The notes under the pieces: model-generated | Database searches by the model: none | The model's input: only the letters and a program-made list of their open reading frames with translations | What the model was told of the DNA's origin: nothing | In this document: in pieces, positions 1 to 64,000 of the stretch | How positions within the stretch are numbered: the first letter of the stretch is position 1 | Layout of the letters: each line of letters begins with the position of its first letter | Source of the DNA: Hyunsoonleella jejuensis | GTDB lineage: Bacteria > Bacteroidota > Bacteroidia > Flavobacteriales > Flavobacteriaceae | Length of the DNA: 64,000 bases | Direction: 5' to 3' | Assembly: GCF_900111025.1 (NCBI RefSeq) | Contig: NZ_FOFN01000003.1 | Coordinates: forward strand, 248,001 to 312,000 | Position numbers and translations under genes: made by a program

Positions 1-1
1 A

Positions 2-2272
2 GGTTATGCGTTTACAGCACCAGACAAATTGAATAAAGAAAAGCGTTCAGACGATGTAATAATAAAACTGAGACATGCTTTACAGCCCGTAACGACATTC
101 TTTTGGCCTCGTGAAAAATATTATGATGCCCACCAGCCATTTCAGCGCGAATTGGTTATTTGCAATGATAGTGAAACAAAAGATCAATTTGAGATTCAAT
201 GGAAATGGGAGGGGCAAGAAGCTTCAAAACAGCTTATAGTCATGGCTCCAGGAGAGCAAAGAAAATTAAATATTAAAACTACAGCTCCAAAAACGACTAC
301 AAGTATTATAGCATTAATAAAAAAGAACGAAAAAATTATATCTGCCGATACCATTTCAATGCATCCCATACAACAAAAAATGACTAAGTCAACGCAATCT
401 ATTCGCGTTTTTGATGATGCCGAATTGGTAAATAAACTTTTAGCGGCAGGATATAATGCTTCAGGAGATAATTTAATACCCAAACCTAACGAAAATGTAC
501 TTTGGGTAATCCCTGAGCATGCCAATAATAGAGCACTTGAAGCATTAAAAGACGATATTCTAATCTATTTACAAGAAGGCGGTAATATATTATGTTTAAA
601 ACAAGAGCAAGTGCCCACATGGTTTCCTGTAAAATTTCAGTTTTGGTCGGCAAATCTAGTACATCTGCATTCTTACGCTGCCATGGGTTGGGAAGGGTTA
701 AATAAAGACTTGCGCTATGCTAAATTTGCCACTATTCTAGCTCCAACTCACCCAATTTTTGATGGTATTAATAATACTTCCCTACATATGTGGAATACTT
801 TTGATGGGCGTGTGGCGGACGATGCTTATGTTCGCCCAAGTAGCATAGATAAATATGAGTCTGGTAATTGGAGGCCACTAGCAGCATCAGCAAAAAATAC
901 ACAAATGAGTTTAGCTGAAATTTTTTATGGTAAAGGAACATTAATAGCATGCCAACTTCATGTGATTGAAAATTTAAAAAACCCTCAAGCTAAACGCTTA
1001 TTTGATAATACACTCAGCTACTTAGCAAACAAAGAGGCAAAACAACTTGATGGAGAAGTCGTTATCGAAGGTTCCATTTCTCCTGAAATGATATCTAGAA
1101 TAACAGGTGCTAACAATCAAAACTTGATGGGTCATCAAGACACCAAATACATGTTTGCTTTTGAGGGGGCTAATCAGGAAAATATTAAGAAATGGGCTGA
1201 AAAAGGTGGTACCGTACTAGCATTTTCAACTAAAGTGATAAAGGATTTTAGTGGCATAGAAGTTATTCCTGCTAAGGAAGATGTGAGTTATACAGCCACG
1301 AAAATCAATAATCATCCTTTACTGGAAGGCATTTCTTCAGGGAATTTTAAGTCGACCATAACAGATGGTTATTTTAAAGGCATGCCAAAAAATGCCAAAG
1401 TATTATTGCAAGGTTTTGAAAGTGACATGGGATTATGGCGAATTAAAGAAGCGGGACCTGTAATGATTTCAATACCATATGGAAAAGGTGAAATTATTAT
1501 GTCAACAATAATTATTAATGAAAAATCTAGTAATGCTTCAAAAGAATTTTTAAGACAGCTACTTTCTAATATTAACGTCCCCATAGCTTATAAGGAATTA
1601 AGTCCTGAGGTAACCACTATTAAAAAGACCATACCTATTAAAGTGGATGGAAAGTTAGATGAATGGCTAGATGATATGGAGGACCGTTTTGTTTCCCAGT
1701 ATATACATGCACAACCGGTGTATTTAACTTCTGAACAGCGGTTAGAAGGTCCTACAGCTTATGATTTAAGACTTTCAGGAATTAATTATTTTTTATGGAA
1801 TAAGGAAGCGTTGCATATAGCGGGTGTTATTTTTAGTGAAGAAAAAACGGCTATGTCTGGGATCAGATATGGTGCTGAAAAGACATATACACAACAAATA
1901 CTTTTTAATGATGATGTTATTGATGTTACGTTTGAAAATGAAAAACTATCTGTAAAAGTCAATGGAAAAACCAATGATGCTATTGCATTTGAAAACAGTC
2001 AGCTAGATTCAAAATATATGACCGACGCAACGGCATTACAGTTCAGTTATATAAATGGTGGAGGAGATATTACGACAGTTACAAGATTGGTTGGAGAAAC
2101 TTTTGAGCTAAAAATCCCGTGGGAACAACTCAATAGTAAACCTAATAAAAAGAAGTTAAAAGTTATGTTAAACCTTAGCTCAAAGGGTACAATATTACAA
2201 CTACCTATTACTGGGAATAAAGTAAATAAGGCATCGTGGTTAGATTTTAGGTTAGATTATAATGATAAATAA
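2..2272 (+). CDS. C-terminal part of a multidomain secreted protein (GH2-like sandwich, amidotransferase-like and CBM9-like regions), 5' cut by window
   Basis: The reading frame is open from position 2, so the gene begins outside the window; the TTG at 29 is not a convincing start. The first 110 residues look like a beta-sandwich of the kind found in large GH2-type proteins. Roughly residues 150-350 and 350-520 each resemble an amidotransferase-like or beta-galactosidase-trimerisation-like alpha/beta domain, with phrases such as HPIFDGI and HPLLEGI. The last 200 residues start with VDGKLDEW, a typical opening of CBM9-like sugar-binding domains. No catalytic residues can be assigned because the N-terminal part is missing. 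It lies 96 bp upstream of the first GH106 gene on the same strand and is probably co-transcribed. The best guess is the tail of a GH2-related or agarase-like glycosidase; the exact family is uncertain. Confidence 0.5.
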   Translation, partial: GYAFTAPDKLNKEKRSDDVIIKLRHALQPVTTFFWPREKYYDAHQPFQRELVICNDSETKDQFEIQWKWEGQEASKQLIVMAPGEQRKLNIKTTAPKTTTSIIALIKKNEKIISADTISMHPIQQKMTKSTQSIRVFDDAELVNKLLAAGYNASGDNLIPKPNENVLWVIPEHANNRALEALKDDILIYLQEGGNILCLKQEQVPTWFPVKFQFWSANLVHLHSYAAMGWEGLNKDLRYAKFATILAPTHPIFDGINNTSLHMWNTFDGRVADDAYVRPSSIDKYESGNWRPLAASAKNTQMSLAEIFYGKGTLIACQLHVIENLKNPQAKRLFDNTLSYLANKEAKQLDGEVVIEGSISPEMISRITGANNQNLMGHQDTKYMFAFEGANQENIKKWAEKGGTVLAFSTKVIKDFSGIEVIPAKEDVSYTATKINNHPLLEGISSGNFKSTITDGYFKGMPKNAKVLLQGFESDMGLWRIKEAGPVMISIPYGKGEIIMSTIIINEKSSNASKEFLRQLLSNINVPIAYKELSPEVTTIKKTIPIKVDGKLDEWLDDMEDRFVSQYIHAQPVYLTSEQRLEGPTAYDLRLSGINYFLWNKEALHIAGVIFSEEKTAMSGIRYGAEKTYTQQILFNDDVIDVTFENEKLSVKVNGKTNDAIAFENSQLDSKYMTDATALQFSYINGGGDITTVTRLVGETFELKIPWEQLNSKPNKKKLKVMLNLSSKGTILQLPITGNKVNKASWLDFRLDYNDK

Positions 2273-2368
2273 CATACTTTTTTAAAGTAGATATTAACCA
2301 TATGAAACAAACTATAAGAGTAAGTTTCTCAGAATAGAGTATGATTATTTACAGGTGATTTAAAAGTT

Positions 2369-5251
2369 ATGATTAGAACAAAATATTTTAGTCTTTATAC
2401 AACAAGTATTTATTGTGCATTAATGTTATTTATATCATCATGCCAAATAGCATCAAAGTCTAGTAATTCAGCAAAACAATCTCTTAAAGAAAACTTCAAA
2501 AACCCACCACATGAGGTAAGACCACAAGCATGGTGGTGGTGGCTTCAAACGCCAACCAGTAAAGAAGCCATTACGCGCGATTTGGAAGAAATGAAAGCCA
2601 AAGGCTTATCTGGTTGTATGGTATTAGATGGCGGCGTTGGCCCTTTCGGTCCGCATAAATGGAAAAAGAAAACCATTATTGACACCACGGAAATTAGATA
2701 TGAAATTACAGATGAATATAAAGGCGGAAGCTTGAGACAGCCCAATGATAAAATGGAAATGTGGTCAAAACCATGGCGAGATATGGTGCGTTTTGCATCT
2801 CTTGAAGCAGGAAGATTAGAACTAGACTTTGGCGTTTTTATAGGTCCAGCAGGGTGTGCTGCGCCTTGGGTAACTCCAAATTATGGACAACAAGAGCTGG
2901 TTTGGGGTGAACTATCGGTTGAAGGAGGAAATTTGATTAACCAAGAATTTCCAAAACCTAAACTTCCCGTTCAAACAAAAAGACAACGAGAAAATCAAAC
3001 GGTAAAAGACGCACAAAATGCTTTTTACAACGAGATTGCAATTTTGGCTTTACCTGATAAAAAAACACCCTCGATAAATGAAATCATAAACATAACCGAC
3101 AAGCTTGATGAAAAAGGCCATTTAAACTGGAATGTACCCAAAGGACATTGGCGTATAATTCGTTTCGGTTACCGCCCAACTGGACGTAATTTAGGTGGTG
3201 TTTTTTATATCGACCATTTAAGTAAAGAAGCTTTCGATTTGCATTGGCAAAAAACCGTGGGTACTTTACTAAAAGAAATGAGTCCCGAAGAAAGAAAAGC
3301 TTTTAAATATGTGGAATGCGATAGCTGGGAAGCAGGTGATCCTAATTGGACGAAACATTTTTCAAAAGAATTTAAAAATCGTAGAGGATATGATATTATA
3401 AAATACTTGCCTGCTTTAGTCGGAGTTAATATTGAATCTGACGAAACAACTGAACATTTTTTAAATGATTTTAGACTAACCATTAGCGATTTAATTTCTG
3501 AAAATCATTATGGAAGACAGCAAGAAGTTGCGCACGAACACAAATTAGAATCTTATGCTGAAGCTGCAGGGCCACACCAATACCAAGCCGATTTAAAAAA
3601 ATGTGTAAGCAAATGCGATGTTGCGATGGGAGAGTTTTGGATGCCATCGCCTCACAGAGAAAAACCGAGCGGTCGATTTTTGGTGCGAGAAGCAGCAACG
3701 GCTGCACATACTTATGGCATCAAAAAGGTTTTTGCAGAATCGTTTACGTCTGTTGGCCCGAATTGGGAGGTTGCTCCTTTTCAAATGAAAGCAGCTGCAG
3801 ATCAGGCATTTTGTGATGGTCTTAACTGGATTTGCTTTCATACATTTTCGCATCGTCCTTCGGTTAACGTTATGCCTGGTTTAACACATAGTGCAGGTAC
3901 TCATTTTGACAGAACCAATACGTGGTGGAACCAATCAATGCCTTTTGTTGATTATCTTTCTCGTTGCTCTTATATGCTACAACAGGGTTTGTTTGTTGCC
4001 GATGTGCTGTTTTATAACGGACACGGTTTACGATCAGGTGCTGATGCATTTGAATGGAAAGATGGTATGAAAAATCCACCCGAAAGTTTAGGAGAAGGTT
4101 ACGATTATGATAAGTGCAACGAAGATGTTTTGTTGCATAGACTAGAATTCAAAAAAGACAAACTTGTGTTGCCTGATGGCATGAACTATAGGGTTTTGGT
4201 TATTGACGAAAAAACACCTGTATCGCTAAAAGCATTGAAAAAAATAGTGAACCTTGTAGAGCAAGGTGCAACCGTTGTGGGTAAAATTGAAACCTCAATG
4301 TTGGGTAATACAGACGATTTTAATGAGTACCAAAATTTGATTAAGCGCATTTGGGGTAATATCGAAAAAGGTGAACACCACATTGGTAAAGGCAAATTTG
4401 TTTGGAATAAATCCATCCGAGACGTCTTACAAAGCAAAAACATCCTTCCAGATTTTGAATGTACAGGTTTAAGTGATGCTGGGGTTATCGATTTTATCCA
4501 CCGCAAAACTGAAGATACCGACATCTATTATGTTGCTAGTAAATGGCAACCGGTTGAAAAAGTATCTTGTAGTTTTAGAGTGAGTAACAAACAACCAGAA
4601 CTTTGGAACCCCGTTACAGGCGAGACAAGACATTTAACCAATTTTAAAGTAGAAAACGGACAAACGATTATTCCTATGGAATTTGGCCCCTCTAGTTCTT
4701 ATTTTGTTGTTTTTAAAGAGCCGATATCAATACAGAATTCAGTTTCAAACTGGCCAATATTTAAAATAATTCAGAGAATAGAAGGTTCATGGAATTTGAG
4801 TTTTGATAAAAATTGGGGAGGACCAGAATCCGTAGTTTTTCCAAATTTAATAGATTGGACCAAACACGAAAACTCAGGTATTAAATATTACTCTGGTAGT
4901 GCTACATATCGCAAAACATTCGACATGGTCACTTTAAATGAAAATCAACAACTTTACCTAGATTTAGGAAAAGTACATGAATTAGCTCGGGTTAAATTAA
5001 ATGGTGTTGATTTAGGAATAACTTGGTCAAAACCATACAGAATAAACATAACATCCCATGTAAAGGCAAAAGGCAACACTTTAGAAATTGAAGTAGTAAA
5101 TCTCTGGCCAAATCGATTAATCGGAGATGCTTTTTTACAAGAAGAAGAGCAATTTACTAAAACCAATATCAGAAAGTTTACCAAAGCAACACGGCTTTTG
5201 CCTTCTGGATTAATTGGTCCCGTACAAATCTTAACAACAGAAACTAATTAA
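2369..5251 (+). CDS. GH106 alpha-L-rhamnosidase, lipoprotein (copy 1 of 3)
   Basis: This 960-residue protein has a lipoprotein signal with lipobox FISSC (Cys25), so it should be anchored and face the periplasm. The mature part opens with the GH106 signature NPPHEVRPQAWWWW followed by a TIM-barrel start in which the enzyme 'goes through' a DLEEMKAKG helix. The conserved acidic segment ECDSWEAG (D318, E321) and the FHTFSHRP and TNTWWNQ segments are shared with the next two genes. The C-terminal 120 residues form a GH2-like jelly roll with the LNGVDLG and LWPNRLIGD motifs. GH106 enzymes release terminal alpha-L-rhamnose, here presumably from desulfated algal oligosaccharides. It starts a run of three GH106 genes with gaps of 12-14 bp, which indicates one operon. 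No clear copy of the PUL promoter motif precedes it. Confidence 0.9.
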   Translation: MIRTKYFSLYTTSIYCALMLFISSCQIASKSSNSAKQSLKENFKNPPHEVRPQAWWWWLQTPTSKEAITRDLEEMKAKGLSGCMVLDGGVGPFGPHKWKKKTIIDTTEIRYEITDEYKGGSLRQPNDKMEMWSKPWRDMVRFASLEAGRLELDFGVFIGPAGCAAPWVTPNYGQQELVWGELSVEGGNLINQEFPKPKLPVQTKRQRENQTVKDAQNAFYNEIAILALPDKKTPSINEIINITDKLDEKGHLNWNVPKGHWRIIRFGYRPTGRNLGGVFYIDHLSKEAFDLHWQKTVGTLLKEMSPEERKAFKYVECDSWEAGDPNWTKHFSKEFKNRRGYDIIKYLPALVGVNIESDETTEHFLNDFRLTISDLISENHYGRQQEVAHEHKLESYAEAAGPHQYQADLKKCVSKCDVAMGEFWMPSPHREKPSGRFLVREAATAAHTYGIKKVFAESFTSVGPNWEVAPFQMKAAADQAFCDGLNWICFHTFSHRPSVNVMPGLTHSAGTHFDRTNTWWNQSMPFVDYLSRCSYMLQQGLFVADVLFYNGHGLRSGADAFEWKDGMKNPPESLGEGYDYDKCNEDVLLHRLEFKKDKLVLPDGMNYRVLVIDEKTPVSLKALKKIVNLVEQGATVVGKIETSMLGNTDDFNEYQNLIKRIWGNIEKGEHHIGKGKFVWNKSIRDVLQSKNILPDFECTGLSDAGVIDFIHRKTEDTDIYYVASKWQPVEKVSCSFRVSNKQPELWNPVTGETRHLTNFKVENGQTIIPMEFGPSSSYFVVFKEPISIQNSVSNWPIFKIIQRIEGSWNLSFDKNWGGPESVVFPNLIDWTKHENSGIKYYSGSATYRKTFDMVTLNENQQLYLDLGKVHELARVKLNGVDLGITWSKPYRINITSHVKAKGNTLEIEVVNLWPNRLIGDAFLQEEEQFTKTNIRKFTKATRLLPSGLIGPVQILTTETN

Positions 5252-5263
5252 TTTATCTTGATT

Positions 5264-8200
5264 ATGAAACGATATATTCCAATTCTAATGTTATTTGTAT
5301 TGACAATTTCTTCTTGTAAAAAAGGAGAAGTGGCATCTATAACTCCTGAAGAATATGCCAATTTAAAAGAAGGGTTTGTCAACCCACCTGATTCAACAAA
5401 ACCAGGAATATATTGGTATTTTTTAAGTGGTCATATATCCAAAGAAGGGATAACAAAAGATTTAGAAGCCATGAATGCTGTTGGTATTGGCGAGGTTTTT
5501 ATTGGGGATATATTTTACATGCCTCCCTCAACAAATCCTCATGGATTAAGTTATGATACACCAATGGGGAACACGCCTTCGCTAAGCGATAAATGGTGGG
5601 ATTGTATGCGTCATGCGATAAGTGAGGGTACGAGATTAGGGATGAATATTAGTTTTTTCAACTCACCGGGGTGGAGTCAGTCTGGTGGCCCATGGGTAAA
5701 AGAAGAACAGGCTATGCGCTACTTGACGTATTCTGAAACCGTTGTTTCTGGCGATAAAAGTATTGAGATAGCACTAGAAAAGCCAAAAGAATTCTTTCAG
5801 GACGTATCGGTTTTAGGGTACCCAATTCATCAAAAGCAATCGGCCACACCTAAAATCAAGGCTCTAAACTGTAAAGCTTCAGCATTGAAAAACTTGCTAG
5901 ATCAAAATAAATCCACAGTAACCACTTTCAGTAATAATGGACAAGAACCTTTAATCTTAGAGGTTTCATTTGATAGGCCTATCACAGCAAGAAGTCTAAC
6001 GGTTAGCCCAACAAAAATGCACTTTACATCGCATATTGAAGTGCAAGTCTTTGAAGATGGAAAATTCAAATCCGTAAAGAAAAGGCTTTTTGACCGTGCT
6101 TTTAGTTTGCCTGGACGTGGTCCTATACCCGATGCAGATATGATTATGGCATTGGATCATATTGAAGCCCAAAAATTTAGAATTGTAATGGACAAAGTGC
6201 CTGCTAATTTTGAATTAACAGGAATACATATTTCTGAAGATTATAAAATTGAACATGGGAATGAAAAATGGCTCAATAAAATGGCCAATAAAGGGGTTCC
6301 TGGATGGGATGTGTTTCAATGGAAAATACCGGAATACAGTGAGCAACAAGACGTATTAAACACGGATAAAATTATAAACTTAGCCGAACATTTTGAGGGT
6401 AATGTGCTAAAATGGGATAATGCACCTGCAGGGCAATGGAAAATACTGCGCATAGGAATGACACCTACAGGGCAAACTAACCGACCTGCAACCCCTGATG
6501 CTCGTGGCCTTGAAGTGGATAAATTAAGTAAAAAAGCATTGCGTTCTCACTTTGATGCTTACATGGGGAAAATGATAAAATCCATGACTCCTGAAGAGCG
6601 TAAATCTTTAAAACGTGTTATTGCAGATAGTTACGAAACAGGACCACAAAACTGGACAGATGATATGAAAGAGTCATTTGAAGAAGCCTATGGCTATGAC
6701 CCTATACCTTGGCTGGCAACACTAACAGGAAACATAGTGAATTCAGCAGAAGAATCGGATCGTTTTTTGTGGGATATACGCCGATTAATAGCAGATAAGG
6801 TTGCCGATGAGTATGTGGGTGGATTGAGAGAAATTTGTGAAGAAAATGGTGTGTCTATGTGGCTTGAAAACTATGGGCATTTTGGCTTTCCTTCAGAATT
6901 TTTAAAATATGGTGGTCGTGCAGACGAAATTGGAGGAGAATTCTGGATTCATCGTCAAGGACCCGAATCTAAACTTGCCGCATCTGCGAGTCATATTTAT
7001 GGTAAAAACCGAGTCTATGCAGAGTCTTATACTTCGCGTGAAGTCCCTTTTTCGGTAAGCCCTGTTAGGTTAAAGAAATCAGGAGATTGGAGTTATACAC
7101 AAGGCGTGAATCAAGGTATTCTACATGTATATATTCATCAGCCTTATGAAGATAAATTTCCAGGTATGAATGCATGGTTTGGAACGGAATTTAATAGAAA
7201 CAACACTTGGTTTGCGCAGAGTAAAGAGTGGATTACTTACCAGCGTAGAAACTATTTTCTATTGCAACAAGGTAAGCATGTGGCCGATGTTTGCTTTTTC
7301 ATTGGTGAAGAATCTCCTAAAATGAGAGGATGGGTAGATCAAAATCTATCTGCTGGCTATGAATATGATTTTATTAATGCAGAAATCATTACAGAACAAA
7401 CTAAAGTAGAAAACGGAAGGCTTGTTTTACAAAGTGGTGCCAACTATGGCGCATTGGTATTACCGCCTTGGAATACTATGCGCCCTGAGGTGTTGGGAAA
7501 ACTTAAAGATTTGGTTGAACAAGGTGCAACTTTAATAGGAATGCCCCCCGAAAAGTCTCCAAGCCTACAAAATTATCCTAATTGTGATATTGAGGTAGCA
7601 CAATTGGTCAAGGAATTATGGGGTGACACGCTACCAAATGCTAAAGACTTTTTTCATCATAAATTGGGCAAAGGACATGTGTATGCCAACGGAAATATCA
7701 ATGAGATTTTAAATAAACATGAAGTCTATGAAGATTTGATATTCCCTGATACGCTAAATGTAAAATGGGTACATCGCAAACTAAACGGTGCCGATATTTA
7801 TTTTATAACCAATCAAGGAGATACCCAAGTGACTTTTGATGCTTCGTTTAGAATTGCTGGAAAAAGTCCAGAACTTTGGTCTGCGCTTGATGCTACATCT
7901 CGAAAACTACCTACTTATAGTAATGAAGGAGAGCGTACCATTGTTCCGTTGCAGTTGAATGTAAATGAAAGCTACTTTATTGTTTTTAGAGAGCAAGGTC
8001 ATGGAGTAAAGAAAAATCTTTCTGTAGCACAAAACTTCAAAGTAGAAAAACCTTTGAAACAAATAAGTGGATTATGGGACATTCAATTTAAAAACAAATG
8101 GTTAGAAACCGATTTCATTCTAAAAGAACAACCTTTATTTGATTGGACCACTTCTTCTGATGAAAAGATTAAATATTTCTCTGGAACCGCCACTTATAAA

Positions 8201-8545
8201 ACGTCTTTTGAATTAAATGAGGAGGAAGCAAAAGAATCAATCGGTTTAAATTTTGAAAACATCGGTACCATAGCAACCGTCAAACTCAACGGCAAAGAAC
8301 TTGGAACACTTTGGACAACTCCTTATCGCATTTCAATTAAAAATACTGCTATCTCAGGTACAAACACACTTGAAATTGAAGTTACAAATAATTGGATGAA
8401 CCAAATGTTATGGCAAAATAAAAAACCTCAAGACGAAAGAGATACATGGGTACTAGCAAACACCCTTGAGAAAATGCCAAATAACGGAATTATGTCCTCT
8501 GGGATTTTCGGTAAAGTATGGCTATCAACTAAAAACAATAAATAA
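5264..8545 (+). CDS. GH106 alpha-L-rhamnosidase, lipoprotein (copy 2 of 3)
   Basis: The ATG at 5264 is preferred over the in-frame TTG at 5258, because it gives a compact lipoprotein signal ending in TISSC. The 1094-residue product shares the GH106 framework with its neighbours: the opening FVNPPDSTKPGIYWYF, the acidic segment ADSYETGPQNW (D455, E458), the NTWFAQS segment and the C-terminal jelly roll with LNGKELGTLW. It differs by an insertion of about 150 residues (roughly residues 165-330) that reads like a galactose-binding-type beta-sandwich embedded near the start of the barrel. This extra domain and the changed aromatic run (WYF instead of WWWW) suggest a different linkage or substituent preference from copy 1. 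Twelve bases separate it from the upstream GH106 gene. Confidence 0.88.
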   Translation: MKRYIPILMLFVLTISSCKKGEVASITPEEYANLKEGFVNPPDSTKPGIYWYFLSGHISKEGITKDLEAMNAVGIGEVFIGDIFYMPPSTNPHGLSYDTPMGNTPSLSDKWWDCMRHAISEGTRLGMNISFFNSPGWSQSGGPWVKEEQAMRYLTYSETVVSGDKSIEIALEKPKEFFQDVSVLGYPIHQKQSATPKIKALNCKASALKNLLDQNKSTVTTFSNNGQEPLILEVSFDRPITARSLTVSPTKMHFTSHIEVQVFEDGKFKSVKKRLFDRAFSLPGRGPIPDADMIMALDHIEAQKFRIVMDKVPANFELTGIHISEDYKIEHGNEKWLNKMANKGVPGWDVFQWKIPEYSEQQDVLNTDKIINLAEHFEGNVLKWDNAPAGQWKILRIGMTPTGQTNRPATPDARGLEVDKLSKKALRSHFDAYMGKMIKSMTPEERKSLKRVIADSYETGPQNWTDDMKESFEEAYGYDPIPWLATLTGNIVNSAEESDRFLWDIRRLIADKVADEYVGGLREICEENGVSMWLENYGHFGFPSEFLKYGGRADEIGGEFWIHRQGPESKLAASASHIYGKNRVYAESYTSREVPFSVSPVRLKKSGDWSYTQGVNQGILHVYIHQPYEDKFPGMNAWFGTEFNRNNTWFAQSKEWITYQRRNYFLLQQGKHVADVCFFIGEESPKMRGWVDQNLSAGYEYDFINAEIITEQTKVENGRLVLQSGANYGALVLPPWNTMRPEVLGKLKDLVEQGATLIGMPPEKSPSLQNYPNCDIEVAQLVKELWGDTLPNAKDFFHHKLGKGHVYANGNINEILNKHEVYEDLIFPDTLNVKWVHRKLNGADIYFITNQGDTQVTFDASFRIAGKSPELWSALDATSRKLPTYSNEGERTIVPLQLNVNESYFIVFREQGHGVKKNLSVAQNFKVEKPLKQISGLWDIQFKNKWLETDFILKEQPLFDWTTSSDEKIKYFSGTATYKTSFELNEEEAKESIGLNFENIGTIATVKLNGKELGTLWTTPYRISIKNTAISGTNTLEIEVTNNWMNQMLWQNKKPQDERDTWVLANTLEKMPNNGIMSSGIFGKVWLSTKNNK

Positions 8546-8559
8546 AATAATTTTACAAT

Positions 8560-11500
8560 ATGAATCGTAGTCAAATGCTCAATAACAAAATCATAAGCTT
8601 ATCAGGCAAAACCATTTTTGTGGTGTTAATGCTTAGTTTGTTTGTGTCAACCTTACAGGCTCAAAACTCGTCATTAGAACAAAATTTCCATAATCCACCT
8701 GCATCAGCAAAACCACAAACTATTTGGTTTTGGATCAACGGAAATGTTACAAAAAAGGGTATAACTGCCGATTTAGAAGCCATGAAAAATGTAGGCATTC
8801 AAGGGGCTATTCTTTTTAATGTGAGTTTGGCAAATCCTGAAGGTGTGGCGCCTTATTTAAGTCCAGAGTGGTTAGAACTTTTTAACTATGCTGGATTGGA
8901 AGCACAACGCTTGGAGCTCGACCTGGGTTTTCATAATGGGGCTGGTTGGTCGTCATCTGGAGGGCCTTCAATTACGCCAGAATACGCTATGCAAGAACTG
9001 GTTTATAAAGAAACGATACACCAGGGTGCTACAAAATTTAATGATAAGTTAGAACAACCTGAAACCAAATTGGGATTCTATAAGGACATTGCTATACTAG
9101 CTTTTCCAAAACCCAAGAGTAATGTGCGTATTGATGAATTAGAAATAAAAACCCTTTCTCATAAAGTTCGTAGTCATTTAAACCCTGATGATAAACCTAT
9201 TTCTGATTTGGCAGTAGTTAAAAAACGCGATATTATTGATTTAACATCGAAGTTGAACAATGATGGTTTTTTAGAATGGGATGCACCTGCAGGAGATTGG
9301 GTTATTTTAAGAATTGGACATACACCAACAGGTGAAATGAATCGTTTTCCAAGTGATGGTGGTCGTGGTTTAGAATGTGATAAAATGAATAAACAAGCGG
9401 TTGATGTGTTTTGGGATGGTAGCATAAAGCCCATACTAAAAAAGTTAGACACGCTAATTGGTACTACTGTAAAAAGATGTCATATTGATAGTTATGAAGT
9501 GGGTACTACAAATTGGACTTCCAATTTCGCTGAAGCATTCAAAACACTTCGTTCTTATGATTGTCGTTCATATTTGCCAACATTGGCGGGATATTATGTA
9601 GAAAGTGGCGAAGAAACCGAGCGGTTTCTTTGGGATTTCCGTCGTACCATAGGGGATTTAATTGCTGAAAATTATTACGGGCGTTTTGCTGAACTCAGTC
9701 ATAAAAACAACATGCTACTTTCTATAGAACCATATTGGGGACCTTTTGATAATATGCAAATTGGAGAAACCGCAGATATGGTAATGTCTGAGTTTTGGAG
9801 CGGAAGTCTTGCTTTTTTTGACTCCCCTAAATTTGTGGCTTCTATTGCCAAATTAAATGGAAACCCGATTGCTGAGGCGGAGTCTTTTACAGGAATGGGT
9901 GGTTGGGATCAGCATCCTGGTTTACTCAAAGCTATGGGCGATTTGGCATGGGCGCAAGGGATCAATCGTTTTGTTTTTCATAGTTATGTACATCAACCTT
10001 GGGACGTAGGTCCTGGGTTGACGTTACAGGTTTTTGGCACCGACTTTAACCGTTTAAATACCTGGTGGAATCAAGGTAAGCCATTTTTAGATTATATCAG
10101 TAGAGGTCAGTTTTTATTACAACAAGGGACCTCAGTAGCTGATGTATTGGTGTTTACAGGAGAAGCATCTCCCAATGACGCCCTTTTAATGCCAGAAATA
10201 AAAGCCTTAGGATATGATTATGACGTAATAGGGTCAAACAAAATAAATTCATTAACGGTAAAGGATGGTTTAGTGTGTACATCAGTTGGTGAAAAGTATC
10301 AAGCATTGGTGTTACCTTCAAACGAATGGATGACACCAGAAACGCTTGCTAAAATTCAAGAACTGGCTGAAAATGGAGCTTTAGTTATTGGCTCAAAACC
10401 TAACAAATCTCCAAGTCTTAAAAAGTATTCTGAATTTGATGAAAGCGTCGAGCAAATGGCAGATAGATTATGGGATAAAGGACTCATAAAAATGCATTCA
10501 ATTGTTGATGTATTGAAGAATGGAACTTTGCCTCCTGACTTTTCAATTGAAGGAGGACGTCATGAATCGGTAGATTTTATTCACAGAAAAACAGAAGATA
10601 CAGACATTTATTTTGTAGTAAACTCCAAGAAAGAACGTCGAGAGTTAGCCTGTCGTTTTCGAGTAGCAGGAAAACAACCAGAGCTTTGGAATGCAGAAAC
10701 CGGAGAAATAACTAAGGCCACCATATGGCAGGAAAATGATGATGGTACTACAACAGTGTCAATTTCGTTTGATCCAGAAGGTTCTGTATTTGTCGTTTTT
10801 AGAAATCCGATTATTTCAAATCAACATATTGTAAATGCTGAAATGAAAATGAAAAAACCATTTATAACGCCTCTTTCAAACTTGAAAATTATTAAAGCAG
10901 AATATGGCACATTTTTACCGGATGGTTTGGTTGATGTAACAGAAGTAGTTGCAAACAGGATTCAAAATAATGGATTAAATATACACGCGACAAGAGAACT
11001 TTCTAAAGGTGATCCAGCGCCTGGGTACAAAAAGGAATTACGCATTCAATATAAAATAGGAGCAGCGGTTTTCGAAAAAAACGCCATGGAAAAAGAATGG
11101 TTAGAAATTGACGCTCCTGGAAGCGGTAAACTAGAAATCTTGAATGCTGTCTTTGGTAAATTTGCAAGAGGTGTTGATGGCATCCCACCAAACAAACCAG
11201 TTTTTGATGTAACGGAAAAAGTAAAATCAATGGTGGCTTCAGGAGTCTATGAAATACCAGTAAATGATAGTTTCCTTGAAGGAAAAGAGATCAAGACAAA
11301 GAAAGCCTTACGCACAGTTTATGTTACCAATAATGAGGAGAAAATTGTTACGGTTTCCAATGGTGGTATATTAAAATTGACCCAAACTACATCAGAACCA
11401 AAATTAGTATTTGAAGATGATAAAGTGAATTTGGTTACGCCCTTTGCTGGTGAAATGATCTATGAATCTTCAAACGGAAAAACCAAAACGTTAAAAGTAA

Positions 11501-12081
11501 AATCAGTGCCAGATCTTATTGAATTGACAGGAAATTGGAACGTGAGTTTTCCTTTAAAAGATAGAGCCGTTTTAGAAAAAACCTTCAATAATTTAACGTC
11601 TTGGTCAGATGTTTCAGAAGAAGATATTCGTTATTTTTCAGGGACAGCCAGCTATAAAAAAGAGTTTCAGATCCCTGCAAAACTCATTAAATCATGTTAT
11701 TCTTTAGAATTAGATTTAAGTAATGTTAAGGTAATTGCTGAAGTCATTCTTAATGGAAAAAATTTAGGAATTTTATGGAAGTCTCCCTTTAGAATTAATA
11801 TTGATGAAGCTGTTGTAAAAGGCACCAATACACTTGAGGTAAAAATAACCAATCTTTGGCCAAATAGACTAATTGGCGATGAACAATTACCTCTAGATTA
11901 TAAACGGAAAGGTCCGCAAATATCACAATGGCCAGAGTGGCTTTTAAACAATACTGAGCGTCCAACCGAGCGTGAAACACTTCCTGCTTTTAAACATTGG
12001 CATAAGGATTCAAAATTGTTACCATCCGGTTTATTGGGGCCGGTGAAAATTGTGGTTTCCAAAGTAAAAACGTTGAAGTAG
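8560..12081 (+). CDS. GH106 alpha-L-rhamnosidase (copy 3 of 3), with two extra beta-repeat modules
   Basis: The 1173-residue product has a type I signal peptide ending near STLQAQ rather than a lipobox, so unlike its two neighbours it should be soluble in the periplasm or outside. GH106 features are the NPPASAKPQTIWFW opening, HIDSYEVGTTNW (D310, E313), RLNTWWNQGKPFLDYI and the C-terminal jelly roll with LNGKNLG and LWPNRLIGD. Between the barrel and the jelly roll, about residues 770-970, there are two successive beta-rich repeats of the type 'AEYG...DVTEVV...' and 'AVFGKF...DVTEKV...', which copies 1 and 2 lack. Its last 54 bases resemble a detached piece of sequence at 14656-14709 (see that entry). 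It is separated from copy 2 by 14 bp and from the GH59 gene by about 220 bp. Confidence 0.88.
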   Translation: MNRSQMLNNKIISLSGKTIFVVLMLSLFVSTLQAQNSSLEQNFHNPPASAKPQTIWFWINGNVTKKGITADLEAMKNVGIQGAILFNVSLANPEGVAPYLSPEWLELFNYAGLEAQRLELDLGFHNGAGWSSSGGPSITPEYAMQELVYKETIHQGATKFNDKLEQPETKLGFYKDIAILAFPKPKSNVRIDELEIKTLSHKVRSHLNPDDKPISDLAVVKKRDIIDLTSKLNNDGFLEWDAPAGDWVILRIGHTPTGEMNRFPSDGGRGLECDKMNKQAVDVFWDGSIKPILKKLDTLIGTTVKRCHIDSYEVGTTNWTSNFAEAFKTLRSYDCRSYLPTLAGYYVESGEETERFLWDFRRTIGDLIAENYYGRFAELSHKNNMLLSIEPYWGPFDNMQIGETADMVMSEFWSGSLAFFDSPKFVASIAKLNGNPIAEAESFTGMGGWDQHPGLLKAMGDLAWAQGINRFVFHSYVHQPWDVGPGLTLQVFGTDFNRLNTWWNQGKPFLDYISRGQFLLQQGTSVADVLVFTGEASPNDALLMPEIKALGYDYDVIGSNKINSLTVKDGLVCTSVGEKYQALVLPSNEWMTPETLAKIQELAENGALVIGSKPNKSPSLKKYSEFDESVEQMADRLWDKGLIKMHSIVDVLKNGTLPPDFSIEGGRHESVDFIHRKTEDTDIYFVVNSKKERRELACRFRVAGKQPELWNAETGEITKATIWQENDDGTTTVSISFDPEGSVFVVFRNPIISNQHIVNAEMKMKKPFITPLSNLKIIKAEYGTFLPDGLVDVTEVVANRIQNNGLNIHATRELSKGDPAPGYKKELRIQYKIGAAVFEKNAMEKEWLEIDAPGSGKLEILNAVFGKFARGVDGIPPNKPVFDVTEKVKSMVASGVYEIPVNDSFLEGKEIKTKKALRTVYVTNNEEKIVTVSNGGILKLTQTTSEPKLVFEDDKVNLVTPFAGEMIYESSNGKTKTLKVKSVPDLIELTGNWNVSFPLKDRAVLEKTFNNLTSWSDVSEEDIRYFSGTASYKKEFQIPAKLIKSCYSLELDLSNVKVIAEVILNGKNLGILWKSPFRINIDEAVVKGTNTLEVKITNLWPNRLIGDEQLPLDYKRKGPQISQWPEWLLNNTERPTERETLPAFKHWHKDSKLLPSGLLGPVKIVVSKVKTLK

Positions 12082-12168
12082 TAAAGCATAAACAACAGGT
12101 TGAAATTTTAAAATAAGTAGAACAAACTGGTAATAGAATGGCAATAAAGAGTAAAAGATAAAGGCGCT

Positions 12169-12300
12169 ATGAAATCAAAGAACACTAAAAAAGAGAAAGT
12201 AGGTCTTTTAGGAATCTGGTTAGATACCTATTGGGCTCAATTCGCTTATGGGTTTAATAAAAGTTGTCAAATGATTTTTAATTGTAAACGTTTAAGGAAA
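12169..12300 (+). pseudogene. possible remnant of a sugar-isomerase 5' end, in frame with the GH59 gene
   Basis: An ATG at 12169 opens 44 codons that run in frame into the GH59 gene. Residues 9-25 read EKVGLLGIWLDTYWAQF, which resembles from memory the N-terminus of the L-fucose/L-arabinose isomerase-like family (KxGLLGIGLDTYWPQF). The similarity stops abruptly and unrelated sequence follows up to the GH59 signal peptide at 12301. A 44-residue hydrophilic leader in front of a signal peptide would not make biological sense, so I read this as a recombination scar that left the original gene's start next to GH59. It may still supply the ribosome-loading region. The family match is recall only. 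Confidence 0.4.
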
Positions 12301-14631
12301 ATGGAACCGTTATTAAGACTAGGTTCAATTGTATTATTAATAATTGGCGGTCACTTTGTGTATGGTCAATCACTTCAAGTGCATAATTTAAAATGCGAAG
12401 GGCAAATAAATCCTTCAAATATTTTAATTAACAATCCACAATTTAGTTGGACTTATATAGGGAACGAGCAGAGTCCACAACAAGGGGGTTACCGTATAAT
12501 GATGGCTACCTCTATTGAAAGATTAAAATATCCAGACCTTTGGGATTCAGGGCCTACAAGTTCTTCCCAATCCAAAAAGATTGAGTATTTAGGGGAACCT
12601 CTTCAGCCAAAACAAAAGGTTTATTGGAAAGTTACTGTTTGGGGGAATAATAGAGGGGTGGCCCATAGCGAACCTTCTTGGTTTGAAATGGGAGAACTTA
12701 CCAACCCAATAGAACCTTTTCAGCCTCATGTATTCAAGAGGTCCGATGATGGCGTCACAAGGATTGAAATTGATGGTAAAGATACTGGTAGGATATTTGA
12801 GGGAATAGGTGCGGTTAGTGCAGGTGCTTCAACCGATTTATTATATGATTATGAAAATCCATTTCAAAGCCAAATTCTGGATTATTTGTTCAAACCCAAG
12901 TTCGGAGCAGGTTTTCAACATCTTAAAGTAGAAATGGGAGGCGGTGAAAATTCAACATGTGGCTCAGAACCTTCACATGCCATTACCAAGAGTGAGTTAA
13001 AAAATCCAGTATCTCGAGGCTATGAGTTTTGGTTTATGAAAGAAGCCAGAAAAAGAAATCCAAATATCATTTTAGAATATTTGCCTTGGAGTTTTCCAGG
13101 GTGGCTTAAACCAAATATTTACACCCAAGAGTCTGCCGATTATTTTGTTGCTTTCCTAGATGTGGCAAAAAAACAATGGGGTTTGGATATTGATTGGGTG
13201 GCCGCCGCAGAAAATGAAAACGGTACCAATCGTGATTGGCTAGTAAATAATATGAGACCTACCCTTGATGCCAAAGGGTATAAAAATGTTAAGATTCAGG
13301 GGCCTGATGATAATAGTGGCGATTGGCAAATATTTGAAGAACTGGAAAAAGATCTCGGGTTTGAGGAGGTAATCGAGGCAGTTGGTTACCATTATGTAAC
13401 CGGACGTGAGTTTAATGAAAACATGGTAGACGGTCGGGGACGCCCAACTACTAAAAAAGCAAAAGCATCAGGTACCCCACTTTGGGCGAGTGAAGACTGG
13501 AGCTGGACAGGAAAAGATTGGGGTGGTGCAGGCGCATTAAATTTGGCTCGTTTGTACAACAAATTTTATATACGTGATAAAATTACTAAAACCTTAATCT
13601 GGGCCCCTATTGGCTCCATTTACGAATCAGTTACCTGGGATAAAGCAGGCGCCATGAAAGCGAATAGCCCATGGAGTGGTTACTACGAAGTGTGGCCAAC
13701 CATTTGGGCTACGGCGCATACTACTCAATTTGCCAACCCCCATAACTGGCAGTATTTAGATGGTGGATGCGGACTTTTTGATGCTACTACTTACAAAGGT
13801 AGCTGTGTTACGCTAAAAGAAAAAAATAGTTCAAATTGGAGTATGATTATCTGTACTGAGGAACCTGAGAAAATGGAGGTAAATATTCGCAAAGGTCTTG
13901 CCAATAAAATAGTGCATGTCTGGAAGTCCGATGAAAATAATCAGTTTGTGCAGCAGGAAAGTATTCATCCAAAAAAAAGAATGTTTACCATTGAACTTGA
14001 TCCTAAATGTATTTACTCATTAACAACTACTACCGGTCAGCAAAAAGGGCAATATGAAATACCTGAGGAAACTACTTTTCCATTTCCATATAAAGAAGAC
14101 TATGAGGATAGAGAAGTAGGGGATTTACCAAAATATCATTCGGACCAAACAGGTAGTTTCGAAATTTCCAAAAGAGAGGACGGAACAAACTGTTTAAAGC
14201 AAATAAACCCCGAACAAGGTTACGACTGGATGCGCGTTTACCGACGTTCAAACATTAAGCCTAATACTTTGATTGGAGATATAAACTGGAAGGATTTTAC
14301 CTGTAGTGTTGATGCTTTTATCGAAGGAGGCAATGTTGAGCTAGGAGGTAGGGTTAAGGGAAGTTATTTGAAAGGCTATCGTTTTATTCTTGAAAAAAGT
14401 GGGCGTTGGAAAATTGTTTTTGATAAAAAAACGCTTGCAGAAGGGCGCATCGATGATTTTGATGGAGAGATTTGGCACAACATAAAACTTCAGTTTATAG
14501 GTAAAGATATTCGGGCCTACTTGGATGGAGAATTCATTACAAAGTTGAGCGATGAAAGTCGGTCAGGATATGTTTTATTAGGAAGCTCATACAATACTAA
14601 TAGGTTTGATAATTTGGTGATATCAGATTGA
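12301..14631 (+). CDS. GH59-type beta-galactosidase with an N-terminal GH78-type sandwich domain
   Basis: The ATG at 12301 is chosen because it begins a clean signal peptide (MEPLLRLGSIVLLIIGG, cleavage near VYGQ); the frame stays open upstream to 12169. Residues 25-132 match the N-terminal sandwich of the GH78 genes in this window (NPQFSW, LWDSGP, KQKVYWKVTVW). Residues 160-640 align closely with galactocerebrosidase: GIGAVSAGAS, QILDYLFKPKFGA, LPWSFPGWL, and AHTTQF. The probable acid/base is E306 in AENENG and the nucleophile E398 in LWASEDWS. The C-terminal 150 residues form a concanavalin-like sandwich, as in GALC. GH59 enzymes cleave terminal beta-galactosides, so the polymer or a side chain may contain galactose. 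The domain combination is unusual, and the gene sits between a possible isomerase remnant and a GH106 tail. Confidence 0.85.
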   Translation: MEPLLRLGSIVLLIIGGHFVYGQSLQVHNLKCEGQINPSNILINNPQFSWTYIGNEQSPQQGGYRIMMATSIERLKYPDLWDSGPTSSSQSKKIEYLGEPLQPKQKVYWKVTVWGNNRGVAHSEPSWFEMGELTNPIEPFQPHVFKRSDDGVTRIEIDGKDTGRIFEGIGAVSAGASTDLLYDYENPFQSQILDYLFKPKFGAGFQHLKVEMGGGENSTCGSEPSHAITKSELKNPVSRGYEFWFMKEARKRNPNIILEYLPWSFPGWLKPNIYTQESADYFVAFLDVAKKQWGLDIDWVAAAENENGTNRDWLVNNMRPTLDAKGYKNVKIQGPDDNSGDWQIFEELEKDLGFEEVIEAVGYHYVTGREFNENMVDGRGRPTTKKAKASGTPLWASEDWSWTGKDWGGAGALNLARLYNKFYIRDKITKTLIWAPIGSIYESVTWDKAGAMKANSPWSGYYEVWPTIWATAHTTQFANPHNWQYLDGGCGLFDATTYKGSCVTLKEKNSSNWSMIICTEEPEKMEVNIRKGLANKIVHVWKSDENNQFVQQESIHPKKRMFTIELDPKCIYSLTTTTGQQKGQYEIPEETTFPFPYKEDYEDREVGDLPKYHSDQTGSFEISKREDGTNCLKQINPEQGYDWMRVYRRSNIKPNTLIGDINWKDFTCSVDAFIEGGNVELGGRVKGSYLKGYRFILEKSGRWKIVFDKKTLAEGRIDDFDGEIWHNIKLQFIGKDIRAYLDGEFITKLSDESRSGYVLLGSSYNTNRFDNLVISD

Positions 14632-14649
14632 AATTTAAAAATCAATCAT

Positions 14650-14709
14650 ACATCGAGTTTATTGGGGTCATTGAAAATTATGGTTTCTAAAGCAATGGTT
14701 TTAAAGTAG
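14650..14709 (+). pseudogene. detached 3' end of a GH106 gene
   Basis: Bases 14656-14709 match the last 54 bases of the third GH106 gene (12028-12081) at about 41 of 54 positions, and both end on the same TAG codon. The remnant translates as SSLLGSLKIMVSKAMVLK and the intact gene ends in GLLGPVKIVVSKVKTLK. There is no GH106 coding sequence upstream of the fragment; the GH59 stop codon is only 18 bases before it. The simplest reading is that a fourth GH106 copy once ended here and was replaced or deleted when the GH59 segment arrived. Confidence 0.65.
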
Positions 14710-14784
14710 TTAATTATTAAAAAATGAAACGGTTAGGGTTTTTTTAACCTTAGAATTTTTAAAAGATAAATTAGTGGCATGATG

Positions 14785-14822
14785 GTACAGGACGTGGTAA
14801 TTAATTTTAAAGTTTAAGTTTG
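14785..14822 (+). promoter_or_regulatory. composite PUL promoter for the sulfatase at 14845
   Basis: GTACAGGACG (14785-14794) is followed after exactly 20 nt by TAAGTTTG (14815-14822), a perfect match to the Bacteroidetes -7 consensus TAnnTTTG. The start codon lies 22 nt further on. The upstream half-site is degenerate (TGG-TA-CAGGACG). Confidence 0.6.
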
Positions 14823-14844
14823 AAATTTAGTTTAAATTACAAGG

Positions 14845-16230
14845 ATGAATAAAGTAGTATTTAGGTTTGCTCTGTTGCTCTTAAGCGTTATAGTTCAAAG
14901 TGCATGCAGTCAGCAACCTCCCAATATAATCATTATAAATGTAGATGATTTGGGTTGGAAAGATGTAGGTTTTATGGGTACTGAATATTATGAAACTCCC
15001 AATATCGATCATCTTTCTAGTTTAGGAATGGTATTTACAAATGGGTATGCATCCGCATCTAATTGTGCTCCTAGTAGGGCTTGTTTAATGACAGGGCAGT
15101 GGACACCCCGGCATGGGGTTTATACAGTAAGTCCTTCAACAAGAGGGAAGTCAGAAGACAGAAAGCTTATTCCCATAAAAAATACACATACGCTGTCGCC
15201 AGCACATGATGTTCTACCTGAAGTTTTACAAAGTAATGGGTATGTAACTTGTCATGCAGGGAAATGGCATTTAAGTGATAATCCTTTAGAATATGGTTTT
15301 GATGTGAATATTGGAGGTGGACACAATGGGTTACCTAGAAGCTATTATCCACCGTATAAAAATGTGAAGATTGAAAAAGGTAATAGTCAATATTTGACGG
15401 ATTTGGTTATGGAAAATGCTTTAAGGTTTGTAGATACCGTTCAAAAGCCTTTTTATCTTAATTATTCTCCCTATGCTGTGCATGTGCCGATAATGGCAGT
15501 AGATAGTATAGTGCCTAAATATGAAAAAAAATTACCTTGGCGAGGTCAAGGTAATCCTGAGTATGCCTCAATGGTAGATAATTTGGATAGAAATATTGGT
15601 TTGCTAATCAATAAATTAAAAGAAAGAAATCTTTTTAATAATACACTTATTGTTTTTACTTCAGATAATGGTGGTTTATATGGCATAACTAAACAAAAAC
15701 CATTAAGGGCAGGAAAAGGAAGCTATTATGAAGGTGGCATTAGAGAGCCTTTTTTCTTCGTGCTAAATGGTAAGATTCAACCAAATATGAAGAGTGAAAT
15801 TCCGATTACGAATTTAGATATTTTTCCAACGGTTTTACAATATGCGGGAGTTGATGCGAGTACACTTCAGTTAGATGGAAATAGTTTAGCACCCGTTTTA
15901 GAAGAAGAAGTACAGGTGTTTGAACGTGCTTTATTTTGGCATTTCCCTATTTATTTACAAGCCTATAATATAAATGATAACGAAACTCGCGATCCTTTGT
16001 TTAGAACGCGTCCAGGGTCTGTGGTAAGAAAAGGAGATTGGAAACTCCACTATTATTTTGAAGACGACGGGTTAGAGTTATATAATTTATCCGAAGATAT
16101 TGGAGAAAGAAACAATCTTGTAGAAACAAACCCTGAAAAAGCAGAGGAGCTATTAATGCTTTTAAAAAAATGGTGGAAAGATACCAATGCACCAATTCCT
16201 AATAAAATAAACCCTGAATTTAGAGATTAA
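14845..16230 (+). CDS. formylglycine-dependent sulfatase (S1 family), lipoprotein
   Basis: The 461-residue protein has the lipobox QSAC (Cys21). The alkaline-phosphatase-fold sulfatase core is complete: metal ligands in NVDDLGW (D34, D35), the FGly motif C74-A-P-S-R78, the GKWHL segment, the SDNGG metal-binding loop and a C-terminal LYNLSEDIGERNNL stretch. Cys74 has to be converted to formylglycine by a maturase, which is not encoded in this window. Arylsulfatase-type S1 enzymes hydrolyse sulfate esters on sugars; here the likely target is sulfated rhamnose or a uronate/xylose neighbour, but the position specificity cannot be read from sequence. It is the first gene after the GH59 mosaic and has its own composite promoter. 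Confidence 0.9.
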   Translation: MNKVVFRFALLLLSVIVQSACSQQPPNIIIINVDDLGWKDVGFMGTEYYETPNIDHLSSLGMVFTNGYASASNCAPSRACLMTGQWTPRHGVYTVSPSTRGKSEDRKLIPIKNTHTLSPAHDVLPEVLQSNGYVTCHAGKWHLSDNPLEYGFDVNIGGGHNGLPRSYYPPYKNVKIEKGNSQYLTDLVMENALRFVDTVQKPFYLNYSPYAVHVPIMAVDSIVPKYEKKLPWRGQGNPEYASMVDNLDRNIGLLINKLKERNLFNNTLIVFTSDNGGLYGITKQKPLRAGKGSYYEGGIREPFFFVLNGKIQPNMKSEIPITNLDIFPTVLQYAGVDASTLQLDGNSLAPVLEEEVQVFERALFWHFPIYLQAYNINDNETRDPLFRTRPGSVVRKGDWKLHYYFEDDGLELYNLSEDIGERNNLVETNPEKAEELLMLLKKWWKDTNAPIPNKINPEFRD

Positions 16231-16339
16231 ATAAAAAAATAAACGCAACACTTTTAAGTTGTTATAGTGTAAATTATATTTATTGGATTCATTATATCTA
16301 AAGGAGGTTATGTTATCTATAAAATTGAAAATAAAAAAA

Positions 16340-17161
16340 ATGAAAAAAATAATTGCTTTATTAGTTGTCCTTTTTATTGCCTCATGTGAAAGAAACGAGA
16401 CATCACTTGATGTCCCTGACGCTAACGATGATGCTGCTGTTTTATATTATACAGGAATACTCAATGAGTATGTATTAGCTAATACAATTTTTCAAGATGT
16501 GGTGAACAACACTGGGGATGCCCTTTTAAAGGCTGAAACTGAAATAAAAGGTGAGCAGAACGGATCTGATTCTGGCCCTGAAATAACTATACAACCTTTT
16601 GATTTGGAAACCTTTCCTAAAACAATAACAGTTAATTTTGGTTCAGGAACATTATGTGAAGATGGTATTACGCGCAAAGGTGTTATTACTCTAGTATCAA
16701 CAGGATGGTATGGGCAACAGGATAGCTTCTACACCACCACATTCGATAATTACTATCATGGTTTATTTAAGGTTGAAGGAACCCAAGTGGTTGAAAATTG
16801 GGGTAAAAATGAAGACGGCAATTTAATATTTGGGGTGACGGTTGAAGGGGGCACTGTAACATCTAGCGATGGTGTAAATATAACTTTTGATGAAGGTTCT
16901 AATAGAACGTGGATTTCAGGTTCTGAAAGCCCGTCGAATATATGGGATGATGAGTATCTGTTAGATGCCATTCAATGGGGAGCTTCCTCTGATGGCACCC
17001 CTTATCTTGTAGCTTTTGAGCCGCTATTACATTATGTGTTGCAACCAAGGACTGTTAAATCTGGAGTTGTGGATTTGGAAATAGGTGGAATTACTGGATT
17101 TAAAATTAATTACACCAACCAAACAATTACGGTATTAGGTGAAACCACCTCATGGAATTAA
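16340..17161 (+). CDS. lipoprotein of unknown function
   Basis: The start at 16340 gives MKKIIALLVVLFIASC, a standard lipoprotein signal. The same frame is open upstream to 16283 and contains an ATG at 16310, only 2 nt after a perfect Shine-Dalgarno-like AAGGAGG at 16301-16307, which is rare in this phylum and too close for normal use. The mature 258 residues are acidic and beta-rich, with many short strand-like segments (for example GKNEDGNLIFGVTVEGG) and no catalytic motif that I recognise. I know similar conserved flavobacterial lipoproteins only as hypothetical proteins. It lies between a sulfatase and rhaT with no promoter motif of its own, so it may be read with the sulfatase. A binding or structural role is possible but unproven. 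Confidence 0.65.
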   Translation: MKKIIALLVVLFIASCERNETSLDVPDANDDAAVLYYTGILNEYVLANTIFQDVVNNTGDALLKAETEIKGEQNGSDSGPEITIQPFDLETFPKTITVNFGSGTLCEDGITRKGVITLVSTGWYGQQDSFYTTTFDNYYHGLFKVEGTQVVENWGKNEDGNLIFGVTVEGGTVTSSDGVNITFDEGSNRTWISGSESPSNIWDDEYLLDAIQWGASSDGTPYLVAFEPLLHYVLQPRTVKSGVVDLEIGGITGFKINYTNQTITVLGETTSWN

Positions 17162-17307
17162 TGCTAAGGTTTTTTAAACTATACATACATTACGCGATGT
17201 GTTTTAAGAACAGCATCAAAATAAACAGTATTAAAACATAGAACTGCATTACAATCTAAATATTGAATTTCTATACATGTATTAGGTAACCAAATAAAAA
17301 TAAAACT

Positions 17308-17841
17308 ATGCAAGCATTATTAGGAGTAATATTTCATTCGTTAGGGGGAATAGCCTCGGGTAGTTTTTATATGCCGTTTAACAAAGTTAAAGGTTGGGCA
17401 TGGGAAAGTTATTGGATAGTTGGTGGTTTAATGTCTTGGTTAATAGTACCTCCTATAGCTGCCTATTTGACCGTTCCGGGATTTTTGGACATTATTGCTG
17501 CTGGTTCTAGCACTATTGTAGGTTTTACCTTTTTAATGGGTTTACTTTGGGGTGTAGGTGGTTTAACTTATGGACTAGGAGTGCGCTATTTAGGAATGTC
17601 TTTGGGTAATTCAGTTGTGCTTGGTTTTTGTGCTGCATTTGGTGCTATTGTGCCTTCAATATATTATAATTTTAATCCAATGGAAGGCAAAGTGTCTTTG
17701 ACAGATATGTTAAGCTCTTCTGGAGGTCAATTGGTTTTATTAGGTGTTTTGGTATGTCTTTTGGGTATTGGGCTCTCTGGTAGAGCAGGTATGTTGAAAG
17801 AAAAAAACTTTCTGACGAAGAAAAAAAGGCAAGTGTTTTAG
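17308..17841 (+). CDS. rhaT: L-rhamnose:proton symporter RhaT, N-terminal half (frameshifted)
   Basis: The 177-residue product matches the first half of RhaT: FHSLGGIASGSFYMPF, KVKGWAWESYW, LWGVGGLTYGLGVRYLGMS and LVLLGVLVCLLGIG. It has about six hydrophobic membrane segments. Translation runs into a stop at 17839 shortly after the seven-A run at 17801-17807. The missing half is present in the -1 frame just downstream, and the joined product would be about 350 residues, the usual RhaT length. RhaT imports L-rhamnose across the inner membrane, which fits the six rhamnosidases in the locus. No copy of the PUL promoter motif was found in the 146 bp upstream. Whether the gene works depends on the frameshift discussed at 17802. 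Confidence 0.85.
   Translation: MQALLGVIFHSLGGIASGSFYMPFNKVKGWAWESYWIVGGLMSWLIVPPIAAYLTVPGFLDIIAAGSSTIVGFTFLMGLLWGVGGLTYGLGVRYLGMSLGNSVVLGFCAAFGAIVPSIYYNFNPMEGKVSLTDMLSSSGGQLVLLGVLVCLLGIGLSGRAGMLKEKNFLTKKKRQVF
17802..17808 (+). other. A-AAA-AAC heptamer at the rhaT frameshift
   Basis: In the zero frame the codons are GAA-AAA-AAC, so bases 17802-17808 form A-AAA-AAC, which has the X-XXY-YYZ form of a -1 ribosomal slippery site. A -1 slip here continues as LSDEEKKASVLEFNIVKGL and joins both halves of RhaT. A one-base loss in the A run (eight to seven) or polymerase slippage would explain the same picture. The sequence alone cannot decide between them. Confidence 0.5.
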
Positions 17842-18359
17842 AATTTAATATTGTAAAAGGTTTAATCGTTGCCGTGCTTTCAGGAATTTTAAGTTCTTTT
17901 TTTAGTTTTGGTATTGAATCAGGAAAGCCTTTAGCAGATGCTGCAGTGGTGGCAGGTTATGATCATTTATTTGCTAATAATGTAACCTTTGTGGTTATTC
18001 TATGGGGAGGTTTGGTAACCAATTTGGTTTGGACAACCATACTAAGTATTAAAAATAAAGCGTATAAAGATTTTACAAATAAAAGTACACCAATCCTTAA
18101 CAACATACTATTTTCATCATTGGCAGGAACCATTTGGTTTCTTCAGTTCTTCTTTTATGGTATGGGCGAAAGTAAATTAGGTAGTGGTGCAAGTTCATGG
18201 ATTTTACACATGTCCACCATTATTTTAACGGCCAATTTTTGGGGCATTTATCGTAAAGAATGGTATGGGGTGGCTAGTAAAACTAAATGGACAATTACGG
18301 CTGGTATCACCATAATTATGTTATCTGTAGTTCTTGTTGGTATCGGAAATTCATTGTAA
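17808..18359 (+). CDS. rhaT: L-rhamnose:proton symporter RhaT, C-terminal half (-1 frame)
   Basis: Read from 17808 in the -1 frame, this part begins LSDEEKKASVLEFNIVKGL and continues with typical RhaT features: GILSSFFSFGIESGKP, the loop around the YKDFTNK segment, SLAGTIWFLQFFFYGMG, SSWILHMSTIIL and a last membrane segment ending GIGNSL. Taken alone it could only start at the GTG at 17874 (161 residues), inside what should be a membrane segment, which is unlikely as a real start. It carries about four or five membrane helices and has no sign of decay other than the frame break: codon use and conserved residues look intact. This favours either a sequencing slip, a very recent mutation or programmed recoding. 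Confidence 0.8.
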   Translation, partial: LSDEEKKASVLEFNIVKGLIVAVLSGILSSFFSFGIESGKPLADAAVVAGYDHLFANNVTFVVILWGGLVTNLVWTTILSIKNKAYKDFTNKSTPILNNILFSSLAGTIWFLQFFFYGMGESKLGSGASSWILHMSTIILTANFWGIYRKEWYGVASKTKWTITAGITIIMLSVVLVGIGNSL

Positions 18360-18386
18360 CTTTTAGCCTCCGTATTTTTACCCCTG

Positions 18387-18426
18387 TACAGCAGGACATT
18401 TAAGTTTTCTCTTTTTTATAATTTTC
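18387..18426 (+). promoter_or_regulatory. composite PUL promoter for the sulfatase at 18463
   Basis: TACAGCAGGACA (18387-18398) is followed after exactly 20 nt by TAATTTTC (18419-18426), and the start codon lies 36 nt downstream. The two CAG half-sites are directly joined here instead of being separated by two bases. Confidence 0.65.
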
Positions 18427-18462
18427 AATAATTAAGAAAATCCAAAATTTGATATTTCAAAA

Positions 18463-19923
18463 ATGAATTTTTCAAACTCAAAATTATACCTATTACTTTT
18501 TACAGTTCTAATTGTCTTTTCTTGTAAGAGCAACACGTCAGAAGAAAAGATTTTAGCGCAAAAACCTAATCTCCTGTTCATATTTGCAGACCAATATAGG
18601 CAAGCCTCTTTAGGATTTTTAAAAGAAGACCCTGTATACACACCAAATTTAGACCAATTGGCAAAAGAAGGTGTGTTTTTTTCAGAGGCAGTATCCAATA
18701 ATCCACTATGTAGTCCGTATCGTGCGATGCTCATGACAGGGCGTTATTCACTTTCCACAGGAGTTGTAGAAAATTGCAACTCCCAAAGAACAGAGTTTGG
18801 CAACTATCTGAAGAAGGATGAGGTTTGTATTTCAGATGTTTTAGTGGCCAACGGATATAGTGCGGGGTATATAGGCAAATGGCACCTAGATGGTCCAGAA
18901 CCCACACCACCCGATGTAAAACGCGTTTGGGATACGTGGTGTCCTCCAGATAGAAGACATGGGTTTTCTTTTTGGTATGCCTACGGTACACATAACAGGC
19001 ATAACGACCCGTATTATTGGACCACCGATGGCGGGGAAGACGATAAAGTATATCCAAAACAATGGTCTGCAGAACATGAAGCCAATGTGGTTATTAATTA
19101 TTTAGAAAATTCTGAAAATCAACGTAAAACAAACGAGCCTTTTGCCTTGTTTTGGTCTATTAATCCGCCACATACACCATTTAAACAAGTGCCAGAGCGT
19201 TATAAAAAACGCTATGAAGGCTTAGATTATAAAGAAGTGTTGAATCGTCCCAATGTTCAGTTTACTGATAATTATGAATTAAAAAGAGGAGACCATGGCG
19301 TAGAAAAACGTTTAAGCGAAGCCAAAGATTATTTTGCATCTGTTAATGGTGTAGATGACCAAATAGGTCGTGTTATCAAAAAATTAAAAGAGAAAGGGCT
19401 TTATGAAAATACCATTATTGTGTTTTCTGCAGATCATGGAGAAATGTTAGGAAGCCAAGGATTGATGCATAAAAATGTATGGTTTAAAGAGGCTTATAGA
19501 ATTCCTCTTATAGTTCATTATCCAAAGAAAATAAAACCAAAAACTGAGGATTTGTTGATTTCTGTGCCAGATTATATGCCAACACTTCTGGGGTTAATGG
19601 ATTTAAAGACTGAAATTCCTAATGCAGTTGAAGGTATTGATTATTCCAATCTGTTTTTCGATAAGGATGTCATTCGTCCACAAAAACAGTTGTATTTTAG
19701 TGGTAAAAGTTTTGTGTCAAAAGGAGATGCTAGAGGATTTAGAACCAAAGAGTATACCTATGCTGTTGTAAAACATGAAAATGGCGATAAGTTTCATTAT
19801 CTCTATCATGATGCTGAAGACCCATATCAAATGACCAATATTTGGGGTAGAAATCCAGAGCTAGACCATAAGATGGAAACAGAATTAGAGGAATTGTTAA
19901 CCTCTATGAATGATCCTTGGTAA
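18463..19923 (+). CDS. formylglycine-dependent sulfatase (S1 family), lipoprotein
   Basis: The 486-residue product has the lipobox VFSC (Cys21). The sulfatase core shows FADQYR with the first metal ligand, the FGly motif C83-S-P-Y-R87, GKWHLDG, a PHTPF segment and the SADHGEMLGSQG metal-binding loop. The Tyr in the fourth motif position and the DQYRQ opening set it apart from the sulfatases at 14845 and 27088 and suggest a different S1 subfamily, perhaps closer to choline-sulfatase-like or heparan-type enzymes. It probably acts in the periplasm on sulfated oligosaccharides. It has its own composite promoter and is followed after 15 bp by the enolase-superfamily gene, with which it likely forms an operon. 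Confidence 0.9.
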   Translation: MNFSNSKLYLLLFTVLIVFSCKSNTSEEKILAQKPNLLFIFADQYRQASLGFLKEDPVYTPNLDQLAKEGVFFSEAVSNNPLCSPYRAMLMTGRYSLSTGVVENCNSQRTEFGNYLKKDEVCISDVLVANGYSAGYIGKWHLDGPEPTPPDVKRVWDTWCPPDRRHGFSFWYAYGTHNRHNDPYYWTTDGGEDDKVYPKQWSAEHEANVVINYLENSENQRKTNEPFALFWSINPPHTPFKQVPERYKKRYEGLDYKEVLNRPNVQFTDNYELKRGDHGVEKRLSEAKDYFASVNGVDDQIGRVIKKLKEKGLYENTIIVFSADHGEMLGSQGLMHKNVWFKEAYRIPLIVHYPKKIKPKTEDLLISVPDYMPTLLGLMDLKTEIPNAVEGIDYSNLFFDKDVIRPQKQLYFSGKSFVSKGDARGFRTKEYTYAVVKHENGDKFHYLYHDAEDPYQMTNIWGRNPELDHKMETELEELLTSMNDPW

Positions 19924-19938
19924 ACTAAATTGGTACAA

Positions 19939-21162
19939 ATGAAAACAAACCGTCGAAATTTTATAAAAGGTATCTCTAGTGCTGGGTTATTCGGTTTATC
20001 CTATCCTTTGCTATCATCATGTATCAGTGATAAAGACGTATTGACAGCAAAAATCACGAATATTGAATTTTATCAATACAATATCAATATTCCGCGCTAT
20101 TTTTCTTTTGGTACGTGGTTAAATCGTCAGCACATATTCATGAAAATTAGTGCAGGTGATTATTATGGTTGGTCTGAAATTCCAGCTTCAAGAAATACTC
20201 CAGATGTCGATTTAAGTACATGGGTAAATTATGTGAAACAATTTAAAGGCTTAAGTGTTTTAGAAGCGCAAAAGTTATTACAATCGCAACAAGTAAAAGG
20301 TTCAAAAATTTCTTTTAAATATTTAGAGTTGATGGACATGGGCTTGCTCGATTTGGCTGGTCGCTTGCAACACATACCTTCGATAGAATTATTGGGTTTA
20401 CATCAAAAGGAAGCAGTTCCAGGCTTGTATTGTATTCTAAATAAAGATGAAGACAAAGTGCGTGAAGAAGCTCAAAAAAGTTTGAAGCAAAACCTTGGGC
20501 ACCACATGAAATTCAAAATGTATGGCGATTTGGAGGTTGATTTAAAGTTACTACGAATTATTCGCGAGGTTTTAGGTGATGATGCTGTTGTGATTTCAGA
20601 TGTCAATAAAGGTTATAAAAAATGGAAATCATTAGAAGAATTGGCTGAGATTTTGAATACTTTCAAAGAAAACGGACTTAACGCCATTGAAGATCCCGCA
20701 CCTTTAAGCACAGACCAATGGATTGCACTTCAAAAAATGACGGGAGATTTAGATTTAATTCCAGATGCACCCATGCGTCCTGCTTGGTTAGGTGTTGATA
20801 AATTACAAAAAGGTATGGGGAGAATTATCAACCTACATCCTTCTACCATGGGAAGTTTTATTCACACAGCCTTATTGTCAAAAAAAGTAAAAGATATCGA
20901 TGCGAAAGTAATGATTGGTGACGATAGTTTAGTAGGGCCTGCATGTACTGCGTGGCAACAAATAGCCATTGGCGCAGGAGCTACTTGGGTTGAAGCTATA
21001 GAAAAGGAAGAAGATTCTAAAGAATATTTAGGGTGTGTTTTAAAATCTGTAACCACCAAACGAAATGATGGCTATTATATAATGGATTCAAAGCCTGGTT
21101 TTGGTTTAGAGTTAGATGAAAAAAGATTAAGAACTATATGTTCGCGTTTTATCGAAGTTTAG
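19939..21162 (+). CDS. enolase-superfamily (mandelate racemase / sugar-acid dehydratase-like) protein with export signal
   Basis: The ATG at 19939 is preferred over the TTG at 19930. The 407 residues begin with a twin-arginine-type signal (NRRNFIKG) followed by LLSSC, so the protein is exported, perhaps as a Tat lipoprotein. The rest has the enolase-superfamily layout: a capping domain to about residue 155, then a barrel with the general base motif K191-F-K193, metal ligands D221 in SDVNKG and E251 in IEDPAP, and a late GDDSLVG loop. Family members abstract the proton alpha to a carboxylate, as in L-rhamnonate or L-fuconate dehydratases. Such enzymes are normally cytosolic. In this locus it could act on uronic acid residues or free aldonic acids in the periplasm; the reaction is not determined. 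Confidence 0.75.
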   Translation: MKTNRRNFIKGISSAGLFGLSYPLLSSCISDKDVLTAKITNIEFYQYNINIPRYFSFGTWLNRQHIFMKISAGDYYGWSEIPASRNTPDVDLSTWVNYVKQFKGLSVLEAQKLLQSQQVKGSKISFKYLELMDMGLLDLAGRLQHIPSIELLGLHQKEAVPGLYCILNKDEDKVREEAQKSLKQNLGHHMKFKMYGDLEVDLKLLRIIREVLGDDAVVISDVNKGYKKWKSLEELAEILNTFKENGLNAIEDPAPLSTDQWIALQKMTGDLDLIPDAPMRPAWLGVDKLQKGMGRIINLHPSTMGSFIHTALLSKKVKDIDAKVMIGDDSLVGPACTAWQQIAIGAGATWVEAIEKEEDSKEYLGCVLKSVTTKRNDGYYIMDSKPGFGLELDEKRLRTICSRFIEV

Positions 21163-21177
21163 CATACTAAACTCAAA

Positions 21178-22059
21178 TTATTCCTCCCTACACAATTCAA
21201 CATCCTTAAACTCTACATGCGCCGTTACATCACCACTATCACTTGTGCCGTAAGCACCGTATCTTGTGTAAACCCGTTCGGTGGTGTGGTTATGTTCAAT
21301 ATAGGTTTCAGTATCGCCAACTGTTATTTTTGAAAATGCTGTACCATCGGCATCGTATCCCGTTTCATAAACAAAAGTATATTCTTGATTGTAATTTAGG
21401 ATTTTAAAGTTTTTTACGTCTCTTCCGCCACCTGTATCTGTGGTATACGGATTAATGGTTACATGAGTTTCTAATTGTATTTTATCACTAGATTTCTTTG
21501 CGTAAAGTAAAAATTGCGCACTTCGATTAGTGCTGCCGGCTTCTTCACCTTTAATAATATCACCTCCTGCATGGGACTGGATAATACAGGTATTTCCATC
21601 ACTTAAATCTACAATTTTAAGTGTTCCAGTTAGAATAGTTTTTTTACTGGTTCCTTGTGAGATAGTTTTAAAAAAACGTTCTACTCTGGTTCTTGTGCCA
21701 TCATATCGTATGACACCACCGGTAATTTTATAGCTTCCCCAGTTATCTGCTATATTTTCATAGCCTCCAACAGTTTTATCGGTTCTGCAATCTAATGCGC
21801 CTTTATTGTTTGGGTTTAAAACATCATCGCAAGATTGCGTCTGCGAGGCTCCAGGTCCCAAGTTTGGGAAATCAGAAGCACCATCACATGTTTGATTGGT
21901 TGATGGTGTTTCTGGTTGAGTAGGATTGTTGTCCCCTGGTTCTTCGGTTACGGGGTCTTCTTGTTCAGTTGCTATTTCCGAATCGCCATTACACGATACT
22001 AAAAGCCCTAATATTATAATGAATCCACTTATGCTCATTATTCGAAATTTGTTTGTCAT
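21178..22059 (-). CDS. jelly-roll polysaccharide lyase, PL28 (ulvan lyase)-like, lipoprotein
   Basis: The 293-residue protein has the lipobox LVSC (Cys23) followed by a long acidic, proline-rich linker (residues 24-57), consistent with a surface-exposed lipoprotein. The catalytic domain (about 60-292) has beta-jelly-roll lyase features: RVER (R125, E127, R128), QSH (Q161, H163) and YTRYGAY (Y264-Y270), which correspond in order to the RxE, QxH and YxKxGxY motifs of the PL7 superfamily. From memory the overall sequence is closest to PL28 ulvan lyases, but PL7 or PL20 relatives cannot be excluded. It would cut uronate-containing chains by beta-elimination. It is convergent with the enolase-type gene (15 bp gap) and divergent from the GH78 gene, and has its own promoter copy. 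Confidence 0.6.
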   Translation of the reverse strand: MTNKFRIMSISGFIIILGLLVSCNGDSEIATEQEDPVTEEPGDNNPTQPETPSTNQTCDGASDFPNLGPGASQTQSCDDVLNPNNKGALDCRTDKTVGGYENIADNWGSYKITGGVIRYDGTRTRVERFFKTISQGTSKKTILTGTLKIVDLSDGNTCIIQSHAGGDIIKGEEAGSTNRSAQFLLYAKKSSDKIQLETHVTINPYTTDTGGGRDVKNFKILNYNQEYTFVYETGYDADGTAFSKITVGDTETYIEHNHTTERVYTRYGAYGTSDSGDVTAHVEFKDVELCREE

Positions 22060-22101
22060 TTTAATATTTAGTGATAGATTGATATAATAAAATTAATCAA
22101 G

Positions 22102-22143
22102 TAAATATAAAAACCTAGCCTTTTGAATGTATCCTGTTCTGTC
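22102..22143 (-). promoter_or_regulatory. composite PUL promoter for the minus-strand PL28-like gene
   Basis: Read on the minus strand, GACAGAACAGGATA (22143 to 22130) is followed after exactly 20 nt by TATATTTA (22109 to 22102); the start codon is 42 nt further on. It shows that the motif's orientation follows the gene, because the plus-strand copy for GH78 lies only 25 bp away. Confidence 0.7.
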
Positions 22144-22167
22144 TTGTTTTATGTGTGTTAAGCATGA

Positions 22168-22207
22168 GAGTACAGGATAAAGAAACTTACTGATTATCTT
22201 AATTTTC
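22168..22207 (+). promoter_or_regulatory. composite PUL promoter for the GH78 gene at 22238
   Basis: GAGTACAGGATA (22168-22179) is followed after exactly 20 nt by TAATTTTC (22200-22207). It faces the minus-strand copy at 22130-22143. The cores TATCCTGT (22130-22137) and ACAGGATA (22172-22179) form an inverted pair 42 bp apart, centre to centre. Confidence 0.7.
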
Positions 22208-22237
22208 AATCATAAATTATATGTAAAGAATCCTAAA

Positions 22238-25090
22238 ATGAGAAAACACCAATTTTATATTTTACTATTGCTTACACTTTGTTTATCGTGCCAAAAAAAA
22301 CACGGGGAAAGTAGTTCGCTGGCTTTTAACAAACTAACGGTCAATTCAAAAGAAAATCCATTAACTATTGAAAGTGAAGTGCCAGTTTTTTCATGGATTG
22401 TAAATGCGGAGGGTTTTAATAAATCACAATCTGCCTATCATATTTTGGTGGCATCTTCTGAAGAAAATTTAAATGAAGCTGATGCCGATATTTGGAATTC
22501 TTCAAAAGTAGAGAGTGATAAATCTACTTTCGTAAAATATCAAGGTGAAGCCTTAGAAGCTATGAAAACCTATTTCTGGAAGGTTAAAATTTGGGATGAA
22601 AGTGCAAATTCTTCAAAATGGTCTGATACCCAAAAATTTCAAATGGGATTGATGGAAAAGGAGAATTGGGATGCCTCAAAATGGATTACTTTAAATAAGG
22701 ATACGCGAACTTCAGAGCATCGTTATAGAGATTATCAAACTGGTAATATGAAAAAAGCGAAGCCAGTTGAAGGATTCGCAGCAAGTTATTTTAGGAATGA
22801 ATTAGAAGTTGATAAAGCCCTACAAAATGCCCAAGTTTATATTTGTGGGTTAGGTTATTATGAGCTGTATTTAAATGGAAGTAAAGTTGGAGACCACGTA
22901 TTAGATCCTGCACCTTCAAATTACGATAAGCAAGCCTATTATGTGAATTATGACATTACAGAACAATTACAATCTGGTAAGAACGCCTTCGGAATTATAT
23001 TAGGAAATGGATTTTACGGGCAAAATATTTCTTGGAGCCGAGATCCAGAATCGAACAAAAAAGGGGTTTCTTACGGTCCGCCAACTGTGCGTTGTTTGGT
23101 AAAATTAAATTATATAGATGGCACATCAGCAGATTTTTATACTGATGGAAACTGGAAAGAAGCTACAGGACCCATAGTATTCAATAATATTTATGGAGGT
23201 GATACCTATGATGCGCGTTACGAGTTAGGTAACTGGAATACAGTTGGTTATGATGATGCTCAATGGGGTAAAGCAAAAGTAGCATCTCCAGAGGTTAAAA
23301 AAATAAGTGCGAGTCAAATTCCACCAATTAAAAAGTTAAAAGAGTTTGAGCCACAAAAGGTTTTTAAAGCCCCAGATGGCAATTGGATTGTGGATTTTGG
23401 ACAAAACATTGCTGGTTGGGTAAAATTAAATGTGCAAGAAAAAGAAGGACAATTAATTGAAATTACAACTACAGAGGCATTATTAACTAACGGAAAAGAT
23501 ATTTTCCCTGGCTCAACAGGAGGTGGTGCGAATGGAATGGCACAAATATATAAGTACATCTGTAAAGGAGATGGTTTAGAATCTTGGGAACCTAAATTTA
23601 GTTATCACGGGTTTCGTTATGCAAAAATAAATGGCATTTCTAGGAAACCAGACGCTGATATGATTAAAGCCGTTTTGGTAGCAACAGATATTCAAGAAAC
23701 CGGAAGTTTTACATCTTCAGATGAGTTGCTAAACAAAATGCACAGTATTAGTAAATGGACTATTGTTGATAATGTACATGGTATTCCAGAAGATTGTCCA
23801 CACCGCGAAAAATGTGGCTGGTTAGGAGACGCACATGCATTTTGTGAATATGCACTTTACAATTACGATATGTACGATTTCTACAAAAAATATATGGAAG
23901 ACATCCGTACACAAATGCGACCAACAAAAGGGCATAATAATCCAGATATAAAGTTTCAAGTACCAACTATGATAGCCCCAGGAAAACGTACATCTACATA
24001 TGCAAAAATAGATTGGGGTGTAGCTACCATGTATTTACCTTGGTATAATTACAAGTTTTATGGAGATGATGCTATAGTAAAAGAGTACTACGAAGAAATG
24101 AGAAATTTAACCAATTTCTATCTCAATTTTAAAGGTGAAAATGGTATTATGCAAGATGGTATGGGTGATTGGTGTCCACCACGATGGGACAGACGTAAAA
24201 ATCCTTCAGCTATGGAATGCGACCCTATTATTTCAGCAAATGCTTATTTTTATGACGTTTTAGGCATTATGGAAACCTTTGCTGAAATGAATAATGATGT
24301 AGCTTTCGCCGTAAAAATGAAAAATGAACAACGTGAATTGAAAGATGCATTCAACAAAGAGTTTTTAGTTGAAATACCTAATACAGAACATAAATGGTAT
24401 CAAAGTCAAACGGCTACAGTACAGGCTTTACAATTTGGTTTAGCGCCTGAAAACGATATTGAAAGTATTGTGAATGGTTTAGCACATGATATTGTCGAAG
24501 TTAAAGGCGGGCATCATTCAACTGGAATTCATGGTAATAGATACATTTACACCGTATTATCTAAATATGGAAAAGCGGATTTAGCGTATCAAATTTTAAC
24601 AACGCCAGATTTTCCGAGTCAAACGTACGTAATGAATTCAGGCTTTACCACATGGCCAGAGCGCCAATTTGTTTGGGAAGACATGGAAGGGCCAACCAAC
24701 TCTTTAAATCACCCAATGCATTCTGGTTTTGCAGCTTATTTTTATGAATCATTAGGTGGTATTAAATCTTCAGAAGATCAACCAGGTTTTAAGGTGTTTA
24801 CTGTAAACCCTGAGTTTCCTACTGCAATCACAAACACGGAAGTAAAAGTGCCAACACCTTATGGCGATATTACCAATAATTGGTCGATAAAAGATGAAGT
24901 TTTAAGTATGAATCTTGAAGTACCCTTTAATACAAAAGCTAGGGTTTTAGTGACGCCTTCAGAACTTGAAAGTCTAGAAATAAACGGAGTACCTATTTCA
25001 GAATTTGAACAGAATAATACTGTTGAAATAGCTGAGGGGGTTATTATTTTAGGCTCAGGAGAATACATAATAGCATATTCTAAAAGCTAA
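22238..25090 (+). CDS. GH78 alpha-L-rhamnosidase, lipoprotein (divergent type)
   Basis: The 950-residue protein has the lipobox CLSC near residue 18. The domain order is typical of GH78: an N-terminal sandwich (VPVFSW, AYHILVASS, YFWKVKIWD), a second sandwich with an LYLNGSKVGDHVLDP segment, a concanavalin-like part, the (alpha/alpha)6 barrel and a C-terminal sandwich. The acidic motif is CPHREKCGWLGDAH (C520, E524) instead of the CPQRDERxGWT found in the two GH78 genes further on, and the late part reads TTWPERQFVWEDMEG. This variant implies a different branch of the family and probably a different aglycone or sulfation tolerance. It leads a group with GH43, sulfatase and DUF1080 genes and has a composite promoter. 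Confidence 0.9.
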   Translation: MRKHQFYILLLLTLCLSCQKKHGESSSLAFNKLTVNSKENPLTIESEVPVFSWIVNAEGFNKSQSAYHILVASSEENLNEADADIWNSSKVESDKSTFVKYQGEALEAMKTYFWKVKIWDESANSSKWSDTQKFQMGLMEKENWDASKWITLNKDTRTSEHRYRDYQTGNMKKAKPVEGFAASYFRNELEVDKALQNAQVYICGLGYYELYLNGSKVGDHVLDPAPSNYDKQAYYVNYDITEQLQSGKNAFGIILGNGFYGQNISWSRDPESNKKGVSYGPPTVRCLVKLNYIDGTSADFYTDGNWKEATGPIVFNNIYGGDTYDARYELGNWNTVGYDDAQWGKAKVASPEVKKISASQIPPIKKLKEFEPQKVFKAPDGNWIVDFGQNIAGWVKLNVQEKEGQLIEITTTEALLTNGKDIFPGSTGGGANGMAQIYKYICKGDGLESWEPKFSYHGFRYAKINGISRKPDADMIKAVLVATDIQETGSFTSSDELLNKMHSISKWTIVDNVHGIPEDCPHREKCGWLGDAHAFCEYALYNYDMYDFYKKYMEDIRTQMRPTKGHNNPDIKFQVPTMIAPGKRTSTYAKIDWGVATMYLPWYNYKFYGDDAIVKEYYEEMRNLTNFYLNFKGENGIMQDGMGDWCPPRWDRRKNPSAMECDPIISANAYFYDVLGIMETFAEMNNDVAFAVKMKNEQRELKDAFNKEFLVEIPNTEHKWYQSQTATVQALQFGLAPENDIESIVNGLAHDIVEVKGGHHSTGIHGNRYIYTVLSKYGKADLAYQILTTPDFPSQTYVMNSGFTTWPERQFVWEDMEGPTNSLNHPMHSGFAAYFYESLGGIKSSEDQPGFKVFTVNPEFPTAITNTEVKVPTPYGDITNNWSIKDEVLSMNLEVPFNTKARVLVTPSELESLEINGVPISEFEQNNTVEIAEGVIILGSGEYIIAYSKS

Positions 25091-25125
25091 ATTTATAAGA
25101 CACTAAAATACTTAACAAACAAAGC

Positions 25126-26913
25126 ATGAAACTAGTATATCATATTGTTGTAAAATCACTAATTATTATACTATTAGTGTCATTTACCAGTTGTAATTCG
25201 AAACCAGAAAACAAAACAGCAACATCATCAAAAGATGTGGCTCAAGCCCAAACGGGAAGCTTTGGAGATCAAGGCGATGGCACATACATCAATCCTATTT
25301 TAAATGCAGATTATCCAGATTCAGATATCGAGCAAGTAGGCGATACCTATTATATGATTACATCAAAGCAACACATGTCACCAGGGATGCCAATTCTAGA
25401 ATCTAAAGACATGGTGAACTGGACCAATGTGGGGCACGTGTTTGAAAGTTTATCTTGGGCGCCAGAATACAATTGGGATCGCATGAATGGCTATTCTTTT
25501 GGGACTTGGGCAGGCGATTTAGCATACCACGAAGGTACTTGGTATTGCTACCAAATAGATTATCAACATGGTTTAATGGTAGCAACTGCAAAGGATATTA
25601 AAGGCCCGTGGAGTAAACCTATTATGATGTTACCAAAGGGCGAAGTGCTAGACGATCCGGGAGTATTTTGGGATGAAGAAACACACAAAGCTTACGTAAT
25701 AATTAATACAGCTGGCAAGCAAAAAGCAGCAAGTAATACAATTGAAGGCAACGAAAATAGAATTTACGAAATGAGTTGGGATGGTACAAAAATCCTAGGA
25801 AAAGGTAAATTAGTGTACACGGGTATGGGTGCCGAAGCTGCCAAAATCTATAAAATAAATGGTACTTGGTATATCTTTTTAGCACAATGGACTATGGGTG
25901 ATAGGTCAACCAAACCGGGTGTAAAAAATCCAAAAAACGATAGAAAACAAATTGTACTACGTTCTAATGAAAGTATTTACGGGCCTTACGAAGTAAAAAC
26001 TGTATTAGAAAAAGGTACAGCGTTTAATGATCGTAGTGCAAGTCAAGGCGCATTAATGCAAGCACCTGATAAATCGTGGTGGTATATGCATCAACTCATT
26101 CAAAATGACACCATTCCATTTCAAGGTCGCCCACAATGTTTAGAACCTGTGAATTGGGTTGACGGATGGCCAATTATTGGGGTTGATGAAGATAATGATG
26201 GTATTGGCGAACCCGTAAAACAACACAAAAAACCTATAGACGGTTACCCAATTACGGCTCCAAGTTCAGACGACGATTTTTCATCATCTAAATTAGGATT
26301 CCAATGGGAGTGGAACCACAATCCAAGAAACACACATTGGTCGTTAACAGAACGTCCTGGTTGGTTGCGTCTAAAAGCAAGTAAAGTATTACCTAACGAA
26401 AAAGGCTACGGGCCAAATATTAATGAGTGGACTAATAACGATGGTTCTGATTCAGATTTTTGGAGAGCTTCTAATACCTTAAGTCAGCGCATCATGGGTG
26501 TCACAACAGGAACAGCTGTGGCTAAATTCGATATTTCAAGGATGCAGCCTCATCAATTAGCAGGATTTGTAAGATACGGCGGTGTGTTCAATTTATTGGG
26601 TGTGGAAGTAGACGAAAACGGAAAAAAACACCTGTTTTACATGGATCCCATGGCGCAAAAAACGCAAGGTCCGGAAATTGTAGGAAACGAATTATACGTC
26701 AGAACATCAAACAGCAGTAACCAAGCTATTTACGAATATAGTCTCGATGGTGAAACCTATAAACGGTTTGGGCCAACGTTTACTATCGCTTTTGGAAAAT
26801 GGACTGGCGATCGTTTAGGCTTCTTTTCATGGAACGAAAAAGAGGATGCAGGACACATCGACGTCGATTGGTTTACTTATGATTATGACGGACCTAAAGC
26901 CGTAAAAAGTTAA
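25126..26913 (+). CDS. GH43 glycosidase with C-terminal concanavalin-like domain, lipoprotein
   Basis: The 595-residue product has the lipobox FTSC (Cys23). A five-bladed propeller covers about residues 50-385, with the three GH43 acids in NADYPDSD (base D65), LDDPGVFWD (pKa modulator) and GAEAAKIYK (acid). A linker leads to a beta-sandwich (about 400-590) like the C-terminal domain of GH43 beta-xylosidases. The family cleaves terminal xylose, arabinose or sometimes galactose. Xylose is a natural constituent of ulvan-type polymers, so beta-xylosidase activity is a reasonable but unproven guess. It follows GH78 by 35 bp and is probably in the same transcript; a GC-rich repeat element separates it from the next sulfatase gene. 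Confidence 0.88.
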   Translation: MKLVYHIVVKSLIIILLVSFTSCNSKPENKTATSSKDVAQAQTGSFGDQGDGTYINPILNADYPDSDIEQVGDTYYMITSKQHMSPGMPILESKDMVNWTNVGHVFESLSWAPEYNWDRMNGYSFGTWAGDLAYHEGTWYCYQIDYQHGLMVATAKDIKGPWSKPIMMLPKGEVLDDPGVFWDEETHKAYVIINTAGKQKAASNTIEGNENRIYEMSWDGTKILGKGKLVYTGMGAEAAKIYKINGTWYIFLAQWTMGDRSTKPGVKNPKNDRKQIVLRSNESIYGPYEVKTVLEKGTAFNDRSASQGALMQAPDKSWWYMHQLIQNDTIPFQGRPQCLEPVNWVDGWPIIGVDEDNDGIGEPVKQHKKPIDGYPITAPSSDDDFSSSKLGFQWEWNHNPRNTHWSLTERPGWLRLKASKVLPNEKGYGPNINEWTNNDGSDSDFWRASNTLSQRIMGVTTGTAVAKFDISRMQPHQLAGFVRYGGVFNLLGVEVDENGKKHLFYMDPMAQKTQGPEIVGNELYVRTSNSSNQAIYEYSLDGETYKRFGPTFTIAFGKWTGDRLGFFSWNEKEDAGHIDVDWFTYDYDGPKAVKS

Positions 26914-26939
26914 AAGGTAGTACATTTATTGAATAATTT

Positions 26940-27022
26940 GGGCGTTACCCACAAGGGGTCGGGCTTTCACTACTCGCTCTCTACGAGGAGCTCAAATATG
27001 CCGTTCAATCCCTAACGCGGGC
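26940..27022. repeat. GC-rich intergenic palindromic repeat element
   Basis: An 83-bp stretch is far richer in G and C than its surroundings and is non-coding. It begins GGGCGTTACCC and ends CCCTAACGCGGGC; GCGTTA (26942-26947) and TAACGC (27013-27018) are inverted ends, with a GGGTCGGGCTTTC segment and a GAGCTC palindrome inside. From memory this matches a widespread flavobacterial intergenic repeat (GGGCGTT...GGGTCGGGCT...TCCCTAACGC). It may be a REP- or MITE-like element and could also serve as a transcript-end or RNA-processing hairpin. Confidence 0.6.
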
Positions 27023-27087
27023 TTAAAGAAAAGTTTAGGTAAAGACACATAAATATATAATCGATTAGATTTTAACCAAATCAAAAT

Positions 27088-28677
27088 ATGTATCATTTAA
27101 AAATAATCTGTATTTGTTTAACTGTGATGTCTTTTTTAGGATGTCAAAAAAAAGAAGAAACCCAAAATCAAATTGTAAAACCTAACATTCTATTCATTCT
27201 TGTAGACGATTTAGGATATTATGATTTGAGTGTTACAGGCAGCACATATTATGAAACCCCAAATGTAGATAAATTAGCAACCGAAGGTGTTATGTTTACC
27301 AATGGCTATGCAGCAAGTAGAGTTTGCAGTCCGTCAAGAGCGAGTATCATGACAGGCAAGTTTACTGCGCGGCATGGAATTACAGATTGGATTGGTGCAA
27401 AAGCAGGGGAGGACTGGCGTACAAGAAACAGACACGATAAAATGTTACCAGCCAATTACGTCATGGCATTGCCAAAGGAAGATATTACGATAGCCGAAGC
27501 GTTTAAAGAGCAAGGGTATATAACCTTTTTTGCAGGTAAATGGCATTTAGGAGGCAAAGGGTCTTATCCTGAAGATCATGGTTTTGATATTAATATTGCA
27601 GGAATTGATGCAGGGTCACCAAGGGGTGGTTTCTTTTCGCCATGGAGCAATCCTAAGCTTCAAAATAAGCAGAAGGGCGAAAATCTAACCATGCGGTTGG
27701 CAAACGAAACGGCAGATTTTATAACTAAACATAAAGACTCTACTTTTTTTGTATTTTTATCGTTTTATGCAGTGCATGCACCAGTGCAAACTACTCAACA
27801 AAAATGGGCTAAGTACAGAAATAAGGCTGATAGCATGGGAATTGTCGAAACTGGTTACGAGATGGAACGTGTGTTACCTATAAGAAGAGTTCAAGATAAT
27901 CCTGTTTATGGTGGTTTGGTAGAATCTATGGATGATGCGGTTGGTGTTGTTTTAAAAGCATTGAAAGATAATGGACTGGATGAAAATACCATTGTGGTAT
28001 TTACCTCAGATAATGGTGGTGTTGCTTCGGGAGATAACTATGCCACCAGTAATTTTCCATTACGAGGCGGTAAGGGCTACCAATGGGAAGGTGGCATAAA
28101 AGAACCTTTTTTTGTTAAGGTACCTTGGTTAAACTACATAAAATCTACGGAAGTACCTGTGGTAAGTACCGATCTATATCCTACACTTTTGGATTTGGCA
28201 AATCTTCCCTTAAAAAATGAGCAACATATAGATGGTGTTAGTTTAAAGTCTTTACTTGAGGGATCTCAAAAAGAAATCAATAGGCCTTTATTTTGGCATT
28301 ATCCGCATTATGGTAATCAAGGAGGAGAGCCTTCTTCCATCATACAAAAAAATGGTTGGAAGCTTATTCATTACTGGGAAGACGGACGGGAAGAATTGTT
28401 TAAGTTACCTTCCGAAGAAAAAGATAATGAGAATGTAATATCTCAGTATTCGGATATCGCTAATAATTTAAAAAATGAACTTCTCGCATGGTTAAAAGAA
28501 GTTAATGCGGCCTATCCAATCACAGATACCGAGTTTGATGTTACTAAGCGCAAACAATATTTGCAAAATATGGTAAACAAAAAACTACCAAATTTGGAAA
28601 CGCAAAGATTGGAAATGTTATCTCCAGAATTTAAACCTAATAAAGATTGGTGGGGCAGTCAGGTAACAATTGATTAA
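27088..28677 (+). CDS. formylglycine-dependent sulfatase (S1 family), lipoprotein
   Basis: The 529-residue product has the lipobox FLGC (Cys19). The sulfatase core is complete: VDDLGYYDL metal ligands, the FGly motif C80-S-P-S-R84, AGKWHLGG, the FTSDNGG loop and a region with LFKLPSEEKDNENV near the C-terminus. It resembles arylsulfatase A-type enzymes of the S1_16-like kind in overall pattern, though the subfamily was assigned by eye. It is longer than the sulfatase at 14845 by an insertion between the FGly motif and GKWHL and by a C-terminal tail. It lies downstream of the GH43 gene and the repeat element, and 9 bp upstream of the DUF1080 gene, with which it is probably co-transcribed. Confidence 0.9.
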   Translation: MYHLKIICICLTVMSFLGCQKKEETQNQIVKPNILFILVDDLGYYDLSVTGSTYYETPNVDKLATEGVMFTNGYAASRVCSPSRASIMTGKFTARHGITDWIGAKAGEDWRTRNRHDKMLPANYVMALPKEDITIAEAFKEQGYITFFAGKWHLGGKGSYPEDHGFDINIAGIDAGSPRGGFFSPWSNPKLQNKQKGENLTMRLANETADFITKHKDSTFFVFLSFYAVHAPVQTTQQKWAKYRNKADSMGIVETGYEMERVLPIRRVQDNPVYGGLVESMDDAVGVVLKALKDNGLDENTIVVFTSDNGGVASGDNYATSNFPLRGGKGYQWEGGIKEPFFVKVPWLNYIKSTEVPVVSTDLYPTLLDLANLPLKNEQHIDGVSLKSLLEGSQKEINRPLFWHYPHYGNQGGEPSSIIQKNGWKLIHYWEDGREELFKLPSEEKDNENVISQYSDIANNLKNELLAWLKEVNAAYPITDTEFDVTKRKQYLQNMVNKKLPNLETQRLEMLSPEFKPNKDWWGSQVTID

Positions 28678-28686
28678 TTAATAATA

Positions 28687-29451
28687 ATGAAAAGTATTCT
28701 TGTTTTTTCTTTTAGTATTTTATTTTTCTGTGTGTTACTTTCTTGTGATAAAAGACCCTCTAAACACGCCAAGAGTGATTTTATTTCAATATTTAACGGA
28801 AATAATTTAGACGGTTGGGAAGGTGATTCTACTTATTGGCGTGTTGAGAATGGTAATTTAGTTGGTGAAGTGACTCCAGAGACTATATTGAAGAGAAATT
28901 CATTCATCATTTATAAAAAGCAACAACCTGAAAACTTTGAATTAAAATTAGAATATCGCATTAGCGCATTGGGAAATAGCGGTATTAATTACCGAAGTGA
29001 GATGATTGAAGGTATGCCTTTTGCGTTAAGAGGTTACCAATGTGATATAGATGGTAGAAATAGGTTTACGGGGCAGAATTATGAAGAAAGAAAGCGTACC
29101 ACATTGGCTTATATGGGCGAAACTGTAACTATTCCGCAGATGCCAGATAGCATACCAAAACATAACATACGTAAAAATGTAAAACGAAACTGTTGGCAAA
29201 CGCGAGACGTTAGTGCTACCAAATTAAAATCAGAGTTAGTCCCTAATATAAAACCTAATGATTGGAATACGATACATCTCAAAGTAAAAGATAACAAAAT
29301 GCAACATTATGTAAATGGTGAGCTGTTTAGTGAGGTTACTGATTTAGACGAAGCCAATAGATCTACAAAAGGCTATATTGGAGTGCAAGTGCATGTTGGA
29401 CCACCAATGAAGGTTGAGTATAAGGCTATTCAATTAAAAACTTCAAAATAG
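28687..29451 (+). CDS. DUF1080 (3-keto-glycoside hydrolase-type) lipoprotein
   Basis: The 254-residue protein has the lipobox LLSC (about Cys20). The mature part is a concanavalin-like sandwich of the DUF1080 family: FNGNNLDGWEGD, YRISALGNSGINYRSE, WNTIHLKVKDN and GYIGVQVHVGPPMKVEYKAI. Family members have been linked to cleavage of 3-keto-glycosides made by Gfo/Idh/MocA-type oxidoreductases, and this window also carries a Tat-exported oxidoreductase of that type at 46230. It is located immediately after a sulfatase gene and before the GH2 gene, which has its own promoter. The true substrate is unknown; an alternative is a plain carbohydrate-binding role. Confidence 0.8.
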   Translation: MKSILVFSFSILFFCVLLSCDKRPSKHAKSDFISIFNGNNLDGWEGDSTYWRVENGNLVGEVTPETILKRNSFIIYKKQQPENFELKLEYRISALGNSGINYRSEMIEGMPFALRGYQCDIDGRNRFTGQNYEERKRTTLAYMGETVTIPQMPDSIPKHNIRKNVKRNCWQTRDVSATKLKSELVPNIKPNDWNTIHLKVKDNKMQHYVNGELFSEVTDLDEANRSTKGYIGVQVHVGPPMKVEYKAIQLKTSK

Positions 29452-29475
29452 TTTACATATTTTAAAATTTGCAGG

Positions 29476-29516
29476 ACAGTTCAGCATAGTTTTTTTAGAA
29501 GAAAAATCTAATTTTG
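29476..29516 (+). promoter_or_regulatory. composite PUL promoter for the GH2 gene
   Basis: ACAGTTCAGCATA (29476-29488) is followed after exactly 20 nt by TAATTTTG (29509-29516), a perfect TAnnTTTG box 18 nt before the start codon. The core has one deviation (GCATA instead of GGATA). Confidence 0.55.
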
Positions 29517-29534
29517 ACTTCTTATTTATAGACT

Positions 29535-32513
29535 ATGCTTAAATTAAATTACAGAATCTTTTTTTTATTATACAGTATCATTCAATTAGGATGTACCTCC
29601 TGTGAAACTAGCACGCATTCTGGGAGTAATACGTTCGAAAATACGAGAACAAAATACAACTTTAATCCAGATTGGAAATTTCTAAAAGACAATCCGCAAG
29701 ATGCGCAAAACACCAGTCTTGATGATGCCTCTTGGAGTACCATTAGTTGTCCGCATACCTTTAACGATGTAGACACATTTGACGATTATAGTTTAGGGCA
29801 TCACGACGGTGAAGAAAACCAATGGAGAGGTACCGTTTGGTATCGTAAACATTTTAAATTACCAGAATCTGATGCTGGAAAAAAAGTATTTATAGAGTTT
29901 GAATCGGTGCGTCAAATTGCAGATGTTTATATCAACGGTGTGCATTTAGGACAAAATCAAACAGGATTCATTCCGTTTGGATTTGATTTAACACCGCATA
30001 TTAAGTTTAATGAAGATAATGTTATTGCTGTAAAAGTCAATAACGATCGAGGTGATCATTTTAGAGATAATTTTCCGTTAGTATGGAACCATGAGCATTG
30101 GCACCCAACCCACGGTGGGATTTACAGAAATGTATTTCTTCATGTTATGGAGCCACTTCACATCACATTACCACTATATGATAATTTAGAAACTTTGGGA
30201 ACGTATGTATTTGCTGAAAACATATCAGAAACCAACGCTGACATTTTTGTGAATGCTGAAGTTCAGAATGAATATAATGAGCCCAAAACAGTAGACTTTG
30301 AAGCAAAAATATTTGATAACGACGGGAAACTTGTAGGCGTTTCAGAGGCGCAACAAGCGCTAGAAGCTGGTGAGAAATTTACCTTTTCAACACAAACCAA
30401 TTTAGAAAACCCAAACCGTTGGTATACCCGTCATCCATATATGTATACTGTTGAAACTGTATTAAAAGTAGACGGAAAAGCTATTGACTCTTACAACACA
30501 CCTCTAGGTATTAGAAGCTTTGAGTTTAATAAAGATACAGGGTTTTCAAATAATGGTGAATATGCGAAATTACACGGTTGGGGGCAAAAACCAACCAATG
30601 CTTGGGCTGGTTTAGGTGCAGCATTACCCGATTGGTTACGCGAGCATACATTTCAACTTATGGATGAAGCGGGTGGTAATTTTATCAGATGGGGCCATTG
30701 TGCGGGTTCTCCCTCCGAGGTTGCTATGGGCGATAAATATGGATTTGTAACCCTAATGCCTGGTGTAAGTGGCGAATCTGAAGATGAAGGTGAAACTTGG
30801 GATATCCGTATTAAAGCCTTTAAAGACATGATTGTGTATTATAGAAACCATCCATCTATAATGATTTGGGAAGGTGGAAATTGGGCTGAAAGCGAAGCGC
30901 ATTATCAAGAAATATTAAATGTTATAAAAACATTCGACCCTAACGGAAAACGTTTAATGGGGAACAGACGAGCTGATGTTAAAAATGATTCTGAAGGCTA
31001 TGTTTCTATTGAAATTGGTACAGAAGGTTGGGAGCGTGAATACCCAGATTTACCATTGGTAGAAAGTGAATATATGCGTGAAGAGGCGCCAAGACGAATT
31101 TGGGATAAACATTCTCCAGATGATAACTTTTTCAGTCATCCTAACATTGAAAAAAACACCTATAAAATAACTTCAGAACAGTTTGCGGTAAGACAGGTAG
31201 AGCATTGGTGGGATAAAATGGGCAGAAAAGCATATCACGTTGGTGGTGCAAATTGGATTTTTTCAGATGGTACTCATGGTGGTCGCGGACAAACCGAGGT
31301 TACCAGAGCAAGTGGTGAGGTAGATGCTGTACGTTTACCAAAAGAGGCATTCTTTACAACTAAAGCTATGTGGAGACCAGAACCACAAGTGCATATTGTT
31401 GGCCATTGGAATTATGAGGAAGGCACAAAAAAGGACATATTTGTGGTATCTAATACCGCTGGTGTTAAACTATATGTTAATGGGAAACTTATTGGTGAAA
31501 ATAAAACACCTAAAAGTGGATACCTATATACATTCAAGAATGTTAAATGGGAAGCAGGCGAAATTAAAGCTGAGGGTATCATCAATGATGAGGTGCGTGT
31601 TACACAAACAAAAACCACGGCTGGAGAACCAGCGGCTTTAAAACTAACACCAATTACGGGCCCTAAAGGTTGGAGAGCCGATGGCTCAGATATTGTGCTA
31701 ATTGATGTTGAAGTAGTTGATGCAGAAGGTATAAGATGTCCGCTAGCAAAAGGGCGTGTAGATTTTACTGTAGAAGGACCAGCAATTTGGCGCGGTGGTT
31801 ATAATAGTGGAAAAGAAAATTCAACCAATAATTTATATTTAGATATTGAAGCGGGTATAAACCGTGTTGCCGTGCGTTCGCTTTTAGAAGCTGGAACTGT
31901 TACAATTACAGCAACAAAAGAAGGGTTGCCAATTGCTAGTGTAGCGCTAACCTCTAACCCTGTAGATATTAAAAACGGATTAACTAAAGAGTTACCTCAG
32001 GTGTTCGAGGATGTACTTACGGAAGAGCCTATGCCAGTGCATACGCCTGAAATTCCAGAATACATTCCAGGTAAAACCAATAAAAGCAAACTTTTTACAA
32101 AGTTTAGTTATACAGGAGATGGTAAAGCGATGTTGCGTACCAATATGCATTGGGGTAAAAAGGCTTATACTGATATGGAAGTAAACTATACTGTAATACC
32201 TAAATATTTTAATGGATCAGAGTACATAAGAACACCAAATTCTGATAATAGATATTGGGCCAGAGACCAACTGCAATTTATTGCTGGCATGAAGATGCAC
32301 ATCTATGTTTTACACGATGATACGGTAAAACGACCAGAATTCTTATTGAGTGATTATAAGGATACAGGTGATGATATTAAAGTGGGGACTGTCGTGATGT
32401 CAATTTTTCATCGTATAGCCGAAGCTGGAGACAGTATTATTATGGCTGGAAATAGTGATGGTGATGCGCCTAAAGATTGCAGAATGTACACGGTTATTGG
32501 GAAGAAGTTTTAA
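29535..32513 (+). CDS. GH2-family glycosidase with atypical acid/base region, lipoprotein
   Basis: The 992-residue protein has the lipobox LGC (Cys20). It has the GH2 layout: N-terminal jelly roll (WRGTVWYRKHF, DVYINGVHLGQNQTGF), an immunoglobulin-like domain, a TIM barrel from about residue 330, then several Ig-like domains. In most GH2 enzymes the acid/base lies in a GNE motif; here the equivalent stretch reads IWEGGNWAESEAH (E446, N449, E452), so the usual Asn-Glu pair is interrupted. A nucleophile candidate is in LVESEYM (E510 or E512). The protein may be a beta-galactosidase- or beta-glucuronidase-related enzyme with altered specificity. A strong bidirectional terminator follows and separates it from the minus-strand genes. 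Confidence 0.82.
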   Translation: MLKLNYRIFFLLYSIIQLGCTSCETSTHSGSNTFENTRTKYNFNPDWKFLKDNPQDAQNTSLDDASWSTISCPHTFNDVDTFDDYSLGHHDGEENQWRGTVWYRKHFKLPESDAGKKVFIEFESVRQIADVYINGVHLGQNQTGFIPFGFDLTPHIKFNEDNVIAVKVNNDRGDHFRDNFPLVWNHEHWHPTHGGIYRNVFLHVMEPLHITLPLYDNLETLGTYVFAENISETNADIFVNAEVQNEYNEPKTVDFEAKIFDNDGKLVGVSEAQQALEAGEKFTFSTQTNLENPNRWYTRHPYMYTVETVLKVDGKAIDSYNTPLGIRSFEFNKDTGFSNNGEYAKLHGWGQKPTNAWAGLGAALPDWLREHTFQLMDEAGGNFIRWGHCAGSPSEVAMGDKYGFVTLMPGVSGESEDEGETWDIRIKAFKDMIVYYRNHPSIMIWEGGNWAESEAHYQEILNVIKTFDPNGKRLMGNRRADVKNDSEGYVSIEIGTEGWEREYPDLPLVESEYMREEAPRRIWDKHSPDDNFFSHPNIEKNTYKITSEQFAVRQVEHWWDKMGRKAYHVGGANWIFSDGTHGGRGQTEVTRASGEVDAVRLPKEAFFTTKAMWRPEPQVHIVGHWNYEEGTKKDIFVVSNTAGVKLYVNGKLIGENKTPKSGYLYTFKNVKWEAGEIKAEGIINDEVRVTQTKTTAGEPAALKLTPITGPKGWRADGSDIVLIDVEVVDAEGIRCPLAKGRVDFTVEGPAIWRGGYNSGKENSTNNLYLDIEAGINRVAVRSLLEAGTVTITATKEGLPIASVALTSNPVDIKNGLTKELPQVFEDVLTEEPMPVHTPEIPEYIPGKTNKSKLFTKFSYTGDGKAMLRTNMHWGKKAYTDMEVNYTVIPKYFNGSEYIRTPNSDNRYWARDQLQFIAGMKMHIYVLHDDTVKRPEFLLSDYKDTGDDIKVGTVVMSIFHRIAEAGDSIIMAGNSDGDAPKDCRMYTVIGKKF

Positions 32514-32531
32514 AGTTTTATAAGTGTTAAG

Positions 32532-32578
32532 AAAAAAAAGGAGCCTAGTCTTATTATAAGACTAGGCTCCTTTTTTTT
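32532..32578. terminator. bidirectional intrinsic terminator
   Basis: A near-perfect 22-bp stem (32532-32553 with 32557-32578, loop TTA) has a GGAGCCTAGTCTTA core flanked by A8 and T8, so it can end transcripts from both strands. It lies after the GH2 stop codon and downstream of the minus-strand gene pair. Confidence 0.92.
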
Positions 32579-32734
32579 GGTTATAGAAATAAATTTATCG
32601 CTTGGCGATAACTCAGTAAGGTTAATATTTAATTTTTTACTTGTGAATTAAATAATAACTCTAATCTTTATTCAGTTTCTAAAGTATTTCTATAAATTAA
32701 TTCTTAAAAAACGTAGTAAAGTAAAGCAAGAATA

Positions 32735-33613
32735 TTATTTTTTCTTTTTTTCTTTTTTAGGTTCAGGATTGTTAGAAATATAATCGATTAGAATGGACTT
32801 TACTACATCTAGAGATCCGGCTCTTAAACCATCATTTACATTAGCCCCAGTAATCCAATATAATACCATACCGGCATCAGAACAGTCCCACTTACCTTTT
32901 TGAAAGTTTACAATGTTATCTATTTCTGCAATATTTCCAATAGTCCAAATTAGTCTTATGCGAGGGTCTTCATGGTTTTTGGCCCAATCCCACTCTTTGT
33001 GGTCTAATTTTAAGTTTATATTTTGGTCTGGAATACGGACTTCTTCAATACCGAAATCTAATATTTGTTGCCATGAATAAAAATCGCCTGCATTATCATT
33101 GGCAGGATGGTGTGTTACAACCTTAACATATTGATGCTTTTCTTTAGGTGTTTTTTTTAAGGCCATTCCTATAATATCAGGTTCACCAGCTTCTATAATC
33201 CATAATGGGTCTTCAGCAGTTGAGGCGTTTATTGCCCATGCTAAGTCATTGATGGTTTCCTCTTTTTGCCAAATGGCATCGTAAAAAGTAAGATGGGTAA
33301 ATCCACCCCAGCGTCTTGCAGTCATATCACATGCTACTTGCATTAAGTGATGACGCTCTTTTTCGGCTTTTTCAGAAATGCGGTCGTCGCGCACCAAATC
33401 GCAGCTGTGGGAGTAATGTACCAATCGGTGCTCTAATCCCGAAGCGCGCAGTAAAGCGATACTAATGGCAGTACCACCCAGATCGTCAGGGTCAGGGGAA
33501 TTGCCATCAGCCACAATAGCAATGCGCCCTTGGGGCGGAGCTATTTTTTGTGCGGATATACTATAATTGGTAAAAAGCGTTAAGACGGCTGTAAATAAAA
33601 GCAGTTTATTCAT
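32735..33613 (-). CDS. exported protein with nucleoside-hydrolase-like acidic motif, function unknown
   Basis: The start at 33613 (MNKLLLF) is preferred over the upstream in-frame ATG at 33649, because it gives a normal signal peptide ending near SISAQ. The mature protein begins with a strand and an acid cluster, IAIVADGNSPDPDDLGG, that resembles the metal-binding DxNxxDxDD start of nucleoside-hydrolase-like and Sde182-type domains. Later conserved-looking pieces are WIIEAGEPDIIG, VVTHHPANDNAGDF and WDCSDAGMVLYWITG. The C-terminus is a lysine-rich tail (PEPKKEKKKK). By analogy it could be a metal-dependent N- or O-glycoside hydrolase in the periplasm. It is transcribed with the upstream sugar-binding-type gene (gap about 54 bp) and away from susCD. 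Confidence 0.6.
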   Translation of the reverse strand: MNKLLLFTAVLTLFTNYSISAQKIAPPQGRIAIVADGNSPDPDDLGGTAISIALLRASGLEHRLVHYSHSCDLVRDDRISEKAEKERHHLMQVACDMTARRWGGFTHLTFYDAIWQKEETINDLAWAINASTAEDPLWIIEAGEPDIIGMALKKTPKEKHQYVKVVTHHPANDNAGDFYSWQQILDFGIEEVRIPDQNINLKLDHKEWDWAKNHEDPRIRLIWTIGNIAEIDNIVNFQKGKWDCSDAGMVLYWITGANVNDGLRAGSLDVVKSILIDYISNNPEPKKEKKKK

Positions 33614-33667
33614 TTTTTTATCTTGAAGTAGTTTAATTCTGTAAATCATAAGTTATTTGGGATGTAT

Positions 33668-34918
33668 TTAATTGGCTGTATAAGATGAGGGCGCATCCTG
33701 TATTTCTTTTCCTTTGCCTAAAGGAGCAAAAACAACGCCTGCCCAACGTCCGCGAGTCCATTCGTTGCCATCAGTTCCAACTTTGGCTACAACTGTAATT
33801 TTATCTCCTTTATTAAGCTGGACGTTTTCCCAAAGTGCATTGAACTTTTTGCCTTCCTCAAACATGTTTTTTGACAAGGGAGGTGCATATGCACCAATCT
33901 TTTTATCATTTACAAAAAAATCAAAGTGAGAACTACCATCATTTTCTCCTACACCTACAAATACAATATCATATGAGCCGCTTTCAAAATTAAAAATAGT
34001 ACTTGTTTTAGCTTCCTTGTGTTCTTTTGGGTTAATAGCCAGCCAGTTTTTACCATTTTTATAGAAGTTTGTTCCATCTAAAGGAAATTCTTGTGACGCG
34101 ATATATCTGTTTTTCGTTAGAAAATTAGAGATATGCCTAAAGTATGATTTTTGAGATTTTGGTGCTTTAATATTAGACAATGATTTAGGTATGGTGCCAT
34201 GTGCCAATTTAAGTTTTGGTCCCTGTTCAACAGGGACATAGTTGATATCTGTAGTTAAAACAAATTTATCAAACTCAAAACCATCTTCTCGCATGCTAAA
34301 TTGTACATTATAAACACCAGCATTCTTTATATCTAGATATATCGCATGAGGGATACCACAATGTTCCTCTTTAGTACGTTGCTTACTTGCCCAAGTCCAT
34401 TGCCTTTTGCCCTCGCACCATTGCATGCGCTGTCCGTGGTCTGGCCATTCCCCATTTAATCCTACATGAATACCATTATCTTCACTTCCCGTACTCATAG
34501 CACGAACCCAAACATAATATCTTCCGGAATTATTAAACTTTATTTTATATGATAGTATCGCTATTTTACCTGGCTGGTTTGAAAAATTTTCGCCATGTAT
34601 TAATTTGTCCGAGTGAGTTACGCGAGTATCTGGTAAAACTTCGATATAAGCATTGTTACTTGCATTATTGCAATGTTCACTATCATCGTCTCGTCCAACT
34701 TTGGCAGATTGTCCTATGGAAGTTATATACCATTGTCTTATTTCTGTTTTACTTTGATTGTTAAAATATTCCGCCTCAACGGCCACCAGTCCGTTTTTTT
34801 CTTCGAAAGTCACATCATTTTTAACAATAGGTTTATTTAAGTCTAAAGTTTGACTATAGAAGGAATAACTAATACTGCAAAATACAACAGCCATTAAATA
34901 AAGGAACTTTGTTTTCAT
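33668..34918 (-). CDS. secreted two-domain carbohydrate-binding-type protein
   Basis: The 416-residue protein has a type I signal peptide (cleavage near FYSQ). Residues 35-225 form a sandwich with VAVEAEYFNN, YYVWVRAMSTGSEDNGIHVGLNG and GFEFDKFVLT, the pattern seen in C-terminal modules of GH115 and similar sugar-binding domains. Residues 255-410 form a second sandwich (GSYDIVFVGVGENDGSSHFDF, split by eye, then WAGVVFAPLGKG). No catalytic motif is visible. It is the first gene of a two-gene minus-strand unit that diverges from susC, and a copy of the PUL motif points at it 65 bp upstream of the start. It could be a glycan-binding accessory or an unrecognised lyase or hydrolase; binding is the cautious reading. 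Confidence 0.6.
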   Translation of the reverse strand: MKTKFLYLMAVVFCSISYSFYSQTLDLNKPIVKNDVTFEEKNGLVAVEAEYFNNQSKTEIRQWYITSIGQSAKVGRDDDSEHCNNASNNAYIEVLPDTRVTHSDKLIHGENFSNQPGKIAILSYKIKFNNSGRYYVWVRAMSTGSEDNGIHVGLNGEWPDHGQRMQWCEGKRQWTWASKQRTKEEHCGIPHAIYLDIKNAGVYNVQFSMREDGFEFDKFVLTTDINYVPVEQGPKLKLAHGTIPKSLSNIKAPKSQKSYFRHISNFLTKNRYIASQEFPLDGTNFYKNGKNWLAINPKEHKEAKTSTIFNFESGSYDIVFVGVGENDGSSHFDFFVNDKKIGAYAPPLSKNMFEEGKKFNALWENVQLNKGDKITVVAKVGTDGNEWTRGRWAGVVFAPLGKGKEIQDAPSSYTAN

Positions 34919-34983
34919 AAAATGCTTTTGAGGTGGTTCATGATATAAAATTATAATTTATCACTTAGGCTATTAACCTGTAG

Positions 34984-34996
34984 TATCCTGCTATGT
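34984..34996 (-). promoter_or_regulatory. PUL motif facing the minus-strand gene pair
   Basis: On the minus strand this reads ACATAGCAGGATA and points at the gene starting at 34918, 65 bp away. No TAnnTTTn box occurs at the expected 20-nt distance; TAAATTAT lies about 23 nt downstream, so the promoter assignment is weaker than for the other copies. Confidence 0.5.
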
Positions 34997-35034
34997 CTGT
35001 ATAAATTCATATTTACAGCACAGAGCAGAACGGT

Positions 35035-35074
35035 AAGTACAGGATACTCGATAGAATTTTAGCAAATATTTTAG
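35035..35074 (+). promoter_or_regulatory. composite PUL promoter for susC
   Basis: AAGTACAGGATA (35035-35046) is followed after exactly 20 nt by TATTTTAG (35067-35074), 29 nt before the susC start. The longer string GGTAAGTACAGGATAC (35032-35047) recurs exactly at 43668-43683, before another gene. Confidence 0.7.
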
Positions 35075-35103
35075 GAACCTATTAATAAATTAACTAAAAT
35101 TTT

Positions 35104-38100
35104 ATGAAACTAAAAACTAAACAAAATGTGACACCTAATTTTAAGAGAATGGGACTATTGGCTATTTTCTTGTTCTTAGGTGTAGCAATGACCTTTGCTC
35201 AGACGGTGCAAGGTACAGTAACTGCAGATGGTCAGCCACTTCCTGGTGCCACTGTTGTTGTAAAAGGAAGTTCCACAGGAACAAGTACAGATTTTGATGG
35301 TAATTATTCCATTAATGCAAGCGCAGACAACACACTTGTATTTTCTTATGTAGGGTATTCTACAAAAGAAGTTGTAGTGGGAAATCAAACTACAATTAAC
35401 GTAACTCTGGAACAAGACAATGCTCTGGACGAAGTTGTTGTAATTGGTTATGGTACACAAAGAAAATCGGATTTAACAGGTTCCGTATCTTCCATAAGTT
35501 CAGAAGATATTACAGCATTACCAGTTCCTAGGGTAGACCAAGCACTACAGGGTAGAGCATCTGGTGTACAGGTAACACAAGTTAATGGTGCACCTGGAGC
35601 AGGAACGGTTATTAGAGTAAGGGGTGGTAACTCGATTACAGGTAGTAACGAGCCACTTTGGGTAATTGATGGTATAATTGTAGGTACTAACTTTAACTTA
35701 AATAACATTAATAGTAATGACATCCAATCCATTGAGATTTTAAAGGATGCTTCTTCTATTGCTATTTATGGTGCTAGAGGTGCAAATGGGGTAGTGCTGG
35801 TTACTACAAAAAATGGTGCTGGTGCTGGTACGGGTAAGCCACAAATAAGTGTAAACCTATATACCAGTTCTCAAATGTTGCCAGAATTACCAGATAGATT
35901 AAACCAAAGAGAGCAAATAGAATACAACAATGAGAGCGCTCGTTTTAGGTCAGCTGCCGAACCATTTCCAGATGACCCATCTACATATCCTGACAATGAT
36001 TGGGTAGATTTAGTATTGGGTACAGCACCAATTTATAATGCAGATGTTTCCATTTCTGGAGCTACTGATAATGTAAACTACTATACCTCAATGAATTATT
36101 TTAATCAAGAAGGTATCGTAAAAAGTTCTGGACTTGAAAAATACATTTTTAGAACAAATTTGGATCTTAAAATAAGTGATAAAGTAAAAGCAGGGTTTAG
36201 ATTAAATTATTCTAGATTAGAGCAAGATAATGCACTAGCGAGTTTTAGTCAGGCTGCTTTTGGTATTGTTCGCACGCAGCCCGCTTTTAATGACGATGGT
36301 TCTTTTAATGGTTTTGATGATATTGTTGGGTCGCCATTCAACAATCCTTTAGCTGCTATAGCCTTAAATACAAATGAAACGTTTACTAATAATTTACTAG
36401 CAACGGTATATTTGGAGTATAGTCCAGCACCGAATTGGATTATTCGCTCAACATTTAGTCCAGAATTTAATAATACTAAGCAAAATAGATTTAATTCAAG
36501 TCAATTACCTGGTTTACTGGCAATAGGAGATACTGGACAAGGAAGCGCCAGCGTTCGCACGGTAAATTCTAATGGGTGGAACAATGAAAATACCATACAA
36601 TACCAATCAGATATTGACGAAGATCATAGTATTACAGCTCTTATAGGTACTTCTTTTCAGAAAGTATCTACAGAAATAGCGGAGGCCGAAGCTTTTGGTA
36701 TTACCAGTGATGCTACAGGTTTTAATAATTTAAATAATTCAGACCCTACCAGATCAGTTGTAAGTAGTGATTTTTCTGGGTTTCAATTCGCATCTTTTTT
36801 CGGAAGATTAAACTATTCATATAAAGATAAATATTTATTAACTTTAGTAGGCAGAACAGATGGTAGTTCTCGTTTTGCAGAAGGTAACAAATATGCGTTT
36901 TTCCCTTCAATAGCTGGTGCTTGGAAAATATCGGAGGAAGATTTCATGCAAGATCAAGAGATATTTCAAGACTTAAAATTAAGAGCGAGTTGGGGTAAAT
37001 CTGGTAATCAAGCCATTGACCCATATAGTACTCTTGGACTTTTAACAGGGGCAAATACAACACTTAACGGCGTTGAAGTACCTGGTTTAACTTTAGGTAG
37101 GCCTTCCAACCCTAATTTACAGTGGGAGACTACCAGTTCCTTTGATATTGCGTTAGAAGCTTCCTTATTTGGAGGTAGAGTATTTACAGAATTTAACTAC
37201 TATTATAAAGAAACCGAAGATTTATTATTAGATGTTACAATTCCAAGGCAGACCGGTTTTAATAGCCAATTACAAAACATAGGCGCTTTAAAAAATTCAG
37301 GATGGGAGCTTTTAGTGAATTCAACAAATGTGAGTACAGCTAACTTTAATTGGAATTCTACTGTAACATTATCGGCCAACAAGAATGAAATATTAGATCT
37401 TGGTGGGGTAGATTTTATTGATATAGTAGCAGATCCTATTTTGGGCTCAGGTAACACGCGTTTAATTGTGGGAGAATCTGTTCCTGCTTTTACGGGAGTT
37501 AGATACCTAGGGACGTGGAAAAGTCAAGCAGAGATTGATGCATCAGGTAGAACTGACCCACAGGTTGTAGGTGGATCGCATTTTGAGGATTTAAATGGAG
37601 ATGGTATAGCTTCAACCCAAGATGCTGTGGTATTAGGTAGCCCATTTCCAGATTTAATTTTTGGGGTTGAAAACAATTTTTCATACAAGAATTGGGATTT
37701 TTCTTTCTACTTCCAAGGAACTCAAGGTAATGAAGTGTATAATTTATCAATGAGAAATAATTATTTCAACCGAGGTGAGACTGTTAAATTTGGAGATTTA
37801 CGTAACCGTTGGACGGTTGATAACCCAACATCTAATATTCCTAGAGCAGGAGCGGATTCTGTAACGAATACAATACCTAACTCTGAATATGTTGAAGATG
37901 GATCGCACATTCGACTAAAAAATATAAGATTGGCATATAATTTCCAACCAGATAAAATGGGATTAAATGGCATTAAAAATGCAACCGTTTATGTTTCAGG
38001 AACTAATTTATTATTATTTTCTAAAACGAGATTGATAGATCCGGAAGCAAGTAATTTTGGTCGTGATAATATTTTACAAGGATATATTAGTGCTCAATAT

Positions 38101-38145
38101 CCTAACCCAAGAGTTTTAACACTTGGTTTAAATGTAACTTTTTAA
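35104..38145 (+). CDS. susC: SusC-type TonB-dependent outer-membrane oligosaccharide importer
   Basis: The 1013-residue protein has a signal peptide ending near TFAQ. It starts with a carboxypeptidase-regulatory-like domain (QGTVTADGQPLPGATV to about residue 105), followed by a TonB-box-like segment DEVVVIGYGT, a plug domain with VDQALQGRASGVQV, IRVRGGNS and EILKDASSIAIYGARGANGV, and a 22-strand barrel that ends in the usual aromatic C-terminus (LGLNVTF). With SusD it forms the lidded importer that brings glycan fragments released at the surface into the periplasm. The gene is followed by susD after 10 bp. It is the only SusC in the window, which suggests that the whole 64 kb serves one main substrate. 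Confidence 0.97.
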   Translation: MKLKTKQNVTPNFKRMGLLAIFLFLGVAMTFAQTVQGTVTADGQPLPGATVVVKGSSTGTSTDFDGNYSINASADNTLVFSYVGYSTKEVVVGNQTTINVTLEQDNALDEVVVIGYGTQRKSDLTGSVSSISSEDITALPVPRVDQALQGRASGVQVTQVNGAPGAGTVIRVRGGNSITGSNEPLWVIDGIIVGTNFNLNNINSNDIQSIEILKDASSIAIYGARGANGVVLVTTKNGAGAGTGKPQISVNLYTSSQMLPELPDRLNQREQIEYNNESARFRSAAEPFPDDPSTYPDNDWVDLVLGTAPIYNADVSISGATDNVNYYTSMNYFNQEGIVKSSGLEKYIFRTNLDLKISDKVKAGFRLNYSRLEQDNALASFSQAAFGIVRTQPAFNDDGSFNGFDDIVGSPFNNPLAAIALNTNETFTNNLLATVYLEYSPAPNWIIRSTFSPEFNNTKQNRFNSSQLPGLLAIGDTGQGSASVRTVNSNGWNNENTIQYQSDIDEDHSITALIGTSFQKVSTEIAEAEAFGITSDATGFNNLNNSDPTRSVVSSDFSGFQFASFFGRLNYSYKDKYLLTLVGRTDGSSRFAEGNKYAFFPSIAGAWKISEEDFMQDQEIFQDLKLRASWGKSGNQAIDPYSTLGLLTGANTTLNGVEVPGLTLGRPSNPNLQWETTSSFDIALEASLFGGRVFTEFNYYYKETEDLLLDVTIPRQTGFNSQLQNIGALKNSGWELLVNSTNVSTANFNWNSTVTLSANKNEILDLGGVDFIDIVADPILGSGNTRLIVGESVPAFTGVRYLGTWKSQAEIDASGRTDPQVVGGSHFEDLNGDGIASTQDAVVLGSPFPDLIFGVENNFSYKNWDFSFYFQGTQGNEVYNLSMRNNYFNRGETVKFGDLRNRWTVDNPTSNIPRAGADSVTNTIPNSEYVEDGSHIRLKNIRLAYNFQPDKMGLNGIKNATVYVSGTNLLLFSKTRLIDPEASNFGRDNILQGYISAQYPNPRVLTLGLNVTF

Positions 38146-38155
38146 AAAAAATAAT

Positions 38156-39736
38156 ATGAAAACAAAACACATAATTTTATACGTCTTTATGGTTTTCGCA
38201 TGTTTTAGTTGCGAGAGCTTTTTAGAAGAAGACCCAAAAGCGCTTATTTCTCCAGAAACCTTTTTCGCTTCAGAGAATGACGCAAGACAAGCCGTTCAAG
38301 GCATGTACGCTATATTAAAAAATAACTCTTTATATGGGCAGGTAGGTCTAGATCATTTTTATGATAATGGGTGTGATATTATTGAGCCTAACCGTGCTGC
38401 AAATTTTGTAGAGCCTATAGGTAATTACTCGTTGAATGAAGCAATTGCTGATATATCTGTTCAAAAAATGAGTGTTTCAGATACCTGGAAAGACCTTTAT
38501 AGAACGATACTAAATGCTAATGTAATTATAGATAGAGTAACAGATAATGAAGCTGTAGGGGATGCAGATGTTCGCACTGATATCATAGCAGATGCAAGAT
38601 TTATTAGAGGGTTATGCTATTGGCATATTACTAATCTTTGGGGTGATGCGCCTTACTACACAGAAGTGCTTACTCTAGAAGAAATTAGTGCACTAGGAAG
38701 AACAGATGAGGCTACTATTATAACTGGAGTGTTGGAAGACCTGCAGTTTGCCCAAGATAATTTACAAACAGCCTATACCGGCGATCAAAGTGGTAGAGCT
38801 TCAAAATGGGCCGCAGCTATTGTTATTGCTAAAATTTACATGAAGCAACAACAATGGCAGCAAGGTTTAGATAAATGTTTGGAAATCATTAATCAATCGC
38901 CTCACAGATTATTAGATACATATAATGAAGTGTTTGATCAATTCAATGAATACAATGATGAAATTATTTGGTCTTTAGATTTCGCTAGAGATATTAATAG
39001 TCAATTTGACCCAGCATTCCCTGGCAGATCATTTGCTGGTAATAACAACTGGCGTCCAAGTATGTTTAATCCACGTTTAAGAGATGAACCAGCCAATACA
39101 AATGAGAGAAGCGCCTTAGCTGATGCTTTGGCGGCTAGAGGCGAAGCTTTTAATGGAACGGGGCTACAAGTGGCTTCTAAAGACTTTGCTGAAAAGTTTC
39201 CAATGAATGATTTAAGAAGAGAGCTTAATATAGTAGATAACTACTTAGGGTTTGACTTAAATTTTCCATACATGGCAAAATTCTGGAATTTAGAATTGGA
39301 TAGATCTCCAAGATTTAACCACTCAGATAACAGAATGGTGTTTCGTTTGGCAGATGTGCATTTAATGGCTGCAGAATGTGAAAACGAGCGCCCAGGTGGT
39401 AATCCTAACACAGCTTTTGAATATATTAGAAAAATTAGAGAGCGCGCTTTCGCAACAGTAGCAGAGGCTGAGGCAATATTAGGATTAAGTCAACAAGAGT
39501 TTAGAGAGGCTATTTATGACGAGCGCAAATGGGAATTAGCGGCAGAAATGCACAGAAGATATGATTTAATTAGATGGGGTATTTTACTAGATGTTGTTCA
39601 AAACCTTGAATTTAGATTCTGGAAACCAAACGAAAATATTAGACCATGGCACGTTAAACTCCCTATTCCTTTGCAGGAGTTAGAGAATAATCCAGCCTTA
39701 CTAGAGTCTGACCCAACAAATAACGGATATAGATAG
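38156..39736 (+). CDS. susD: SusD/RagB-type surface glycan-binding lipoprotein
   Basis: The 526-residue protein has the lipobox FSC (Cys19), followed by ESFLEEDP, an acidic stretch consistent with a surface-export signal. TPR-like helices are present (NDARQAVQGMYAIL, RFIRGLCYWHITNLWGDAPYY, NTAFEYIRKIRERA), and the SusD-typical C-terminal part ERKWELAAEMHRRYDLIRWG is recognisable. SusD proteins cap the SusC barrel and bind the incoming oligosaccharide. A strong terminator follows the stop codon, so susC and susD form a two-gene unit. Confidence 0.96.
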   Translation: MKTKHIILYVFMVFACFSCESFLEEDPKALISPETFFASENDARQAVQGMYAILKNNSLYGQVGLDHFYDNGCDIIEPNRAANFVEPIGNYSLNEAIADISVQKMSVSDTWKDLYRTILNANVIIDRVTDNEAVGDADVRTDIIADARFIRGLCYWHITNLWGDAPYYTEVLTLEEISALGRTDEATIITGVLEDLQFAQDNLQTAYTGDQSGRASKWAAAIVIAKIYMKQQQWQQGLDKCLEIINQSPHRLLDTYNEVFDQFNEYNDEIIWSLDFARDINSQFDPAFPGRSFAGNNNWRPSMFNPRLRDEPANTNERSALADALAARGEAFNGTGLQVASKDFAEKFPMNDLRRELNIVDNYLGFDLNFPYMAKFWNLELDRSPRFNHSDNRMVFRLADVHLMAAECENERPGGNPNTAFEYIRKIRERAFATVAEAEAILGLSQQEFREAIYDERKWELAAEMHRRYDLIRWGILLDVVQNLEFRFWKPNENIRPWHVKLPIPLQELENNPALLESDPTNNGYR

Positions 39737-39770
39737 TAGTTAGTTTTTTTCAAGTAGTTTAGTTTATTTA

Positions 39771-39802
39771 AGCCGGAAGAAGTATTTCTTCCGGCTTTTT
39801 TT
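39771..39802 (+). terminator. intrinsic terminator after susD
   Basis: A perfect 11-bp stem AGCCGGAAGAA / TTCTTCCGGCT (39771-39781 and 39786-39796) with the loop GTAT is followed by a run of seven T. It ends the susCD transcript, and the GH5 promoter follows 8 bp downstream. Confidence 0.92.
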
Positions 39803-39809
39803 ATACAGT

Positions 39810-39850
39810 ACAGAACAGGACAGAAAAACGAAAAGTGAAAACTATTTTTG
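39810..39850 (+). promoter_or_regulatory. composite PUL promoter for the GH5 gene
   Basis: ACAGAACAGGACA (39810-39822) is followed after exactly 20 nt by TATTTTTG (39843-39850), a perfect TAnnTTTG match 36 nt before the start codon. It begins immediately after the susD terminator, which supports its role as a new transcription start. Confidence 0.75.
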
Positions 39851-39886
39851 ATATTAATCAAATAATTAACCACGAGTCTTACTTTT

Positions 39887-41278
39887 ATGAAACAAAACAT
39901 TATTCTTTTCTTATGCGTTTTAGGAGCACTAAATATGCACGCTCAAATAAAACATGGACTTAGAGACGAATTGGGTAGACATATCATTCCTAGAGGATTT
40001 GTTGTAAATACCAATGACCACGCAGGAGAGGTTTTTTTTGATAGTGACGATTATGCGCGTATGGTTAGAATGGGTGCCAACGCACAAGTTATCCGATTAG
40101 AATTAGGCAAGCTTAGTAAATTTCCAGGTGGAAAATTAGAACCTGATTATCTTAGAAAATTAGATACTTTGGTGAACTTAGGACGAAATGCAGGTATTAA
40201 AACGGTTTTTAAAATGACCGTTTATGGGGTGGATAAATTTGTTTGGGAAGAATTCTGGCAAAATAAAAAAAACGAGTACAATACTTATATTGATGCATGG
40301 AAAGTGATCTGGAATAGATATGCCAACGACCCTTATGTGTTTGGTTACGATGTTGTTAATGAACCTAGGAAATTATCAATGGATATTTCTTATGAAAACC
40401 TGACGAATAAATACCTCATTCCACTTTATCAAAAGATAATTGATGAAAGCCAAAAGATTAATGCCGATAAGATGATATTGTTTCAATCTATTTTCATGAA
40501 TAAAGGTGAAAAAATAGATAACAACCAATATGCAGAAATAACAAAGCCAATTAATAGAAAAAACATCATTTTTGCACCTCATATTTATCAAAACAAAATT
40601 GATCTTATTAAGCGAAATATGGATCGTTTTGATAAAGAATCCGATATGTTAAATGCCCCTATTTTAGTTGGAGAGTGGGGATTCCCAACCTTTGCAACTA
40701 CTGATACTTTAATTGACGGTAATTTAGGGCAATTAAAATACCGAGAACTTTACATACGAACTGCTGAGGTGTTCGACCAAATGGGGATAGGCTCCATTAA
40801 AGCATGGTTTTTAGGCAATAGAACCATGCAGAATTTTCTTCCTGGAGGGCCTTCTACGTGGTCAATTTTTAGTGATAAAACCGATGCAGGAACTGTAGAG
40901 CGCAAATATATTACAGATGTAATATCTCGTCCTTTTCCGCAGGCTATCGCTGGAGATATTCAGTCGTTTATGTTTAATCACGCTACACGAACTCTAGATT
41001 TAACTATTAAACCAGATAATAGTAAAGGAGCCTCAAAACTATTTATAGGTGCAAACCGGCATTATCCCGATGGGTTTTCAATCCTTATCAATAATGATTT
41101 TGTAATGTATTACAGCCCTTTAAAAAATGTAGGATTAGAAACTTTTAAAGGGCCTAAAGGTTCAAATCCTTCAGATTTTATTTGGGATGCGAACACACAA
41201 AAACTAATAGTGTTACAATGGCCAGTTAATAACAAGGAGATGAATATTAAAATTGTACCTGGTATTCGAAATTTTTAA
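39887..41278 (+). CDS. GH5-family glycosidase, secreted
   Basis: The 463-residue product has a signal peptide cleaved near NMHAQ. The barrel shows the GH5 catalytic pair: acid/base E159 in YDVVNEPRK and nucleophile E263 in LVGEWGFPT, with a RGFVVN start strand and the HIYQNK segment in between. After about residue 350 there is a short beta-sandwich. The pattern recalls endoglycoceramidase-like GH5 members more than cellulases. In this locus it might cleave a beta-linked glucosyl, galactosyl or glucuronyl unit; the substrate is not evident. It starts a two-gene unit with GH3 (gap 27 bp). Confidence 0.85.
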   Translation: MKQNIILFLCVLGALNMHAQIKHGLRDELGRHIIPRGFVVNTNDHAGEVFFDSDDYARMVRMGANAQVIRLELGKLSKFPGGKLEPDYLRKLDTLVNLGRNAGIKTVFKMTVYGVDKFVWEEFWQNKKNEYNTYIDAWKVIWNRYANDPYVFGYDVVNEPRKLSMDISYENLTNKYLIPLYQKIIDESQKINADKMILFQSIFMNKGEKIDNNQYAEITKPINRKNIIFAPHIYQNKIDLIKRNMDRFDKESDMLNAPILVGEWGFPTFATTDTLIDGNLGQLKYRELYIRTAEVFDQMGIGSIKAWFLGNRTMQNFLPGGPSTWSIFSDKTDAGTVERKYITDVISRPFPQAIAGDIQSFMFNHATRTLDLTIKPDNSKGASKLFIGANRHYPDGFSILINNDFVMYYSPLKNVGLETFKGPKGSNPSDFIWDANTQKLIVLQWPVNNKEMNIKIVPGIRNF

Positions 41279-41305
41279 ACACACACTCAGATTAATATCA
41301 AACTT

Positions 41306-43477
41306 ATGAGAAACATAATATTTGCTGCACTTTTATCAATAGTAATTTTTAGCTGTAATTCTAACTCAGAAAAAGCTAATGTATCTAATAAAGATCGAGA
41401 AATAGCAGAAAAAGTTGAACGGCTAATCAATGAAATGACACTCGATGAAAAAATAGCAGAACTAACGCAAGATGCTCCTGCGAATGATAGACTAGGCATT
41501 CCCTTTATGAAATACGGGGAGGCGTTACATGGATTATGGCTTGTGCTTGATTATTATGGTAATACTACTGTTTATCCGCAAGCGGTGGCTTGTGCCTCAA
41601 CTTGGGAACCCGAACTCATTAAAAAAATGGCGTCGCAAACCGCAATAGAAGCTCGGGCTTTGGGTGTTACACATTGCTACTCACCTAATTTAGATGTTTA
41701 TGCAGGCGATGCGCGTTATGGTCGTGTTGAAGAATCGTATGGAGAAGACCCTTATTTAGTGTCGCGCATGGGCGTTGCATTTATTGAAGGTTTACAGGGT
41801 ACGGGTGATGCCCAATTTGATGAAAATCATGTGATTGCAACGGCTAAACATTTTATTGGATATCCAGAAAACCGCCGTGGTATAAATGGGGGATTTAGCG
41901 ACATGTCTGAACGTCGATTACGCGAAGTTTACCTGCCACCGTTCGAGGCGGCAGTAAAAGAAGCTAAGGTAGGTTCTGTTATGCCAGGGCATCAGGATTT
42001 TAATGGCGTGCCATGTCATATGAATACCTGGTTATTAAAAGATATCTTACGCGATGAGTTGGGTTTTAATGGTTTTATTGTTTCTGATAATAACGATGTA
42101 GGGCGATTAGAAACGATGCATTTTATTCCTGAAACCAGAACTAAAGCGGCTATTTTAGGATTAAAAGCGGGGGTTGATATGGACTTGGTAATTGGGAAGA
42201 ATGTTAAACTGGCAACCTATCACAGCAATATATTGAAGGATACCGTAACTCAGGACCCTTCATTGATGCCATACATAGACAAGGCCGTTTCGCGTAATTT
42301 GACTGCAAAATATAAGTTAGGTTTGTTTGATGCGGAACCAAAAGAGATTGACACGGAAACTGTAGAAGCTGGTACTGATGAACATCGTGAGTTTGCATTA
42401 GAAATTGCCGAAAAATCTATTATCATGCTAAAAAATGATAATAACCTCTTACCTCTAGATCTATCAAAAATAAAATCCTTAGCTGTTATTGGGCCTAACG
42501 CCCACGAAAAAAGACCTAAAAAGGGAACATATAATCTATTGGGTGGCTATTCCGGATTACCACCATATTATGTTTCAGTACTTGATGGTTTAAAGAAAAA
42601 AGTAGGTGATAATGTAAAAATAAATTACGCTAAAGGTTGTGATATTGATAGTTTTTCAAAAGAAGGATTTCCCGAGGCGATTTCTGCTGCGAAAAACTCA
42701 GACGCTGTTGTTTTAGTAGTGGGTAGTTCTCATAGAACATGTGGCGAAGGCGGAGACCGTTCTGATCTTGATTTGTATGGTGTTCAAAATGAATTGGTGG
42801 AGGCCATCCATAAAACAGGAAAACCAGTAATTGTGGTGCTCATTAATGGACGTCCATTAAGTATAAACTACATCGCCGAAAATATACCATCTGTATTAGA
42901 AACTTGGTATGGCGGCATGAGAGCCGGTGATGCAGTTGCCAACGTTATTTTTGGGGATGTAAACCCAGGAGGTAAACTAACCATGTCTTTTCCACGCTCC
43001 GTTGGTCAAGTTCCTGTGACCTACCTTGAGCGTCCTGATTTTATTGGCTCTGGAAAAGGAAAGTATCGTTTTAGTGATAAATCACCATTATTCCCCTTTG
43101 GCTATGGATTAAGTTACACCACTTTTGAATATAGTACCCCAAAATTAGAACACAATGCTATTGCGGCAGATGGGGCTACAACCGTTTCAGTTGAAGTTAC
43201 CAATACTGGCGATAGAGCCGGCGATGAAGTGGTGCAAATGTATGTGCGTGACGATTATGCTTCAGTAGGGCGTTATCTTAAATTACTAAAAGGTTTTAAA
43301 CGCATTAGCCTAAAGCCTGGAGAAACCAAAACCGTTTCATTTAAATTAGGTTTTGATGAACTTAATGTGCTAAACCAAGACATGAAAAAAGTGGTAGAGC
43401 CGGGAACTTTTACAATTTCGGTTGGTAGTTCTTCTTTAGAAAAGGATTTACAAAAGGCGACACTTGAAGTAATGTAA
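41306..43477 (+). CDS. GH3-family exo-beta-glycosidase, lipoprotein
   Basis: The 723-residue protein has the lipobox IFSC near residue 15. The N-terminal barrel contains RLGIPFMKYGEALHG, the KHFIGYPENRRG segment and the nucleophile D261 in GFIVSDNNDVG. The second domain has VVLVVGSSHRTCGEGGDRSDL, typical of GH3, followed by a C-terminal fibronectin-type domain (VTNTGDRAGDEVVQMYV). GH3 enzymes remove terminal beta-glucose, beta-xylose or similar residues. The SDNND variant instead of the more frequent SDW fits xylosidase- and glucosidase-like subgroups of marine PULs. A clear terminator follows. Confidence 0.92.
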   Translation: MRNIIFAALLSIVIFSCNSNSEKANVSNKDREIAEKVERLINEMTLDEKIAELTQDAPANDRLGIPFMKYGEALHGLWLVLDYYGNTTVYPQAVACASTWEPELIKKMASQTAIEARALGVTHCYSPNLDVYAGDARYGRVEESYGEDPYLVSRMGVAFIEGLQGTGDAQFDENHVIATAKHFIGYPENRRGINGGFSDMSERRLREVYLPPFEAAVKEAKVGSVMPGHQDFNGVPCHMNTWLLKDILRDELGFNGFIVSDNNDVGRLETMHFIPETRTKAAILGLKAGVDMDLVIGKNVKLATYHSNILKDTVTQDPSLMPYIDKAVSRNLTAKYKLGLFDAEPKEIDTETVEAGTDEHREFALEIAEKSIIMLKNDNNLLPLDLSKIKSLAVIGPNAHEKRPKKGTYNLLGGYSGLPPYYVSVLDGLKKKVGDNVKINYAKGCDIDSFSKEGFPEAISAAKNSDAVVLVVGSSHRTCGEGGDRSDLDLYGVQNELVEAIHKTGKPVIVVLINGRPLSINYIAENIPSVLETWYGGMRAGDAVANVIFGDVNPGGKLTMSFPRSVGQVPVTYLERPDFIGSGKGKYRFSDKSPLFPFGYGLSYTTFEYSTPKLEHNAIAADGATTVSVEVTNTGDRAGDEVVQMYVRDDYASVGRYLKLLKGFKRISLKPGETKTVSFKLGFDELNVLNQDMKKVVEPGTFTISVGSSSLEKDLQKATLEVM

Positions 43478-43508
43478 TATTTTAAAATTTATTCAATTGT
43501 ATATTTAA

Positions 43509-43535
43509 AAAGAGGAATCCTATTCCTCTTTTTTT
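43509..43535 (+). terminator. intrinsic terminator after the GH3 gene
   Basis: AAAGAGGAAT and ATTCCTCTTT (43509-43518 and 43522-43531) form a perfect 10-bp stem with the loop CCT, followed by T residues to 43535. Confidence 0.88.
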
Positions 43536-43670
43536 CTTTAGATTTAAATTTCATAAACTTTAGGCTATAGTTTATAAACCCGCATTATTGCGGTTTAAAA
43601 ACTATTAAAAATAGCTAATAGGAATCTATTAATTCTATTTAATCAAACATTTTTCCAATACAGAACAGGT

Positions 43671-43710
43671 AAGTACAGGATACAAAAAACAAGTATGAAA
43701 GTTACATTTA
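43671..43710 (+). promoter_or_regulatory. composite PUL promoter for the T9SS-sorted protein
   Basis: AAGTACAGGATA (43671-43682) is followed after exactly 20 nt by TACATTTA (43703-43710). A second ACAGAACAGG half-site lies directly upstream at 43659-43668. The untranslated leader to the start at 43766 is longer (55 nt) than for other copies. Confidence 0.7.
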
Positions 43711-43765
43711 GGCATTATTAATCCAGTTAGTATTTCAGTAACTAACTAACTAAAACATAATTCAT

Positions 43766-44557
43766 ATGAAAAAAATTACTCTCAAAATTTCTTTATTTTT
43801 ATTATTAAGCATGTTTGTGCTTCAGGTGCAAGGTCAAGCTTTTGACGGTACACCAGGTATTTACAAAATCAGAGTTAATGGATCTAGTCCAGAACTTTTT
43901 GTTACACAAGATAGTGGAGTTAACAACGCAAAGTATCAGGTAGCGGCAACAGCTGGTAATGAGAATACACAGTTGTTTACAATTGTAGCCCATCCAAGTG
44001 GAACCAATTGGTCTATCACGTCTCAAATGACTGGTGAAGGAGCGCTTCAACCAAATGATACTTCTGGTACTAGTTCTACTATGGGTTTTGGGACTGAAGC
44101 AATTGCATCAGGCCAACAAGACCGGTGGGAGATTAGAAATGGAACTAGATTGTTTCTTGATAGTGATGATACTGGTACAGGATGGGAAGGTTCTACTGCT
44201 AAAAGAAGAATTCAAGTAAATTCTGGAGGTATTGCCGCAGACAAATCAATGTTTATGGCTGGTGGCACTCAAGCTGTATTTGATTTTATTCTTGAGCAAT
44301 CGCTAAGCACAGAGGCCTTTGATGCTAGTTCTATATTTATTGCTAACCCAATTAAAAATCAGTTAACTGTTAAAGGTTTAACCTCAAACATTAGTCAAGT
44401 AGCGGTATATTCGTTATTAGGGCAAGAGGTTATGTCTAGACAATTAAATGGAGAATCTTCTCTTAGTTTAGATGTTAGCGCTTTAACAAGCGGTATGTAT
44501 ATCGTTAATTTTAAAGGAGAAAATGGAAGCCTTACTAAAAAAATAGTAAAGCAGTAG
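43766..44557 (+). CDS. secreted sugar-binding-type protein with T9SS sorting tail
   Basis: The 263-residue protein has a signal peptide ending near VQGQ. Residues 27-175 form a single domain with GIYKIRVNGSSPELFVTQD, RWEIRNGTRLFLDSDDTG and KRRIQVNSGG, which looks like a beta-trefoil (ricin-like) or related lectin fold. Residues 190-263 are a canonical type IX secretion C-terminal domain: IANPIKNQLTV, VYSLLGQEV, LTSGMYIVNFKG and a KIVKQ end. It is thus exported across the outer membrane and either released or attached to the cell surface. No catalytic residues are obvious, so a polysaccharide-capturing role is the likeliest. An imperfect terminator follows. Confidence 0.7.
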   Translation: MKKITLKISLFLLLSMFVLQVQGQAFDGTPGIYKIRVNGSSPELFVTQDSGVNNAKYQVAATAGNENTQLFTIVAHPSGTNWSITSQMTGEGALQPNDTSGTSSTMGFGTEAIASGQQDRWEIRNGTRLFLDSDDTGTGWEGSTAKRRIQVNSGGIAADKSMFMAGGTQAVFDFILEQSLSTEAFDASSIFIANPIKNQLTVKGLTSNISQVAVYSLLGQEVMSRQLNGESSLSLDVSALTSGMYIVNFKGENGSLTKKIVKQ

Positions 44558-44588
44558 TATTCTATTACGTTACAACACTTATTTAAAA

Positions 44589-44626
44589 AACATTCTATCC
44601 TTAGTTTAGGGTAGGATGTTTTTTTT
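44589..44626 (+). terminator. intrinsic terminator with two G-U pairs
   Basis: AACATTCTATCCT (44589-44601) pairs with AGGGTAGGATGTT (44608-44620) over 13 bp with two G-U pairs, and a T run follows to 44626. The start codon at 44616 that opens the next reading frame lies inside this stem, which argues for the later start at 44643. Confidence 0.8.
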
Positions 44627-44642
44627 ATTTAATTTAAGAATC

Positions 44643-45881
44643 ATGGTGTATCACTGTTTTAAAGTAGTTGCTGTCTTTATACATGTGTCTTTATCTGTTA
44701 GTTTAGGCTTTTTAGATAAAAGCAAACCACTGCTAGATACTTGTAGCTCAGATAAAATAGAGTTAAGTGTTTTAGATTATACTACACTTTTAAAAACCAA
44801 ATCTCAAATACAAACGCCAAGGTTTCACACCCTGTATAAAGGATTAATTAAAAAGGCAGATAGAGCTTTAAAAGAGGGTGTTTTTTCTGTAACCCAAAAA
44901 ACGCAAATACCACCAAGCGGCGATAAGCACGATTATATTAGTTATGGTCCTTATTGGTGGCCAAACCCAAATAAACCGGATGGGCTACCATGGATTAGAC
45001 GTGATGGGGAAATAAACCCGCTAACAAGAAAAGGCAATACAGATTTTGAAACAAAAAGTAAATTTTTTAACAATACAGAGGTGTTGGCAATGGCTTACTT
45101 CTTTTCGGATAAAAAAAAGTATGCAGTAAAAGCTTTAGAATTAATTAAAGTTTGGTTTATTAACGAAGCGACTAAAATGAACCCAAACCTAAATTATGCA
45201 CAGGGAATACCGGGCATAAATACAGGAAGAGGTATTGGTATTATTGAGTTTTCAGGAATTTCCAAAATCATAACGGCCATAGAGATTTTGCAAATAAAGG
45301 ATGAAATGGACACTGAAACAAGTGAACGTTTAAGAGTTTGGTTTGCTGAATATCTTTTGTGGCTGCAAACAAGCGACAATGGTGTTTTTGAAAAAAACAC
45401 AAAAAACAACCACGCCGTGTACTACGATATGCAAGTGGTAAGTATATTGTTGTTTTTAAATAGAAAGCAAGAGGCTAAAACAGTTTTAGAAACAGTTAAA
45501 ACAAAGCGTATTGCACAACAAATAGAACCAGATGGAAAACAACCGCATGAATTAGAAAGAACTAAAGCTTTATCTTACAGTACTATGAATTTAAGGGGCT
45601 TTACCCAACTCGCGTTTTTAGGTACAAAAGTAGATGTGGATTTATGGAATTATAAAGCTGAAAATGGCGCGAGTATTATTAAGGCTTATGAATTTTTAAA
45701 GCCTTATGCCACTGGAGAAAAAGAATGGGAATACAAACAAATAACCAGTTTAGATAAAGCCAAAAAAAATTTAAAAGAATTATTTGCAAAGGCTGGTGCC
45801 CAGTTTAATGAGAAAGAATATTGTAAAATAGGCACAAGTGAAAACACGAAAGCCACATCACTATTGTTTAATTGTAATTGA
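44643..45881 (+). CDS. Alginate_lyase-family (PL38/PL5-like) polysaccharide lyase
   Basis: The start at 44643 is chosen because 44616 falls in a terminator hairpin. The N-terminus (MVYHCFKVVAVFIHVSL) is a plausible though weak signal peptide. The 412-residue protein has the all-alpha layout of the Alginate_lyase family: SYGPYWWPNPNKPDGLPW, NTEVLAMAYFF, GRGIGIIEFSG, the KNNHAVYYDMQ segment carrying the conserved Asn-His-Tyr, and HELERTKALSYSTMN. PL38 members act on glucuronan-type beta-1,4-glucuronate chains, which would suit a glucuronate-containing algal polymer. No promoter motif lies between the terminator and the start, so expression may depend on read-through. The next gene, rhaM, begins 16 bp after its stop. 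Confidence 0.75.
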   Translation: MVYHCFKVVAVFIHVSLSVSLGFLDKSKPLLDTCSSDKIELSVLDYTTLLKTKSQIQTPRFHTLYKGLIKKADRALKEGVFSVTQKTQIPPSGDKHDYISYGPYWWPNPNKPDGLPWIRRDGEINPLTRKGNTDFETKSKFFNNTEVLAMAYFFSDKKKYAVKALELIKVWFINEATKMNPNLNYAQGIPGINTGRGIGIIEFSGISKIITAIEILQIKDEMDTETSERLRVWFAEYLLWLQTSDNGVFEKNTKNNHAVYYDMQVVSILLFLNRKQEAKTVLETVKTKRIAQQIEPDGKQPHELERTKALSYSTMNLRGFTQLAFLGTKVDVDLWNYKAENGASIIKAYEFLKPYATGEKEWEYKQITSLDKAKKNLKELFAKAGAQFNEKEYCKIGTSENTKATSLLFNCN

Positions 45882-45897
45882 AAAAAAAATCAAAAAA

Positions 45898-46212
45898 ATG
45901 AAAAGACTCGCCTTTAAAATGAAATTGAATAAAGGGCAAAAAGAAGCCTATGTAAAACGCCATAATGACATATGGCCAGAATTAAAGAAGTTATTAAAAG
46001 ATAACGGCGTAAGTGAATATTCAATTTTTTTAGATGAAGACACTAGTACGCTTTTTGCATTTCAAAAGGTTTCAGGTTCGGGTGGCTCTCAAGACTTATC
46101 CAACAACGAAATCGTAAAAAAATGGTGGGATTTTATGGCAGATATCATGGAAGTTAATCCAGATAATTCCCCAGTTTCAGTACCTTTAGAAGAAGTATTT
46201 TATATGCCATAA
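45898..46212 (+). CDS. rhaM: L-rhamnose mutarotase RhaM
   Basis: The start at 45898 gives a 104-residue protein, the usual RhaM length; the frame is open upstream to 45838 but overlaps the previous gene. Typical features are RLAFKMKLNKGQKEAYVKRHNDIWPEL, given here as consecutive pieces RLAFKMKLN and KRHNDIWPELKKLL, then YSIFLDE and the C-terminal VPLEEVFYMP. RhaM interconverts the alpha and beta anomers of L-rhamnose so that imported sugar can be used by the isomerase. It has no signal peptide and should be cytosolic. Its presence, together with rhaT, confirms L-rhamnose as a main product of the locus. The gene for the next enzyme follows after 17 bp. Confidence 0.93.
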   Translation: MKRLAFKMKLNKGQKEAYVKRHNDIWPELKKLLKDNGVSEYSIFLDEDTSTLFAFQKVSGSGGSQDLSNNEIVKKWWDFMADIMEVNPDNSPVSVPLEEVFYMP

Positions 46213-46229
46213 TTTATCGATAAAAAGCC

Positions 46230-47549
46230 ATGTCTAAAACAACAAAAAATCAGTTTAAAACAAGTTCAAACGTATCACGAAGAGCGTTTATAAAGAACAC
46301 TTCTCTTGTAGTGGGAGGTATTACTATCATTCCTCGCCATGTTTTAGGACAAGGTTTTACAGCGCCTAGCGATAAAATAAATTTAGGGTTTATTGGCTTA
46401 GGAAAACAAGGAGGTATTTTGGCCAATTTTTTTGTTTCAAATACCGATGTGCAAATAGTAGCTGGGGCCGAGGTGTGGCAATCCAAACAAGAGTGGTTTA
46501 AAAATGTTGTAAACGATTTTTACGCCAAAAAAAGAAATATTAGTAACTATAATGGTGTAAATACATATACCAATTATCAAGATCTTATCTTAAGAAAAGA
46601 CATTGATGCAGTGGTAATAGCTACTCCAGACCACTGGCATGCCATACAAGCTATTGATGCTATGAAAGCAGGTAAAGATGTGTATTGCGAAAAACCCATG
46701 ACCAATACCATTAAAGAAGGAAGGGATATGGTAAATGCGGTTAAAGAGAATAAAACCGTATTACAAGTGGGGAGTATGCAGCGCTCTTGGGGGCGTTTTA
46801 TAAAAGCCAAAGATATTGTAAGAAGTGGGCAGCTAGGTAAAATAAAAAAGGTTATTGTTAGTGTAGGAGACCCTGCAAAATCTTATGATTTGCCAGAAGA
46901 AAATCTTCCCAATGGCGTAGATTGGAATTTGTGGTGTGGGCCAGCACCTTTATTACCTTACAATAAACTTATTGCGCCAGAGTTTGTTAAGTCTTACCCG
47001 AAATGGAGAGATTATAAAGAAACCGCTGGGGGTATTCTTTCAGACTGGGGAGCACATATGTTTGATATTGTCCAATGGTGCCTTGGTATGGATAAATCAG
47101 GTCCTGTTACATACATACCACCCCAAGACCCTAAAGCAGTTAGAGGCTTAAAGATGTATTACGAAAATGGAATAGAAATGGTTCATGAAGATTTTGGTCG
47201 TGGATGGGGCGTACGCTTTATAGGGGAATTTGGTTCTATGGATGTAAGTAGAAAATATTTAGAGACAACACCATCAAATATTCTGTCCTCAAATCAAGCC
47301 AATTTAGAAATACTTCTTAAAGACAGAGGAAATCATTATCAAGATTGGATTTCTGGTATAAAATCAAGAAATCAACCTATTTGCGATGTTGAAACTGGAC
47401 ATCGATCCGCGAGTATTTGTAACATAGCCAATATTGCATATGAACTAAACGAAACTTTACATTGGAATCCTGTAAAGGAAAAATTTAAAAATAATCGATT
47501 GGCAAACAAAGCGAGAAAAAGAAAACCAAGAGAATATAACTCACGTTAA
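46230..47549 (+). CDS. Tat-exported Gfo/Idh/MocA-family oxidoreductase
   Basis: The 439-residue protein begins with a twin-arginine signal (VSRRAFIKNTSL) and continues with a Rossmann fold: NLGFIGLGKQGG nucleotide-binding motif, VVIATPDHWHA and the family's EKP motif in DVYCEKPMTN, followed by the C-terminal substrate domain with WSDWGAHMFDIVQW-like residues around 275-290. Tat export implies that it folds with bound NAD(P) before transport, as in GH109 and related redox-active glycosidases. It could oxidise a sugar hydroxyl at C3 as the first step of an oxidative-elimination cleavage that the DUF1080 protein at 28687 would complete. This link is inference. Confidence 0.85.
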   Translation: MSKTTKNQFKTSSNVSRRAFIKNTSLVVGGITIIPRHVLGQGFTAPSDKINLGFIGLGKQGGILANFFVSNTDVQIVAGAEVWQSKQEWFKNVVNDFYAKKRNISNYNGVNTYTNYQDLILRKDIDAVVIATPDHWHAIQAIDAMKAGKDVYCEKPMTNTIKEGRDMVNAVKENKTVLQVGSMQRSWGRFIKAKDIVRSGQLGKIKKVIVSVGDPAKSYDLPEENLPNGVDWNLWCGPAPLLPYNKLIAPEFVKSYPKWRDYKETAGGILSDWGAHMFDIVQWCLGMDKSGPVTYIPPQDPKAVRGLKMYYENGIEMVHEDFGRGWGVRFIGEFGSMDVSRKYLETTPSNILSSNQANLEILLKDRGNHYQDWISGIKSRNQPICDVETGHRSASICNIANIAYELNETLHWNPVKEKFKNNRLANKARKRKPREYNSR

Positions 47550-47628
47550 CTTCAAAATCTATGTAGTAGAAATAATTTGCTATAATTTTTTCAATAACCT
47601 GCATATTTTATTAAAACGCAACAGCGGT

Positions 47629-47669
47629 ACAGTACAGGATACTTTAATAAAGTAAATTAGATAATTTTA
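47629..47669 (+). promoter_or_regulatory. composite PUL promoter for the propeller lyase gene
   Basis: ACAGTACAGGATA (47629-47641) is followed after exactly 20 nt by TAATTTTA (47662-47669), 34 nt before the start codon. This copy is one of the best matches to the full motif. Confidence 0.75.
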
Positions 47670-47703
47670 GAGATTAAATTATTTAAAAGAATAATACTTA
47701 GCT

Positions 47704-49896
47704 ATGAATAAAAAATTTACTCTTTTCAATGTATACCGTATCGTTACATTTGGGCTACTATTTTTTGCATTCTCAAATAGAATGAGTGCCCAAGTTATTC
47801 TAGAGAATGAAATTAAAATTACAGACTTTGGGTTGCATTTTAATGGTTCTAAAGTGGCAAGTGGAGCGTCAAATACAGGAGATAATGCTGCATATGATTA
47901 TTTTTTTGGTCGTAATATTTCCGCCCATGGTGATTGTATAAAAACCTATGGAGACTATGTTTTTATGACCTGGTATCGTGGTCCAAAAGCAGATCGCCAT
48001 GTGATGCTAACCCGATATAATACCAAAACGGGAACTATGGCTACTATAGAATTTCCGCACAGACATACGGGATACCAAAATAGATACTGGATTGGTGAAT
48101 CGCACAACACGATTGCAGTAGGTGTAAGTCCTCTAGATGGTACGATTCATTTGTTATACGATATGCACGCTTACAGTGCCTCAAGGCCCTCTGATGGAAG
48201 TTTGGCAAACGATTATTTTAGATACTCCTATTCTCTAAAAAATGCAGCTTCATTACCTGATGCTGATTTTACTTTGGACAAATTCGTTCAAAATGGCACT
48301 GGAGGTTATAAGCATTTAAGAATGCCGGGAACGGCGGCTAATTCAGAGTTCTTGTCATTAACTTATCCAAGATTCTTCCAAAATGACGGTGGAGACCTTT
48401 TTATGCTCATGCGAGAAGGTGGAAATAATAATGGTATGTATAAGTTTATAAAATACGATGCTAGTACTGGAGATTGGGGTAACTTCATAGATTTTAATAG
48501 GTTAAATGCAAAAAGCCAACCTGGAATCGACTATAATTGGGGGCTTTATGGAGATATGAAATATGTAAACGGCAAGTTACGAATTGGTTTTCAGCGTAGG
48601 TCTGCTAATAATGAGGATAAATATCAGTACCAAAACGGTGTTTATTATGCCTATTCTGACGACCAAAGTGGTGCAACTGGCTGGAAAAACCATAAAGGAG
48701 AAGAATTTTCAGTTCCATTATGGGATGCAGATGTTATAAAGGTTATGGAGCCAGGGGATTATGTGCAAACTACCCAGAAAGATAAAGTCTATATCGTTAG
48801 TGGATTTGATTGGACGGTAACCGCAAATGAAGATGTGCATATTATAAGTCAAGTAAGAGATCTTGAAAATAATGTTACCAAAAGATTGCATACCTATAAA
48901 CCTTCTGGCGCTGCAGATTTCATTACATCAGAAGATTTTCCCGGGGGTGCTGCTCTTTATACTTCAGGAAACGATGTGTTTATTATTGGATTAACAAGTA
49001 GTAAACGTATTTTTATAGAAAAGGCAGAAGGAGGAACCAATAACTTTACAAGGGTTTATGAAGCCACTTCTGGCAGAACTTTTGATCATGGTGTGGTGCA
49101 TATTGATAACGGTAAGGTTTACTATTATTTAATGGAAAACAAATCAGGCAGTGCACAGCCATTATATTTGCAAATCATAGATTTAGGAATTGTACCTCAA
49201 GACCCATTAGCAGCAAATAATTTTACCATACAGGCAGTTGGAGAAACCTGTGCTTCCAAGAACAACGGCAAGCTTATTATTACGGGCAATGCTACCCATG
49301 ATTATGCAACGACAATCAATGGAGTAGCTTATGATTTTACAAAGGAATTGACTATCGAGGATTTAACTCCAGGCACATATGATTTTTGCATTGACGTGGT
49401 AGGGAAAAACTATAGCCATTGCTATGAGGTTACTATCGAGGGTGGTGTAAGTATGACTGGTAAAATAGAGATTGTTAAGAAATCAGCTAGTGTATCCGTC
49501 ACCTCAGGCACAGGGCCCTATAAGGTTTACAAAAACGGTGTGGAGCTTTTTGAGACCCATCAAACCAATTTTACAATAGCGGTAGACCATGGTGATGAGA
49601 TTCGGGTAGAGAGCAAAGAAGCATGCCAAGGCCTAATGGCAAAGACCATCAATTTACTAGAAGATATAAAAGCTTACCCTAACCCTACAAGCGGTTTATT
49701 TGAATTGTATATTCCGAATACGATAGAAGCAATAGAATTAGAAGTGTATAATATTCATTCACAATTAATAACTTCTAAAGTTTATACGGTACAAGGAGGA
49801 AAGGTGCAATTGAATTTAGAGAATAAACCAAAAGGCATCTATTTTGTAAAAGTAAAATCAGAAAAACCAGTATTTATAAAATTAATAAAAAAATAA
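47704..49896 (+). CDS. beta-propeller polysaccharide lyase, PL24/PL25 (ulvan lyase)-like, T9SS-secreted
   Basis: The 730-residue protein has a signal peptide ending near RMSAQ. Residues 35-500 read as a BNR-type beta-propeller with GDYVFMTWYRG, RHVMLTRYN, GESHNTIAVGVSPLDG and LLYDMHAY. H134 and H155, 21 residues apart, lie in the stretch that I associate with the catalytic histidines of the PL24/PL25 ulvan lyases (recall, not checked). PL37 or an uncharacterised propeller are alternatives. Two Ig-like repeats follow (about 505-645), and the last 70 residues form a T9SS sorting domain (AYPNPTSGLFELYI, KGIYFVKVKSEK). It should act outside the cell as an endo-lyase that starts depolymerisation. 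The FN3 lipoprotein gene starts one base after its stop. Confidence 0.65.
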   Translation: MNKKFTLFNVYRIVTFGLLFFAFSNRMSAQVILENEIKITDFGLHFNGSKVASGASNTGDNAAYDYFFGRNISAHGDCIKTYGDYVFMTWYRGPKADRHVMLTRYNTKTGTMATIEFPHRHTGYQNRYWIGESHNTIAVGVSPLDGTIHLLYDMHAYSASRPSDGSLANDYFRYSYSLKNAASLPDADFTLDKFVQNGTGGYKHLRMPGTAANSEFLSLTYPRFFQNDGGDLFMLMREGGNNNGMYKFIKYDASTGDWGNFIDFNRLNAKSQPGIDYNWGLYGDMKYVNGKLRIGFQRRSANNEDKYQYQNGVYYAYSDDQSGATGWKNHKGEEFSVPLWDADVIKVMEPGDYVQTTQKDKVYIVSGFDWTVTANEDVHIISQVRDLENNVTKRLHTYKPSGAADFITSEDFPGGAALYTSGNDVFIIGLTSSKRIFIEKAEGGTNNFTRVYEATSGRTFDHGVVHIDNGKVYYYLMENKSGSAQPLYLQIIDLGIVPQDPLAANNFTIQAVGETCASKNNGKLIITGNATHDYATTINGVAYDFTKELTIEDLTPGTYDFCIDVVGKNYSHCYEVTIEGGVSMTGKIEIVKKSASVSVTSGTGPYKVYKNGVELFETHQTNFTIAVDHGDEIRVESKEACQGLMAKTINLLEDIKAYPNPTSGLFELYIPNTIEAIELEVYNIHSQLITSKVYTVQGGKVQLNLENKPKGIYFVKVKSEKPVFIKLIKK

Positions 49897-49897
49897 A

Positions 49898-50602
49898 ATG
49901 AAAAAGGCATATTTATATTTAAGCGTACTTGTAAGTGTTTTAATGTCATGCAGTAGTGGCGGTGATGGTGATGGTGGGCCAGAACCAGAACCAGAAAATA
50001 CGGCTCCTACGGTTCCAACACAGGTGTATCCATTAAGCAATACCTTGTGTATAGATAATAATGTAGTTTTTGAATGGAATGCTTCTACAGACAATGAAGG
50101 AAACCCGATAACATACAGGGTTGAGGTGTCTGAAAACAGTAATTTTTCTTCATTAGCGCATGATGTTTCAAGTTCATCAACTTCAAGGGTTATTACTTTA
50201 GAAAAAGGCAAATCGTATTACTGGCGGTTAAAGGCTAGAGATACGAAAGGTGAAGAAAGCGCCTATTCATCCGTTAGTCAATTTTTAACTGAAGGTGATG
50301 GTGTATCCAACCATTTGCCATTTGCACCAGAGTTGGTAGTACCAGCATTGAATTCAGAGATAGATGGTACGAGTACCACACTAAGTTGGACAGCCAGTGA
50401 TGTAGATGGCGATACTTTGAGTTATGATGTGTATTTAGATACCAACAGTAGCCCAACAACAAAAGTATCAGAAAACCAATCTGGGACTACTTATGAAGCT
50501 ACAGGATTAACAGCGGCATCTACTTACTATTTCAAAATAGTTGTTAAAGATGGGAACGGAGGTTCTACTATTGGACAAGTGTGGCGTTTTACGACTAAGT
50601 AG
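49898..50602 (+). CDS. surface lipoprotein with two fibronectin type III domains
   Basis: The 234-residue protein has the lipobox LMSC (Cys18), followed by SSGGDGDGGPEPEPE, a Gly/Asp/Glu-rich spacer consistent with surface display. Two FN3-like domains follow (about 38-130 and 138-234), with NVVFEWNASTDNEGN, KGKSYYWRLKARD, TTLSWTASDVDGD and ASTYYFKIVVKDG. No catalytic features are visible. It is translationally adjacent to the propeller lyase gene (1-bp gap) and probably serves as an SusE/F-like surface glycan-binding or scaffold protein, but no direct binding residues can be pointed out. Confidence 0.75.
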   Translation: MKKAYLYLSVLVSVLMSCSSGGDGDGGPEPEPENTAPTVPTQVYPLSNTLCIDNNVVFEWNASTDNEGNPITYRVEVSENSNFSSLAHDVSSSSTSRVITLEKGKSYYWRLKARDTKGEESAYSSVSQFLTEGDGVSNHLPFAPELVVPALNSEIDGTSTTLSWTASDVDGDTLSYDVYLDTNSSPTTKVSENQSGTTYEATGLTAASTYYFKIVVKDGNGGSTIGQVWRFTTK

Positions 50603-50725
50603 AAATTATAATTATCAATAAATTATGGTTTTAAATAGTAATAAATCCGACTATTGTTAAAACAACTTACCCTATCTTTTTCAGGGTTTGTATCTATATT
50701 AACTACTTAAAAAGTAGATAACAGT

Positions 50726-50767
50726 AAAGAGCAGGATGAATATCTTTTTTTTTATGTGATAGATTTA
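50726..50767 (+). promoter_or_regulatory. composite PUL promoter for the alpha-glucuronidase-like gene
   Basis: AAAGAGCAGGATG (50726-50738) is followed after 21 nt by TAGATTTA (50760-50767), 30 nt before the start codon. The match is slightly weaker than for other copies in both the motif and the spacing. Confidence 0.5.
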
Positions 50768-50797
50768 AGAAATTAAAAGCTATACCGTTATTATCAA

Positions 50798-52966
50798 ATG
50801 AGAAAAGAACGCTTCCATACCTATATTGTTATCTGCTTATTCCAATGTCTTTTATTTTTTGCCTGTAATAAGAAGGAGAACCTTGTAAATATCGTCGTAC
50901 TATCTGAGGCACCACAGGTTTCATTTGCTTTACAAGATTTAGAATTAGCCTTGGGTTCGTTGTATAAACTTGTTGATGCAGACCTTGTAGGTAAAGCAGA
51001 TATAATTTTGTCGATTAAAGAAATTGACACATTGTTATCAGAAGGTTTTAAAATTGATAATGTTAATAACAGAATAGAGGTTATTGGGCACGATGAAGCT
51101 GGTTTAATGTATGGCACACTAGAACTCGCAGAACAAATTAAATTGTATGGTATTAAGGGAGTGAAAAGCATCATTCGGAATCCCTATATGGAAATGCGTG
51201 GGCCTAAATTTAATATACCTTTAGATGTACGAACTCCAAGTTATTCTGATGTTAGTGATGCCGCTCAACATAATATTCCACACATGTGGGACTTTAGTTT
51301 CTGGAAAGATTACATAGATACTATGGCGCGTTACCGCTATAATTATATTTCACTTTGGAATTTGCATCCGTTCCCTTCTCTAGTAAAGGTTCCGGGATAT
51401 GAAGGTATTGCATTAAATGATGTGCAGCGTTCCACTGTAAAATGGAAAGAAAATTATAATTTGATGGCTATTGGTTTTGATGCACCAGAAATTCTTGAAA
51501 ACCCCGAAATTGTAAAAACTATTTCCATTGAAGAAAAAATCGAATTTTGGAAGAAGGTAATGGCCTATGGGAAGACCCGAAATATTGATTTTCATTTCAT
51601 TACATGGAATATTTTTGATTATGGCACCCAAGGAAAATATGGTATAACCGATGATAGGGATAATGAAATAACGACCGATTATTTTAGAAAAAGTGTAAAA
51701 GAACTATTTGTAACCTACCCTGATTTGGCAGGAATAGGATTAACCACGGGAGAAAACATGAAAGGTGCCAACCATAAAGAACGCGAAGCATGGGCTTATA
51801 ATACCTATGCCTTAGGTATATTAGATGCAGCCAAAGAAATGCCAAAGCGACAATTTAAGTTTATACACAGGCAACACCAATCTGGAGCCAGAGAAATTGC
51901 TGAAAAATTTAAGGATGTTGTTGAGGCAGAAAATGTAGAATTCTTATTTTGTTTTAAATACGCCAAAGCACATGTGTATAGTGCAACCCAACAGCCATTT
52001 CATGAAAATGCTAATTATGTAGCGCAAATTAAGGGCATGAAAACCTTGTGGGGTTTAAGAAATGACGATACTTTTTATTTTAGGTGGGGCGCTCCTGATT
52101 TTACAAGAGAATTTATAAACAATCTGCCTTATGATGTGGCAAAAGGTATTTATTTTGGTTCAGACCAATGGATATGGGGACGTGATTTTTTAACCAAGAC
52201 ACCTGAAACTCCAAATCAAATTGAGGTTTCAAAACATTGGTATCAATGGTTGTTGTGGGGTAGATTAAGTTATGATCCAACAATATCTAATGATCGTTTT
52301 CGAGATTTATTATCAAGTAGATTTCCTGGAATTGATGCTAATAAACTATTTTCTGCATGGCAAAATGCGTCTATGGTGTATCCTCTTACAACAGGTTTTC
52401 ATTGGGGATCTCTAGATTTTCAATGGTATATTGAAGGGTGTAAAAGTAGACCGAAACAGGCAGAAAACGAAACTGGTTTTCACGATGTTAATCGGTTTAT
52501 TACGTTAGGTGTACACCCAAAATCTGGAAATCAATCTATTCCAGACTATGTTGATATGATTTTAGAGAATAAAACTACAACTCTAACAACACCATTAAAT
52601 GTGTCTAAAAGCCTTAAAGATATTACAGACAAGGCATTATTTGATGTTGAAGGTTTTATTGTTGATTCAGATAAAGAACTACAGTTTACAGTAAACGATA
52701 TTAAAACAGTTTCATTTTTAGGAAAGTACTATGCTCGTAAAATTGAAGGTGCAACCTATTTGGCATTATATAGAAAATTAAACGAAAAAGAATACCAACA
52801 ATTAGCAATTAAATCTTTAGAAGCAGCATTGGTATTTTGGAAGAAATATATAAACCAAGCCATGTTACAAAACCACAACCCGCTATGGACGAATAGAGTA
52901 GGTATTGTGGATTGGAAACAAATAACTGAGTGGGTAAAACAAGATATTGAAATAGCGAAACAATAA
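50798..52966 (+). CDS. glycoside hydrolase of uncertain family, alpha-glucuronidase (GH67/GH115/GH20)-like, lipoprotein
   Basis: The 722-residue product has the lipobox FFAC near residue 23. Residues 30-120 form the alpha/beta domain that precedes GH20, GH67 and GH84 barrels (ALQDLELALG, GFKIDNVNNRIEVIGHDEAGLMYG, in pieces). The barrel follows (FWKDYIDTMARYRYNYISLW, IDFHFITWNIFD, AGIGLTTGENM, FIHRQHQSGA), and the C-terminal part is helical. A carboxylate-bearing TTGEN loop and several His/Arg residues suggest that it acts on an acidic sugar. I cannot place it in a defined GH family with confidence. It is followed after 9 bp by the acetolactate-decarboxylase-like gene, so both probably work on the same uronate-containing fragment. 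Confidence 0.6.
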   Translation: MRKERFHTYIVICLFQCLLFFACNKKENLVNIVVLSEAPQVSFALQDLELALGSLYKLVDADLVGKADIILSIKEIDTLLSEGFKIDNVNNRIEVIGHDEAGLMYGTLELAEQIKLYGIKGVKSIIRNPYMEMRGPKFNIPLDVRTPSYSDVSDAAQHNIPHMWDFSFWKDYIDTMARYRYNYISLWNLHPFPSLVKVPGYEGIALNDVQRSTVKWKENYNLMAIGFDAPEILENPEIVKTISIEEKIEFWKKVMAYGKTRNIDFHFITWNIFDYGTQGKYGITDDRDNEITTDYFRKSVKELFVTYPDLAGIGLTTGENMKGANHKEREAWAYNTYALGILDAAKEMPKRQFKFIHRQHQSGAREIAEKFKDVVEAENVEFLFCFKYAKAHVYSATQQPFHENANYVAQIKGMKTLWGLRNDDTFYFRWGAPDFTREFINNLPYDVAKGIYFGSDQWIWGRDFLTKTPETPNQIEVSKHWYQWLLWGRLSYDPTISNDRFRDLLSSRFPGIDANKLFSAWQNASMVYPLTTGFHWGSLDFQWYIEGCKSRPKQAENETGFHDVNRFITLGVHPKSGNQSIPDYVDMILENKTTTLTTPLNVSKSLKDITDKALFDVEGFIVDSDKELQFTVNDIKTVSFLGKYYARKIEGATYLALYRKLNEKEYQQLAIKSLEAALVFWKKYINQAMLQNHNPLWTNRVGIVDWKQITEWVKQDIEIAKQ

Positions 52967-52975
52967 ATCTATATT

Positions 52976-53785
52976 ATGAAACACCTAAACGTAGCCTTAT
53001 GTATCATTTTTTTGATAATAGCAACTTCATGTAAGCAAGAACAAAAAGATATTGTAAGCCTCCAAGAAGAAAATAATACTATTGTTCAGAATAAACCCGA
53101 TGTATTTTACCAATATTCGATTTGGTTTGCCTTTGTAAATAAAGTTTTTGATGGTGATTTAAAAGTTTTGGAACTCAAAAGCAAAGGCGATATTGGTTTA
53201 GGCTCTTTTGATTATCTCGATGGCGAATTGGTCATGTTAGATGGTGTACCATATCGCATAAGAGAAAATGGAGAAATAAGTGTTGGACAAGATAAGGACG
53301 AAATTGTCTATGCTGATGCCACTTTTTTTCACGAGGAAGGTGTTTTTAAAATAAAGGGACCAGTAGATTATCCTACCTTTCAAAACAGGCTAAATACCAA
53401 AATGGAATCCGAGCATTATTTTTATGCGTACAGAGTTCCTGTGAAGCTCGATTACATAAAACTTGGTGGTGTACCCAAGGTTGAAAAACCATTTACAGAT
53501 GGGCTTGACGTGCTGTTACCCATACGCCCTGTTTTTGAAGCTGAAAACATCAGTGGTACCTTAGTTGGTTTTTATTGTCCAGAATATATTGGTAATATTA
53601 ACGCCTATGGTCATCATTTTCATTTTATCTCTGATGACCGCAAGTGGGGAGGACATGTTATGGAATTCAAAACCAAGCATGATATAGAGGTGCCTTGGGA
53701 TCAAAAAACAAGCTATGCGTTTGACCTTCCTAAAAATAAAACGTTTGAAAACGTAAAATTGGATAGTGAGTTTCAGTATAACTAA
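52976..53785 (+). CDS. acetolactate-decarboxylase-fold lipoprotein (possible oligosaccharide dehydratase or decarboxylase)
   Basis: The 269-residue protein has the lipobox ATSC (Cys19), which is unexpected for this fold. From residue 44 it follows alpha-acetolactate decarboxylase closely: YQYSIWFAFVNKVFDGDL, GDIGLGSFDYLDGELVMLDG, GTLVGFYCPEY and the zinc motif HHFHFISDDRKWGGH with H214, H216 and H227; the acidic E84 in LDGE is also present. The metal site therefore looks intact. Acetolactate itself is a cytosolic metabolite, so an exported copy in a PUL should have another substrate. From the literature I recall an ulvan oligosaccharide dehydratase (Formosa P29_PDnc) that may be related, but I cannot verify this. 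It directly follows the glucuronidase-like gene. Confidence 0.8.
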   Translation: MKHLNVALCIIFLIIATSCKQEQKDIVSLQEENNTIVQNKPDVFYQYSIWFAFVNKVFDGDLKVLELKSKGDIGLGSFDYLDGELVMLDGVPYRIRENGEISVGQDKDEIVYADATFFHEEGVFKIKGPVDYPTFQNRLNTKMESEHYFYAYRVPVKLDYIKLGGVPKVEKPFTDGLDVLLPIRPVFEAENISGTLVGFYCPEYIGNINAYGHHFHFISDDRKWGGHVMEFKTKHDIEVPWDQKTSYAFDLPKNKTFENVKLDSEFQYN

Positions 53786-54018
53786 GAGTCATTGTACAGA
53801 CTCAGTTATTCTTATGCATGAATGATGGGGTAGGTTGTTCTGAGTGTAAATTCGATTTCTATGGCTCTTTATCTGATTTAATGTTGAGACATTAAGAGAA
53901 GTTCTCAAAAAGGAGATAAGCTAAAGAAGTTCTCGCTGATTAATGGCTTTTTATATAGGTATAAACGAAGGTACTGTGTGGATTATAATTAGTCGAATAA
54001 TTATCCGTAAATCGAGAT

Positions 54019-54030
54019 ACAGCAGGATAG
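54019..54030 (+). promoter_or_regulatory. PUL motif upstream of the jelly-roll lyase gene at 54081
   Basis: TACAGCAGGATA points at the start at 54081, 50 bp downstream. The position 20 nt further reads AATCTTGC, a poor -7 box. A short hairpin (AAAAAGCA / TGCTTTTT, 54044-54063) lies between the motif and the gene. The motif supports 54081 as the true start. Confidence 0.45.
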
Positions 54031-54080
54031 TTTTTCTTCTAAAAAAAGCAATCTTGCTTTTTCCATTTAAAACATTTCTT

Positions 54081-54815
54081 ATGAAAAAATACATGGTTTA
54101 TCTTTTTAGTTGTTTTGTTCTGTTTAACTGTTCTGGAGGTGATAGTAATAATGACGTTATGGAAGATGAACAGCAACAAGAAGAAGAGCAGGTAGATGTA
54201 ATTCCTTTAATTCCCAATGAAGGTATCCCCAGTCCGTTTAATTTATTTACTGTTATTGATGCTGATGTCGAGCGAAAAGATTTTAACAAAGTATCAAAAT
54301 GGTATGAAGAAGCAGCAAATAAACAGGTCTTTAAACTTTTTATTGGTGACGAGTTTAATGGAGAAAGAAAACATGCAAGAACAGAAGCAGGTCAAGGTTT
54401 AAAATGGAAACAAGGTTCTGAGTGGCATACTTTTGAAGCGGCTATGAAACCAAGTGGAAAACTTGATGAAACCTATACTATTGCACAACTTTTTGCGGGA
54501 TGTTGTGGTCCTCAACTTAGAGTTGAAGTGAAGTCAAGTGGAAGAATACATGTTGGTTCAAGAGCTAATGGAAATTTTCGTATTTCTACAGATGAAGATT
54601 GGGCAAATGGAGTAAAAAGTTTCAAAATTAAAATCAGAAGTAATGGTAAAGACATGGAAGTCTATTTTAATGATGAATTGAAGTTTACTGGGATTTCCGA
54701 AGAAAGCACTTTAGAAAATACAGCTGCACTTTATCATTTTAGGTGGGGCGTGTATTCAAATAATAAGATGACAAAGAATTTAAGCAACACCGTCACAAAT
54801 ATTACAAGAGAGTAA
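54081..54815 (+). CDS. jelly-roll (PL7-superfamily) lyase-like surface lipoprotein
   Basis: The frame is open from 53943, but 54081 gives the lipoprotein signal MKKYMVYLFSCFVLFNC (Cys17). A very acidic spacer (SGGDSNNDVMEDEQQQEEE) then points to surface display. The 160-residue catalytic-type domain has RTEAG (R100-E102), YTIAQLFAG with Q136 and F138, and YHFRWGVYSN, the order RxE, QxH, YxKxGxY known from PL7, PL20 and PL28 enzymes. In place of the catalytic His of the second motif there is Phe138, so the enzyme either uses another base or is a binding protein. It lies between the decarboxylase-like gene and the GH78 pair. A glucuronan-type or ulvan-type substrate is a guess from context. Confidence 0.55.
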   Translation: MKKYMVYLFSCFVLFNCSGGDSNNDVMEDEQQQEEEQVDVIPLIPNEGIPSPFNLFTVIDADVERKDFNKVSKWYEEAANKQVFKLFIGDEFNGERKHARTEAGQGLKWKQGSEWHTFEAAMKPSGKLDETYTIAQLFAGCCGPQLRVEVKSSGRIHVGSRANGNFRISTDEDWANGVKSFKIKIRSNGKDMEVYFNDELKFTGISEESTLENTAALYHFRWGVYSNNKMTKNLSNTVTNITRE

Positions 54816-54862
54816 TTAAATTTATAATTCAAATCAGTACTTATTTTAGTTTTCAAAAATCA

Positions 54863-57646
54863 ATGAATTTTCGATATTTATTTTTAGGAATTAGTTTTTT
54901 AACACTAACGTTTTTAAGTTCATGTAATAAGACGCAAATATTAAAGCCTGAAGAACTTACACTTTCTGAAGGTTTTAAAAACCCAACAGGATTTTACAAT
55001 AATAAACCAACGTTTTCCTGGATACTCCCCGTGTCAGAACAAATTAAATCCCAATCTGCTTACCAAATAGTTGTAGCGTCGTCAAAAGAATTATTGCCAG
55101 GTAATGCCGATTTATGGGATTCTAAAAAGCAAAAAAGTGCACAATCTACTTTTGTAAAATATCAAGGAAAAGCCCTTGAATCAAGACAAAAAGTATATTG
55201 GCAAGTAAGGTATTGGAATCAAGATGATAATATTTCTGAGTGGAGTGATATAAACACTTTTGAATTAGGCCTACTAAATAATTCCGATTGGCAAGCTAAA
55301 TGGGCTGGATTAGACACCGCCAAAGATAGTATTAAAGGCGTTAGAAAGTTTTTAATGCATAAGCCGCAATATTTAAGAAAAGGTTTTGAGTTGCTTACGG
55401 ATGTTGCTTCAGCACGACTATACATTACCGCAAAAGGCGTTTTTGATGTGCATTTAAATGGAAAAGATGTTAGTGATGATGTCATGACGCCGGGTTGGAC
55501 ACCATACAATCATCGTATAGAAACATTGACCTATGATGTTACTGAACTTTTACAAACTGGTAAAAACGCTATTGCGGTAGAATTGGCTTCTGGATGGCAT
55601 TCAGGAAGAATTAGTAGAGGTAGAGCGTTATATGAAAATTTTGCATCACCAAAAATTCTATGTCAGTTAGAAGTTGTGCTTAAAGATGGTTCAAAACAAA
55701 CCATTGTTTCTGATGAATCTTGGAGAGGAACAACCAACGGACCAATACGTTTAGCAAGTGTTTACGATGGCGAAGTATATGATGCAAATTTTGAAATACC
55801 AAATTGGAACACTGTTGCTTTTGACGACTCTAACTGGAAATCGGTTGAAGTTGAGGCGATTGCTAAGGATGTTAAATTAGCTCCAAAAAGACATCACACC
55901 GTAAAAAATCAAGTTGTTTTTAACGATGCAGAAATCGTTTCGGTTAAAGAAAATACATCGGTTTTTAATATGAAGCAAAATATGGTAGGTGTGCCAAAAG
56001 TAAAAGTACCTATGAAAAAAGGAGATACTTTAAAAATTCGTTTTTCTGAAATGTTGTTGAAAGACAATACCTTTTATACTAAAAATTATCGTTCTGCAAA
56101 GTCAACTGATTATTATATAGCAGCTAAAGATGGTGTTATAGAATACGTTCCAAAATTTACGTTTCACGGATTTCAATTTTTAGAATTAAGTGGTTACGAT
56201 AAAAATGCGAAACCAGATACTTCTTGGGTGCAAGGTATAGCGCAACATTCTAATTTCGAGAAAAAAGGAACATTTACATCGTCTCACGATAAATTAAATC
56301 AATTACAAAGCAATATTACATGGGGGTTACGCGATAACTTTTTTGATATTCCTACAGACTGCCCGCAACGTGATGAACGTTTGGGTTGGACAGGAGATGC
56401 TCAGGTTATTGCACCAACATCGTTGTTTAACTATGATGTGCATGCCTTTTGGACAGCTTGGTTGCAAAGTTTAAGAGAAAATCAGTCTGAACATAAAGAC
56501 GGTATGGTACCCTTTATTGTACCCGATGTGTTACAAACCAAAAACGGAAGTTCTGGTTGGGGTGATGCTGCTGTAATTATTCCTTGGGATATTTATAATG
56601 CAACTGGAGATATTACAGTGCTTGAAGAAAGTTATGAGTCGGCAAAAAAATGGGTTGGATATTATCAATCCAAAGTGAAAAAGCAACCTTATTTGCCATA
56701 CATGCATTCGTTTTCAGATTGGTTGCAACCTTATCCTTCTAAATCTGGAAAAATGGGTAATAGAGGCGATACACCAAAAGATTTAATACATGCCGCTTTT
56801 TTTGCGCATTCAGCCCATTTAGTCGCTAAAATTGCTGGTGTTTTAGGAAAAACGGATGATGCAAAAAAATATGCAGCCTTATATAAAGCTATTGCTAATT
56901 CTTTTGAAAACGCCTTTTTTGAAGAAGGAAAGTTTACAGGTGAGATACAAACGCAAACAAGTTATTTGCTAGGTATTTATTTTGATTTATTTAAACCAGA
57001 AACCAAACTAAAAGCACAAAAATATTTACTTGAAGAAATTAAAAATGCTGATTATCATTTAGGAACGGGGTTTTTAGGAACACCAATTTTACCAAAGGTT
57101 TTAGATGATATGGGAGAAATAGATTTGATGTATAAAATACTTTTCAAAGAAACCTATCCATCATGGTTTTACTCTATAAATCAAGGGGCAACCACTATGT
57201 GGGAACGTTGGAACAGTTATAGTAAAGCAGAGGGCTATAATCCACAGCCTATGAATAGCTTGAATCATTATGCTTATGGTGCTATTGGGCAATGGATGTA
57301 CGAACGAATAGCTGGTTTAGCATCTTTAGAGCCAGGATACAAGAAAATAAGAATTGCACCCATACCAAATACCGAGTTTTTAACATCGGCTTCTGCAAGT
57401 GTGAACTCACCCTATGGCAAAGTAGCATCATCATGGAAAATAGAAAATAACACCTTTACTTTAGATGTTATTATTCCGCCGAATACAACTGCAGAAATTC
57501 ATATTCCAAATGCAACTCAAAATATTTTACTTGTAAACGGAAACGATTTCACGGAAACTTCAAATTTAAAATTAATAAGTTCTGATAAAAATGTAGTTAA
57601 AATTTTAGCAGAACCAGGAACCTATAACTTTCAAACTAAACTTTAA
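54863..57646 (+). CDS. GH78 alpha-L-rhamnosidase, lipoprotein (tandem copy 1)
   Basis: The 927-residue protein has the lipobox LSSC (about Cys21). The order is N-terminal sandwich (KPTFSWILPV, KVYWQVRYWNQ), a second sandwich with LYITAKGVFDVHLNG, a concanavalin-like part, the (alpha/alpha)6 barrel and a C-terminal sandwich. The general acid motif CPQRDERLGWTGDA (C500, E505) and the late base segment TTMWERW (E781) are both intact. It should release terminal alpha-L-rhamnose in the periplasm. It is followed after 3 bp by a closely similar gene, so a tandem duplication is clear. Only 47 bp separate it from the lyase gene upstream, and no own promoter motif was seen. Confidence 0.93.
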   Translation: MNFRYLFLGISFLTLTFLSSCNKTQILKPEELTLSEGFKNPTGFYNNKPTFSWILPVSEQIKSQSAYQIVVASSKELLPGNADLWDSKKQKSAQSTFVKYQGKALESRQKVYWQVRYWNQDDNISEWSDINTFELGLLNNSDWQAKWAGLDTAKDSIKGVRKFLMHKPQYLRKGFELLTDVASARLYITAKGVFDVHLNGKDVSDDVMTPGWTPYNHRIETLTYDVTELLQTGKNAIAVELASGWHSGRISRGRALYENFASPKILCQLEVVLKDGSKQTIVSDESWRGTTNGPIRLASVYDGEVYDANFEIPNWNTVAFDDSNWKSVEVEAIAKDVKLAPKRHHTVKNQVVFNDAEIVSVKENTSVFNMKQNMVGVPKVKVPMKKGDTLKIRFSEMLLKDNTFYTKNYRSAKSTDYYIAAKDGVIEYVPKFTFHGFQFLELSGYDKNAKPDTSWVQGIAQHSNFEKKGTFTSSHDKLNQLQSNITWGLRDNFFDIPTDCPQRDERLGWTGDAQVIAPTSLFNYDVHAFWTAWLQSLRENQSEHKDGMVPFIVPDVLQTKNGSSGWGDAAVIIPWDIYNATGDITVLEESYESAKKWVGYYQSKVKKQPYLPYMHSFSDWLQPYPSKSGKMGNRGDTPKDLIHAAFFAHSAHLVAKIAGVLGKTDDAKKYAALYKAIANSFENAFFEEGKFTGEIQTQTSYLLGIYFDLFKPETKLKAQKYLLEEIKNADYHLGTGFLGTPILPKVLDDMGEIDLMYKILFKETYPSWFYSINQGATTMWERWNSYSKAEGYNPQPMNSLNHYAYGAIGQWMYERIAGLASLEPGYKKIRIAPIPNTEFLTSASASVNSPYGKVASSWKIENNTFTLDVIIPPNTTAEIHIPNATQNILLVNGNDFTETSNLKLISSDKNVVKILAEPGTYNFQTKL

Positions 57647-57649
57647 ATC

Positions 57650-60421
57650 ATGTTTAAAAAATCAAACTTCAAATATTTTGTATACGCATTAAGCGCTTTT
57701 ATTTTTTTAAATATAGCATCATGCAAAGAACAAGTTGTTTTGCAAGATCCTCAAAAATTAACCATTTCAGAAGGGTTTGAAAATCCGTTAGGGTTTTATG
57801 ATAAAACACCTAGTTTTTCATGGCAATTGCCAGTTTCAGAAGGTGTTTCAAGTCAGTCAGCATACCAAATCGTAGTAGCTAGCAGTCCAGATTTATTACC
57901 TGATAATGCAGATTTATGGAACTCTAAAAAACAGGAAACAGCACAATCTACATGGGTAAAATATGCTGGAGCAGATTTACAATCACGTCAAAAAGTATAT
58001 TGGCAAGTAAAATATTGGAATCAAGATAATGAAGCTTCAAAATGGAGTGAAATTAGTCATTTTGAGTTGGGTTTGTTAAGTAATAGCGATTGGAAAGCGA
58101 AATGGATTGGTTTAGATACAAAAAAAGAAAAGGTTTTAGGAAGTCAAGAAAATATCATTCACAGACCGCAATACCTAAGAAAAGGTTTCGAATTGTCTAG
58201 CGATGTAGCTTCAGCAAAATTATATATTACCGCTAAAGGTGTGTTTGATGTGGCTATAAATGGAGAAGATGTTAGTGATGATGTAATGCCTCCCGGATAT
58301 ACGCCTTATAAAGAACGTATTGAAACAATTACGTATGATGTTACCGATTTAATAGAATCTGGACAAAATACCATAGGTGTTGAGCTTGCTGCAGGATGGC
58401 ATTCAGGACGTTTAGGTTGGAAAAAAGAGTTGTGGGTTGATACAGAAACGCCTAAAATGATATTTCAATTAGAATTAACGATGAAAGATGGTTCTAAAGA
58501 AATGATTTTATCTGATGATACATGGAAAGGAACAACAAACGGACCAACTAGAATATCAGAGATTTATGATGGAGAAACCTATGATGCCAATTTAGAAATG
58601 CCAAATTGGACCACTAATAATTTTGATGATAAAACATGGGAGTCTATAAATACGTTTCCTGTAACGAATGACATCCGTTTAGAGCCAAAAAGACATACCA
58701 CTGTTAAAACTAAAATTGAATTAGCAACAGAAGAAGTTATAGAAAAAGGTGGCGTAGCTGTTTTTGATTTTCAACAAAATATGGTGGGTGTGCCGTTACT
58801 TAAAGTACCTATGAAAAAAGGGCAAACGCTAAAAATTCGATTTGCAGAAAAGTTATCTCCAGATGGTACGTTTTATACTGAAAATTATAGAAGTGCGCAG
58901 TCAACGAATTACTATACAGCTTCAAAAGATGGTGTTATAGAATGGATGCCAAAATTTACATTTCACGGATTTCAGTATGTAGAATTAAGTGGATATGACA
59001 CTTCAAAAACGCCATCAAAAGAATGGGTAACAGGATTAGTGCAATATTCAGATTTTGAAGAAAACGGAACATTTACATCGTCTCACGAAAAGTTAAATCA
59101 GTTACAAAGTAATATTGTTTGGGGTTTAAGAGGAAATTTTTTCGATATTCCAACAGATTGCCCACAACGTGATGAACGTATGGGGTGGACAGCTGATGCT
59201 CAGGTGTTTGCGCCAGCATCTATGTTTAATGCCGATGTATATAAATTTTGGGCAAGCTGGATGCAAAGCGTTGGCGAGTCGCAATATGATAATGGAGGGA
59301 TTCCTTGGGTTGTACCAGATGTATTATATAATAATAAAGTAAGCGCAGGTTGGGGAGATGCATGTACCATTATTCCTTGGAAAATTTATGTAAGAACAGG
59401 AGATAAAAGAATTCTAGAAGAGAATTTTGAAACCATGAAAGGTTGGGTGAAATACCATGAAAGTGTTACTAAAAATTACATTTCTAGTATGGGTGGTTTT
59501 GCAGATTGGTTACAGCCACTTCCTGAAAATGGTGATAATAAAGGCGATACGTCGCACTCATTAATAGGCACTGCATTTTTTGCCCATTCCGCAAATATAA
59601 CAGCAAAAACAGCTAAGGCATTAGGTAAAACTGAAGAATTTGAAAAATACGATGCCTTATATAAAATGGTTGCAAATGCTTTTGAAAACAAGTTTTTTGA
59701 TAATGGAAAGATAAAAGATGTTGTAGAGACACAAACCTCTTATTTATTAGCTTTAGCCTTTGGATTACTATCTGATGAACATAAAGCAAATGCAAAAAGG
59801 CATCTATTAGAAAAAATAGCAGAAGCTGATGATCATTTACGAACTGGTTTTTTAGGAACACCATTATTATATGAAGTTTTAGATACAACAGGAGAAATAG
59901 ATTTGATGTACAAGATATTGTTTAATGAAACATATCCATCGTGGTTCTATTCTATAAATCAAGGCGCAACAACGATTTGGGAACGTTGGAATAGCTATAG
60001 TAAAGCTGAAGGGTTTAACCCGATGAAAATGAATAGTTTAAATCATTATGCCTATGGTGCCATTGGCGAATGGATGTACGAGCGTATTGCAGGAATAGCG
60101 CCCTTAGAACCAGGTTACAAAACTATTAGAATAGCGCCTGTTCCAAAAGAACCATTAACATCAGCAGCAGCTAGTTTAAATACACCTTATGGTAAAGTAG
60201 CTTCTTCTTGGGAAATAAAAGGAAATAAATTTGAATTACATGTAGTAGTTCCTCCAAATACAACGGCAAAAGTTACTATTCCTGCTAATACAGAAAAAGA
60301 TTTGGTGTTAAATGGTGAAGCATTTATAGGCGATAATATCGCAGAGCTACTGGATAGTAATGCATCTGGTTTTCAACTGTTAGTGCAACCTGGAGATTAT
60401 AAATTCACGTCTCAACTTTAA
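57650..60421 (+). CDS. GH78 alpha-L-rhamnosidase, lipoprotein (tandem copy 2)
   Basis: The 923-residue paralogue of the preceding gene has the lipobox IASC (about Cys25). The two share long runs, for example LYITAKGVFDV, VMPPGYTPY versus VMTPGWTPY, and DIPTDCPQRDER. The acid motif is CPQRDERMGWTADA (C504, E509) and the base segment is TTIWERW (E778). Differences cluster in loops of the concanavalin-like part (LGWKKELWVDTET versus ISRGRALYENF) and in the barrel entrance, which suggests specialisation after duplication, for example for sulfated versus unsulfated or differently linked rhamnose. The GH43 gene follows after 4 bp. Confidence 0.93.
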   Translation: MFKKSNFKYFVYALSAFIFLNIASCKEQVVLQDPQKLTISEGFENPLGFYDKTPSFSWQLPVSEGVSSQSAYQIVVASSPDLLPDNADLWNSKKQETAQSTWVKYAGADLQSRQKVYWQVKYWNQDNEASKWSEISHFELGLLSNSDWKAKWIGLDTKKEKVLGSQENIIHRPQYLRKGFELSSDVASAKLYITAKGVFDVAINGEDVSDDVMPPGYTPYKERIETITYDVTDLIESGQNTIGVELAAGWHSGRLGWKKELWVDTETPKMIFQLELTMKDGSKEMILSDDTWKGTTNGPTRISEIYDGETYDANLEMPNWTTNNFDDKTWESINTFPVTNDIRLEPKRHTTVKTKIELATEEVIEKGGVAVFDFQQNMVGVPLLKVPMKKGQTLKIRFAEKLSPDGTFYTENYRSAQSTNYYTASKDGVIEWMPKFTFHGFQYVELSGYDTSKTPSKEWVTGLVQYSDFEENGTFTSSHEKLNQLQSNIVWGLRGNFFDIPTDCPQRDERMGWTADAQVFAPASMFNADVYKFWASWMQSVGESQYDNGGIPWVVPDVLYNNKVSAGWGDACTIIPWKIYVRTGDKRILEENFETMKGWVKYHESVTKNYISSMGGFADWLQPLPENGDNKGDTSHSLIGTAFFAHSANITAKTAKALGKTEEFEKYDALYKMVANAFENKFFDNGKIKDVVETQTSYLLALAFGLLSDEHKANAKRHLLEKIAEADDHLRTGFLGTPLLYEVLDTTGEIDLMYKILFNETYPSWFYSINQGATTIWERWNSYSKAEGFNPMKMNSLNHYAYGAIGEWMYERIAGIAPLEPGYKTIRIAPVPKEPLTSAAASLNTPYGKVASSWEIKGNKFELHVVVPPNTTAKVTIPANTEKDLVLNGEAFIGDNIAELLDSNASGFQLLVQPGDYKFTSQL

Positions 60422-60425
60422 TTTG

Positions 60426-61391
60426 ATGAAATTTAAAATTTCACTTCTTTTTTTTGTGATTGCTTTGGTAAGTTGTAAAAATCAGAAAAACCAAACAAAA
60501 GAGAAACAGGTTGAAAAAATTGAAGTATCAATAGAAAAACAGGAGAACAATCCTGTAATTCGTCATATGCGTACTGCAGATCCGTCTGCCCATGTTTGGG
60601 AAGACGGAAAAGTATGGATGTACACTTCTCAGGATATGGAAGATGCTACATTCTATGATTCCATGGATGGATATCATGCCTTTTCATCAACAGATATGGT
60701 AAATTGGACAGACCATGGCGAAGTATTACATTCTAGAGATATTCCTTGGGGTGCAAAAGGATGGATGTGGGCACCAACAGCTATTTATAAAAATAACAAG
60801 TACTATTTGCTTTATCCGCATTCGGTAAAAGGTTCTAAAGAGGATATGCGTTGTGGTGTAGCAGTTAGTGATGTACCTCAAGGACCATTTAAAGACATCG
60901 GTTGGATAGAAGGTGTTGAAGGGCAATGGTTAGACCCTTGTGTGTTTGAAGATGAAGATGGGAAAGTCTATTTATATTGGGGTGTTAGAGAACCAAAAAT
61001 GGCTTTATTAAAAGATAACCTTTTGGAATTAGCTGAAACCCCCAGAATTATAGAGTATGGAGCTAAAAATTTCTTTGAAGCCAGTTACATGCATAAACGG
61101 AATGGAAAATATTATTTCTCTTACAATGCTGGTTTAGGTGGTTTTTATGCTATGGGAGATAGTCCTTATGGGCCATTTGCATATAAAGGAGCGATCAACC
61201 CAAAACAAAGACAAGATCATCACTCTATAGTAGAGTATAAGGGACAAAACTATTTCTTCTACCATTGGCAAGGTTGGAATGGAGGTTCAAAATTCAGAAG
61301 AAATACCTCTATCGAATATTTATATTATAACGGAGACGGAACAATACAAGAAATTTACGCAACAAAAGAAGGGGTTCAAAAAATTAAATAA
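60426..61391 (+). CDS. GH43 glycosidase, single-domain lipoprotein
   Basis: The ATG at 60426 is used; the TTG at 60423 adds one residue only. The 321-residue protein has the lipobox LVSC (Cys17) and a single five-bladed propeller with the three GH43 acids in RTADPSAHVW (base D52), QWLDPCVFEDED (modulator) and NFFEASYMHK (acid). It lacks the C-terminal sandwich of the GH43 protein at 25126, so the two belong to different subfamilies. Xylosidase or arabinofuranosidase activity is likely, with xylose-containing ulvan repeats as a possible source. It is packed 4 bp behind the second GH78 gene and 25 bp before a sulfatase. Confidence 0.9.
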   Translation: MKFKISLLFFVIALVSCKNQKNQTKEKQVEKIEVSIEKQENNPVIRHMRTADPSAHVWEDGKVWMYTSQDMEDATFYDSMDGYHAFSSTDMVNWTDHGEVLHSRDIPWGAKGWMWAPTAIYKNNKYYLLYPHSVKGSKEDMRCGVAVSDVPQGPFKDIGWIEGVEGQWLDPCVFEDEDGKVYLYWGVREPKMALLKDNLLELAETPRIIEYGAKNFFEASYMHKRNGKYYFSYNAGLGGFYAMGDSPYGPFAYKGAINPKQRQDHHSIVEYKGQNYFFYHWQGWNGGSKFRRNTSIEYLYYNGDGTIQEIYATKEGVQKIK

Positions 61392-61416
61392 ACCAAACAA
61401 ACAATTTATCCAAAAA

Positions 61417-62916
61417 ATGAAAATCAAATTATTTTCAATAGCTCTTATTTTAACAGTAGTTACTTTATCAAGTTGTAAAAAAGAAACAAAATTAGAGTCA
61501 GTATCAGAAAATTCTAAAGAGGTATCTAGAAAACCAAATATTGTATACATTCTAACCGATCAATGGAGAGGATCTGCTCTAGGATATGCAGGAAATCCAG
61601 ATGTAAAAACTCCCAATTTAGATGCGTTTGCAAAAGAGTCGGTTAATTTTACAAATGCCGTATCTGTAACGCCAGTGTGTACACCGCACAGAGCCGCGTT
61701 GCTAACTGGTAAGTTTCCAATTACAACTGGTATGTTTGTAAATGATCTATATCTGCCATCTGAGGAATTAACAATGGCAGAAATTTACAAAGAAGCAGGT
61801 TATAACACTGCTTATTGGGGCAAATGGCACCTAGATGGTCATGGACGGTTAAATTACACTCCAAAAGAAAGACGCCAAGGTTTTGACTATTGGAAGGCTC
61901 TAGAGTGCTCACATAATTACACCAAAATGCCGTATTATGATAATGAGGATCCTGAGATAAAATACTGGAACGAGTATTCGCCATTCGTAATTGTTAAAGA
62001 TGCCAATAATTATATAACTGAAAATGCCAAGGGTAACAAACCGTTTTTAGCATTCATTTCAATTGCAACACCGCATTTTCCGCACCATAATGCGCCTAAG
62101 AAGTATAAGGATATGTACCCACCAGAATCTTTAACCTTAAACCCAAATGTTGCTGAGAAGTTTAAAGATAGAAGTCGTGAAGAATTGCAAGGATACTATG
62201 CACATGCAACCGCAACCGATCAAGCCATAGGAAGCGTTTTAGATAAATTAAAAGAACTTGATTTACTGAATAATACTATCGTTGTATTCTCAGCCGACCA
62301 TGGCGAAATGATGGGGGCACATGATGTTAGACCTTTCCAGAAACAGCTAGCATGGGATGAATCAATTAGGGTCCCGTTTTTAATCAGTTATCCGGGAATA
62401 GATCAACAAAAAGGTACAGTTGTAAATGCACCGATAAACACGCCAGATATTTTGCCTTCGTTGTTAGGGTTGTCCAATATAAAAATTCCTGAAGATATAG
62501 AAGGAGAAAATTTGACAGCACTAATACAGAATCCTGATTCTAATGCAGATAGAGCAGCATTAGTAATGAATGTTGCACCCTTTGCAGGAAGTTATAATAA
62601 TCCACCATATCGTGCCTTAAGAACCAAACAATATACATACTCAAGAACACCTGACGGCCCAAGTATGTTTTTTGATAATGTAGCAGATCCATTTCAAATG
62701 AACAACTTGTTAGGTAAACCAGAGTTCAAAACAATTCAAACAGAATTAGATAATATATTGAATGAGAAATTAGCTCAAATTGGAGATGAGTTTAAATCAA
62801 GAGATTATTATCTTAAAAAATACAACTACACATTTGATAAGAAAAAGCCAGCTGTTCCACATTGGGAATTTGAGGAAGGTAAGGGTATTGTGCAATCACC
62901 AAAACCAGTTCAATAA
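61417..62916 (+). CDS. formylglycine-dependent sulfatase (S1 family), lipoprotein
   Basis: The start at 61417 ([10 protein letters not shown]) gives a lipoprotein signal ending LSSC (Cys20); the frame is open back to 61279 but that part overlaps the GH43 gene. The 499-residue product shows LTDQWRG, the FGly motif C88-T-P-H-R92, [21 protein letters not shown] and [12 protein letters not shown]. The His in the FGly motif and the DQWRG opening place it near the sulfatase at 18463 and away from the CxPSR enzymes. The target is probably a sulfated sugar at an oligosaccharide end. It is followed after 10 bp by another sulfatase gene. Confidence 0.9.
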
Positions 62917-62926
62917 AAATAATAAA

Positions 62927-64000
62927 ATGAAAAAAAATATAATAGTAGTACTTCTAGCTTTAAGCGTAGCATCTTGTAATGCTCAAAAAACTTCAGTAAA
63001 CAATGATAATGAGCCACCCAATGTATTGGTGTTCTATGTGGATGATTTAAGGGCAGAATTAGGATGCTATGGAAGTGAAACAGCCATAACTCCAAATATA
63101 GACAAGTTGGCTACAGACGGAGTCTTATTTAATAAAGCATATACACAACAAGCTATTTGTGCGCCTTCAAGAATGAGTACACTTACAGGGTTACGTCCAG
63201 AAACATTGGGGATTTATAGTATTTTTACTCCACTTCGAAAAGTGCATAAAGATGTAGTATCTATGCCACAATTGTTTAATAAAAATGGTTACAAAACAGT
63301 AAGTATTGGTAAGGTGTATCATCATAGTTCAGACGATAAAAAAGAGTGGTCTGTGTATTACGGGAAAGAAGCAAATACTTACAACGATCCAAAAAATATA
63401 GCAATAATTGAGCAATTAAAAAAAGAAGGGAAAAACCCAAAAGGGCCTGCTTTTGATGCTGCAGATGTTAGTGATGAAGCTTATAAGGATGGACGAGCAG
63501 CTAAATATGCTATTGAAACTTTAGAAAAATTAAAAGACGATAAATTTTTAATGTTTGTTGGCTTAAGCAAACCACATTTGCCTTTTAATGCACCAAAAAA
63601 ATATTGGGATTTATACGATAAAAGTAAATTTAAAATTCCGTCTAGAGAAAAACCTGAAGGCGTTTATAGATTAGCATTAACCAATTGGGGAGAATTAAAA
63701 GGGTATCATGGTATTCCAAAAGAAGGCGATTTAGATGATGATTTAACGCGCGACTTAATTCACGGGTATCATGCTTCAGTTAGTTATATCGATGCACAAA
63801 TTGGAAAGGTAATGCAAACGCTTGACGATTTAGATTTGCGTAAAAACACCATGATAGTTTTCATGAGCGACCATGGTTATAAAATTGGCGAATATGGTGC
63901 ATGGTGTAAGCATTCTAACATGGAAATAGACACAAGAGTGCCATTAATTATTAGTAGAGAAACAAATTATAAACAAAGAAAAGCTGGTAAAATATCTGAT
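62927..64000 (+). CDS. sulfatase (S1 family, iduronate-2-sulfatase-like), lipoprotein, 3' cut by window
   Basis: The frame is open from the ATG at 62927 to the window end (358 codons). The signal is [17 protein letters not shown] (Cys17). The core reads [14 protein letters not shown], the FGly motif C78-A-P-S-R82, IGKVYHH in the GKxxH position, [12 protein letters not shown] and [15 protein letters not shown]. The VDDLR...CYG opening and GKVYHH are characteristic of iduronate-2-sulfatase-like (S1_7) enzymes, several of which occur in ulvan loci. If true, it could remove a 2-O-sulfate from a uronate or xylose. About 120-150 residues are expected beyond the window. Confidence 0.88.

Follow-up and report, generated by a model that had tools for sequence, protein, structure and literature searches.

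A predicted exported acetolactate decarboxylase-fold protein with an altered active site in a Hyunsoonleella jejuensis PUL: a candidate zinc enzyme for carboxylated sugars

The gene at 52976-53785 of a 64,000-nucleotide stretch of the Hyunsoonleella jejuensis genome (hereafter the window; contig NZ_FOFN01000003.1, positions 248,001 to 312,000) encodes a predicted lipoprotein with the fold of acetolactate decarboxylase (ALDC) that, judging from its sequence, is probably not a metabolic ALDC. The first-pass annotation had leaned the same way, and that view is strengthened by the placement of the protein in a separate clade (support 100/97), by its altered active site, and by the uronidase-fold gene and sulfatases nearby. 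The reading we prefer, held tentatively and at somewhat less than an even chance, is that the protein may be an exported, membrane-anchored zinc enzyme in which the ALDC fold was repurposed for a carboxylated sugar; any single reaction assigned to the clade enzyme would be less probable than this reading as a whole. Family models name, or nearly name, the clade proteins ALDC, and a likely new exported step of sugar-acid breakdown would thereby be hidden. The recurrent gene pair with a GH138-like partner suggests a concrete substrate class, and across the family an Arg is strictly exchanged between two sites, a clear case of active-site rearrangement that can be put to the test. Features are listed in Table 1.

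Table 1. Coordinates of the ALDC-fold gene, its active-site positions and selected neighbors in the window
Feature	Coordinates	Strand	Basis or remark
TonB receptor and SusD pair of the PUL	35104..39736	+	
GFO/IDH/MocA oxidoreductase, twin-Arg signal by eye	46230..47549	+	
BNR_4 protein with secretion-system tail	47704..49896	+	
GH138-like uronidase-fold gene, conserved partner	50798..52966	+	Stop 9 bases before 52976-53785
ALDC-fold lipoprotein gene	52976..53785	+	269 aa; ORF, Pfam, PDB and model matches
Signal peptide, lipobox ATSC, Cys19	52976..53032	+	Lipobox pattern
LDGE motif, residues 81-84; acid E84 (Glu65 of 4bt2)	53216..53227	+	Alignment
K162-L-G164-G165; Gly164 at Arg145 of 4bt2	53459..53470	+	Alignment
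R184, invariant in clade; Gln in ALDCs (residue 164 of 4bt2)	53525..53527	+	Alignment
H214 and H216, Zn ligands (His194/His196 of 4bt2)	53615..53623	+	Alignment
H227, Zn ligand (His207 of 4bt2)	53654..53656	+	Alignment
C-terminal F-Q-Y; chain stops short of Glu253 position	53771..53779	+	Alignment
PL7-like (PF08787) protein, next gene after 52976-53785	53943..54815	+	

A Pfam search of the protein returned AAL_decarboxy (PF03306) as the sole family (200 bits; cut-off 25; residues 45-263), and the PDB sequence search gave seven matches, all ALDCs except 1xv2 (named similar to ALDC), with 5xne, the Bacillus subtilis ALDC, matched at E 3.5e-37. An AF2 model (mean pLDDT 90.9) was superposed on 4bt2, which we take to be the Brevibacillus brevis acetolactate decarboxylase, over 229 residues (Z 33.5, rmsd 1.6, 29% identity), in agreement with the ALDC fold that the first-pass annotation had proposed. 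The next fold after ALDC was PTD012 (1xcr; Z 15.2, 11% identity, rmsd 3.4), and other families at a comparable score were not found among the matches listed in the structure comparison (VIA-align), a result that excludes nothing. The lipoprotein signal named in the first-pass annotation corresponds to a predicted lipobox at Cys19. The protein is the single match in its own genome at E ≤0.001, and dN/dS of 0.07 to 0.14 against four relatives indicates purifying selection on the gene. Relatives are sparse: among genomes of the family a match at E 1e-10 was found in 17 of 397 (at least 47% identity in 10 of those), and sampling of the phylum gave one in 24 of 395 genomes (at least 49% identity in 2).

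For comparison across the family, a scan of genome contigs with an alignment of 14 relatives gave 72 loci; it returned only places matching two peptide patterns and is therefore not exhaustive. Loci with at least 44% identity (L022-L052, L064 and L092; n = 33) were taken as the clade and the other 39, of which 11 are Bacteroidota by title, as the comparison set; both sets were used with short loci included and amount to ∼641 and 690 kb, respectively. Four of the 39 comparison loci had no usable ORF and one (L061) gave two rows, leaving 36 comparison rows. On the clade side, L039 is counted as a locus and not as a protein, such that 32 proteins plus that of the window make up the 33 clade proteins; this locus (Polaribacter glomeratus, 10001-10792) matches the clade gene over its length and has no intact ORF of at least 200 aa. 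The sole clade locus titled outside Bacteroidota, L032 (9965-10804), comes from a Pirellulaceae metagenome-assembled genome and is a clade member at 52% identity without a lipobox, reflecting either transfer or a binning error.

The first-pass annotation had proposed placing the protein in a phylogeny with true ALDCs. In a tree of 76 rows, the clade was monophyletic and apart from all others, including the solved ALDCs 4bt2 and 5xne, with support of 100/97. A single origin of all proteins in which the Arg is shifted (see below) was not rejected (p-AU 0.477) on a 47-row tree comprising 16 of the 32 clade proteins, the window protein and part of the others. The lipobox pattern was matched in 29 of 33 clade rows including the window protein, with an earlier Cys in a few, and a lipobox was visible by eye in three more (L042, L046 and L052). 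By a pattern test it also occurred in 5 of 36 comparison ALDC rows, and export was rejected as proof of a new function on these grounds; B. brevis AldB is itself an exported ALDC.

In ALDC, the substrate is bound on zinc, Glu65, Arg145 and Glu253 are used, and the reaction passes through an enediolate intermediate. The numbering of Glu65, Arg145, His194, His196 and His207 was checked against the 4bt2 sequence; Arg145 and a C-terminal Glu, taken to be Glu253, are the residues of 4bt2 that we assume to be catalytic. All three His ligands were kept in 33/33 clade rows and 36/36 comparison rows, and E84 in 33/33 clade proteins. Position 164, in contrast, was Gly in every clade protein (33/33), whereas 35 of 36 comparison rows had Arg there; position 184 was Arg throughout the clade (33/33), and the comparison rows had Gln with one exception (35/36). 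The sole comparison row with both Gly164 and Arg184 was L053, which in the tree is the closest relative outside the clade. The C-terminal tail also differed. With 17 or 19 residues past P252, the clade chains stop short of the tail Glu position. That Glu stands 20 to 24 residues after P252 in 27 of the 33 comparison rows whose tail is long enough, and in 0/33 clade rows, which terminate in F-Q-Y instead (F and Y in 33/33, Q in 32/33). Thus, the "intact zinc site" of the first-pass annotation stands as far as the three His residues and the acid are concerned, but the equivalents of Arg145 and Glu253 are missing and, judged as that of an ALDC from the alignment, the active site is not intact.

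Positions 164 and 184 were also read in 28 further genes, 21 of them newly aligned from the phylum sample and seven (L011-L017) aligned before the Arg idea arose. The residue pairs were R/Q in 21, R/M in one, A/R in four and G/R in two, so that in every protein of the alignment set and of the further genes Arg is present at one of these positions and absent from the other. An Arg that is always kept would fit a substrate bearing a carboxylate. It could also fit an enzyme that still decarboxylates acetolactate, or a similar small alpha-hydroxy-beta-keto acid, outside the cytoplasm and lies in the PUL by chance, the Arg shift being neutral or tuning stereochemistry. The kept zinc ligands and E84 are in line with this, as are the existence of exported ALDCs (the 5/36 comparison rows with a lipobox) and the score of the window protein with the NCBIfam ALDC equivalog model TIGR01252, which at 171.6 bits falls just below the cut-off of 180.65; among three other clade members, L042 (206.8) and L052 (201.5) pass and L033 (176.1) fails. 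Acetolactate synthase genes are likewise present in 14/14 genomes with a clade gene. However, in the H. jejuensis genome the acetolactate synthase match above cut-off lies on another contig (C2), the residues corresponding to Arg145 and Glu253 are missing from 33/33 clade proteins, and GH138-like and sulfatase neighbors recur around the clade genes (see below), and we consider such a decarboxylase unlikely. The absence of two catalytic residues might alternatively mean that catalysis was lost and that the protein is a metal- or ligand-binding lipoprotein; with metal ligands, E84 and the replacement Arg each in 33/33 clade proteins, and with the gene under purifying selection, this is very improbable.

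A second lineage of ALDC-fold proteins (L013-L016 and L110-L113) combines Ala164 with Arg184, has no tail Glu and carries a His-rich segment after the lipobox. No CAZyme neighbors were seen for the lineage of L013-L016, which is surrounded by small-molecule genes; around L110 these are genes for a carboxymuconolactone decarboxylase, an aldehyde dehydrogenase and a nitroreductase. Since the Arg shift occurs here among small-molecule genes, a glycan substrate does not follow from the shift by itself. ALDC domains were also seen in longer proteins. In L011 (525 aa) and L119 (524 aa) the domain is preceded by an N-terminal part of ∼290 aa without a Pfam match at E 0.01, and in L063 (1763-3349), from a Blautia metagenome-assembled genome, it is followed by a LysM domain.

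The gene directly ahead of 52976-53785, described as glucuronidase-like in the first-pass annotation, proved to be a GH138/GH67-fold gene; its homology to GH138 extends over the full length (profile E 7.5e-44), and its first-ranked fold match is 6hze. A GH138-like neighbor was found in 18 of 33 clade loci versus 0 of 39 comparison loci, a zero that partly reflects taxonomy because only 11 of the 39 are Bacteroidota. The GH138-like gene may directly precede the clade gene, lie downstream of it, be encoded on the opposite strand, or be separated from it by Sde182-type genes; it is missing in 15/33 clade loci, and at L026-L029 (Seonamhaeicola and a relative) several neighbors are housekeeping genes. 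The 14 genomes with a clade gene hold 0 to 4 GH138-like matches each, and in nine of them one lies within 5 kb of the clade gene, where 0.08 genomes would be expected if genes were evenly spread and independent, assumptions that PUL clustering and shared ancestry both break, so that we rely on the count alone. Distances were counted from 26 of 30 GH138-like places, since each of the other four belongs to an open frame that is represented among the 26. Since 11 of the 14 genomes also supply clade loci, the neighbor counts by locus and by genome are not independent.

The PUL setting recognized in the first-pass annotation is evident from a TonB/SusD pair and CAZymes clustered with 52976-53785, with rhamnosidases and sulfatases nearby. 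Within the window, the PUL comprises three GH106, one GH59, three GH78, two GH43, and one each of GH2, GH3 and GH5 genes, four sulfatases, a PF05426 protein, RhaM, the GFO/IDH and BNR_4 proteins, and the GH138/GH67-fold gene. On the same contig, a stretch beginning 48 kb before the window carries GH3, GH88/105, sulfatase, GH106, PL28 ulvan lyase and further GH78-type genes, and together with the PUL of the window it would form one ulvan-degrading island. Two ORFs in different frames, 17308-17841 and 17874-18359, correspond to the first and second half of the rhamnose transporter RhaT (a frameshift or an assembly error). Inside the PUL, 19930-21162 encodes a member of the enolase superfamily (MR_MLE) in which a twin-Arg type signal is visible by eye.

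Sulfatases were neighbors in 16 of 33 clade loci versus 1 of 39 comparison loci, while other associations were sparser. GFO-type genes were found in the window and in five of 33 clade loci (L022, L042, L052, and directly upstream in L033 and L038, where the gene immediately before the clade gene is a 67% identical copy of the GFO/IDH gene 46230-47549), and PF06439-type genes in 2/33 clade loci and within 10 kb in at least three of the 14 genomes (G145, G152 and G227). GFO/IDH-family (PF01408) genes number 7 to 45 per genome and the PF06439 family is likewise abundant genome-wide; a strong link of the clade to 3-keto-sugar enzymes is not established. Some clade genes have lactonase- or SMP-30-type genes in their vicinity (5/33 loci with a lactonase query). 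A zinc hydrolase activity has reportedly been proposed for PTD012, the next fold match of the model, and the clade enzyme could correspondingly be a zinc hydrolase acting as a lactonase or on sugar esters. We regard this as decidedly unlikely, given the low identity and larger rmsd of the PTD012 match, the confinement of the lactonase linkage to few loci, and the always-kept Arg, which would suggest a carboxylate and not a lactone.

The first-pass annotation had also suggested kinship with the ulvan oligosaccharide dehydratase of Formosa agariphila, and this did not hold. The dehydratase, P29_PDnc, is given as WP_038530528.1 in PMC8511951, which states that it was earlier reported as a broad-spectrum ulvan lyase, lists the variants D248N, E254Q, E255Q, D269N, D290N, R300E, K303I and Y306F, and reports that D248N and K303I lost activity, as did the Arg variant (printed R230E in that sentence). 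PMC6168547 describes CDF79930/BN863_22180, cloned as residues 15-622 and modeled as an (alpha/alpha)6 toroid plus a beta-sandwich domain; read together, the two papers appear to concern one protein. H. jejuensis has its own P29_PDnc ortholog (G000:C7:215022-216935, or L107:15022-16935, with the homology match at 215022-216902; 637 aa, no Pfam family), preceded by a PL28 lyase gene and carrying all eight probed residues in a pattern starting at residue 248 (Formosa numbering). Among the ORFs of L022-L093, this eight-residue spacing occurred only in L033 and L038, in 639-aa proteins. The full pattern (D248 to Y306) was absent from all six frames of the window, in which its D-R-K core occurs once, at 19042 inside a sulfatase, and blastp of the 52976-53785 protein against the H. 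jejuensis ortholog gave just 27- and 25-residue matches (E 0.092 and 1.9). With the ortholog a separate gene, both proteins present in L033 and L038, and no homology between them, the ALDC-fold protein is not a P29 dehydratase; its kinship with P29_PDnc, which is an unrelated protein of ∼620 aa with other catalytic residues, was rejected.

The same reaction might nonetheless be catalyzed from another fold, the protein being a uronate 4,5-dehydratase or lyase that makes unsaturated ends for GH105/GH88 enzymes. The uronidase-fold partner gene would suit this, enolate chemistry beside a carboxylate would be within reach of the fold, and five of the 14 genomes with a clade gene lack a P29 homolog. 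The other nine hold both genes, though, H. jejuensis already possesses an ortholog with every probed residue, and the two proteins share no sequence kinship. Neighbor genes are of little help to the idea of a clade enzyme creating unsaturated residues: GH88-type genes were found in just 3/33 clade loci (one query) and a GH88-family gene (PF07470) within 5 kb in 2/14 genomes (G229 and G248), a rarity that speaks against unsaturated ends being made, although these two genomes leave room for the dehydratase. On balance this alternative appears decidedly improbable. The loci L033 and L038 also contain GH88, PF05426, GFO/IDH and RhaM relatives, the P29 homolog, and a protein with an ulvan-lyase trefoil domain (typed on L033).

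If the protein is instead a zinc enzyme acting on a carboxylated sugar, the zinc would chelate vicinal oxygens of a uronate-derived sugar and R184 would hold the sugar carboxylate in a more open pocket. With zinc and Glu kept, the Arg placed at the start of a neighboring strand and the tail Glu removed, there would be room for a larger acid; in the AF2 model the strands span residues 149-164 and 186-201, and the nearness of R184 to the old Arg site, as read from their order, is that of a prediction. The substrate would be the uronate or keto-uronate end of an oligosaccharide, which fits the gene neighbors, and outside the cytoplasm the clade enzyme and its GH138-like partner would have this substrate, or the product, in common. 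A zinc-bound enediolate could then form as in ALDC, most likely as a keto-uronate loses CO2. Decarboxylation is the step closest to the parent ALDC chemistry; the reaction could alternatively be an elimination, an isomerization or a lactone hydrolysis. Against this reading speak the 15/33 clade loci lacking a GH138-like gene, a comparison set that is mostly not Bacteroidota, the few GFO-type neighbors, the two clade members that score above the equivalog cut-off, and the second lineage, with its Arg shift outside a CAZyme context. We know of no PUL cascade with a decarboxylation step. In the literature library searched, no paper joined acetolactate decarboxylase with ulvan, or with sulfatase and polysaccharide; combined with polysaccharide utilization, or with lipoprotein and Bacteroidetes, the term gave nothing relevant by title or abstract start, and combined with CAZyme nothing relevant by title or abstract start among the matches listed. 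It is possible, though we put it clearly below an even chance, that these proteins are the first carbohydrate-active ALDC-fold enzymes, forming a mostly Bacteroidota clade with an exchanged Arg, a lost tail Glu and a GH138-like partner that would act on uronates of ulvan-type and other acidic glycans by zinc-enediolate chemistry such as decarboxylation.

Compared with known systems, the protein shares with ALDC (PF03306, TIGR01252; 4bt2 and 5xne) the whole fold, the three His ligands and the equivalent of Glu65, but differs from 4bt2 in the changes of Arg145 to Gly and Gln164 to Arg, the absence of Glu253, its separate clade and its PUL context. PTD012 (C11orf54) resembles it as a zinc-containing fold with a clear structural match, yet is far more distant in identity and rmsd. 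P29_PDnc has in common with it an occurrence in ulvan PULs, where one locus can hold both genes, and differs in size, ancestry and catalytic residues, as the H. jejuensis genome with both illustrates. Lastly, the partner 50798-52966 is like the GH138 alpha-galacturonidase BPa0997 (6hze) in full-length homology and fold, whereas Ala389 aligns with E361, which the PDB entry names as catalytic in BPa0997. E319 is kept in 20/21 rows; with the FKY..A motif at the Ala389 site in 19 of 21 relatives, the reaction of the partner itself may also have changed.
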